From Amphibalanus amphitrite (taxonomy: Eukaryota; Arthropoda; Thecostraca; Balanomorpha; Balanidae): DNA of 64,000 nt. Below the pieces are notes generated by a model. The model had not been told where the DNA came from, made no database searches, and saw nothing but the letters and a program-made list of their open reading frames with translations. Shown in pieces: positions 1-64,000 of this stretch. The stretch is taken from assembly GCF_019059575.1 (NCBI RefSeq), contig NW_024881694.1:496001-560000 (forward strand), written 5' to 3'. The first letter of the stretch is position 1, and every line of letters begins with the position of its first letter. The position numbers and the translations under genes were made by a program.

Positions 1-3000
1 AACTTTACCGTCTGGCTGTCACAGCTGGCAGCAGAACTCGCGTCTATAACAGTGGCAGCTATAGACGCTGATCACGCGCCTCGAGACCGGCCGGCTCGTC
101 TTCCAGTGCTGCCCCTGCCTTCCCCGGAGGCTATTAGAGCCGGTCCATCACTGGAAGAATAACTAACTGCTCGTGGAATGAGGATGGTCTTTGATCACGG
201 GCTCAGTGTCGAGCTCTGCCTAAACGTGACCTCCCGTGACATGTTCAAAGGCCAAGTGTTCTGTGGTTGAGTGAGTTGACTCCCATTTGTTATACTCTTA
301 AAATGTTCATCCGTAAAGGAATGCATTCCAATAACGGAGGTGTAGGATTTCTATAGAATTGTAATTTTAGAGCTGCCATAGCATTGTGAAATATCACATC
401 ACCCGGCTATGCAATATGGCATCGGTTTTCATGTAATACGACAAACGGTGACGTGTGGGCCCAGCGACATTTGTTAATTGGAACCTGTTTGTTCTTCCAC
501 ATCCGACACAATTGCATTCTGATACCTCTTTTTAACTGCATTTTCACCACAAAGCGTTTTAACTGAACCTTTACGTTCAGCTTTTGGCTCACGCGGCTGG
601 GCCGTATGCCGACTGTCCTGACAGCCGAGCCGGCGCCGTTTGATTTATACTTCAGCCGGCTGGACAATCAGGAATATCACTCCTGCCGGCCATAACTCAT
701 TCGTCTGATAATCGGCTCCCATTGCCGACGACAGTGCACGATGGACCGACTGCTCCGGAGTCGCCGGGGACTGGCGCGTGACCCCCGGTCCCCGTCCACA
801 ACACCGGGGACATCCTGCCGCGCGGTGGTGAAATTTGATAGCCAGCTGTCGTCACGCTCTGTCATTAGTAGATGCCTGCGTCTGATACAGGTGCCGTAAC
901 TGTCAGCACGTACAAAGGACGATGACCTGCGCTAAACTCTGGGGAGTTATTCCTTTGTTTGATGAGTACGGGAAGTGGATTACCGGATGGGGAAGTCACT
1001 CGTACTGTGGATGAAAGGAGTGGGCGTTCTCTGATGATCCCGTGGTTGATGGCAGCGATGCTGCTGTTGTATATTGCTGTCGCTATCTAACGTATTCGTA
1101 TATTCTGCTAATGCGCCACGTAGTGAGCTCATCAGGAGACATTGAGTGCGCTCCACCGGAGCACATCACACTACATTGGGGGACATTCTGGGGTCACGAC
1201 ACCCGTGAGGAGAGCCAGCCTCTCAGTGACGCGGTGGGTCCAATGGCGGCATCACCGGAAAACCCGATTTGGCTGGATCCCAATCAGCCTCCCAACCAAT
1301 CAAATCATGTCGCGCATCAGGGTCAATGACGTCTCATTGAAAGGTCAATCGAGAGCTGATTTATGGTAGATACAACCATATATAAAATGAAAAATGTTGT
1401 ATCGCTGCCTGATAGGTATGTTTGGTGGGATTATTTTGCCTAAAAGATGCCATACGTCTGGTAAGGGATAGCCGGTTTTTTTTTTTCGAAATGAAGCTTT
1501 TCCGTTGAAGAAATTCGCCTGATGAGCACCGGATGTGAAACCACTCTATGTTTTCACCTTGAGTGATGTTAGTAAGCGGCCCACGTTCACGTTAAGGGTC
1601 TTCCAGTAATATCTGCGAGTGAAAACGGAATTCTCTCGCCTTGTCAATAAAGAAGTCGGCAAATCAAGAAACTTGGGTGCGTGAGTGGAATCCCGGCCGG
1701 TCCCTGCCGACGGGGGCACTGTTCGCGTTGTCGCTAAATTGGATAACAACGCCCGCAGGTAGGGTGAATTGGGACGGCGGAGCCCAGCCATTGGCAAACA
1801 AAATCATCGACACGGAAGGGTGGGGAGTGGTGAGCTAGAAATTCAGTCGGTGTTGTCGTCTCTTCAGATCAATCCTGTCTATGTGATACCTGTGGACTGT
1901 GCTTTTTTGTTGTTCGTTTAAAAGTATGATTGGTTGTTGTGGGAAGTTGCATCACTTGCGTCCCTGTCTGTGATGAGTTTTATTGGAATCATCCTCAGCT
2001 TTTAACAGCTTTCCCTGCTATTATATCAGAAGTTGAAACTAACTTTAAAACCAATATTTCCCATCGACGTTCTCATACCCATTCCATTTCATTCCCTCCA
2101 CCCATTCCGTCCACCAGTCAGCCACCGTCAGGTCTCCGGTCTCAATTCGCCCCCATGTCACACCGGGTCGCCGGCCATGCTTCTCAATCGGTCACAGGCA
2201 TGGAAGTGCTGTCCTCTCGGCGCGAGGCCACGGGCTATACATCACTGCAGGGGGCGCGTCAACATTTTGCCCACACAATAGATGGTGGTCAGGGCCGCTG
2301 CGGCGGACACGGGGCGGGACGCCGCTCCAAATTGCACATGGGTCCACTGTTAGCGGGTTGGGATAGAGTAGATCTTCACTGACGTGGACTTTGCAGTTGC
2401 TGCATTTTTAGGCAGCTTAGCTAGTTAACTAGATTAAATGGCATAAGAAAATATTCATATTGAAACGATAACTGCTTGCAAGGTGTACGAGGAAGTAGGA
2501 ACACTGAAATAAAAATGGATTATGTGCGTGGGGAATTCCTTGCCGTCAACTCGGTTAAACTCCTTTCAGAATATCTGGCCCTTCTAAGATTAATATTGTT
2601 ATGATAACTTTGATGCCTTAGCGAATAAGGAGTACAGTGTGAATTGTTCATCAGCCCGACCGCAGCGGTTTCTCTGTCGGGCGTCGCAGAGAGACGGGGA
2701 TTCCTCTCAGCTCATCACAAGGATTATCAACTATAGAGCGCAGCTAGAACCAGTGAGCATGATCTATATTGGGCCACAGAGATTCAGTGTATGACTATGA
2801 CGGCGGCTGAGCTGCCGTGACCTCCAGCTGGGCTCTTTCAGGCAGTCGGAGCAGTTTTGACTGGCGGCAACCCCGAGTTGCATCATTCCGCAGTCGACAA
2901 ATCATCGTTGCCGGGATTTAGTATCGCCGTCCGTCTGTTTTGTCGAATCGTCCCTTGTAAATGTAGTGCAGCGCTCGGTGGGAAGAAGGCCCATATATTG

Positions 3001-6000
3001 CCGGGACAGATGTCTCTGTTTCAGCTGTGTTGACCTTCCCCGGTTGAGTTCGTTGCGTCAAGGTGGAGCCTTTCTTTCGATATACCACGGCTGTGATGTT
3101 CGTAATCGGCCGGGTGCGTCCAATCTTCACTCTCCTGTCTTAGACGTCCTCCGAGATGCATGCCGCGTGATAGCATCGCCTTCGACGAAAAACCGTTGCG
3201 GTCCAACACAGTCACCTGGGCCCATTGGCCCTTCGCTCGGAACAATCGGTCGGCCTGCGTGAGAAGCACGGCTTGTCAGTGCTCAGAAGAGGCAGGCAAT
3301 CTCACCAATTGAGCTCGCGTGTCGTACCCGACGGTGGAAAAACCGCGTCTGACCGAGGGTGCCGTCACGCCGACCTCGATCAGTCGGTGCGGCGCCCCGG
3401 CACCGCTTCATCCATTGAAACGGCGCAGAGACAATGGGCCGCCGGTGCCATTAGCAGCGAGCCCGACCTCTCGACCTGACCCGGCTGGAGGTGCAGGTCA
3501 CAGGTCAGCCGCGCGGGCCGCTCGGATCCGGCAGTGGTGCCGACTGGGTCGCGCTGGTGATGGCTCAGCTCGGCCCGGTCAGGGCTCCACCGACAGATGA
3601 CTGACGTGTCAGTGACTGCCGTACAGGGGGTCCCGGTGGCTGCACGCGCCGCTCGGCCGTTGCAGGCGCGTGCTGGGCCTGTATAGTGTCTCATAGTTCC
3701 GCCCGACAATTCTGTGGACGCAGCGGCTCAACCATGAATCCCCGAACAGTGCCTTGAATGCATTGAGCATTGAGGCGCGGCCCCATCGAGCGAGAAATGA
3801 GACCCTTGCGACGAGAAATGACAGGATCAATGTCCAGCTTTGCCGGCGAGCCTACCGTTGATTCTACTTCATGTGACAATGTAATAGCAGGGTTAAAGCC
3901 GGACTTTTGACTGGCCTGTAATTCTATTGAGCTGAAGCGTGGGCTGCTGGGCTGAGCAGTTTTATTTTGCGCCGCGAACAATCGCTGAGTGGCAGCAAGA
4001 GCTATTAATTACATGATCAATGGGGTGGCTGTAAAATACTGCCTTAGACCCAGAATTTAAAAGGTACACTGAAGCTTATTTTGGGGATTCGATTCATGGC
4101 AACAATAATGGAATTATGATGGATGAATCATTAGAAATTTTTTACCAGCTACGAATATACATGTCAAAACATAGGTGAACGCTCGGTGGCATCTCCGAAA
4201 TGGCATAATGCTGCATTAAAAACCACCTATGTGTTACTGCTCTACAAACCCTCATATGACTGTTGATTCATGTGTAGTTGATTACTTTCTACGCCTCGAT
4301 TGAAAAATATAAATGGCAAAAATTTGTTAAAAACTTTTTGGCAACTTGTAGTTATTTGGTTCACGATATTCCGAAGTTCAGAGAGTTTGCCAGTATCCCT
4401 TATAAGTCACTGCGGAGCCAAAGCTTCTAGCCCAGCGACACCGATTCAGCGGCACTGACCTAAGGCCACTGGCCGGCCGGTACTGACCCCAGGTCGCTGG
4501 TCGGCCGATGCTGAGCCGATGGCGCTGGCTGGCCGGTAGGTACTGATCGGTAAGGCGCCGACCCCAGGGCGCTGCCTGGCTGGCACTGCACTGGCCGGAA
4601 GGCCGCAGCGGCCGGACGATCCGGCTCCGCCCGGCGCCGGAGGTCGGCAAGACGCCGTAAAAGTCCACCCGCGGCTTGGCCACTGATAAACGGCCGGAGC
4701 TGATTTCAATAACAAGAGGTGCGAGGCGGATCCCCTGTGAGACGCCGCGGCGAATGAGACGACCGGCCCGCGGTGCGCCGCGCTGCCTTCATCTGCAGTC
4801 CCCCCTCCGCGCTATTATCCTCCAGTCCCTTCAATACCAGACGGAGTCCCAGAGGAGATGCCCAGCCGCAATCTTGCAGGAACAACAAAGCTCGACACAA
4901 CACAACAGCATGCAAGGAAACACCAGTCTGTGTTCAGACTTACGACACCTTTGATGATAGACTATTCATACTATTTATAGCTGAAGTTGAATATATGCCC
5001 TCGCGGTGTTGCAGAATTTGCGTCACATGCGTATGCGAGGGCCTTTGAAAGACTCAGCATGGAGCCTGTCTCTAGGAATTATGAATGTCTCAGCTGATAA
5101 TAAATGACGAGCCTGATTTATCTATTGGCGTGGAATGCCTGACCAAGTGCATTTACTTTTTACTGCTACATCCATTATACGACGTATGGTCGATGCGATC
5201 ATCCCCACTCCCTGGAATGGTCTTTTACCCTGCCTTTGGTCTCCGCCAGCATTTCTATCGACAGCCCGTCAACAATAAATAAAACTCCATCAGAAAACCG
5301 GCAGGAAGCCGAAAAGAAGCGCACTTCTCTCTGGCTCGAGTTGCGAACTTCCATATTCGACTGGGCGGAAGGGCCGGGCCGCTGGGACGGCGCTCGCTGG
5401 GATTTCTCCTCAGCGGGGTACCGGGCTGATCGGCGACATCTGCAGGGTCGCATCCGGCGGCACGTCGCGGCGCTCGTTCTGCCGGCTCATTGGTCGCCGT
5501 CCCGACCGATGGCTCAATTGAACACAAATAGCGCCCGCCGCGCAGATGGAGGGGACGATCCGGCAAATGTGACAGATTCTCATATGTGGAGTGATATGGT
5601 GTGGTTAGTGTAGGAAGAGGGATCGAAGAGAGGGATCTGGAGAATACATGATGAGAGGGTATGTTGGAGGGGTGACAGATATTCTCGTAGGAATAAAAGC
5701 GGTGGATATGGGGAGAGATAAAGGAGACAAGGAAATGAACCAGACTATCGAACTGCATGTGCAACATTGCGTAGTTGCTCAATATGAATTTGAAACGGTG
5801 AAATAATGAATGCAAGTGATAGACATTTGCTTTTAATTAAGTTATTGTGTGGGATATTTGAGATTCACCAAAATACTACGAGTAGTACAGTATCGACACT
5901 TCCTTTTATGATAGTATCTGGCCGAGCTCTGTTGATGACAAAATGGCGAAAATTTATTGGGCTGCAATAGCGTCAGTTCGATTTATAGGCCTATAAACGG

Positions 6001-7608
6001 TGACGCGCTCAAATCAATCCCTACTTCCCAGCGGGTAGTTACCCAAAGGGAGTGACGGATACTCTTGGTTTGAAAGTGCGAAGGCTGGTGCTCCTTTCCG
6101 TCTTTGCAGTGACACATGTGGCAGCTCGCCGGGTATAAAGTTATTGTTTTATAATGAATTGATCTGGTAGTTATATGCCGAAAGTACAACATCGATTATT
6201 TCAACCGATGTATTGAACCTTGGCGTTAATTTATTCCTTTTCCTATTACATTTAAAATATAACTTTTCGTCGTTTGATAGAAAACATCACTTCGCAATAA
6301 TTTACAGTGTTTGATTCAAAAACTTTGACGTGGATGAAAACACTGAAGCGCGCAAGCCGCGTCGAGCTCTTTGCAAAACAGTCGCCAAACTTTTTCAATG
6401 TGACTTCGCAGTCACTCTCGGCTCGCAAGTACATACCACAATATTTTACATAACCACTTGGAGCTGTGCGCTGCCACCACATCTCCAAAAATGTTCCGAT
6501 CCGTATCTGGCATTTCATCGTCGTTGATGTTGGTTGGGGAACGGGTTTGAACTGTTCGATACTCTACTGAGATGGTTCAGCAGCCCTCTGTCCGACGACA
6601 TAAACTTGTCATTCGGCCCGTCTACGTCTCAACTTCTGCTATCAAATTGTCCCTGTCTTGGTCGCTGTGGTGGCAGGGCTGACTAACTTCACTCGGGCGG
6701 CGGTCCTCCGCCAGAGGCGCGCATCACCGCAGGGCGTATGTGGGTGTGTGCAGAGTCCGTACAGGGTGTCTGTGCGCAGGGTTTATGTGGTGTGTGTGTG
6801 GGGCCAGTAGGATTAGTTTGGAATGACCAGATGAGAGCAGATATTGGAAAGAGGGGAGTTTATTATTTGTATTATGTAACTTATGTGTTGCTTATCTGAA
6901 ATCATAACCATACGTTATTCGGGAGTATTTGCATGTTTTTATGTGGGTGGTTTGCAGGAAACTTTATAAATATTCCCTGGCCTATCCGTCTCAAGACGGC
7001 TAGGCTTTTGTCGTATAATCCCTCACATAAGTTAGCTTAGAAAACAAAAGTATTTGATCCTCTAGAGACCTTAGACAGGGCTGCTTTTAGCGAGTTATCT
7101 TAAAATGATTAAAAGCAGCACGCGCCGGAGGCTGGAGTATGATATCAAAGCGCGCTGTATGCCGAGCCTGCCACAGAGATATTGTTTACTCCCGTGAGAG
7201 AAGGGAAGCTACCTTCTTAGAACATTAATCGGATCATAATCTGGGCAATGGGGCAAAACTGCTGCAGGCCTCTTTTCTTCTTCTTGGAACTATAAATGGA
7301 TTATAAATATTGGTCTTGCGCTTGTGAATTAAAAACGGAATGATGTTGTTTTTAAAAACTGTGTTTGTTATAAACTAGACCATGAACTATTTACGGAGAT
7401 GCTTCGTCGCATGTAAGAGCGCCGATAAGCTGTCTGAAATTGATTGACGCCGCGTGTATGAAAGCATTGACTATAAACTTAAAAGCACGATCAAATTTTA
7501 CTTGCAAATTCAGCCTTTACTGCGGTACTTTATTTTTGGTCAGCGGTCACTTTATGTGATGGATGCTCCTATATTTTCCAGTTAATATGCCTCTTTAGAA
7601 GTCGGTAA
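1..7608. other. Region without recognisable genes
   Basis: No exon, RNA gene or mobile element could be supported here. Open frames of up to 150 codons (for example 1930-2382) have no domain-like composition and no matching splice context. A GC-rich block at about 4440-4640 is a loose repeat of GGCCGG and CTGACC-like words. A GT-rich stretch lies near 6730-6810. Missing 5' exons of the downstream phosphatase gene (signal peptide, possibly an Ig domain) could lie here or before the window, but I did not find them. Confidence 0.6.
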
Positions 7609-9654
7609 TCCGTCCGCTCGACGTCTGTTGCTGACAAGTGGCAGGTCTTTTTAGACAACTTTCTACCTGTCTTCGACGACCATGCCCCCCTCAAAAATGT
7701 GCTGATAAGAAATCCTACAGCGCCCCCTGTATCTGCCGCCACCCGCGACATTATGTCCAGACGTCGCTCCGCGTTACGTCGGCTAGGCCGCGAGTCTCCC
7801 GAGTATAAGGCTCTTAACCGCTCCGTCCGTGCCGCCTTACGCCGAGACCGCCGTCACGTCCTCCAAAACGAGATCAGCGAGCGTGGGGTAAACAAAGTCT
7901 GGCAAAGCATCAAATCAGTGATCGCCGGAAAGAAAGATGGTCCAAATATTCAGCCCGATCTATCTCCCGACGATCTGAACTCCTTCTTCGTCTCTGTCGG
8001 GCCCCGCATTGCCGCCGAACTGAGTACCCAAAACAACGATACTGATCTAAATGTACGTCTACCCCGTGTCGGCGCATGCAGCTTTAGGCCGAGGGCCATC
8101 ACTCTCGGGGAACTCGGACTCACAGTGTTCAACATGCGAAACTCTGCCGCGCGTGGCACTGACGGTATATGCATCCGCATGTTAAAAGTATGCTTCCAAA
8201 CTATTGGCGACATCATTTTACACATCATCAACGTCTCAATAACCCGTTCCGACATTCCTGACCCCTGGAAACACTCTATCGTTCAACCGATCTTCAAGTC
8301 TGGCAACCCATCTGACCCCAGCAATTTCAGACCGATCTCCCTAGTTCCCGTAATCATGAAAATCATCGAGCGTGTAATCCATCAGCAGCTCTATCACTAT
8401 CTCACCCATAACCACCTTCTTTCGTCTACCCAACACGGATTCCGCCCCCGACACTCCACTGAGACTGCGCTGCTGTCAGTCACAGATAGCATCCTTGCCG
8501 CCACCGATAGGGGTGAGATCTCAATGCTATGCCTCATAGACCTCAGCAAATGTTTTGACGTCATTGACCATGAACTCCTTGTCAAAAAGCTCCAAATCTA
8601 CGGTATTGAGACCTCCTGGTTTTCCGCTTATCTTCAGGGACACACGCAGAGTGTATCCCTGAAAGACAAAACCGGCCGTAAGATAACCTCTCGACCGCTC
8701 CCAAACACCGTAGGAGTTTTCCAGGGTTCGGCTCTGGGTCCCCTCCTCTTCACTATATTCTCCAACGACCTCTCACTATTTGCCGGAGACGCCACCGCTT
8801 ATCAGTACGCAGACGACACCCAGATATTGGTGAGCGGCCCACGCAACGACATCAGGAGTCTCATCTCGCGCATGGAGGCATCGCTAGAGTCACTTAACGC
8901 ATGGTTCTGCGCACACGCCCTGAAAGTCAACGCTTCTAAAACTCAACTGATGGTATTCGGTAGCCGACAAAACCTACGTAACCTGCCTCGCTTCAAAATC
9001 TCTTTCCGTGACGCTGAGCTCCTGCCGTGCGCGCAGGTGGGAAACCTAGGTGTTGTATTCGACGGCGCACTCACCTGGGAAGCACACGTGGCCGAGCTGA
9101 GCCGTCGCTGCACGGGCGTACTGATCGGCCTCTCCCACGCACGACACTGCCTCCCAGACGGTATCCTCAAAACGATCGTGACTGCACTCGTCATCTCGCG
9201 CGTCCAGTACTGCCTCACTGTATATGGAAACGGCTCCCAGAAAAACTTCGACCGACTCCAAAAAATTCTAAACTTTGCAGCACGGGTCATATTCGGCCGC
9301 CGGAAATTCGATCACGTCTCTGGCCTCCGCGATTCACTCGGATGGATGCCTCCGAAAGCTATGGCCGATGTTAAAACCATGGTAACTGCGCAGAAAATAA
9401 TAAGCAACGGCGAGCCCGAAGCACTAGCTGCCATCTTCACGAATAACAGTGACGCGCGAGAGAGATCCACACGACAGGACCACCTCTTCCACCTTCCACG
9501 CTCGCGGCTCGAGACTGGCAAGCGACGGTTCGCCTACCGGGCCGCGGCGCTACTCAACAGTCTGCCTCCCGGTGTCATCGAACAGCGCCCCGCCCAATTC
9601 GCCCGTGCGGCCAAGGCTGCAGTCTGTCCGGCGATGACGACCGCCCGACGATGA
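7609..9654 (+). mobile_element. Non-LTR retrotransposon, reverse transcriptase ORF (5'-truncated)
   Basis: An open frame of about 680 codons runs from just after an in-frame TAA at 7606-7608 to a TGA at 9652-9654. The first in-frame ATG is at 7753. The product has reverse transcriptase motifs in order: an IFKSG / NFRPISL block, HGFRPRHSTETALL, LIDLSKCFDVIDHELL, a QGSALGPLLF block, and the catalytic YADD box near 8800-8820. A thumb-like and C-terminal region follows. The STETALL and FDVIDH wording and the short 3' repeat tail fit the CR1/L2/Rex-like group, but clade assignment needs a tree. No apurinic endonuclease domain precedes the RT, so the copy is truncated at the 5' side, as usual for these elements. 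The RT frame itself has no stop or frameshift, so insertion may be fairly recent. In genomic terms this is a partial element, not a host gene. Confidence 0.9.
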
Positions 9655-9870
9655 CCCGTGTCAGGGGAAGGAGGTGCGACATCCGTGTGCGGTGTGCTGT
9701 CTTGAATCGTCCGTTTGTATATAGAGAGAGCGAATGTCCAGCGATTGAATTTGTATGCCTGTGTTTCTTGTCCCCGCATGTTTTTGTCTGTGCCCGACTC
9801 AGACTCTGGACTGTAATCGCCACGCCCCGCGTGGATTGTCCATGAAGGTAATACAATACAATACAATACA
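9655..9870 (+). mobile_element. 3' UTR and (AATAC)n tail of the non-LTR element
   Basis: About 200 bases of untranslated sequence follow the RT stop codon. They end in roughly four to five copies of AATAC near 9849-9872, after which GC-rich flanking sequence resumes. A short 3' microsatellite in place of a poly(A) tail is typical of CR1/L2-like elements. I see no clear target site duplication, but the 5' junction is not defined. Confidence 0.7.
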
Positions 9871-9872
9871 AT

Positions 9873-11278
9873 ACGCTGCCGGCCTCTCTCGGCTCCAGCC
9901 CGCGCTTGCCGGGTCTGTTCGTTCCGTGACGGCCGGCGCGCGGTCGCCCCGGGCAGAGGCTCCGCTCCGACCCCTGACCCCGTGCACCAGGTGCACGTGC
10001 GGCTCTTCAGAGCTCCGCAGGGGGCTAATGAACGCGGCCCAGAGGTTTAGTGCCGGGTCCGCCGCCACTGCGTGCCAGCCGTCGCGGCGACAGGATACGC
10101 AGTTTACGGCACGCGGTGAAGGCAGGGCTGGGTGGTTATCTGCGGAGTCAAGTCAAGTCAGAGGTGATTATTGAAGCAGCTCGGAAAGAGCTGAGAACGA
10201 TTTATATCATTGGAGTGTGACGCCTTGCATCTCGCTGCATTGTAACACCAGACGGTGCGGAGGCTTTGTGGCCATCGAGTGCCGCGGTGTGGTGAGATAT
10301 GGTTATTGGTTGTCCTCTGCATACGACCACCCTGGCAGGGAGCCTGTCTGCAGAGGTTCTGAGACCCAGACGCCTCCACCTGAGGTCACAAACCTGCACG
10401 ATCATAACTCACCACGTCTCCCTGCAGCCAGACATGAGTCACCCCGTCAACCCCAGCCGGCCTGCTTATCGAAACCTTGCGGCAGACTGAGTGAGATCCG
10501 TCAAATCGCGGCCCGAACCGCACCGACAGCCATCACTAACTTCTGACCTCAGCTCGGTCACAGACAGCGCGATACGGTGGCCGCTGGGAGACGGCCGGAC
10601 GCCGATTACACCGGCTGTCAGTCTGCGCTTCTGCCGCTCCACTGGCGACATTGTACCGGCGTCATTCGAGCTGACAGCGGTGCTCGAACGCGGCTGTTTG
10701 TTCGTCGCCGTCACCGCCGCCGCCGCCGCCGCCGCACTACCCAGCGATTTGTTGTTGCGGTGGTGAAATATTTTACGGTTCGGCCGCGGACCACCCGTGC
10801 AGATGGAAGGCAGACGACGGCGCTGCAGTCACGTCGTTAGGGCCGTCGATGGCGCTCGGCACTCGTTAAAAGTCGGCGCATCACTGAAGACGCAGAGAGT
10901 TGGCGGCGCAGTAACGAACGGGGGTAGTGAAATGAGCGGGGATGGCGGGGACACTTGACGGTCTGGATGTTAGCAAACAAATTCGCCGCACCGCAGTGCG
11001 AATAGATTTGAGCGAAATGCTCTGAAATGATTTGGTGATGCTGATGAGGCATGCTCGCGTAGCCGGTTTACCTCCCGTGAAACACCTGCAACACACATTT
11101 GTTTTATGCAAACATAAATCACACACGTGCGCTCACCTGCTTACCCAGGATTATCGTCACTACCTTACATATCATATAACTTATCCAAATTATTTAGTTC
11201 TAAATTCCATATCTTTTACAACTTTAAAACGAAGTCAACTATTCCCGTTTCCCATAACGCACTTCTCCTTTGTTTCAG
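9873..11278. other. Intergenic or intronic DNA upstream of the first visible phosphatase exon
   Basis: GC-rich sequence with a short (CCG)n run at about 10713-10736. No exon or mobile element is supported. It is probably intron of the receptor phosphatase gene, because the exon at 11279 opens mid-codon after a good acceptor. Confidence 0.5.
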
Positions 11279-22019
<10,741 letters not shown>

Positions 22020-25000
22020 CACGGACTGGGCGGCCGCCGCACGGTCCCCTCCTCACTGAGGGCGGAGGGAACAGCGGCTGAGGCGCTGCCACTCACCCAT
22101 ATCTGGCGTCCAGACGATATCACCGAGCGTAAGTGAATGTCTAGTCAGCGACGGGCCGAACCGGACGCTTTGTTGATCGTTCCTGCAGAGACGCTGGCAG
22201 CGGCCGGACGTTTGCTCAGTGTCACAGCGATCGTGAAGGTGAAGTTGGTTGTCGGGATCTCGACTGACTTCATTGAGACTACTCAGTGTTCATTGGTGTC
22301 TCAGATAGCGCGTCTTTAGATCGTGAGAGCTCTCACGACTTCGTGATGTGTACCTACATTGTAAAATATCATCAGTGGAGGAGGGGAAGGGGTGTGAAAA
22401 TAAATGTCATGCTCGTATATCAAACGGTGTCACCGAATCACTCGGCACTAATTCGCATTATATAGTAAACGTGTAACGTGTCCCAATACGAGATATAATT
22501 TCTCTTATCTGTTACTTTGTGCCCAAACGTATGACAAGAGTCCGAAAAATGATGGACAGCTACATAATGATATTGATTTGAAGCTTTTAAGTCATTTATC
22601 CTGAAATTGGCCTCATACGGTATTAATCATGCATGTTTGACGTTTGGCTATGAACATTCGTTCATAAATGGTTGAATTGGAACTCTTTGGACATAAACTA
22701 ACCAATGCTGCACACTTGATAGAAGGCATACGAACTAAGAAAATGTAATTGGACATAGTGGCAGTATTTGTACAACATCGTCTACCAGGTAGTCGAATAA
22801 AAGTTTCTGTCAGTAGCTTCCTAAGCGTACGTGAATTGTAACTTGCTGCTCATTCCATTTTCAGTTTGCGCTTTACTGAAAACCTAGCATTATCGGGCGA
22901 GATGTTTTGTAGATACGACTTTGGTCTCATGTGTGCTCGTGTATGTCACAATCATTATTTATCAATTAAGCAGTATTTCGAGCCATGGAGTAGAACATAG
23001 CTGCCGATGCATTTTATACCGTTTATTTCGCTCACTGGACGACTGCATGTTTTGCGCGTAATTGATGTTTTGATGTTGATGACTTGTGTTACGCCCTTTT
23101 CGAAATCGCTGTGATATTTTGTAATATACGTCCATTCCGAATCGCATTTTTGTTTTCACAGTAGCAGTGAGACTGGACGGCTCTAGAAAAGTCTTGTCGC
23201 TTGTTGGCCATGGACACAGCAAATCTATCATAGAGTGACGGAGATAGAGCTCATCGCCCAACGAATGCTCATATTACTTTGCTGCAAACTCAAGGCGGCA
23301 CGGTTGATGTATTCGTACACTCGATAAAGGGGTAATAATTCAGTACAACCATCTGCAACGTCTGGGTACTTCTGAAATCCACCGTGAACTCAAATCCGTT
23401 AAATGCTTATTTCAGTAGTCTTCAATCAGCTGTACCGTAATCCTTCCGACTGATGCCGAACAGGGCTTCAATGCGAAGTGAAGCGTCTGATTCCGAGAGG
23501 ATTTCACTAATGAACTTCAGATAAGGTGCCGCTTCTGCAGTTAACTATTCATCCAAAATGAGAGCACATGGCGCCTGCAAGTGGCCCTGTTGAGCTGTAA
23601 GCAAACACTAAGCAGAAATTAGCAGCACAGGGGCGGAGCTGGTGTTACCCGGTCCGGTCCTTTTATCGCAAAGAAGACAGAGTTTTTAATTGCCTCGATC
23701 AATTCAGACAATCCAATTTCCTTTCATGCTACCAGATAAGCCATCAAAAATTGTGTTTACTTGGGATAAACTCAACTTAAAAGACAAGATGAAAACCACC
23801 TAATTCAACTGGCAACTAACAATGTAAAAGTAACGCCATCCGACTTTGCCACCTATTCACTATTCAGTATACCTACAACTCCGTGACTGACAGTACTGCG
23901 TCCTCCGGCGGCCGAAGTTGCTCGGACCCGGTGAGTCAGTGCGGTGTCTGAGTCAGAGTCAGTACGGTGTCTGAGTCGGAGTCGGTGCAGACCCGTCTGC
24001 AATCGGTGTAGTAGTTGCGTGTCGCCCGCCACCGCCTGCCGCGGACCGGCGGATGTGTGTGATTGAAGTGAGATTTGGCCAACGGAGCCGTACCAGAAGC
24101 ACCGGGTCCCAGGTCGCTCCAGTAAAGCCCTCTGCAATCTCATTTGGCGTGATTGGAAGAACCTTTACGTTTTCAGATATATCAGAGGAGGCGCTCTTGG
24201 ACGGGATTCAGAACTTCCGGGAGCAGTCAGTCGTCCTGGCATGTTCCTGCGTCTTAGAGATTCCGTTGACGTACACGTAAGTCGGTGTTTGTCCCGAGAG
24301 AGCCAATAAAAAGTATGCTGGTCAATCTCTTTCACAGTGCTTTAGCATGTTCATTTATGTGATTTATATAGACCAAGAAATATCCATAGTTACGTATCCA
24401 TGCCTATTTTTATCATAGGACCTCAGCGTCATCAGAGTACATATGTGCAATGTTCCATACACATATGCATACGTCGTAACTTTGGGGATGGCGGGAATGC
24501 TCGTACGTATTGGCCGGTACCATGCTTAGTCTCTTCTACTGGATTCAAACCCTATAGTATGCACTGATGAGTGATGACGCCTACATAAACCTAAGCAGGT
24601 ACCGAAATGCCTACATATTTGAAAAGAAAATGCCTGATCAAATAAAACTTCCATTATTGAGGACCTATGCCGCACCTTTGGTCTCAAAAGTTAAAACACA
24701 CACTCATAGCAGAAGACCGCCTCCATTCCTAGAAACTCTCAGCCCTTCATCTGCATAGTGTGCCCTGATACCGCGCAGCAGTTCCGCACAAACTCTGGCC
24801 AGCACTGATGAGACTCGGCACCTGCGCACCGATAAGACCCTTTGATAAGGCAGTCTGCCGTTTGCGCCCGTTTTGGATTACTGCAGCCCTCTGCTTGGAC
24901 CGATTTTGGGCAGTGTCATTCCGCGAACAGCGTTCAGACAGCGTGATCAACCCGTTCCCGAGGTCGTCCGTTTGAATGTGTTCAGACGCGATAACGCCCT

Positions 25001-26733
25001 ATCTGTTGTGTGCGGCCTGCAGGTAACCACTGCAGAGCTGACCACGTGCCATCAGAGGCTGCGAGGGTTACGTTCAATGTCCGATCGTAGCGCAGTGAGG
25101 GGCGCTCTCAGTGTAGTGAGAGGCGCGCTTAGTATCGTACCGGTTGGCGTATCTGCCCGCGAGGCCCTTCTCGAGAGGTGCAATATCGAGCTAAGGAGGC
25201 TCTGAGTGCTCTTATGTAAGCCACTTTGGACAGTTTCGGCTGTGCTTTGACTATCTGTTTGCTGAACTGAGCCTGAGACGGTGACCGGGAGTGACTGAAC
25301 TCTCGCCTATCGACTTGATGCATTGACCTTTACTATACTAGCCTTGTCTGCATATTCACCGACCTAAAAGGAGAAGGAATGCAACTAAGCTAAGGAACTC
25401 AAGGAAAGGTTTTGATACAGATAACAAATAATTATTTCATGCGTATTTCTTGTAAATCAAACACACCGACACCATAATTCACAGAAAGCACATACCGAGC
25501 TTTAATGGTAGATTATATAGCTACACAGCTAATTTGATCAGACGATGACTTTCAAGGTGAAACAGTTCCTTTACGCTGCTCTCCGAGTCATTAGACCGCT
25601 GACATGGCGTGCACAGAATTGACGAAAATAATGTAAAGATTTCGCAATGGTGTGACATCGTACTCATTCATATTTATCACTGAAGCTATTGTCTGCTGTG
25701 CTATAAACTCAGTAGAGTTTGCGATATGTGTAAATATCAATAATACACACCAACTCGCAGCCGCACTGGAATCCCCCTTCCTAGACCCCGCCACCGTTCC
25801 CTCAGTGTCTCCAAGCCCTGCATTCGGAGCGACAGCCGCAGCACACTGGTACCCCTGCCTCCCAGCACCATAGCTCTTCGCAGCCAATTTCCGCCGAGTC
25901 TCAGTGACAGGGCGAACGAGCCGACTGCACGGGGACGTCCCCAGCGCGGCGGCCTGCCCCGAAACACAGCTGTGACGGCCAAACAAACACACAAATCATC
26001 GGGCCGGCCGCGCCGCGGCGCCCAACACCCTCAATGGCTCAATCGGCTCCCCGCTCCGCCCGAGGGTGCGAGGAAAGACACTGGCTGTTGGTGATTTTGG
26101 GGTAGTCGGGCGCGTTGCAGAACCGATTTGAAGTCCGGTTTTGGTTGTGTCATGACGCTTTAGTTTATTAGCAGCTGCTGATAAAATGTATAAAATTTGT
26201 ATGTTTCAAAAAGGCATTGTGATGGTACCGATGTGTTTATTGGATCCTTTGCATCATATACAATCCAGATGCCCGCATCAATTACACGATTACAGTTTAG
26301 ATCTCTCGGGTCTCGGTGGTCAACTTGTTCGACAAAGTTCTCCAGTTTCCGACCTGATGTCGCTAAGTGAGAAATAGAGCCAAACTGTTTCTCCGCAGCG
26401 GAACAACAGTGGGAAATTTATCAACATCCTGTCGAGTAAACTTTAGAGCTGCGAACAAGCAAACTTTCCAGACTAGGTGGCTGTCGCCTGCCTCATACGG
26501 CCATGACCCGGTTGACTGTCAGAGCCCAGTGCAGTCGTAATACAACTGAGAGATGGCCAACAGGCGAGCTCTTTCACGAGAAGTCTTCTGAGGGTGTCTC
26601 TTAATCATCACAGCGATTCCTCACACAATACTCGTTGCCCGGTATGCTGTGTAGCACAACAGAAGGAGGAATTTTGCAAATACATACATGGATCCTTTGC
26701 TATGTGTCAGTGAATACGTCTATTTTGTCTGAC
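22020..26733. other. 3' flank of the Ptp99A-like gene, no further gene recognised
   Basis: Mostly AT-rich sequence. A short direct duplication, CGGTGTCTGAGTC-like, lies at about 23940-23990, and another, GAGGCGCGCT / GAGGGGCGCT, at about 25095-25130. Open frames such as 24873-25205 show no domain-like features. A GC-rich block at 25740-26060 has no supported exon. Confidence 0.5.
22399..22404 (+). promoter_or_regulatory. Candidate polyadenylation signal of the Ptp99A-like gene
   Basis: AATAAA about 380 bases after the stop codon. A second AATAAA lies at 22796-22801. Which is used cannot be told from sequence. Confidence 0.45.
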
Positions 26734-26737
26734 TTAA

Positions 26738-27921
26738 CCCGGCAGGCGGTGGGCCTACCAGCCACCTTCCGCGCGGTAGGGGAGGGGCACTTTTTGCCCC
26801 CCCCGTATCTCCGAAACTACTGGACGGATCCGGAAAATTCAAACGGCGTTCGATAGTCCTGTCAAATTTGTCGAAGGAAACCAAATTTCATTGACCTCGG
26901 GGTCACCGATGACGTCACAGGTCAGGTCAAAGATAAAATGTTTCACCGTTCACGGGGCTTCTAGGGAAAGCGCTATAACACCGAGTAAAACGCATTTTGT
27001 CGAAAATCAGCGATAAGGCGTTAGTTGTCTAGCACATATGTTGCTATTAGAGGTCACTGGTCACACCAGGTCAGGTCACAGGTCAGGTCACCAAAGGTCA
27101 CCAAGGGTCACCACATGAGCCCAACTTTACTAAGGTTATGCGATGCATGTTTTATGGCCAGTTTTTAATTTCCAACTCAATGGTGTTGGTTATAAGACCA
27201 TCAGGTACGGTTTAGGTCACTTTCTGGTGGAGGTCAGGTCAAGGTCAGGTCAAAAAAGGTCAAATTTCAAAGTTGATATTTTTGCCTAAAATTGATATCG
27301 ATTCGATGCAGCTCGTCACGGGGAGTCTAATGGTGGTCTTTGTTTTGCGCTACGAGGTCTAGAATTGCTAAAAATTGAGTTTGAAAATTTGACGTCATCA
27401 ATTTTGAACAGTTTTTTCGCTATAACTTGGCCAAAAAAAGAGGTATCGATCTATAATTTGGTATGTAGGTAGAAGGCGGTAGGGGCTATCACATATATTC
27501 CGGTTTTTTCGAATATCAAAAAACTTTTTGGATTTTTTTGCTATTATATTCAAAAAATCTATTTTTTGATTTTTGGGGGTCAAAATCCAAAAAATTCGAA
27601 AAACCGAAATAGCAGTTTTGTAGCCCTTTTAATTCTACACCTTTTATGTCTGAAATATTTTTCTATATCTCTAAAGCTGTAGGCCTGACAGCTCTTCCCG
27701 CGAAACCTTTTTTGGGTCGAAAATGGCAAAAATAACGTCACTCTGACGTCATTAGCGGCCAACTTATCATAGCCTTTGGAAAAATTTTTGGTCACCATGT
27801 GCGCTAGCTGCTCCCGGGAGGGTACCGAAAGTTTGGTGACGATCGGCGCAGCGGTTCTCGAGATATATCGAAAAAACTAAAGGGGGGGGGGGGCAAAAAA
27901 ATGCCCCCCCCGCCTGGAAGG
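26738..27921. mobile_element. TTAA-flanked piggyBac-like non-autonomous element, copy 1
   Basis: Bounded by TTAA at 26734-26737 and 27922-27925. The outer bases are CCCGGCAGGCGG on the left and, reading inward on the other strand, CCTTCCAGGCGG on the right, so the inverted repeats are imperfect. Just inside each end sits a G/C-clamped hairpin (26779-26804 and 27882-27911). The interior holds about 15 AGGTCA/TGACCT half-sites, many in the overlapping form AGGTCAGGTCA, and several TGACGTCA-like sites. No transposase frame is present. TTAA duplication with CCC...GGG ends is the hallmark of the piggyBac superfamily; assignment is by that rule alone. Confidence 0.75.
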
Positions 27922-27925
27922 TTAA

Positions 27926-28635
27926 GAAGTACAAACGATACTTACGCTTAAAAAAGCTCTTTTCTGATGGAAAGTAATTAAAGAAAATACATTTCCCAAT
28001 TGTTTCCTTTCAGCGCCTTTCTGGACAGCTGTAGCCTGTATGGTTTGCGTAAAAATGCCAATTGAGAGACGCTCCCTTGAGGGGTGATGATAAATGGGGT
28101 GCATTTGGGCAAACTACCCAAATGCATGGTATGTATAACCAATTACAGGACGGAGACCCATGCGGCTAAACTCTCAGCGAAAGGCAATAACAAAGTTATT
28201 CGCTCAGCCTGGTGATTTTATTTCTTTCAGTATGCTGGATCGCGTCAGCTGAGCAGGAGGCGTCACTGCAGTATTGGATTTGGACCATATGAAAAACGGC
28301 CACGGAATGTGTGAGCGCTCAGATGCGCACTGCAAAATTGCCGTCGTCATATCCAGTCTGATAAGGTCATCAGGTGAGTAGTTTTACCAAGAAGCTCTAA
28401 TAAATGATGCCATTTGTCTCGGAGGGGCTATACGAGTCGAAGGTAACAAGTCGAACAAGGAAAACGAGATTGAAATGACTGAGGCGTCAAAAACATGTTG
28501 AGCGTATAAGTGAGGGTTATAGTTTTCTTCCAGGACGGACAATGTCCCTGCATTTTCGTTTGAATCTTAGAAGGAAACAAATCCATTATTGTCGATTTTA
28601 ACGTGGTGGAATGAAAGGTTACCGTAGTTCACATG
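27926..28635. other. Spacer between TTAA elements 1 and 2
   Basis: No gene or repeat recognised. Confidence 0.5.
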
Positions 28636-28639
28636 TTAA

Positions 28640-29857
28640 CCCGGCACCGCCTGGGCTATTTCCGTACCCACGACAGCCGGGGGGGGGGGGGGTCGGATCC
28701 GACCCCCCCCTGTTATCTCGAGAACCAATGGTCGTATCGAGCCCCGCGAGGCGGCGTTCGAAAGGTCTCTACGAGACCTTCCCAAAGCACTCTTAAGATT
28801 TTAAGATTGAGGTCAACTTTCGGGTCAAGGTCAGGTCAAAGGTCAAATTCAGGGGTTTTGCATGAATCGGCTTACGGACAGCGGAATCGATAGCTGCTGC
28901 TCGAAACTCACCAAAAATGACCTCAAAGGCCTAGTGAAGGTGCCATGTGCGTATAGGGGTCATACTAGGTACAGGTCAAGGTCAGGTCAGGTCACGAAAG
29001 GTCACGGTTTTCACTTTCTGCTACATGGGCGTGCGACACATGTTTTATGGCTTATTTTTCACGCCGAATCCGATGGTAATGGTTATATGTGACCCCAAGT
29101 CACTGTGCTGGTGATAAATGTGCATTGAAAGCATAAAAAATCGTTTATACTATACATAACTAAACGAGGGCTAAGAAAAAAAGGTCAATTTTTCAACTTT
29201 TTATTTTTGACATAAAAATGCACTTTTCTAGACGAGCTTTGTCCCAGGAATCTAGTGGTGCCATTTGTTTTCACATGCGATGTTCAGAAGTGCCTCTAAT
29301 TCACGAAAATGCCTATGACGTCACCATGCCCTATGCATGTTGGAGCTATTTTTTACAATTTGGGGGTCAAAAATCAAGATAGAAAGTTGAAATTTGGGGC
29401 ATCTAATGTTCTAATAGAGCTCTACAACATATATTCCGGTTTTTTGGAACTTCCAAAAATTTTGGATTTTATTAGCTGTTTTCCAAAAAATATAGTTTTT
29501 TGAATTTTTAGGGGTGAAAACGCATTTTATGGAAAATCCGAGATAGCCATTTTAAAGAACTCGTTGAGCTGCGTCTTTTGATGTCCTTAATTTGCAAATT
29601 GCTTCAAACCCTGATTTTTGGCGATTTTTTTTAACATTTACCACTTTTTGACTAAAAACGGCATGTAGTTACGTCACTAAAATCGATATATCTCAAAAAA
29701 AATTTGAAAATTTTTTCTTAAAAATTGCACAGGAGACGTCAAATTGATGGGGGAGAAGGTATGCCAAGTTTCAAGTAGATAGCGAAAGTGGTTCATGAGT
29801 TATTCAAGAAAAACGGAGGGGGGGTCGGATCCGACCCCCCCCCCAGGCGGTCGCGGG
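28640..29857. mobile_element. TTAA-flanked piggyBac-like non-autonomous element, copy 2
   Basis: TTAA at 28636-28639 and 29858-29861. Ends are CCCGGCACCGCC (left) and CCCGCGACCGCC (right, reverse strand). A perfect G-run/TCGGATCCGA/C-run palindrome lies inside each end (28679-28710 and 29818-29844). About 11 AGGTCA half-sites are clustered at 28810-28840 and 28970-29010, including a DR1 arrangement AGGTCAAAGGTCA. One TGACGTCA-like site lies near 29314. No coding capacity was recognised. Confidence 0.82.
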
Positions 29858-29861
29858 TTAA

Positions 29862-31030
29862 CAAGAGACGAGAAACTGAGAAAAACACCTTCAGTCCTTC
29901 AGCAATCCAAGTAACTATTAGGTCTCAGACCCCAGCTCTGCCTGTTCTGTTCGTATTGCATGTTAGTTACTGCGGAGTTGTGCTGTTGTGCCTTCATTTT
30001 TATTGAACGCAGGTGAATGGATTCGAGACCTGGTCCGGTATCATTATTTGACCTTGTGACCTTCTGTCTGGAAGCCGCGCCATCGGCTGAATATTGAATG
30101 GCCCGTCTAACTGGACACCTCTCAGATTTATTCAGTAGATGCTCTCTTCGCTTCCAACATGGAATCGGACTACCCAGTCATGGTTTCGTGCACAGCTAGA
30201 GTATTCGACAGACTTCTTGCTGTGACCTGGAAAATAAAGCAATGGACAAACAGTGGTGAGGATGAGAATGGTGGGCTAGGTACGTGACTTCTACCTTTAC
30301 GTCCTATATCGCCTTTTGTTAACGCGATAATGCAAGTGTAATATTTTACGCCGAAAATCAGTTCTAAGGAACTCTTTTTCATAATTGGGATTTGGGAACA
30401 TCAGAGTAATAGAAATTAACATTTCTGCAAACGTTGATATGCGAATAGAAGATGCCATTTCGGTAGAAATTATGTCTCTTTTTACATTGAAAGTGACTCA
30501 TCGCCCTTCTGAGGCTCCCCACCAGAGACATTCTATGGTTTTCGGTCCCCCAATACAATCGCACGAATAAATTGATCGGAAATATATCAGCACGCAGTTC
30601 TCGATGAGAATTTATTTTCCCCTCGGCGCGTTAAAATGACCGTAATCGCCTGGGACGTCGATTTAGCTGTAGGAGACCGGGGAATCGGCCGTCTCCAGGG
30701 ACATGTTTTATTAATGACCGCGGCCGCGCCAGGCGGCTATTCAGCGCCGGGCTGCACTCCCATACCAAAGCCGCGGCCGGCCAGAACGCATCTGGATGCA
30801 CGATAGAGGCTCAGATTGATTGGGGTTCTACTTTTTTGTGTTGGTATGGGATAATAGGTGGGCAGCATGGTAATGTTTGTGCGGCATTGTCAGCTACTGA
30901 GTAGCAGAGGTATACTAATGCTTTCCATTGGCGTTAATTGGACATTGGGAAAGTGGCAAAGTTCAAATTATTACGCTGGTGTTCTTGATGACAAGTTTGG
31001 TTATTTTATGTGCAAAATATTCTATACAGG
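29862..31030. other. Spacer, no gene recognised
   Basis: Mixed-composition DNA. Open frames of 60-70 codons only. No splice-supported exon or RNA gene was seen. Confidence 0.5.
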
Positions 31031-31134
31031 GGTGTCCACCGTCCACCGTCCACCGTCCCCCGTCCACCGTCCCCCGTCCTACGTCCACCCTCCACCCTCC
31101 ACCGTCCACTCTCCATTGTCCACCGTCCACCGTT
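31031..31134. repeat. Heptamer minisatellite, unit CCACCGT
   Basis: About fifteen tandem, partly degenerate copies of a 7-base unit (CCACCGT with CCCCCGT, CCACCCT and CCACTCT variants). Because the unit length is not a multiple of three, all forward frames read as Pro/Ser/His/Thr repeats, which explains three overlapping open frames here. Confidence 0.9.
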
Positions 31135-31207
31135 CCTCAGAAGCAGAGCCCCGGTGCCTTACCGCGGCTCTCGGCCTAGTCGGAAACCCACCGTAAATTA
31201 GACTAAA

Positions 31208-31544
31208 TTTTTTTTTGTTTGTTTGTTTTGTTGGGTTAGGCCCTTTCGGTCGACAAGACCATTGCAGAGCCGGAAGGATGATAGGAATTAGGGGGAGACA
31301 TTGGTCTGGACAGGCACCCTAGAGAGTCGCCGGGGCTGAGCCCGTCCGAATGGACAGACCAACCAGCCCCCCAAGCACTCTCTGCACCCGGCTACGGGGT
31401 GCAGCTCCCTCGGGAGCAGCGGTGCCGCTCCAAGGGAGCAGCCCGCAAGAGATAAAGTTGCCTGTCCAGCCCGGAGGGGGTTGCGGTGTGGAGGAGAAGG
31501 ATTTCAGTATCCTGAGGATAGAAGCACGGAAAGGTATTTTTTTT
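31208..31544 (-). mobile_element. SINE-like or truncated retroelement insertion
   Basis: An approximately 340-base insert is flanked by a direct repeat TTAGACTAAA at 31198-31207 and 31545-31554. Its left edge is a T run followed by GTTTGTTTG. On the minus strand this is an A-rich 3' tail after a GGGCCTAACCCAAC segment, as expected for target-primed reverse transcription. No coding region or clear tRNA-type promoter boxes were recognised, so it may be a SINE or the 3' UTR of a truncated LINE. The target itself repeats TTAGACTAAA, so the duplication call is somewhat uncertain. Confidence 0.55.
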
Positions 31545-31554
31545 TTAGACTAAA

Positions 31555-33244
31555 TTAGACTAAAATGAAATTCTACGCATCTGGCCGGCAGCCGAGGTGA
31601 TCCTGTAGAGTTGGGGCGCAGTTCCTACTTCCTAGGCAATTATGCAGAACTTGTGTCGGTCAGAGCTGTCGCTAATACGGCTGCTGGCGATGGGCAGACG
31701 ACGCTTGGACACCGGGACTTCTCAGCTAATGAATCGTGAGGCGGCGCCCTGCGTGGCTTTCCATAGGGTATGATGGCTCCTCGGGGAGGGACTGAGACGA
31801 TCCTCCGGCTGGGTTCCTGAGGGAGAGGCCCAGACGATATAACGGGAACACCGGGAAGTGGTGGCGGAATTACCAAGATCTCCTGTCAAATGTGTTTGGT
31901 GTGGTAGTGTCATGGGTATTATTCAACAATATATTTGTTTAATGTTTGTTGTGTTGTGTTGTGTTGATAAAAGTTTCTCCCATAAGGCTAGTTTAAAAAA
32001 ATTAGTTACTTTTTACTGTAGAAGTATTTACATAAGTGTTTACAAGTAAGTAGTTAGCATGTAGACAGCACTAGCAGGACACTACCAAGCAGCCTTTACT
32101 AATCAATGTAGAAGTTATGATATCCTGGCGACAAATCAGCCGCTCAGATTGGCATGTCATCATGTTTCGCATGAGTCGTCAGGTGCAGTTAATTATCGTT
32201 AATTACATGCGACTTTACGGTTCTAAATACATCTGAAATCAACTCACTCAATGTGCATAAGTCGACTGCATGACCCTAAGGAGCGGGGAGTGAAATGTGA
32301 TCAATATGTTTTCGGATAACGAAGACTGCTCACTGCTCATGAAATTTGCCCAAGAGTCAATGGCAAAATCATCGGATTTCCTTTTCAATGCATTAGTTTC
32401 TATATTGAGTTCACCCACAGTCCACACCCATTGTTATCAAAAAGTAATACAATCGCGGGATATTTCCCGCCTGATACGAACTGATCCAGTGCCAGGTCCC
32501 AGAAATACACCGCATCAATTGGAAATTGACGCGCAGGAGAGGGCATTATGGATGGAAAGTCAACTTCTCCTCAAACTTCTGATTCGGTGATGATACCTCT
32601 CCAGCCGGGAGCCTTCCTGGAAGCCGCTGAATAAATGCAGCTTCTGGCCTGGCTGTGATCGGGGAGCGTACCGCATGCTCTCTCTCTCTCACGGCGTGTC
32701 TCAGACGACCGTGCCAGACCGACCGGCTGGAATCGTCGCCAGAATTCCGCCCAGGGGGCCGTCGGACTGGTGGCGAGGTCGCGCGCGCGAGACGCGCCGA
32801 CAGACAAGACGTAGCGGCCGCCCTCCAGGCCCGGCAGACCAATAAAGGGGGACACTTTAATCCGGAGCCGACGATTACAATTTGTCGGCCACAGCGTACC
32901 CGGCTGTTATTACTCATTCAAATGATGGATGGTCGGAAGAGCAAGGCCGAGCTCAGGAAAGGACTGAGCAGTTCAGACGGGATGGAAGGGATAATTTAGG
33001 ACGGACCGGGTGGATGGGATAGGCGAGACGGAACGGATTGGATGGGATGAGATGGGAGGGATCTGTCATGGGAGATAAAAATTGCGGCAAAAAGAGGAAT
33101 GAGACATTTGAAATAGGTGCTCAGTAAAACAAAAGAACCATTGTCAAGCAAGACGACCACGAACAGCTCAGCAATGCTATTACCAATAAATTAAAAACAG
33201 ATCAAAAGGGTCTAAGGAGCTGAATACATGGTGAACTAGAATGG
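31555..33244. other. Spacer, no gene recognised
   Basis: Contains a short GTGTT run near 31950 and GGATGG/GGGATG-rich sequence at about 32925-33062. GC-rich open frames at 32546-32999 occur on both strands and lack domain character. Confidence 0.5.
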
Positions 33245-33248
33245 TTAA

Positions 33249-34252
33249 CCCGCGCACCGACGGGGGTCTGCGCCAACTTCGCACCGACGGGGGGGGGGGC
33301 GGATGACCGCCCCCCCCTGAGATCTCGAGAACGAAGCAAGATAGCGACAAGCGGTAAACGGCATCGGATACGCACGGCCAAGATCTACAATTTTTACAAA
33401 GGTCATTTTCAGGTCAGGTCAAAGATGACGTCACAGGGGTCGAAAAAGTCAAAATGGCGGCGCTAGATATGGAGAGAGTTTTTCTCGAATAACTTTCGAA
33501 TTAGTCAAGATAGGAACAAACTAAGGGCATCATCGTGATCCTCTCGTCAATCCGCATCGAGTGATATATATGTTGACCTCGAAAGGTCAAGGTCAAAGGT
33601 TGACCTCAGGTCACGTGACCTCGAGGTCATCATGTATATCATTCGATGCTTCTTGACGAGCTGAACACAATGAGACCATCCACGCGTCTGTATCTTGTTC
33701 CTGTACGGAGTTATTGGCCAAAAACCTTTGGTGACCTTTGATGACGTCACATGACCTCACAGCTGCCCAACAGCAAAACAGACCTCAAGGTAGTGAAGGT
33801 TGATCGTATATGAAGTCATGTAAAGTATATGGGGCCATTCCGACCCGTTTTAGTGGTAAAAACAGGGAGTTGATTTTTCCCCCATTGACTTATAATGGGG
33901 AGGTCGCGAAATTGATCTGACCTTAGGTCACCGATATCAAAATTCCGAGATATACAAATTGTAGATACTAATGACCTTATAATATCCTGCGACTTTCAAA
34001 GGCCTCCGACATCTACTGTAGCTGTGGCACGGTGACAAAGTTGCAAAAAAGTGACTTGAGGTTGGGTCATTCAAAGTGACCTGGTGACCTGACCTTAAAA
34101 GGTAGGAAGTTCAAACTTGCACACCATGTGTAAAATTGATGAGGTTATAGTCATACCAAATTTCGCGGCGCTACGCGCCGCGGTTTTCCCGCTATCCGCG
34201 AAAAACCTCAGGGGGGGGGGCGGATATCCGCCCACCCCCGTCGGTGCGCGGG
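33249..34252. mobile_element. TTAA-flanked piggyBac-like non-autonomous element, copy 3
   Basis: TTAA at 33245-33248 and 34253-34256. Inverted ends begin CCCGCGCACCGACGGGGG on both sides. Hairpin-forming G/C runs lie at 33289-33317 and 34211-34239, with cores CGGATGACCG and CGGATATCCG. About 18 AGGTCA/TGACCT half-sites occur, in both orientations, plus TGACGTCA sites near 33425 and 33742. The word GCACCGACGGGG occurs twice at the left end. No transposase was seen. Confidence 0.85.
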
Positions 34253-34256
34253 TTAA

Positions 34257-35478
34257 TATTTCAGAATACCTATAAGTTAAAGCAAGTGGGCGTTCTAAAC
34301 ATATCGACTAGATGGAGATTGGCTGTGAACTGTGATCATTTTTTGGTACACCTGACCTGCTGGCTTCTTGTTACGATCCATCGAACAAGAATGCGATGTT
34401 TCCAGGCACCTTATTTTGCAGAGCTGAGCGAAATAAGAACCGAGACAACGTTCAAAGAGATCAGGAAATCAACCGATTCGAAGTTGAAAGCGGCAGGTCG
34501 TGGACCGGCACAGGGCCTAGCCAACTCCAAGCGTTCGTTGGAGCATATAAGCCGCCGTTCTCTGATGTTTCCATCTGTTAGGGTCGGAGACCGTGAGCGG
34601 CCGCGGGCTCAGCTGCACAGTGGCTGCGACTCTGACATCCGATATATGGCGTGTGTTCTGCAGACGAGCGCGCAGCTCGCCAGAAATACGGGGACCAATC
34701 GGAGCGCGACCCGACATCAGGTGGTTCGGTGTGCGGGAGGGTGCTGAGGAGTTGGAGAGTTGGGGTACTGGGATAGGGCAGACTCGCAGGCTGGAAGGCT
34801 GATCGGCAGGCATAAAGGTGGACACGAGGACAGGCAGATGGGCAGACTTAGGAAGAAGCAGGCAGGCTCACTGACTGCTTGACGGATACTGTGTCTGGAT
34901 GCCAAACTGTTCATGATTACTAAAGTTTTTTTTCTCAAATAATTTATGCTTGATCATTTACATCCCACCGAGCCTTATATGGTCCGTAGTACGTAACAAA
35001 AGTAGCGTGTGAGTATAACACAATCACACTTCTGGAAACAAGAGTTTATTGAATATTTCCACGCGAGGTGATGTCGCCAGCTGCAGCGTTTCGAATATTA
35101 TTAAGGAGGTATATTATTACCGCCAGAATTGTGAATTTTTATTGCTCTCAGAGAAAACCCACAGTCGTCGCAGGAGTCGATATGTTGTGGGTAGGTATAA
35201 CTGAACTACCATCGCTGCCATTGTCCTCCCACATCTCCAAGCGGTCCACACGTGCAGCTGTGAGCGCTGAGTCGTGAGTACCCTAGCTGGCCGGTTCTGT
35301 CGGCTGCAGCGCACATCGCTGCCGCTTACTGCCCATAGATCAATAGCGGCTGAAACCACCGCCGGAGCGTCTGACAGCCGGTCAGAGACGCGACCTCAGG
35401 GGCGCCGCCCTGAACCGTTTGTCCGACTGTGGGTGAAACGGCGCCGAGACAGGCCCAGAGCGTTAATTGTGACTTATA
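34257..35478. other. Spacer, no gene recognised
   Basis: The open frame at 34244-34747 starts inside the preceding element and has no domain features. Nothing else is supported. Confidence 0.5.
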
Positions 35479-35682
35479 GATCTGAGGCCAGTTTTACCAA
35501 TAGAAAAAAAGCCGCGCAGCCGGAATTTTTTGCCTTAAGACCGCTTCACATACGGAGCGTAAACGCGCTGGGCAAGTAAGCGGATAGGGCTTTACCGTTT
35601 ACACTCCGTATGTGAATCGGTCTTTAGGCAAATAATTCCGGTATGCGGCTATTTTTCTGGTGGTAAAACTGGCCTCTGGATC
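35479..35682. repeat. Long inverted repeat (two 86-base arms, 32-base loop)
   Basis: The left arm 35479-35564 and right arm 35597-35682 are inverted copies at roughly 85% identity. Matching words include GAGGCCAGTTTTACC, GCCGGAATT, and CACATACGGAG on the left against CTCCGTATGTG on the right. The single-stranded form would fold into a long hairpin. It could be a foldback MITE or a source of double-stranded RNA. No target duplication was recognised. Confidence 0.85.
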
Positions 35683-37336
35683 AAAAGGAATTTTGTTCTT
35701 GGCTGGGAAACGGATAAATAATCCAAAGATATTCGCATCACGAATGGGCTCAAACCACTTCCTTTATGAAATGAATGCACAATTAAAATGTTTCAGATCC
35801 TTCTTTTTAAACATATCTTGAACAGATACAGTCTTTCTGGAGCTAAACGTTGTCTGTTTTGCAAAAGAGAGAACTAAATGTCGTTTTCAGTGAAATTCCT
35901 GAATATTCATTAGGAACTGTTAATAAAGTAGTCGGACACGGCCCGAGATAAATGAACTCACCCTTCTGGGACAGTGGACAAATACTTTAGGCAAATGAGG
36001 CATCAGTGTCAGTTAGTTACCTAACCTTATTTGTAGACTGCACCAGGCACGCTCCTGACGACACATGAGTATTCGACCAGCGAAGAATAGTCGGTCTGGT
36101 GTAGATGAAATCGCAATTTTTGTGAAAATCATTTGTCCCAAGCAAAAGCAGGAAAAAATACAAAAAATGCTCTGTGATTCACTGACATACCTATTTATTT
36201 ACATTTACTGAAAGCCAAAGATCACAACACCTTGAAATCCACTTTGTCTCCAGCAGAGTACATACTCATTACTCATGTTGCCTCTCTCTTGTAGATTGGC
36301 ATTCACCGCACTATAACTCAGGTATGACTGGATAATGGCAATAACTGAGCAGGACAAAACACTTGACCTTAATGGACACTTTGGTGGAGGAGGAAATTGG
36401 CAACTATATTACTACTCAAGCTCGGTTTATCCATTTCAAGTTCTAGCAGCTAATTTAGGTCTGAAGCCATTTGTAGTGCTCCCCTCCAACCAACCATGCA
36501 TATGATCAAGTCCCGTTCGGCTTAGTATTCCACTTTGAATTTCGCGAACCCGGCGGTCCACGAAAAGACGGATGAATATACCGTGTCGCCTGTTGAGCTC
36601 CGACCATGAGGTTATAGAGTTCCCATAATGGTTATAATGCGTTCCATGACTTGGCGCTAAGTCGGATGGGAGTCACTCGTGCAGACTCTGACCGGTTCCG
36701 ACCAACCGACTTCCGACTACTTTTCTAGCAGCTCCGCGCCTGATTGGAGCGGTTGGTACGTGGTTGCGGGTTGTGGGACAGTGCTTTTTTTACTTACCCA
36801 TGTACAACTTTTTATCATGGTGAGCCCTAGTCAGAATCTTCAACATCTCAGAAAGCAAGATTTGTATTGGTTTATCATACTGTGTTCGAAATTCGAATGC
36901 TAAATTAAGGCACTGTCGTGGGCTGTCGAGCTCATGTTACCTGAGTTCTCGAAAAATCGCATGCATCAGAGTGGAGTTGTCGGTTTGGAGTACGAATGCG
37001 GGAAAACTTTTCCCATCAATCTCTCTTGCTGTCCAACTGAGAGCGGGTAGTTTGCATTCATTGCCACGAGCTGCCAAAATAATACGAACCACACAGATAA
37101 CTGGCTATGTATTTACTGAAAGAAAAAGACGGCTCTGTTCTCGTTACAAATAAGCTCATTTTTAATATAAGAATTGCGGCAGTTTATTTCAGCTGACATG
37201 AGTAAAATAAAAAGGACCTCCTTAACATCTATAGGTAAGGTTTTGTGCAAGTGTCAAGGCGCCGCGCCACCTATTTAGCGGAGCAAAAACAGATTTCAGA
37301 CAGAGACGAAGACAGACGATTTCGTTCAAAAGTGTA
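35683..37336. other. Spacer, no gene recognised
   Basis: AT-rich sequence with only short open frames. Confidence 0.5.
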
Positions 37337-37340
37337 TTAA

Positions 37341-37818
37341 AGGGACCCTCCCACCTTAACATTAGATTTGAGTTGAGATAGCCAAAATGGGGTCCCTGGC
37401 TCACAATTACCGGTTTCGGCACTCACAACATCGAGAAATGCCTTAAATCGGAAATATTGAATTTCAAAATTGCAGCATTTTGATTCAGAGGGGCTAATGC
37501 TTAGGAATACCCCTCTGAATGTGTGACGTCAGCGCAAATATCTAATGATTTTTAAATGTTTGACTAAAACGTTTTGTAGCACGCGGTGGTATATGCTATT
37601 TGCGCGCAACATCTGCCGCAAACGCCGCACTTCTAAAATAAAGTCGCTAGAAACAGCGGAGATCCCAAAAAAGTAAACAAAAGTAAAAGTCTAATATCTT
37701 GAAAACCGGTGAATATTTTTCGGTGAAATTTGGTAGATATTCGTTTTCGCTCTTTCTGAACCGAGCGACATCACTTTCATGCCAATTCATAAACTTTTTT
37801 GAAGGTGGGAGGGTCCCT
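37341..37818. mobile_element. TTAA-flanked MITE with AGGGACCCTCCCACCTT ends
   Basis: Inverted ends are AGGGACCCTCCCACCTT at the left and AAGGTGGGAGGGTCCCT at the right. TTAA occurs at 37337-37340 and 37819-37822. An internal palindrome, ATTCAGAGGGG ... CCCCTCTGAAT, lies at about 37483-37519. The right TTAA is shared with the next element. A TA duplication with slightly longer ends is an alternative reading. Confidence 0.8.
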
Positions 37819-37822
37819 TTAA

Positions 37823-38728
37823 CCCTCGCCCGCACATGCCATTTTCCCATCCTAGAACGCACATGGGGGGGTGGTTGCCACCCCCCCCGCGCCATTTCGT
37901 TCCTGTTGGAGATAGAGCTTAGCAGTAAAGACCAAAAAGATTCTTTGGGAAGAGACGAATCCAATGATACCCAGTTTTACCTTCTCAGGTCAGTCATTGA
38001 CCTTCCAGGTCAGGTCAAACTAAAAAATGTTGCTGTTTTGGGTCACCGTTGGATATCAAGTGCGCTGCTTATCAAATACCGATGACGATGCTGTTTTCTG
38101 GTGCCAAGCCAGCTAGAACCTCTTTGTCACGCTATCCGACCAGAATTTTGCTGCTGAGGTCATTTCAGGTCAAGTTAGGTCAAGGTCAATTATATGTGTT
38201 TGTATGTCTGTGTGTGTCTGTGTGTATACTGATGTGTGCACCGATTGTTTTTGGGTCCATATCACATGAAATCATGATCTGAGAAGCTTTTACCAAAAAT
38301 GCAGTCAAAAAACTTCACAAAAAGTAAATTCAGCTTGCCTAAAACGCAATTATCTTAGATGACCTAGGTTGACCTTGACCCTGACCTTGACCCCTGTACA
38401 TCGTCGAACAACATGTTACATGATAGGTGGGAAGTAAGACTGGCAAAAAAGGCCGAAATCAGGGTGTCAAAAGCTCACAAGGCCCATGGCAAACGCAAGA
38501 TGTTGAGAATTGGCCATTTGGGTCATGACATGACCTGAAAAACAAGGTCATATCTCCGAAACCAAAAATCACAGAAACTTGAAATTGTCAGTGGACATCA
38601 AGAAAGGATAGAGGAGCAGCTATACGAAAAATCAGCCTTCTAGCTCTAAAAATGTTGAGTGCAGAGCAGAAAGACTACCTGGGGGGGGAGGGGGTGGCAA
38701 CCACCCCCCCCCCATGTGCGGGCGAGGG
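37823..38728. mobile_element. TTAA-flanked piggyBac-like non-autonomous element, copy 4
   Basis: TTAA at 37819-37822 and 38729-38732. Both ends read CCCTCGCCCGCACATG from outside in. Hairpin-forming runs lie at 37865-37888 and 38681-38713, with core GTGGTTGCCAC. About 13 AGGTCA/TGACCT half-sites lie in three clusters near 37988-38020, 38157-38190 and 38358-38395. A short TGTGTGTCTG-type run is internal. No coding capacity was recognised. Confidence 0.85.
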
Positions 38729-38732
38729 TTAA

Positions 38733-40222
38733 AGTGACATAGTTGTCATGTTATCAGGAAACTTGTAGATGGGCGATTCATCTATGCATGTATTTAGTTT
38801 CCACTTCCTAGATTCCTCCGCACTATTCAGGTATGCACATTGTACAATGTACCCATGTACATTGTTCACCTAGTACCTAATCGGCTAATCTACGCATCTA
38901 ACATTGCATGCTTGAATATCATGCGAAACAAACACCCTAAAATGCATAAATTCGTTCTCTGCAGTCCATGCATTGTTTATGGGCATTATTTCCTCGCCGT
39001 TGACTTGTGCTCAGTGGTGTTACAACTTACAATAAACGAGCAGTCATCGCATTTCGGATGCAACCCAATTTCCCCTGTCGTCAGCTGTTTCTGAGCCGAA
39101 TTCAACACTTCTTTTGATCACCTAAGATGAAACACGAGTACCGATCCTTTTTCAAAAAGCTGCCGTCGGCAGTTTGTAGCAGATTGGAGCTCATTATAGA
39201 TGTTAGGAGCCAACGAGTGCATTTGATCTCTGCAAAACACTCTGGACGATAAAATCGGAATTCTGGGTACGAACTAACGAACATTTTCTGTCCGATAAAA
39301 AAGGCTCCGAAGAAAAAAAAATGATTTAATGCAGTGGCACAAGAGCATGGTGCACAACTCACAGCACAAAACGCACGCATACCTACATGCTTTATAGTAA
39401 ACATCCATGCATTTGTATGCATGCATTCACACGAATGCATAGATTATCCATATAGCACATTGCACGCACCCGGACCCAATTCCTCTACCATCTGCACCAT
39501 TGACCGACACGCTGGTTGCCAAAACGGGACATGAGTAGCGCCAGCCCCTAGCCTGTTAACCTATAGGTATAGGTACTTTTTCTCAGACCTCCTCTCTTCC
39601 CCCTCTGCAGCGGAGACTGGAAGCGGACGCGCCTTTAGGTATATCACTGACGGCTTACTTGCGATTGGTCGGAACTTGTTAGGAGATGGAGGGCTAACCC
39701 TTAGCTCCGAGACTTCAGTTTCCAGGCTCCAGCCTGATCTCCCGACACTTCTCAGCTCATTTATAAATCGATAGAAGCAATGGGACTTGACAGAGTTGAC
39801 ACCATGTGCCTTCGTACCTACCGAAGTTTACCCCTATATAGGTAGGCAATCTGCACTGTGCACCGTCCGAAGAACCGTGATTTTGTAACGCTCTCAGTCC
39901 AATCAGTGTTATAACTTAAAATATATTTTGCAAATTGCACGCATGACCCATTTTTTTTCGTTTTTGCCACTTTTTTGCATTGTTTGTGATGGCACTGAAG
40001 ACTGAAGACAAACTAGGCACTAAGGTCATTTATTTGAAGTCATCACATCACATTCACATATTTTCGCCGCTAGGACCCCCGATCAAATAAGGCGCAAATA
40101 AGTCGGAGGTTTCAGAATGCACTAACAAGCTCGAAATGAACAATTGATATTCAACACACCCGGCTGACGGCATAACTTTGGTTCTATTGTATAAGCATTA
40201 TCAATGGTGTAAATAATTTGTA
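38733..40222. other. Spacer, no gene recognised
   Basis: Contains a GCATGCAT-rich patch at about 39365-39440. No exon is supported. Confidence 0.5.
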
Positions 40223-40230
40223 ATACCCCG

Positions 40231-41766
40231 CAGGCGCGGATCCAGGGGGGGGGGGCGACGGGGGCGGCCGCCCCCCCCCCCCCGACATCCGAAAAAGGCG
40301 CCCATAGCCCGCGGCAGAGAGGGCGCCCCGAGCAAAACAGAGGCGACACAGCAAAGGTTGAGCAGAAATAGGGCGCCTCCAGCAGAAGTTGGGCTCACCA
40401 AGCAGGAGAGCGACGCCCAATTGCCCATTCCCAGCAGATCAGAGTCGCCCCAGAAGCAGATGGGCGCCCCCAGCAGAAGAGGGGCGTCTTATTACAAGAA
40501 TAAAAAGATGCCTTCTGTTCAAGAGGGGCACTCCTGGCAGGAGAGGTGTCCCCCTGAAGAGGAGCGACGCCCCAGCAAAAGTAGAGAGGCGCCCGCATTC
40601 CAAGAAGAAGAGGGGCGCCCTAACCGCAGATAGGCGCCCCAACAAAGAAAAAGAGAAGCCCCATAATAAAAAAATGGGTTCCACTGGCAGAAAAGGGGCG
40701 CCCCCGGCAGCGGAGGGGGCCCAGCAGGAGCAAGGAGCCTCCAGCAGGAGACGGGCGCCCCAGCGAGGGGGGCGCCCCAGCAGAAGAGAGGAGCCCCCTG
40801 CAGGAGAGGGGCGCCCTCAGCAGAAGAGGGGCGCCCCAGCAGAAGAGAGGCGCCACAGCAAAAGTTGATCAGAGATGGGGAGCCTTCAGCAGAGGTTGGG
40901 CTCGCCAAGCAGGATAGGGGCGCCCCATTGACAATATCCGGCAGAAGACAGACGCCCCAGCAGCAGATGGGCGCCCCCGGTAGAAGAGGGGCGCCTCATT
41001 ACAAGAAGAAAAGGAGTATATTCTGCACAAGAGGGGCGCCCCTGAGGCAGCGGAAGGGCAACCCCAGGAGAGGGGCTGTGCCCCAGTAAAAGGAGAGTGG
41101 TGCCCCGCTCCGAGCAGAAGAGGGGCGCCCAAGCAAAAAGAGGAGCCCCATAAGAAGAAAAGGGATGCCTCTGGCAGGAGAGAGACGTCCCCCGCAGTGG
41201 AAGGGCGCCCCCAGAAGAGGCGTCTCTAGCAAAAGATAAGTGCCCCTGCAGGAGAGGGGCACCCCAGCAAAAGTTGGGCAGAAATGGGGCGCCCCCAGCA
41301 GAATTAGGGGTCGCCGAACAGGAAAGGGCCGCCCCATTCACAGTAGAAAAAGGGACTCCCCAGCAGCAAAGGCGTGCCGTAACAGAAAAGGTGCACTCCC
41401 AGTAGAAGCGGGACGCATCAAGAAGAAGAGGGGCACTTCTAGCAAAAAAAATGGGCGTCCCAGATAAGTGGGCCGCCTACAGCAAATTGGTCGTTCTTAG
41501 AAGAAATGAGGCGACTTCAGCAAAGTGAGCCTCCCTATGACGGATTGGGCGATCCAAGCAGAGGTTGGGAGCAAATATCTTCAAAAGGGCGGCGCTGCGC
41601 GCAGCCGTCTTAAAGATATTTGCGAAAAACCTAGGGGGACGTGACAACGCACGGCGTGGGTTTTAAACTCTCGATTTTGACGACGGTTTGGCGCCCCCGG
41701 ATTGCCAGGTCGCCCCTATTTCAACTTGCCGCCCCCCCCTCCCGAAAATTCCTGGATCCGCCCCTG
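40231..41766. mobile_element. hAT-like non-autonomous element with internal repeat array
   Basis: An eight-base target duplication, ATACCCCG, occurs at 40223-40230 and 41767-41774. The ends are CAGGCGCGGATCCAGG on the left and CAGGGGCGGATCCAGG on the reverse strand at the right. CAG-type ends with 8-base duplications indicate the hAT superfamily. A long G-run/C-run palindrome lies inside the left end (about 40245-40283). The interior is a repeat array and encodes no recognisable transposase. The many long open frames on both strands are by-products of the stop-poor GC-rich repeat. Confidence 0.85.
40345..41560. repeat. Degenerate GGCGCCCC-AGCAGAAG repeat array with higher-order periodicity
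   Basis: Dozens of imperfect units of about 20-25 bases combine GGGGCGCCCC with AGCAGAAGAG. A higher-order unit is visible. The phrase GCAAAAGTTG followed by CAGAAATGGGGCGCC-like sequence recurs at 40351, 40858 and 41267 (spacings 507 and 409). Each time it is followed by matching landmarks such as AGCAGATGGGCGCCCCC. A decayed fourth start may lie near 41559. Confidence 0.8.
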
Positions 41767-41774
41767 ATACCCCG

Positions 41775-42322
41775 GGGGAATCATTTAAAATAAAATGAGC
41801 AAATTGTATTTAGCTGCGGTTTGTTTTTAAAAGATCTTTCAAAACGATCCATAAATGACGCGAAAAAGACATTTGCTGCGCCCATAAGTGAAGGCCCGAA
41901 GGCCTGTGATTTTGTAAAGCTTATTGACGCTTGATTGACGCTGGTAACTGGTAAGTGTGTAATAATGTATTAAATTTGTCAATAGTCATCTTGCGTATTT
42001 AAGAAATATAATGGTGCTCTAGTAATTGCATCCTAGAAGTGCTTCTTAGTAGGATGCCTGATTTGCTACGCAAAAGTCAAGTCACTGCGTAGTTCAAGTT
42101 TTCTATTTCAATTTGAATTGTTCATTGCTTATGCCATCAGTAAGCTTAGCACCACTACCCAAAAACAGGTGATCTACATATCCAACCAGCGCTCGATTTC
42201 CTGCAGGCTTTGCACATTTTGATCGAAAGCCTCATTTACTTAGGAGACACTGTCTTGGAGGCTCACCGCTATTTCATTTTTGCCATTCTAGACTAACAGT
42301 TGGGTGGTGAGCTGGGCACTAT
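41775..42322. other. Spacer, no gene recognised
   Basis: Includes a small perfect stem (GCATCCTA ... TAGGATGC) near 42026-42056. Otherwise nothing was seen. Confidence 0.5.
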
Positions 42323-43756
42323 CAGTCGGTGACACACCAGGGAAATAAGCTAAAATTAGAGCGCTCTATTTATTGCTCCCGCTACTTCACCGTCTCCCAT
42401 AGGGTCCTGTGTTGAGCTGGTGTCGAGGCTCTAAAAATGACGCCGATTTTTGCACCCTTCTCACGAAAACCGCTCGGACCGCCTGGAAACTAATTGTTCC
42501 GCTCTAAAAATTTCATGATCGACGGGAAAATGAATGAGGAAAAGATTGGTCCTGAAATAATTCTGAACTCCCTGTAGAACATATCGAAATATGGCTGCAA
42601 ACTAGGAGCATGTCAAAATCGACAAAACGATACAAATAAACTTACCGGGATTTTTTTTATTTTCCATGCATCTGTGTATGAAATCAGTCGGTTTTTCGGA
42701 AAGATAATCTTCTGTTTAATAAATAATTCCACAATTGCAATCGAGAAAAAAAAAACATTTCTGCTGTGACGGCAGTTTTGGCATTGTGCCAGTAGTGTGG
42801 CGTGCGCGGTGCTGCGTGGTCGTCGGGACGGAGTTGTGAGTATTTTCGGTGTTTTAAATGGTTGATGGCCATTTGAACCAGCTTTATATTATTTCCTACA
42901 AATTTTTGCATCAAATTATTGCTTTGAAAGACCATTGAAACCCCTTATCTCTTCATGAAACACGATCATATTTATCGTCGACGAAAATGGCGCGGGACCC
43001 CATATGCGTTCCGATCGAAATAAATCGTAAATTAAATAATATTCGATGATAAGTATCATATTCTAGTGACACATTTTCATAAAATAAGGCATAAACTTTG
43101 CAAGGAAGTCAACATTGGATGATTGGATTCTTATTTTGCTCACATATCCTTGTGTAGTCAAATGACTCAATTGTTAGATAAATGTAAGCATATGTTTTGG
43201 CTTGATGTTTGCTGTGAAACCACCCAGCCACTTGCTGGTTGAGTGGTTTTTGATAATAACCTGATAATCATTTCTCCTTTTCCTTAAAAGAAACTAAAAT
43301 TCTTTTCAAAGTAATCCATTTTTAGGAAAGGCGGCTTGCTCATTGACATTTCATGTTCTTGTTTTGTTATTGCTGGCAGTATTTTGATACAATAATGCAA
43401 TATGAATTTTTTGCAATAATAAAACCTAAGACAAACCTAGTTAATGCGTCAATCAAACACCCAACAGAAAGATTGTGAGTCCTTGTGACGTGAAGTAGAA
43501 CATTCTATGAATGTGTTATATAGAATATGCCAAATTTTAAATTAATTATACTGATAGCTGAGCATGTGAATTATGCCACAATATAATTTCATATTCTGGT
43601 TTTGAAATAGCGGGCAGTATTTTACTTCAACAAATGTAATATACATGGAATACATGTTGTTATGTTATGTTAAAAGTTTAATAACAGCAAACAGAAGGGG
43701 CTGTTTCAGCAGATAATGTTTGTACCTTATGCATTACCTTTCTTTTCTGCAGGACC

Positions 43757-43906
43757 ATGCTTCCGCTGGGTGGTCGACATTTGCCTCCTGAAGAAGTTGA
43801 GCAACATGAAGACCACCAGATGAGGTGTCTGCAGTTCATGTGGAACTCTGCAGACTACAAGTGTTATGCCAACCACAACCAAAGTGCTGTGATCATGGAG
43901 GCATGA
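43757..43906 (+). CDS. Possible terminal exon of 49 codons inside the 3.0-kb transposon
   Basis: Follows a polypyrimidine tract and TTTTCTGCAG (AG at 43751-43752). The short frame reads MLPLGGRHLPPEEVEQHEDH at its start and ends at TGA 43904-43906. An AATAAA sits about 460 bases downstream. I do not recognise the sequence. It could be the tail of a captured or element-encoded gene, or chance. Confidence 0.25.
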   Translation: MLPLGGRHLPPEEVEQHEDHQMRCLQFMWNSADYKCYANHNQSAVIMEA

Positions 43907-44365
43907 ACCTCATGACAACACTTCAGATTTGCAGTTGTACCAAAGTGTGATTCAAACCACCTGTGGCATCTCACTCAATGTGTGAACAGTGTGATCATTG
44001 TGCAGTGTTCAGCTGCAACTAAGACATTTATTAGTGACTTGTTTTGCAATTAGCCACCAAAAGCATTTTTGGGCTGGCTGCTGTAATTTGTTGTGCAATG
44101 CGCAATAGTGGTAGTGTTTTGTCACTTGTCAAGTTGTCAGTTGTGCATGTTGCATGTTTCTCTTCCCTCGGCCCTCATTATCAGTTAAGTGGTGAATTGG
44201 CATCACTCAGTCTCCCCAGATCTCCATTGACTGTCTGTCAACCACCTAACTTGAGATGGTATTTGCTAATAGTGTCAGAAAAGAAGTGATTGTAGACATT
44301 TTTAGGAATATGAGCTCCGTTTCATGCGTGTTGCGGTGGTCATTTTGTCACTTGTCCCATAGTGT

Positions 44366-44371
44366 AATAAA
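44366..44371 (+). promoter_or_regulatory. Candidate polyadenylation signal inside the 3.0-kb transposon
   Basis: AATAAA in the context GTGTAATAAATGG, downstream of the putative terminal exon on the same strand. Confidence 0.3.
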
Positions 44372-45497
44372 TGGAAACTGTTGTTCCCTTTTCAAGGTAC
44401 TCGCGGATGCAGAAAGCGTTGGGCCTAATTATTAAACGCACCCTTCTATCAGCGACGCACGAAATCGACAAATATCATCCTTTTTAGAGCAGGAGGAAAC
44501 GAAAACTTGTGAACATAGCTGTACCTACAACAGTGCATAAGGAATTGGAATTCTGGGAGTTTTTGAAATTCGGAGAAACTCAAGTTGTCGACAGGTATGC
44601 CCCCTTGTACGTCAAAGACCGCCTAAAAAACAAACGTCTACAAATGAAGGCAGTATTCGTATGTTCGTTGTAATTGCAGCAGCCTAGCAACATGCATTGC
44701 GGTCCGATGGCGAATTACACTCGTGCTAAAAAAAAAACTATGCCGGTAACTGCCAACGTACTTAGGTCGTAGGTGAGGAGAGAAAGGGTTATGTCAAATG
44801 TCAACATCAAAGAAATGGCTTCATCTGAGCTGTGCCTATTGTACATAATTCAACCAATCTATGCATTTCGTTTCTTGCTAGCTACTCATGCTTTCACTCC
44901 TGCTTCAGAGTAATCATCCCATATTGTACGTCTTAAGATATTGATTTCTATGGCAGTTCGCAATTGCTAGCCACGTCTCACCTCAGTTTGGTGGCCCCGC
45001 ATCGGCCCACTCGGCCGCTCTAAAATTGACTTACGGAGGAGGATGGTGGCTTTTATTTTAGCTTCTCCGCTGACTGCGGGGAGCGCCGTCGCCGAGGTAG
45101 GAGCAATAATTAGCTTAAGTTTGGGACTAATTTCCACGCTTAATTAACATTTTGATGTTATTTTAATTAATTCATGTTAATCTTTGACGCATTCTCTTTC
45201 TATTGATACCATCCACCGGCCTGAGAAGTACTGCCTTGCTGCGTAAGGGCCGATAAAAGATCACGCTTTTAGGGGTATCTCTTCAACATGGGGCAGGAGC
45301 AATAAATAGAGCACTCTAATTTTAGCTTATTTCCCTGGTATGTCACCAACTGCTATGGCTATTAAGCTATAGCTTCGAATTAACTAAGCAATGTTCTTCT
45401 CTGAACTCAAGTGTTGTTGAAGTTTGAACTTTGAACAGTGTGTAGCTCTCTGAATACTGGGTCAAAGCTAAGGCTGTGTAACCCTTTGGTAGTTGTA

Positions 45498-45714
45498 AAA
45501 CAGGTGTCACACTTGTTTTTTGCAACCAAGGAGAGGTGCTATACCCAGAGATGCTTTGTTATCAAGCCAAGCCTAACCAAACCTGACCTAACCTTACCTA
45601 CAACCTACAAGTTACACCCTAAAACCTACAGCTTAAACCTACTACCTACCGCCTACAACCTAACAACCTACAGCACCTCCCCTTGGTTGCAAAAAACAAG
45701 TGTGACGCCTGTTT
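45498..45714. mobile_element. TA-flanked MITE with CCTAACC/CCTACA-rich core
   Basis: Inverted ends of about 45 bases begin AAACAGGTGTCACACTTG on the left and AAACAGGCGTCACACTTG on the reverse strand at the right. They are flanked by TA dinucleotides (45496-45497 and 45715-45716), as in Tc1/mariner-like MITEs. The core is a run of CCTAACC, CCTACA and ACCTA words resembling degenerate telomere-type repeats. No coding capacity. Confidence 0.75.
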
Positions 45715-46197
45715 TAGTACTCTACTAATACTACTACCTAACCCCTTTACATGGCTTGTAACATGTACCTTTGCTTAGTAACCTCAGCTTGCTCTTTTCT
45801 CTGTCTATTTTCCTTCTATTTCCACACACATTATCAAAACTGCCGTCGGGAGGAAAAAAGCCGTATCTGGGGCACTTTTTCGAATTGAAAATTGTTCTGG
45901 AGAGGCAAAAACGCGTTTTTTGTTATAAAATTCGTTAACTTTGCTCAATGTAAATAGAGTGAATAACCTTATGCTCATGTTATATGTTGCAAATTGATAT
46001 AATTAAAACTAAATTGATATATTTCGATATTGCACCGTCATCAGAATAAGAATAGCAATTAAGCAGCGAAACAAAGCCGATTCAAACGGAATACAAAACG
46101 TGCATCTTTTGATATGGTTCTCGTTGGATAAGGTCGATCAGTACGTACAATCATTCAAGTGCGTGTCAACATTTGCACATTATACATGATAATGCTT

Positions 46198-46400
46198 TCA
46201 AATATACATAATGCCAAAAATACATATACGTTTACAATATACATACTTTACATAATAGTAGGATACATGGATGGATATATACTTTACATAATAGATGGAT
46301 ACATACATATGCACATACAATATACAATATGCATAATAGATACATACATAATATGTATATACAATATACATAATACACCTAATATATAGTTGTCTATTGT
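46198..46400. repeat. ATACATA/TATACAATA microsatellite-like tract
   Basis: Imperfect ATACATA, TATACA and TACATAATAG words make up most of this 200-base stretch, next to the 3' side of the GIY-YIG fragment. Confidence 0.75.
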
Positions 46401-46631
46401 TACTCATACATACACAAACACATGACATATGACAATGCTAAACAATAGGTATTCTACAATATTGTATGCTACACTGGAGCTACCGGAGCCACTGGGGGTG
46501 TGTATGACGGGGGATTGAGGAGAGGCCATGATGAGGTTTGTGTGTTGAGGTGGGGTCGCTGGTTTCTGATTTCGATTGATTCGGCTATTTTGAGGTTTGG
46601 TACATCTTTACAAACTTTTTCGATCGACACG

Positions 46632-47000
46632 CTAAACGACTCGGGCCCTACTATGCTGGTTGGGTGGGTGTGTCCTAGCTACATGATCTCCGAGTGGAGT
46701 GTCCTTAGTTTGGTTTTTTGCGTCCCTCAAATGCTCGTGAAACCGCTCCCGGATGCGTCTTTTAGTTTCTCCTATGTAAATACTAGTTTTGTCTTGGCAC
46801 ATGTTACACACGATTTTGTACACAACGTTTTTGGTGTGGCAGCGACCAGGCAGCCCCGCCTCACAAGTGTGACATTTCCTTGTACCTGCCGGGCAGGGAG
46901 GACTTTGCATGGCTGACCTGGTGAGGTGTTGCGCTAGTGTTTTTCCACTGGTCCAAGCGACCCGCGCATTCAAACCCGAGCCCCTGAAGACTCCATCCAC
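46632..47000 (-). pseudogene. GIY-YIG endonuclease domain, C-terminal fragment of a Penelope-like ORF
   Basis: The product contains CHTCEAG, NVVYKIVCNMCQ, IYIGETKRRIRERFHEHL and GDHVARTHP. The YKI/YIG pair, the Arg/Glu pattern of ETKRRIRERFHEH and the paired cysteines match the GIY-YIG nuclease that ends Penelope-like polyproteins. A full element would carry about 600 residues of reverse transcriptase before this; none is present, so it is a 5'-truncated remnant. It ends cleanly at a stop codon. Confidence 0.75.
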
Positions 47001-47636
47001 CCGTCGTGCTAGGGTTATTCACTCTATTTACATTATTAATCATGCTCAGAAATACCATAGCTTACCTCCAAGAACTTTGCTCAATAACGAAACAAAACAT
47101 ACTGCAGTGATCGGAAAGAAATTTTACATCCAATGAAAGTGGTTATAAAAGGGAAATTATTTTAACCTAAAAGCAAAAGGCGAAAAACTTTTTTGCTTCC
47201 AATTCAACCCCGAGTTTGCGGAATATTTCTTTCACGAAAAAAGCCGTATCGTGGAAGAAAGCCGCATCGTACGAGACACCTGAGCAATACTGTCATGAAA
47301 AAAGCCGTATGTCTGATACATTGGTTAACCGATCGGGAATAAAGCCGTATCGCCATTTTTGTTTAATCATATTGTCGTCAAAAAGCAGTATCATCTGTGC
47401 ATTTGTATTGACAGTACATATTTGTCCATAAAAGAACTAAAGCAGTTCCGCTGCTGGTTCCGTTCCACTGCTTCAGCTCTCAAGTATGGATATTTAATTG
47501 AACGTTCGATACAAAAACAAACATGATACCCATTTTAAACTACAGCATCCATGCATAATCGCATTATTGTCGTAACTTTAGGCTCTTGGATTCTGATTGC
47601 GCAGAGTGCCATCAAAATACAGCTTGACCAACCGAC

Positions 47637-47845
47637 CAGGGACGTAGCCAAGGGGGGGGGGGCACAGGGGCCATGCCCCCCTCTAAAGGCGAAAAATAAA
47701 ATAAAACTTTAAAAAAATACCCACAGCTGCACCACACCCCAAGAGATAGTGGGCCAAATCCGAAGAGTTTTCCTTTTCTGGAGGGGCACGACACTAGGCA
47801 GCGACCTGTGGCCCCTCCCTGAGCAAAATCCTGGCTACGTGCCCG
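47637..47845. mobile_element. hAT MITE, 209 bases, 8-base target duplication
   Basis: CAACCGAC is duplicated at 47629-47636 and 47846-47853. The ends are CAGGGACGTAGCCAAGG on the left and CGGGCACGTAGCCAGG on the reverse strand at the right. A G run follows the left end. It is nested inside the 3.7-kb element and is therefore younger than it. Confidence 0.87.
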
Positions 47846-47853
47846 CAACCGAC

Positions 47854-49200
47854 AAGGGGAATCACGAATGCTGTCTTTGCACGGTGCTTCAATTTTCGAT
47901 TACACTGGACTCCAGAGTTAATTCTGAGCCACCGATATATTCGGAGAGATGAGTGTGCCGGTCTGCCGCTGCGCCGGAGCCACGGCGACAATGTCGAGAG
48001 AACCGAGATAGTGTAGTTTCCCATCGTCGATCTGCAGACCTCAAAGCACTTCAAGGGGGCAAGAGACGATGAGTGGGAATGTTGCTGATTAGCTGTACAC
48101 AAGGTTCCCGGAAAAGGGACGCTGTTAAGTCACCTGGTGCGCAGCTATAAGCACGGAACCGCCCGGCTCCTGAACCAAAATAGAGGATTGTGTAAGAACT
48201 TCAGGAATTCCCGTAAAGAAACTGCATCTACAAAGCCTGTGCGAAACATCTAGGGCGACAGCACTGTGCCGCGGCTGAGGGTGTAAGCGAATGCCGCCTC
48301 ATTGTCGGAGATCGCTAGACTGCTGAGAGCTCCACACGTCTGCGGGAACGCCCTTTAGAGGACGCACCCTCAAAAGGCCCCTGCATGTGCACTCGTATTC
48401 ACAGGGCTCTGATTATAGCGCCTACTGCAACAGAGCAGAGGGCTATTCAGTACGCCTTGCTGCATCCTTCACCAGCCACAGCTGTGCTGGTAGGCTCTGG
48501 GTAGCTGCCCGTAGAATATGACAATGTTGGGCTTGTGTGGGTGCTACAAGGTAGCCTAAATATCCAATATGATTGAGCATCATGGGTATGAGGGAGCCGG
48601 AAAGAAGACGGTAAAGTCATTGACCAGGAATGGAAGTGACAGGGGATGACGTCCCAAAGATACATGGGCGTGGTCACAATTATCACAATGAATGTGACGA
48701 GGTTGGCAATAGCAATCGACCTTTCACGGTATTCAACTATGTATATCTTCACTATATCTTCAACGGTTTTACGACAAAGATTGTAGGTCGTCGTACTAAG
48801 CGTGCCGGCTACGAGCTGCATGTCTATGATGATTACCGTGTCGAACTTAATATGATGCTATTTTGGTTTTGGGGTGGGGTGGGGACAGGGAGGACAAATT
48901 AATCATGGGGGAGGCTAGATCGGGTATTTTTTATTGGAATTTTAAACGAAGCTGGGGAAAAGAACGGTCGGATTATACTGGCGCTCCCGGCTGGTTAGCA
49001 CATCAAAATACTGAATGCCCGGCACCCTGCTGACACCACCGAGCTGGCAAAGTTCTGTTGGCTTCAAACTTCTCAAGTTCACTCCCTATTTTATTTCAAT
49101 TAAAATTCCCCTATAAATGTTCACATGTTGCTGCGATCACGTAGCATGTTTGTGTAAATGTTCAACTGTTCCGTCCAGGATATGCCGAAGCCATGCTAAA
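47854..49200. other. Interior of the 3.7-kb element without recognised coding sequence
   Basis: Open frames up to 124 codons (48447-48821, minus strand) have no recognised motif. Confidence 0.45.
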
Positions 49201-49582
49201 TGAGTAGATACGGCTTTCTTCCAAACTGCCTGGACCAACGATTCGGCTCATATTTCACAGGCCACCATCAAATAAAAGCCGTATCTACAAGATACGGCTT
49301 TCTTCCTGACTTATCAGTACCACATTCTTTGTTTGAAATTTTGCATAAATGCCGTATCTGCCGAATTTAAGGATACGGCTTTCTTCCTGCGTGTTTTGCT
49401 ATCCCTGATGTAACAAATCCGTTTTTGAATTTTTATATTATATATAATATTTTCATTTTTGAGTGTACACACGTTTGAGCAGTACCATTATACGCGTCAT
49501 GAAAAGAGCTTTCCAACGATATCAAAAACGAAAAATCGATAAAAATGCGACTTACGGCTTTTTTCCTCCCGACGGCAGAAAA

Positions 49583-51862
<2,280 letters not shown>

Positions 51863-53346
51863 GTGGCACCGCGGTCAGAAGGGATGACGTAGATGGCGAT
51901 GTAGTCTACTCAACTGCTTCCATTCCTGATCGGTAATTCCGAGTCGAAAATGCTTCAGGGAAGTGATTCAGATGTAGAGGCTTGTAGTGTATGGTTAGCC
52001 TACCTGTCGTTTGTTGAGTTAACAAGCGAGGGTTGGGTGTAGGTGGCGGTAGTACCGACAGTGTTGTGAACTAACTGATCGGTGATGGTTTGTTAGATTT
52101 GTGGATGGCCTGCAGAATCGGTGCCAGTTGCTGAGGGCAGGATTGGGGATCAGCTGTTCGTGGTGTGTGGTGTGAGAGATGGTTTGTTCGGTCGGCCGGC
52201 CCGCGGTTTACGTGGGCTGGCTCGACAGTATCGTAAATGATGTGATAACAGCACAAGTTGCAATATCGGGCTGAGCGAAAAAGCGTGCCATGCGGCAGGA
52301 ACGATTAGCGTGACAACTTTGATAGTCGGCTCTTTTTTGTGATGTATTCATCTCGTCGTCAGTGGCTGCGCAGTCGCCATAGTTCAGTGGCACAATCGTC
52401 AATGTGGGGTCCAATATTTACATTTTCCCCAGCCGCGTTGTAGCCGTCTCTGGAGCTGCCAATTTCGCCGTAGTAACTGCTGAACGTGTGGCCTCCGTGT
52501 CCTGCTCGCTGTGCGCTGTCTTCCATGTGTAGAGGCGTTCGTCTCGCCAAGGACGAGGAATGTGTGATGTGATAAAAGCTTTGCTTTTGACTATCTTTAG
52601 CGGGCGGCGTTTAACGAGGTTGCGCGATCATGACGAATGAGTAAATTTACTGATGCGCAATCGCACAAACCCTCCGAAGTTCTTGCCTCTAAATGAGCGC
52701 TTTCAACCATCTTCAGTTGCATTTTTGTGTTGCATTCCACGCCTTCAGGCTACCTGCCCAAGGTGTTCTACAGTTACTGTTGAGTTTTACCACAAATAAC
52801 AGTGTCGGTTTTCAATGTTCCACAAGTGAGTGACAAGTGAGTGATTGTGATTTACGCACACTGGTAAGTGTTGACCCCTAATATTCTGTAGGTTTACCAT
52901 ATGGAATCATGTTTTATAAACATGTATTGTTTAAATACGACTCGGAATTAACATGCGAACCAAAATAAACGCTCTCTCCACCGATGCCATTGTTTCTTCT
53001 CCATCCCTCCCCTGCCCACCCTCGAGGCCAGGTCACCGGCACCGACCTGAGTGAGCACTCCTGACTCCGTGTCCTGACCCCAGTGGCCTCCCCTGCCGGC
53101 CGTCCCTCCTTTGACTGCACTCCCTGACACACGGCACCGGCACAGTTAAAATGGAGCTGCAGCCACCCGCCACTGAGTCTCCCAAACGGCCGCCAGTCAT
53201 CGCGGCCCGATTGTCCACCCCGCCGCCGCGCCGGTGGTCGGTGGCAGGCCCGTTTGATGACGATTCCCTACACAGTCCGCCGTCGTCCGGCGTCGCAGCG
53301 GCTCGCTCCGCCGTCCCGGCCCGCCGCGGCGGCCACCGGCGGTGTC
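51863..53346. other. 3' regions of AK3 and PLAA, tail-to-tail
   Basis: Contains the 3' untranslated regions of both genes. An AATAAA on the plus strand near 52965 could serve AK3. 53033-53346 is very GC-rich and probably PLAA 3' UTR. Open frames here, such as 53151-53612, run antisense to or beyond PLAA and are not supported. Confidence 0.5.
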
Positions 53347-53921
53347 TCAGCTGCTGCGCACCAGCTGCTCGAGCTGCCGCGCGCACGCCGCCACCTTCTC
53401 CGGCTCGGGGACGTTTTTCAGCCTCTCCAGCACCGACTCCACCTCCAGACTCCGGGCGAGCGCCGTCATGTCCCTGGCGGCCGCCGCCAGCGTCCCGAAC
53501 CCGACCAGCGCTCGGAACTGCGCCTCGCCGTCGGTCAGCTGCTGGAGCAGCACACCCAGTGCCGAGAGCGTCTGCGCGCGCGCCTCCAGGTCCCCGGCGC
53601 GTGACAGGCTGACGGCCACGTTGAGCAGGAGAGTGGCCAGCGCCACCTCCACGGCGCGGCTGGCGGCCGGGAACAGCGCCAGCGCGGCGGCCGAGACGTC
53701 CTCGCGCGCCGCCATCACGGCCCGCTCGCCGCTGGCGTGCCGGAAGAGGTTACAGGTGGCGCGCAGAGCTAGCATCTGGTTGGCGGGGGGCGAGTCGGGC
53801 TGCGCGAACCGCTGCAGAGCCGCCAGCAGCGCGGGCCGCCGCTCCTCGGCGCAGAAGTACTGGCAGGTCTCCGGGTTCCGGACGGCCAGTCGCAGCAGGT
53901 CGATCGCCGGGAACGCCAGCT
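53347..53921 (-). CDS. PLAA: PLAA terminal exon: PUL armadillo-like domain
   Basis: Acceptor TCCTCCGTCAG; ends at TGA 53349-53347. Encodes [50 protein letters not shown] and [18 protein letters not shown], the helical repeats of the PUL domain. Very GC-rich, so long open frames exist on the opposite strand. Confidence 0.95.
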
Positions 53922-56900
53922 CTGACGGAGGAGAGGAGAGAGGTCAGTGAACATGACATTCATCCCATGACACCACTCGCCATCAGCTATATAAAATGGG
54001 CACGGGTCTGACAGGTTCAATAGCAAACAGGCGATTGAGTAGAGTGCATGTCAGCAAAACATCAGATATCAAATGGCTCCACAGACCGGCCTGGCACGCT
54101 ACTTCCCTGTCTTATACCACACCAGTATCACTTGCCTAGATTTAACACAATCGTTTGCCTCGGGCCACACACACCCCTGTCCTCTAGTCTCTAGCCACCC
54201 GCAGTACGCAGCGCGCCGAGCTAACCTTTGGGCCAGTCCAGCAGCCGGAGCAGCATGGCCAGGTGATGGGGGGCCGGCGACGCCGTCGGCTCGGCCAGCT
54301 TGGTCAGCTCCTGCAGCACCGTCTCCTCCAGCCGGTGGCACCCGTCGCCGGTGCGCTGGTTGAACTCACGCAGCTTGGCTGGGGGTGGGGAAGGGAAATG
54401 CGTAAGTGGAAAAGCCAAAGAGAGTTTTGATAGTCGAATAATACAATGTGTACAAGGTAAACAATCCAGTAATTAAGTGACTTTGTTTGAAGATCATCTA
54501 TACCCATCATTCAAAAGCATGCACTCTGAAAATCGTGGACCAGTACTATTGCTATGCCAGTTGGTAGCTCGCAACCGCAAAACGTATGTTAGTCAGGATA
54601 TGAAGAAACAAGCTTTCCAGCTTGTGCACGACCAAACCCAAACTGCCCTAAACATACTCTGGTAGATACTCACTGGCCATTCCCTCCACGTTTCCTTTGT
54701 CGAAGTACACAAAGTCGTTCTGCGGGAAGTATCGTGACGCGGGTGGGGCGGCGGCGGGGGCGGGGGTGGTGTCCATAGCGGTTCCGGGCGGTACGTAGCG
54801 GCCACTGCCAGTGAAGGGATCTGCGCCGCCGGCCCCCACGTGGTGTTCCCCGGCCGCGGGGACGTACCGACCCGCTCCTGCGGAGATGAGAGCACACCTC
54901 CGGTTAGAGAAGGGCGTGTGTGCCAAACATTTAAGATTTAATCATGGGTGGTCATTGCTGAAGAACAAGGACGATGTTTGGCTACCTATGAGCGCCATCT
55001 GCAATTGAACTGGAAACCTTCCAGTCCATGAAGCCGGTAGGGTTAACGGATGAACAACACAATAACGACTGCTTGGCATAAAGCAATCCAATACTTAATA
55101 TAGGTAGATCTCCTCAGCTAGAAAACATCGACGATGGAGGACATTGAAAACTTGCAGAAAAAATCGACACTCGAAAGCAAACGCGCCTTGGTGACAAACA
55201 AAGCTGTCCATTCAAGTTGCTCATCAACGCCCATCGTATCCTAATCTACCCACTCACCAGTGAAGGGATCATAGTACTCTCCCGACGGCTGAGGCGGCTT
55301 GGCGGCCGCCCCGGCGCCGCCGCTGTTCTTGATGATGAAGTTGGCCACCGTATCGAGGAACTGCTGGCTCAGCTCGTGTTTGTGGATGAAGCGCTGCGCC
55401 GCCTGCCACGGGTCCTCGGACGTGTTGTAGGGCAGCTTCAGCGGCGGCGCGCCCTCCTGGATGTCCACCGTGAACACGTAGTCGTACTCCTGGTTGGAGG
55501 GACGGGAGGGAGTCAGTGGCGGACAGGTAGGGTGGATATGACAGCCCTCCGTAATACAGCCTAAGATATGAGACAGTTCAGTAAAACATTCGTGCTAGGG
55601 GAGACAAACTAGGAAAGACGTTCACTTTTCATTAAAAAAAAAAAACTGATCACATGGCAGCGGCCCTCCGAAACAATTTTTGTGCTACATCTCGATGATG
55701 CACCACATCCTAGGAAATCACAGACCCACCATATTGAGCCACACTCCGGAACAGAGGATCCTTGCCCCCTCCGACATCTCTCCATCTTCACTCACCTTCC
55801 CATCGTGAAGCACCTTCCCTGAGGTCTCAGTGGAGCCGCCAGAGGCGCCCACCACGTCTCCGACCTTTTTCCAGAGCTGCTCGGAGGCCGACCACGAGTG
55901 GCAGGTGACGTTCGTACCGTCCCGTACCATCACAGTCTGACCATCCCGGCGGCCGGGCGCCAGCAGCACCTCCTTGCCGGGGAGGTCAGCCACCTGTAGG
56001 AGGGGCGGGTCAGGTCAGCTGGTCAACCATCTATAAAAGGAGGCGGTCCGGTCAGGTCATGTACCTACAGAAGAGATAGGCTAGGTCAGACATGAAGACG
56101 ATGAATGCTAATTGCGAGCCAGCCCAGTGATCAATGCTGAGTCGTGAGGTGGGTAGCGGGAATCTGAATTCCAAGAGGGAATAAAATCATATGTGATGTT
56201 TGACTTGGAGTAACGTGCCAGAGCTTCTGTAGTAAACGCGGTAGAATTGGTTACACGAATTAATTTGATCTATTCGACTGCACACCGTCCAAACGTCTGT
56301 ACCTTGTATCCTCCGAGCTCTGCCTTGCTGAGCTGAGTGCCGGCAACCTCCTGTTCGTACACCTCCTGTATATCGGGCGGCGCCTGCCGCTCCGGGGCGG
56401 CGCTGAACACACGGCACACGCCGTCACTGTGGCAGAGAGGGATAATAGTCACTGGAGTGAAACAGACCGCTGAACACCCGGCACACGCCGTCACTGTGGC
56501 AGAGAGGGACCATGGTCACTGGAGTGTACAGACCGCTAAACACCCGGCACACGCCGTCACTGAGGCAGAGAGGGATAAGAGTCACTGGAGTGAAACAGAT
56601 CGCTTAACACCCGGCACACGCCGTCACTGCGGTAAGAAGGGGTCACTTCAGGGAACACAGGACAGGTAACACCAGACACACGGCGTCATTGCGGAAAAGA
56701 GTCAGAGTGGGTCATACAAAACAGCGTGCCGCTAAACGGGTGTCTGGGGCGCATAGCGACGCGAGACTGCCAGCTCTCTGGCCGTCTGCCAGTCTGATCA
56801 CGCGTGACGGCGTCCTAACACCGAACATAAAACCCATGTGTACAATAATGCACAACTCACTCCTCCTCTACCGTCTCTGCCACCAAGGTCATCTTCGGAC

Positions 56901-59122
56901 CACGGCTCCAACGAGGGCGGCCGAAATAGCCGTTTCACAATTTATGGCAGCGACAACAGCATCAAGGTAGACCTGGCACGTACCTAGGTAGGTACCACAA
57001 CAAAGATTAGCCGACTGACCTGGTTCCGGCGGCGATGTCTCCGTTCTGCAGACAGGCCACGGCCCACACCGACTGGGCCGGCAGGTTGATGGTCTGGTCG
57101 AGCTGGCCGCCGCGCCACACTCGCACCGTCCGGTCCTCGCCGGCAGACACGAGATCCACGCCGTTCGGTAGGACAGCCACGCTGTGGGGTGAGAGAGGGA
57201 TGGTTACTGGACCGTACACACAGAAAAGAGGTCCACGCCGTTCGGCAGGACAGCCACGCTGCGGGAGAGGGAGGGGAAGGGGGTTACATGACCGAGCACA
57301 CAGACACGAGGTTCACGCCATTCCGCAGTACAGCCACACTGGGGAGAAGGAGGGAGCGAGGGTTGCTGAACAGACACCAGGTCCACGCCGTTGGGCAGAA
57401 CGGCGACGCTGCGGACGGAAGAGGGAGGAGTGAGGACTAAAATAAACGTTCGAAAACTCCGAAAGGGAGCTTGTAACTGGACGTACGTCTTTTTCCACAC
57501 ACTCTCAATCAAACCGGTCCCTCAGAGACACCAGCTGTGGAACGGAAACTCCTCAAGGATGCGAATGTACGCCGAGCAGAGTTACATAAAATATTCAGCG
57601 ACAAAACGAAATCAGCATCCCTGCAATCAGCAGAAGCATTGCATTACAGTACATTACCACCGAACAAAACTAACAGCTTGGCAAATTGGTCGTACTGTCT
57701 CACCTGTACACAAAGTTGGAGTGCCCGTACAGAGTCTGTACACAGGTGCCATTGATATTCCACCGTCGTATTGTCGCGTCGTTACCGCAGGAGAGAAACT
57801 CTTCCTCGGAGAGGAGCGCCAGGCCACGGACACAGTCTTCGTGACCTAAGGACGGAACAGATGGCCGCTTAAATACCCCACTAGCTGGCGAGACTGACCA
57901 ATGATGCCAGCCGTAACACGAACATTGTAACACCATTAGATGAGCGGCGTAACTCATTGTGCAATATGCATCGTGATCTGATTGTGAATGAACCGGAGAA
58001 ACATGCAATCGGGAAACGTTCTGAATAACTCGTTTCTTCGTCTTTGTCAAAACTCAACAATTCTGATATTTTCACGCCTACAGCTATTTCCATTCTCACC
58101 CACCTGTGAATTTCTGTATGACCTTCCCGGTCTTCCACGCCAGTATGGTCTTGTCTGCCGATCCGGTGATGACCAGACCCGACCCGGGCAGGATGGCCAC
58201 CGCCCAGACGGCGGCGGCGTGGCCGCTCAGGGTCAGCACGCACTTCTGGCCGAGCCACACGCGCGCGCTGCAGTCCCACGAGCCGCTAACAATCGTACCG
58301 AACTTTCCCGCCGCCAGCGCCGCCACTGCACGTAAAGGGACAAGGAGGGTCAAATGGCGCAGAAATATTCAATAGATGATTATCATACCAAACGAACGGT
58401 GTCGCCCAAATGCCCAGGATATGAGAAACAGCGATTGAGATAAAACGCCTCAACAAAATTACGAACGTAAGAACCAGGATCGCAATTAACAAGAGGAACA
58501 TCTTCATCACCAAAAACGGTTATCAATTATCATCCGACGATAAAATAAAAGCATAGGCCCAAGAATCAATGCCCTCCAATTCAAACCACGACAGCAAAGT
58601 TCCCCCTTCTCGTCACCCCCGCGTCCGCGGCTCACCGGTGCCCGTGTGACCGGTCAGCTTGAAGAGCGGCTCGCTACTCTTGTGAGAGTAGACGTGGATG
58701 TTGCCGTCGTTGCTGCCCGTGAGGATCAGTCCGTCGGGAAACTCGTCACCAGGCGGCATCACACACGTGGACACCACGTAGCGCGTGTGGCCACGCAGCG
58801 TCTGCGTGGTCGTGAAGCCGACCCCGTCGCTGAAGAAGCAGCGGTAGACGAGGTCAGACGCGAGTCAAACGCAGACTGATTGGCTGAGGTGGACTGTAGG
58901 ACGGCCTGTCTGGCCTGAGCGTGACTTTGATGAATGAAAAGTGATTAAAGGTAATGTGAAACTCACTAGGATGGGTGTACTGCTGACTGACCTGTCCGGT
59001 GTCCAAATGCGCGCCGTCTCATCTCTGGAGCAGGTGATGATGCTGCCTTGAGGACAGATGCCAGCTGCCACCGCTCGTACGTCGGAGGCATGCCCGACCA
59101 ACGCCGCACGAAACTTGTACAT
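53347..59122 (-). CDS. PLAA: Phospholipase A2-activating protein homologue, ubiquitin/p97 cofactor (11 exons, complete)
   Basis: PLAA (Doa1/Ufd3 family) binds ubiquitin and p97/VCP and acts in ubiquitin homeostasis and endolysosomal sorting. Exons, 5' to 3' on the minus strand: 59122-58992, 58829-58636, 58325-58104, 57845-57704, 57181-57020, 56426-56303, 55993-55796, 55489-55258, 54877-54674, 54378-54226, 53921-53347. Phases agree throughout and give 778 residues, near the roughly 795 of vertebrate PLAA. Residues 1-300 form WD40 repeats ([52 protein letters not shown]). Residues 326-455 form the PFU domain, with [15 protein letters not shown]-x-GRYVP repeats precede the PUL domain (about 515-778), with [18 protein letters not shown] and a final LEQLVRSS. 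The start was chosen by matching the family N-terminus; an acceptor-like CTGCAG just upstream suggests a 5' UTR intron. Introns before exons 5 and 6 carry tandem copies of their own splice sites. Confidence 0.95.
54226..54378 (-). CDS. PLAA: PLAA exon 10: start of PUL domain
   Basis: Acceptor TTCCCCACCCCCAG, donor GTTAGC; leaves after one base. Encodes [20 protein letters not shown] and [14 protein letters not shown]. Confidence 0.92.
54674..54877 (-). CDS. PLAA: PLAA exon 9: DPFTG-GRYVP linker repeats
   Basis: Acceptor TCATCTCCGCAG, donor GTGAGT; leaves after one base. Encodes [21 protein letters not shown] and an Ala/Pro-rich stretch, then [15 protein letters not shown], the segment that precedes the PUL domain. 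Confidence 0.92.
55258..55489 (-). CDS. PLAA: PLAA exon 8: rest of PFU domain and first DPFTG repeat
   Basis: Acceptor GTCCCTCCAACCAG, donor GTGAGT; leaves after one base. Encodes [35 protein letters not shown] and [13 protein letters not shown], then EYYDPFTG. Confidence 0.95.
55796..55993 (-). CDS. PLAA: PLAA exon 7: start of PFU domain
   Basis: Acceptor CCCCTCCTACAG, donor GTGAGT; in frame at both ends. Encodes [18 protein letters not shown] and [20 protein letters not shown]. Confidence 0.95.
56303..56426 (-). CDS. PLAA: PLAA exon 6: last WD40 blade and linker
   Basis: Acceptor CTCTGCCACAG, donor GTACAG; ends in frame. Encodes [18 protein letters not shown] and [19 protein letters not shown]. 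Its acceptor and exon start are repeated in tandem upstream. Confidence 0.92.
56427..56700 (-). repeat. Tandem copies of the PLAA exon 6 splice acceptor and exon start
   Basis: A unit of about 66 bases repeats upstream of exon 6, with acceptor edges at 56493, 56559 and 56626 (AG intact in each). A decayed fourth copy lies at about 56688, where the AG has become AA. Each unit includes the exon-start word TGACGGCGTGTGCCG and the pyrimidine-rich CCTCTCTGCC tract. Confidence 0.92.
57020..57181 (-). CDS. PLAA: PLAA exon 5: sixth WD40 blade
   Basis: Acceptor CTCACCCCACAG, donor GTCAGT; leaves after two bases. Encodes [20 protein letters not shown] and [18 protein letters not shown]. Its acceptor and first 35 or so bases are repeated in tandem upstream. 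Confidence 0.93.
57200..57425 (-). repeat. Tandem copies of the PLAA exon 5 splice acceptor and exon start
   Basis: Three extra copies of the exon 5 acceptor lie upstream in intron 4, with edges at 57258, 57338 and 57408 (spacings 77, 80 and 70 bases). Each carries a pyrimidine-rich tract, CAG, and a near-copy of the exon start (GTGGCTGTCCTGCCGAACGG-like). Each acceptor AG is intact. Confidence 0.9.
57704..57845 (-). CDS. PLAA: PLAA exon 4: fifth WD40 blade
   Basis: Acceptor TTCCGTCCTTAG, donor GTGAGA; leaves after two bases. Encodes [20 protein letters not shown] and [14 protein letters not shown]. Confidence 0.95.
58104..58325 (-). CDS. PLAA: PLAA exon 3: third and fourth WD40 blades
   Basis: Acceptor CTTTACGTGCAG, donor GTGGGT; leaves after one base. 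Encodes [35 protein letters not shown] and [15 protein letters not shown]. Confidence 0.95.
58636..58829 (-). CDS. PLAA: PLAA exon 2: second WD40 blade
   Basis: Acceptor CTGCTTCTTCAG, donor GTGAGC; leaves after one base. Encodes [31 protein letters not shown] and [10 protein letters not shown]. Confidence 0.9.
58992..59122 (-). CDS. PLAA: PLAA exon 1: first WD40 blade
   Basis: ATG at 59122-59120; donor GTCAGT; leaves after two codon bases. Encodes [20 protein letters not shown] and ETARIWTPD. An AG acceptor (TTTTCCTGCAG) about ten bases upstream of the ATG suggests an upstream noncoding exon. Confidence 0.85.
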
Positions 59123-60766
59123 GACTCAACGTCTGCAGGAAAACCTGCAATGTGCAAATGGAGGGGAAAGCTGATTCTTCTTTCTCTTTTCTGTTCTTCC
59201 ACAGTCTTGTACCACACACAAGACACATTTGTCAATAACAATCAATAATGAACATTGCATATTCACCATGATGAGCACCTCACTCACTGGCCTGGCTGAG
59301 CCAGGACAGACCACTGCCCTCACTTGCACTGCCTCCCATCTCAGCGTGCACAATGCCTGACTCAGGATAGGATAGGCTTGAGGCATTGGAAGATGATAAG
59401 TGTTGATTGATACAGAGTGATGGATATTATAGATATGATATGATTATGAAGAACAATATCATGCCGTATAGATTCTATGAATGATGTTGATGTTTCATTG
59501 TTCCAGGGTAGATATTACACTCAGTACAGACTATAGCCTTGGTACAGACTACTGACTAGTTTATTTCCATGTTAACATCTCCCTGGTTGATGGTATGACA
59601 AATGACAAAGAAGGTCAGATATTTATTTCTGTTCCATAACCTGCTGCAAATCTGTGCAACATCAAAACCAAATGTTGGTGAATGGTGCTGATTAATCACC
59701 TGAGAATTTCCCAGGTGCAATAGGAAGGCAAATCCTAATTCCATAAAAACTATACACTGTAGAGTGCAGTCTGCAAAAAGTAATCTTTCTCTGCACCATG
59801 AACAGCTCAAACTCCATCACATTCACAGTCCACAAATCTGCCACCTAATTGCTAAATATCAGACCCAGGGCTGTCTCAACCCTGTCTCTGTAACCTGTTG
59901 GGGGGGGGGGGGGACCTAGTGGCCAGTGGCATTACAGCATTGTGGCATGCTGATTGGGCAGTGGTCCGATATTACCTCATGGCTCATACCTTCCAAGTTA
60001 TTAAAATTCAAATTGGGTAAAAATGTAATTTGGCTCCCAGGTTCTCTTGCTTTGGGCTTTCATACTTTTTAATGGGATTTCATTACCATTATGGATATTT
60101 GACTTGACTACCTACCTACCTATCGTACCCCTACTCCATATTGAGGGTCTTGCCAAAGGTATATGACACAACAGCCTTTGGCAAGCAAACGGGATGAGTA
60201 CGCATGGGGTAAAGGCCTTGGGGTAAAGCACTTCAACCAAAATCAAACCAGTCACCCAGTGGCTGCTGAGAGGCGAGAGCAGCCCCAAACCAACAAATCT
60301 ACGAAAGCTATCCACACCAAAAGGCACTGAACCTGGTCTGATACACCACAAGACTTGCTGGCATAGGAACAAGTAATTAACAATAAAAGGGCTTCAGGAA
60401 CTTACCTTTAAGAAACTTACAGCTTCAGTCTTCAGCAATGTTGATAGTTGATAGTTGATAGATAGAGGTGATAGTTGAGGAGATAGAGGATTGGCAATCA
60501 AGACACGTAGAGTAAAATCAGTTGCTCTTCAACTTGCTGTAAATATTGCTTTGATGCATGCTGCATGAAGTGCATGAGTCTGCACGTCACACAAGGTCAA
60601 ACAAGTGACCCTGCAAAGCTGTCTCTGGGTCTTCATCAGCTTCTGCAAAGCTTCTGTGCCTGTTCAGGGAGTACTTGCTCTGCCGCTGAGCACTGGGTCC
60701 TGTCTGTCCCTCTCTCGTGGTCCTGTCTGCACCTTGCATGCCTGCACAGCCTGCATTACTCACAAA
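59123..60766. other. Region between PLAA and the CR1-type ORF1
   Basis: Probably holds the PLAA 5' UTR/promoter and the 5' UTR of the retrotransposon; the junction cannot be placed. A 14-base G run lies near 59899-59912. A GATAGTTGATA-type short repeat lies at about 60440-60480. Confidence 0.45.
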
Positions 60767-62125
60767 ATGCCACTAAACAGAACACCACCAAGGTCCCGCC
60801 CAAATGGTAAAACTCCAACAAACCAGAATCCGTCCCCGGATCATGTGAGTACGGTGGCTAATACAATTGGCCTCCTACCCCTTGATGTTGGCACCAGTGT
60901 TTCTCCTACGGTTGTACGGGCTAACCATGGGGGCAATCTCAACCCCTCCATCTGTCCAGGCGGACCAGGCAACTTGACGTGCCACCTGGAAGTGAAAGAC
61001 TCCCAGCAAGGGGTCCAATGCGATCTTTGTGGAAACTGGTTTCATGCATTTTGCCAAGATATAGCCAAAGCCGCCTACAATGCACTGAAAAGATATGATG
61101 TACTGTCATTTATCTGTGACTCATGCCGAAAACTTCCAAATCTCGGCAAACTTCAGCCCAGGTCTTGCATGAGTGAGTCAGCTATGCAAACAGAGAATTG
61201 TCAGGACCAACTCCAGCCAGCAAACAATGACCTTCTAACTGAACTAATTAAGAAGGTGGACAACCTTGAACTGGCGGTGAAAAATCATTTGACAGCAGGC
61301 ACTGCTGCAGATCAAGGAAGCCTGCCCCCATCTGAGAAGCAAACACTCTCTGCAAGAGATGGCCCAACATATGCAGAGAAACTAAGGGGGCCCCACTTGC
61401 AACCTCACCCCCCACAAACACATAGTAGCTACCCTTCCCAGGGTGCACCTCAGATGATTCAGCAAGCAACAGATAACTACCGTAGAGTCGTTCGTGAAGA
61501 GCTTCGAGAACTAGAAGAACGCAAGAAACGTCAAAACTCTCTGGTCATTAGGGGCCTCAGGGCTAAGACTGCAGCTGAGGCAGCCGCCAAGTTTAGCGAA
61601 ATATCAGAGCTTCTGATAGGTGAGAAAGTTGTGCTTTCTGAGGCATGTCAAATCAAGAATGATGCAGATCTATACCGGGGAAACGTCCACAACGTCAGAC
61701 AAAGAAATCTGTTACTTGAACACGCACGAGAACTCAAGTACACCTCTTACTCACATGTATTCATCCGAAAAGATCTGACCTATACCCAGCGTCAAGAGCT
61801 TCAACAAAGGCTGGCAGCTCGGCCACGGCAGAGTGAGTGGCACCAGACAGCACCCCGCCAAGCCCAACATCCAACAGTTGGTGGTACAACAACAGTGTCA
61901 AACATGCCCAACGCTCAACACCAACCAGATACTGAGCCATCAGAGACACCTGGTGAGCATTCAAGTACAGAAGAAACTGTTCCAAAACAGCTCGAAACAG
62001 GCCCCCCTCCCCGTCCACCAAGGGACCAAGGGATCACGGCCACTGAAGCTCCAGCCTGTCAAGCGGCTCCCACTCAGCCAGACCCCCCTCGAAGTAACAG
62101 CCCACCCAGGAACTCGGGAAACTGA
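60767..62125 (+). mobile_element. CR1-type retrotransposon ORF1 with PHD finger
   Basis: ATG at 60767 to TGA 62123-62125, 452 residues; the frame is open without ATG from 60605. Near the N-terminus lies a PHD-type zinc finger of the order C..C, CDLC, HAFC, CDSC (about 60955-61135), with WFHAFC at its core. A charged helical stretch, ELRELEERKKRQNSLVIRGL, starts an RNA-binding-like domain typical of CR1/L2 ORF1 proteins. The C-terminus is Pro/Thr/Gln-rich. ORF1 proteins of this class bind the element RNA and help assembly of the retrotransposition particle. The frame is uninterrupted. Confidence 0.88.
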
Positions 62126-64000
62126 GATGGCATGGCCAAACTAGCCACACTCAAGTTTTAAACTTTGCACATTGTAATGTAAATGGCCTGTGCACCAAGT
62201 TAAACGTTCTTCAACACATCCTCAATATGCATGACACCACTGACATACTGCTAATATCAGAAACTCACCTAACTCCAGACGTTGGAGATGCTGTTGTAAG
62301 AATACCTGGTTATTCACTTCTGCGCAATGATAGTGGGGGCTCAAGTATACATGGTGTTTGCGCATACATCTCTGAAAGACTTCAAGTTGAGGATGTTGAT
62401 TCATCTTACCCCAATGTCATCATATTTCATCTGTCCGCCCTGGAATTGCATGTGGTTGCAGTATACAGGCCACCCTCGAACTCACCGGAACAGAATGACA
62501 TGCTAATGGCATTCCTGCGTCAAATATGTACTGGCAAAGAACTCATTCTCATTGGAGATTTGAATCTACCGACCATCACTTGGTCACTTGATTCTATGAA
62601 GCCCATCTCTTCATCAGACTCGAAGTTTTTGGACTTGTTTGACACACTTGGACTCACCCAGTGGATCCATGAGGCAACATTTCCACGATCAGGGAACATA
62701 CTGGACTTGATTTTGACAACAGAATCAGACAGGATAAATGAAGTAGAGGTGAGGCCCCCACCACCTGGCTGTGACCACTGCAGTATCCACTGTCAGTACA
62801 CATTCGACAAAGAAATTTGCTCATCATCACACGCACCTGGTCACATACTCTGGCACAAAGGACAATACAATAATATCAACAACGTCCTCAGCGAGGTGGA
62901 TTGGGATGTTGAACTTGCGCACCTGAACGCAGAAGAGGCCTTCAACAGGCTCCTTCAAGTCCTACAGCCACTGATACGCCAATATATCCCCATTTCTAAT
63001 CGCAACAAACCAAAGAGCAAAGTCCCCTGGAAGACAAATCCTCCGACATCTCTCAAGACGAGACGTACCAGGGCATGGCAACAATACAAGCGTGCTAGAT
63101 CTCTACATGGTCGTAAATCGCACATCACTCAAGATCTCCTCTCTTCATCTATGCGAATCAATAAGGAGCTTCACCTCTTCACTTTCTACTCGCAAGTGGA
63201 ATATGAAAAGTCGCTACTTCTGAAGATGAAGGAGAACCCAAAGCTACTACATGCTCACCTCCGCAGCAAGAAGAAGTTCCGCTCCTCAGTAGGACCAATT
63301 CGACTTCCTGACAGCACCACAACTGACAGTCCAATTGAGATGGCAGAATGTTTTGCCGAAGCTTTCGCCAGTGTGTATCGACCTGAAGTGCCGTCACACC
63401 CAGCACCTCACCAACAGTGTGATGGAGCACTTGAATCCGTCGATTTCGACTCTGCAGAGGTGAAGAAGGTGCTGATGGATCTCGACGTGAATTCTGCTAT
63501 GGGCCCAGACGGTCTTCATCCCCGTTTTCTGAAAGAGTGTGCAGCTCACCTGGCTCGCCCTCTATCCAGGATATTTCATCTCTCACTGGAAGAAGGATCA
63601 CTCCCCTCACTCTGGAAGCTATCCATCGTGGTACCAATCTTCAAGAAGGGGTCTCACGTCGATCCTTTGAACTACCGGCCGATCTGTTTGCCATCAGTCC
63701 CCGCAAAATGCCTGGAAAGACTGATCTCTAATGGTTTGAACATCTTCCTCAATGAAAACAACATCTTCATCGATCACCAATTTGGTTTTCGACCAGGGAT
63801 GTCTACGGAGGACCAGCTTCTGTCCACTTACGAGTATATATCAAGTGAGATCGACAAAGGGAAAATAGTTGATCTTATCCTCTTCGACTTTGCAAAAGCA
63901 TTCGACGTTGTCTGTCACCATATTCTGCTAGACAAGCTTGGGCACATAGGCATCGGGGGAGACCTTCTAAGGTGGCTCAAAGAATTTCTATGTGACAGAT
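62098..64000 (+). mobile_element. CR1-type retrotransposon ORF2: endonuclease and reverse transcriptase (continues beyond window)
   Basis: An uninterrupted frame of 634 codons runs from 62098 past the window edge. It overlaps the end of ORF1 by 28 bases in a different frame; the first ATG in frame is 62227. The apurinic-type endonuclease shows HCNVNGL, ISETHL, YRPPS, LIGDLNLP, LDLILTT and the terminal CDHCSI catalytic Asp-His. The reverse transcriptase starts at about 63480 with MGPDGLHPRFLKE and continues through IFKKGSHVDPLNYRPICLP, FGFRPGMSTEDQLL and FDFAKAFDVVCH; the YADD box would lie outside. With intact ORF1 and ORF2 this may be a young, full-length and possibly active copy. Confidence 0.92.

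Follow-up and report, generated by a model that had tools for sequence, protein, structure and literature searches.

AGGTCA clusters about 170 bp apart in four piggyBac-type elements of Amphibalanus amphitrite suggest reading by one DNA-binding protein, perhaps aiding mobility

Among the closest described systems is the piggyBac transposon of Trichoplusia ni, in which, according to the accessible excerpts of the cited sources, bp 34-63 of the right end are almost identical to bp 7-35 of the left end, a 19-bp palindrome is bound by the transposase CRD (PMC7351741), and the ends contain spacers of 3 bp and 31 bp (PMC8151067). The terminal motif of the piggyBac superfamily is given as CC[C/T]T in the excerpted report on the CMITEs of Acropora, non-autonomous TTAA elements of piggyBac type that are about 100 bp long, vary at the tips by family and have something in common in the interior, with one conserved 75-bp block; the authors of that report propose that the interior aids transposition (PMC2872659). 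In piggyBat of Myotis lucifugus, one end holds a repeated motif and an imperfect palindrome, and the two ends are unlike; the right end has no palindrome in the accessible description, so the asymmetric-palindrome trait is not universal in the superfamily (PMC11707139). Other counterparts are the IR/DR ends of Sleeping Beauty, with protein-binding sites at the tip and well inside (PMC7827188, excerpt), and the primate Alu DR2 elements, a mobile family rich in AGGTCA-type half-sites (PMC1785376, excerpt).

The window that we analysed comprises 64,000 nt of Amphibalanus amphitrite (GCF_019059575.1, contig NW_024881694.1, positions 496,001-560,000, forward strand). It contains four elements, all on the forward strand: E1 at 26734-27925 (1192 bp including both TTAA copies), E2 at 28636-29861 (1226 bp), E3 at 33245-34256 (1012 bp), and E4 at 37819-38732 (914 bp). 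TTAA is present on both sides of all four, and E4 shares its left TTAA with another TTAA element (37337-37822), for which it is the right copy; the boundaries proposed in the first-pass annotation are right and exclude both TTAA copies. With high confidence, these are non-autonomous elements of piggyBac type. The sample thus consists of four elements from one window, of which E1 and E2 are clearly related (58% identity over E1 1-917 and E2 1-950) and E2 and E3 are alike at the ends. Only two of the listed ORFs of at least 110 aa overlap the elements, one in E3 and one in E4, and neither has a Pfam match. Members of the piggyBac superfamily are moved by a DDD transposase and excise precisely; no piggyBac transposase domain was found in the 18 of the 87 long ORFs of the window that were scanned. 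MITEs are non-coding, usually under 500 bp and present in many copies; at 914-1226 bp, the elements described here exceed that usual size. The ORFs scanned in the window also yielded tyrosine phosphatase, fn3, PFU, and PUL domains.

The ends of the elements follow the T. ni layout, with TTAA flanks and a palindromic inner repeat at both ends, and with a long end that holds a copy of the other end, here 27 bp in, compared with a displacement of 27-28 bp in the excerpted descriptions of T. ni piggyBac (PMC7351741, PMC8151067). Within an element, the tips match at 16 of 16 positions in E4 and in E3, at 14 of 16 in E2, and at 12 of 16 in E1. All eight tips start with CCC or CCT (CCY), with the strict CC[C/T]T motif in three (the right end of E1 and both ends of E4) and CCCG in the remaining five. 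A G-tract palindrome lies at each end of all four elements, with the core centred 54-58.5 bp from the left tip and 23.5-30 bp from the right tip (left-right differences of 31.5, 30, 29, and 24 bp). In each case, one end is longer, and its inner portion is a near-copy of the short end (local alignment with G and C runs collapsed, p<=0.0005 for each of the four). These near-copies, all on the forward strand, containing the palindrome and lying 27 bp further in, are found at 26765-26804 in E1 (long-end bp 17-72 against short-end bp 1-45; palindrome pair I14), 28667-28709 in E2, 33280-33320 in E3, and 37851-37888 in E4. The corresponding short-end palindromes, on the reverse strand, are at 27886-27911 (core centre 23.5 bp from the tip), 29815-29842 (28.5 bp), 34212-34239 (27.5 bp), and 38685-38712 (30 bp), respectively.

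Between elements, 10 of the 12 end comparisons made by the same procedure fail to reach p 0.05, and significance is attained by the short ends of E2 and E3 (0.0035) and of E2 and E4 (0.007); E2 also aligns with E3 at both ends. The tips and palindromes mostly differ between elements, so that two or more piggyBac-like transposases may be responsible for moving them. The tip and palindrome sequences, with their G tracts, presumably also differ from those of T. ni piggyBac. The recurrence of the T. ni-type duplicated-end geometry in largely different sequence supports the view of the asymmetry as functional.

Unlike T. ni piggyBac, the four elements, in which no transposase gene was found, carry phased AGGTCA clusters in the body. 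The first-pass annotation had estimated about 57 AGGTCA/TGACCT words in the four elements against roughly two expected by chance, and both figures hold: the exact count is 57 (15 in E1, 11 in E2, 18 in E3, and 13 in E4), and dinucleotide shuffles yield a total mean of 2.15 (maximum 8 in 200), with per-element means of 0.43-0.59 (maximum 4 in 300). The remainder of the window shows a mild excess (47 words in 59,656 bp compared with 28.5 expected under a first-order Markov model), and the highest count outside the elements, among 1,092 overlapping 1,085-bp windows, is 6 words. We rejected word density as a general trait of the local transposons; neither of the two neighbours checked, one a TTAA element of 486 bp and the other a 1,548-bp stretch with a hAT-like element, contains a word. 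When words with starts within 6 bp are merged, 42 separate units persist, so that a single simple-repeat expansion, which would have explained the enrichment away, is rejected as the source and the enrichment stands.

Neighbouring words are most commonly arranged as the overlapping AGGTCAGGTCA (DR-1, 11 cases), followed by DR4 (6), DR0 (4), DR1 (2), DR2 (1), and DR5 (1), in agreement with the DR0, DR1, and overlapping arrangements noted originally. The extended site TCAAGGTCA, whose presence had been annotated, occurs seven times but is not independent of the words: in all seven cases, it directly follows GG, its TCA being the end of a preceding GGTCA, that is, these are abutting half-sites, and FTZ-F1/ERR extended monomer sites are rejected. 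Across the four elements, GGGTCA is enriched as well (12 compared with 2.75 expected), as is the palindrome TGACGTCA (6 compared with 0.04; none in E4), whereas AGTTCA is not (1 compared with 2.36). ACGTCA occurs 15 times compared with 1.54 expected, and 12 of these occurrences lie inside the six TGACGTCA. The start-to-start spacings of GGTCA on the same strand are 5 bp in 11 cases, 10 bp in 8, and 6 bp in 8. The AGGTCANAGGTCA row of the word table, a pattern with a literal N, was disregarded. The W-box TTGACC is the site of WRKY proteins, and a WRKY-like reader of the word was considered as well; an A follows just 21 of the 57 words.

The words are gathered into clusters. E1 has cluster A at 26892-26929 (unstranded; 3 AGGTCA, with GGGTCA and TGACGTCA) and clusters B and C on the forward strand at 27051-27100 and 27214-27262, with 6 AGGTCA each. 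In E2, clusters A (28810-28845; 4 AGGTCA and one GGGTCA) and B (28973-29004; 5 AGGTCA) are on the forward strand, lone words occur at 28918 and 29182, and the third cluster is a single word. E3 starts with cluster A (33400-33421, forward strand; 3 AGGTCA, then TGACGTCA) and cluster B (33574-33629; 7 AGGTCA on both strands), which lies in the middle of an imperfect palindrome spanning about 250 bp; these are followed by a middle cluster on the reverse strand (33732-33757; 2 AGGTCA around TGACGTCA), an unstranded AGGTCA pair at 33918-33930 (starts 327 and 334 bp from the right end; a lone word comes next at 33972), and an inverted right-end cluster on the reverse strand (34077-34095; 3 AGGTCA, starts 162-175 bp from the right end). 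E4 contains cluster A (37987-38017, unstranded) and cluster B (38157-38188, forward strand), with 4 AGGTCA each, an inverted mirror of cluster B on the reverse strand (38360-38387; 3 AGGTCA, starts 346-368 bp from the right end), and an unstranded mirror of cluster A (38531-38550; 2 AGGTCA, starts 183 and 197 bp from the right end).

Measured from the left edge, all four elements have clusters at about 155-210 and 318-385 bp. By tests of position and periodicity that were all devised after the word map was seen, the left-anchored AGGTCA profiles correlate at 0.756 compared with a null of 0.063 (p<=0.001), with significant agreement for E1 and E4 (p<=0.009), E1 and E3 (0.008), and E3 and E4 (0.03) with AGGTCA alone, two of these three pair tests rising to p of about 0.06 with the wider word set; periodicity peaks at 172 bp (p<=0.0005; 0.001 with the wider word set) and holds when any one element is dropped (p<=0.002). 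Agreement anchored at the right edge is weak (p<=0.125 for AGGTCA alone; p<=0.025 once GGGTCA and ACGTCA are included), and each of the three pairs tested from this edge fails to reach 0.05, whichever word set is used. Mirror symmetry is found in E4 (p<=0.0165 and 0.0005); it is borderline in E3 (0.08) and inconsistent in E1 (0.75 and 0.049), and E2 shows none (0.78 and 0.54). The clusters of E1 are similar to one another, as are those of E2. The spacers gave 552 comparisons (2 of the 26, under 60 bp, left out), and the 18 best include a single match within one element, inverted and in E3; thus, tandem duplication of a module of about 170 bp is not seen in the spacers.

The common body plan consists of PuGGTCA clusters (mostly AGGTCA) at steps of about 172 bp from the left edge, with right-edge mirroring that is clear in E4 and perhaps extends to E3; TGACGTCA is part of it in three of the four elements. 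Whereas the CMITEs share a block of sequence, the elements described here, at 0.9-1.2 kb, share a word and its spacing. In piggyBat, the repeated motif is GCGGGA, which recurs every 44 bp over the 120 bp next to the tip, unlike the arrangement in E1-E4, and the accessible part of that report mentions no AGGTCA clusters (PMC11707139). The sites at the tip and well inside that make E1-E4 resemble Sleeping Beauty are putative; Sleeping Beauty, with its TA target and Tc1/mariner transposase, has one inner site per end in the excerpted account (PMC7827188), whereas E1-E4 have several clusters of an unrelated word. The Alu DR2 elements, as excerpted, arose by CpG decay in a retroelement (PMC1785376), whereas E1-E4 are DNA transposons in which arrays of overlapping, DR4, and DR0 type lie at comparable distances from one edge.

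Several lines of evidence bear on the maintenance of the words. Neutral decay at the divergence of E1 and E2 would predict about 76 decayed words, yet 16 of the 18 one-mismatch neighbours total 27 compared with 31.7 expected, that is, decayed words show no excess, and only GGGTCA and ACGTCA are clearly above expectation. Between E1 and E2, words are retained at four to six times the rate of other hexamers, namely, 8 of 15 compared with 106 of 829 in one direction (Fisher 2e-4) and 7 of 11 compared with 95 of 863 in the other (Fisher 5e-5), although alignment of the repeats may have helped this retention. The original proposal, in which the density was taken as an argument for selection or a binding role, is supported by the lack of a decayed excess, the E1/E2 retention, and the coincident left-anchored positions, and the words are probably maintained by selection. 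Given the shared positions, the repeat at about 172 bp, the absence of a decayed excess, and the E1/E2 retention, we read the clusters as a maintained, putative binding array.

Overall, the explanation that we consider best, with about an even chance of being correct, is that these are piggyBac-type elements whose phased PuGGTCA clusters are kept because protein binding aids the element. The clusters, about 170 bp apart, suggest reading by one DNA-binding protein, perhaps aiding mobility. One sequence-specific protein would bind the clusters, which would be kept as the binding benefits the element, and the benefit might be that DNA is held accessible or nucleosomes are phased, so that the two ends are found and paired.

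The principal alternative is that the clusters have no binding role but are ancestral AGGTC pentamer runs that arose by slippage and were inherited, with slippage and conversion keeping the words uniform. GGTCA spacings of 5 bp (11) and 10 bp (8) suggest a pentamer register, runs of the same pentamer are microsatellites in unrelated viral contigs, the clusters inside one element resemble each other, and E1-E3 are related, at least at the ends. Nevertheless, we consider slippage unlikely: the spacing of 6 is as common as that of 10 (8 cases), 42 separate units remain after merging, cluster positions agree even though the spacers mostly cannot be aligned between elements, decayed words are not in excess, and the palindrome TGACGTCA, which is not a product of pentamer repeats, is enriched too.

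If the clusters are indeed bound, the protein is somewhat more likely to be a host factor than the transposase, because ends of several kinds come with the same word. A benefit to the element via a host factor has slightly less than an even chance, and that this factor is a nuclear receptor is a tentative suggestion, an orphan nuclear receptor being the leading candidate because of the PuGGTCA rule. Alternatively, the words might be bound by the transposase, or by a zinc-finger partner that the autonomous element encodes, and act much as the inner sites do in Sleeping Beauty or the additional ones in piggyBat. The distance from the left edge sets the clusters, and the excerpted sources provide precedents: Sleeping Beauty requires inner and outer sites in its ends of about 220 bp (PMC7827188), the left end of piggyBat has three motif-palindrome repeats (PMC11707139), and extra binding sites stimulate piggyBac (PMC7351741). 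Furthermore, the short ends of E2 and E3, and of E2 and E4, are somewhat similar, so that one transposase for several elements is possible. However, the word is constant while most tips and palindromes differ (10 of 12 comparisons fail p 0.05), and the clusters extend about 500 bp inward, beyond the piggyBac and piggyBat sites described in the accessible sources (PMC7351741, PMC8151067, PMC11707139), which makes transposase sites improbable.

Of the two readings offered in the first-pass annotation, a factor whose binding serves the element itself is a better fit than a spread of hormone-response elements, which is supported only in part; the former is preferred because of the similar left-edge distances and because the commonest spacing lies outside DR1-DR5, the arrangements named for nuclear receptors (PMC1785376, excerpt). 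Occupation of the half-sites by a nuclear receptor, with a response of host genes in the vicinity, appears quite improbable: the sharp half-site with its tolerance at base 1 (GGGTCA, 12 vs 2.75) partly matches the RGKTCA rule, DR4 occurs 6 times, and Alu-borne DR2 sites recruit RAR (PMC1785376, excerpt), but overlap by one base is commonest (11), DR1, DR2, and DR5 are rare (2, 1, and 1), AGTTCA, which RGKTCA permits, is not enriched (1 vs 2.36), TCAAGGTCA never occurs without a preceding GGTCA (7 of 7), and gene control needs no similar distance from the left edge.

A bolder version of the preferred reading, namely, binding that aids the element, is speculative and, in our judgement, unlikely: transposase-specific ends would diversify while a common chassis of PuGGTCA arrays at nucleosome-scale steps from the edge persists. 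A host orphan nuclear receptor would read this chassis and open or phase the chromatin, so that any compatible transposase would find the element a good substrate. If so, what endures as the selfish unit would be the chassis and not the ends, and it would depend on the host receptor. Should other copies confirm the pattern, this would be a mobile group recognised by body plan (word and spacing) rather than by sequence, as well as a ready-made supply of nuclear-receptor half-sites in an animal genome. It would also provide a direct test of why some non-autonomous piggyBac-type elements have more in common in the interior than at the ends, a question left open in the accessible part of the coral CMITE paper (PMC2872659).

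In the open-access literature (subscription journals and Repbase being outside the search), we found no prior report of piggyBac-type elements with AGGTCA arrays. A further scan of public collections for the word returned 2 contigs, with few words and ORFs that appear phage-like. In addition, 52 viral stretches were scored for word density, and among the 10 that were mapped (the dense stretches L013 and L021 lie outside these 10), high density traces to pentamer microsatellites or to short runs of local extent.

The first-pass annotation counted about 57 copies of the hexamer AGGTCA (or TGACCT on the other strand) in four TTAA-flanked elements, E1-E4 (26734-27925, 28636-29861, 33245-34256 and 37819-38732, both TTAA copies included). 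This count is exact (15, 11, 18 and 13, respectively), compared to 2.15 words expected by chance and a maximum of 8 in 200 dinucleotide shuffles. When hexamers within the elements are ranked by z-score, AGGTCA comes first, with CCCCCC behind it. The window outside E1-E4 contains 47 words in 59,656 bp vs 28.5 expected, and there is no AGGTCA in either a nearby 486-bp TTAA element (37337-37822) or a nearby 1,548-bp stretch that includes a hAT-like element. A second enriched sequence is the palindrome TGACGTCA, presumably a CRE/bZIP-type site, with six copies vs 0.04 expected, all in E1-E3 and three of them adjoining AGGTCA clusters; E4 lacks it. A separate group of four same-strand AGGTCA words, in steps of 29, 42 and 29 bp, lies outside E1-E4 at 55983-56088.

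The words are not only numerous but similarly placed relative to the left edge. With positions counted from the start of the left TTAA, every element has AGGTCA clusters beginning at 156-175 and at 318-339. Further words start at 481-524 in E1, 488-508 in E3 and 542-564 in E4; E2 has one, at 547. In tests of position, symmetry and periodicity, all designed after the word map was known, smoothed left-anchored profiles of the first 480 bp gave a mean correlation of 0.756 for AGGTCA vs 0.063 under random rotations (p ≤ 0.001). Pairwise p values were 0.009 (E1-E4), 0.008 (E1-E3) and 0.03 (E3-E4); with a wider word set (AGGTCA, GGGTCA and ACGTCA), they were 0.057, 0.002 and 0.062, respectively, and p ≤ 0.001 for all four elements. 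Right-anchored agreement is weak (p ≤ 0.125 for AGGTCA alone and 0.025 for the wider set), and none of the three right-anchored pairs tested reached p 0.05. Mirror symmetry is strong in E4 (p 0.0165 and 0.0005) and marginal in E3 (p 0.08); E1 gives a mixed result (p 0.75 and 0.049), and E2 shows none (p 0.78 and 0.54). The pooled word autocorrelation has its maximum at 172 bp and rises again near 350 bp; against randomly placed clusters, the 172-bp peak has p ≤ 0.0005 (0.001 for the wider set), and it survives removal of any one element (p ≤ 0.002). The elements' own peaks are at 164, 173, 173 and 178 bp, and 172 bp is a distance of nucleosome scale. Among the 18 best of 552 comparisons of inter-cluster spacers, from which 2 of the 26 spacers were omitted as too short, the sole within-element match is an inverted one in E3; this element contains an imperfect palindrome of ~250 bp with one word cluster at its centre.

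All four elements have TTAA at both edges and matching tips, and a G-tract palindrome is present in both ends of each. Measured from the left tip, the centre of the palindrome core lies at 55, 58.5, 56.5 and 54 bp in E1, E2, E3 and E4; measured from the right tip, it lies at 23.5, 28.5, 27.5 and 30 bp. The short (right) end is nearly copied in the inner part of the long (left) end, with the aligned stretch beginning 27 bp further in, in 4/4 elements; once G and C runs were collapsed to two bases, this similarity exceeded all 2,000 shuffles in each element. A long end holding a displaced near-copy of the short end is also the arrangement reported for T. ni piggyBac, with 13-bp tips, a 19-bp inner repeat and spacers of 3 and 31 bp (PMC8151067), near identity of RE bp 34-63 to LE bp 7-35, and binding of the palindrome by a CRD dimer (PMC7351741). 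Of the 8 ends, 3 have the tip motif CC[C/T]T in its strict form, and all 8 have CCC or CCT. Pfam detected no piggyBac transposase domain in 18 scanned of the 87 ORFs of at least 110 aa. Judging from this geometry and the lack of such a domain among the scanned ORFs, E1-E4 are apparently non-autonomous elements with piggyBac-type ends, larger than typical MITEs.

E1 and E2 are 58% identical over ~950 bp, E2 and E3 align at both ends (identity 75% in 96 columns and 66% in 149), and E1 and E3 align over ~210 bp from the left edge (59%) and again close to the right end; E4 shares only short matching stretches with the others. With G and C runs collapsed, 10 of the 12 inter-element end comparisons failed to reach p 0.05; the two that did paired the short end of E2 with that of E3 (p 0.0035) and with that of E4 (p 0.007). 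The two ends of an element are therefore far more alike than the ends of different elements, but the four elements are not wholly unrelated, and as four elements within 12 kb they form a small and partly related sample. No relatives were found among the loci examined in scans of sequence collections. The E1 right tip (27900-27921) carries CCAGGCGG, the reverse complement of CCGCCTGG, which is found in both E2 tips; the two motifs occupy about equal positions in otherwise homologous elements. Just inside the palindrome, ATCTCGAGAACC occurs in 3 of the 8 ends (27853-27864, 28715-28726 and 33322-33333, with 0, 0 and 1 mismatch); the whole window contains 8 matches with up to 2 mismatches vs 4.46 expected, and the three end-located copies rank best.

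Outside the words, E1 and E2 are 67% identical, and decay of old words at this background rate would leave ~76 one-mismatch words beside the 57 intact ones. The 18 one-mismatch neighbours of AGGTCA were observed 54 times in E1-E4 vs about 36 by chance, and the excess is almost wholly due to GGGTCA (12 vs 2.75 expected) and ACGTCA (15 vs 1.54, 12 of these within the six TGACGTCA palindromes); the remaining 16 neighbours total 27 vs 31.7 expected. Among transitions, tolerance is seen at base 1 only, a PuGGTCA rule (rough binomial 8e-7, from rounded excess counts). From E1 to E2, 8 of the 15 words aligned to an identical word vs 106 of 829 other hexamers (Fisher 2e-4), and from E2 to E1, 7 of the 11 were retained vs 95 of 863 (Fisher 5e-5), although repeats can inflate both values.

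The half-site itself and the tolerance at base 1 speak for a nuclear receptor as a candidate reader of the word. A host factor would be somewhat likelier than the transposase in this role because several end types share one word. Three observations weigh against a standard response element: half-sites overlapping by one base are the most frequent arrangement (11), followed by DR4 (6), DR0 (4) and DR1 (2); AGTTCA is not enriched; and TCAAGGTCA, the extended FTZ-F1/ERR-type site noticed in the first-pass annotation, arises from abutting half-sites in 7 of 7 cases. Slippage as the origin of the words would account for same-strand GGTCA spacings of 5 bp (11 cases) and 10 bp (8), but a spacing of 6 bp is as frequent as 10 (8 cases).

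The closest precedent appears to be the coral CMITEs, piggyBac/TTAA elements in which the interior is more conserved than the tips and is proposed by the authors to take part in transposition (PMC2872659); in E1-E4, the common feature is the word and its spacing. Searches of an open-access library returned no prior report of AGGTCA arrays in piggyBac/TTAA-type elements.

The 486-bp TTAA-flanked element at 37337-37822 has tips AGGGACCCTCCCACCT (16/16 bases matching) and one TGACGTCA, and its right TTAA doubles as the left TTAA of E4. The element at about 40231-41766, which from its appearance we take to be hAT-like, is flanked on both sides by the 8-bp ATACCCCG and has ends CAGG..CGGATCCAGG and CCTGGATCCGCCCCTG; close to its left end it carries a G-tract palindrome, and its interior contains a ~20-bp minisatellite. 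At 41589-41638 it shares 78% identity with a portion of the E3 inner right end, so that different element types have end-proximal sequence in common. A putative further transposon end, by its appearance, lies at 47637-47690, where a G-tract palindrome comes after CAGGGACGTAGCC. The window also contains a LINE-like reverse transcriptase (7609-9654) and, on either side of E1-E4, animal genes: one resembling a receptor-type phosphatase (14524-22019, plus strand; fn3 and tyrosine-phosphatase domains), an adenylate-kinase fragment (50469-50840, plus strand) and a PLAA-like gene (53347-58053, minus strand; WD40, PFU and PUL domains).
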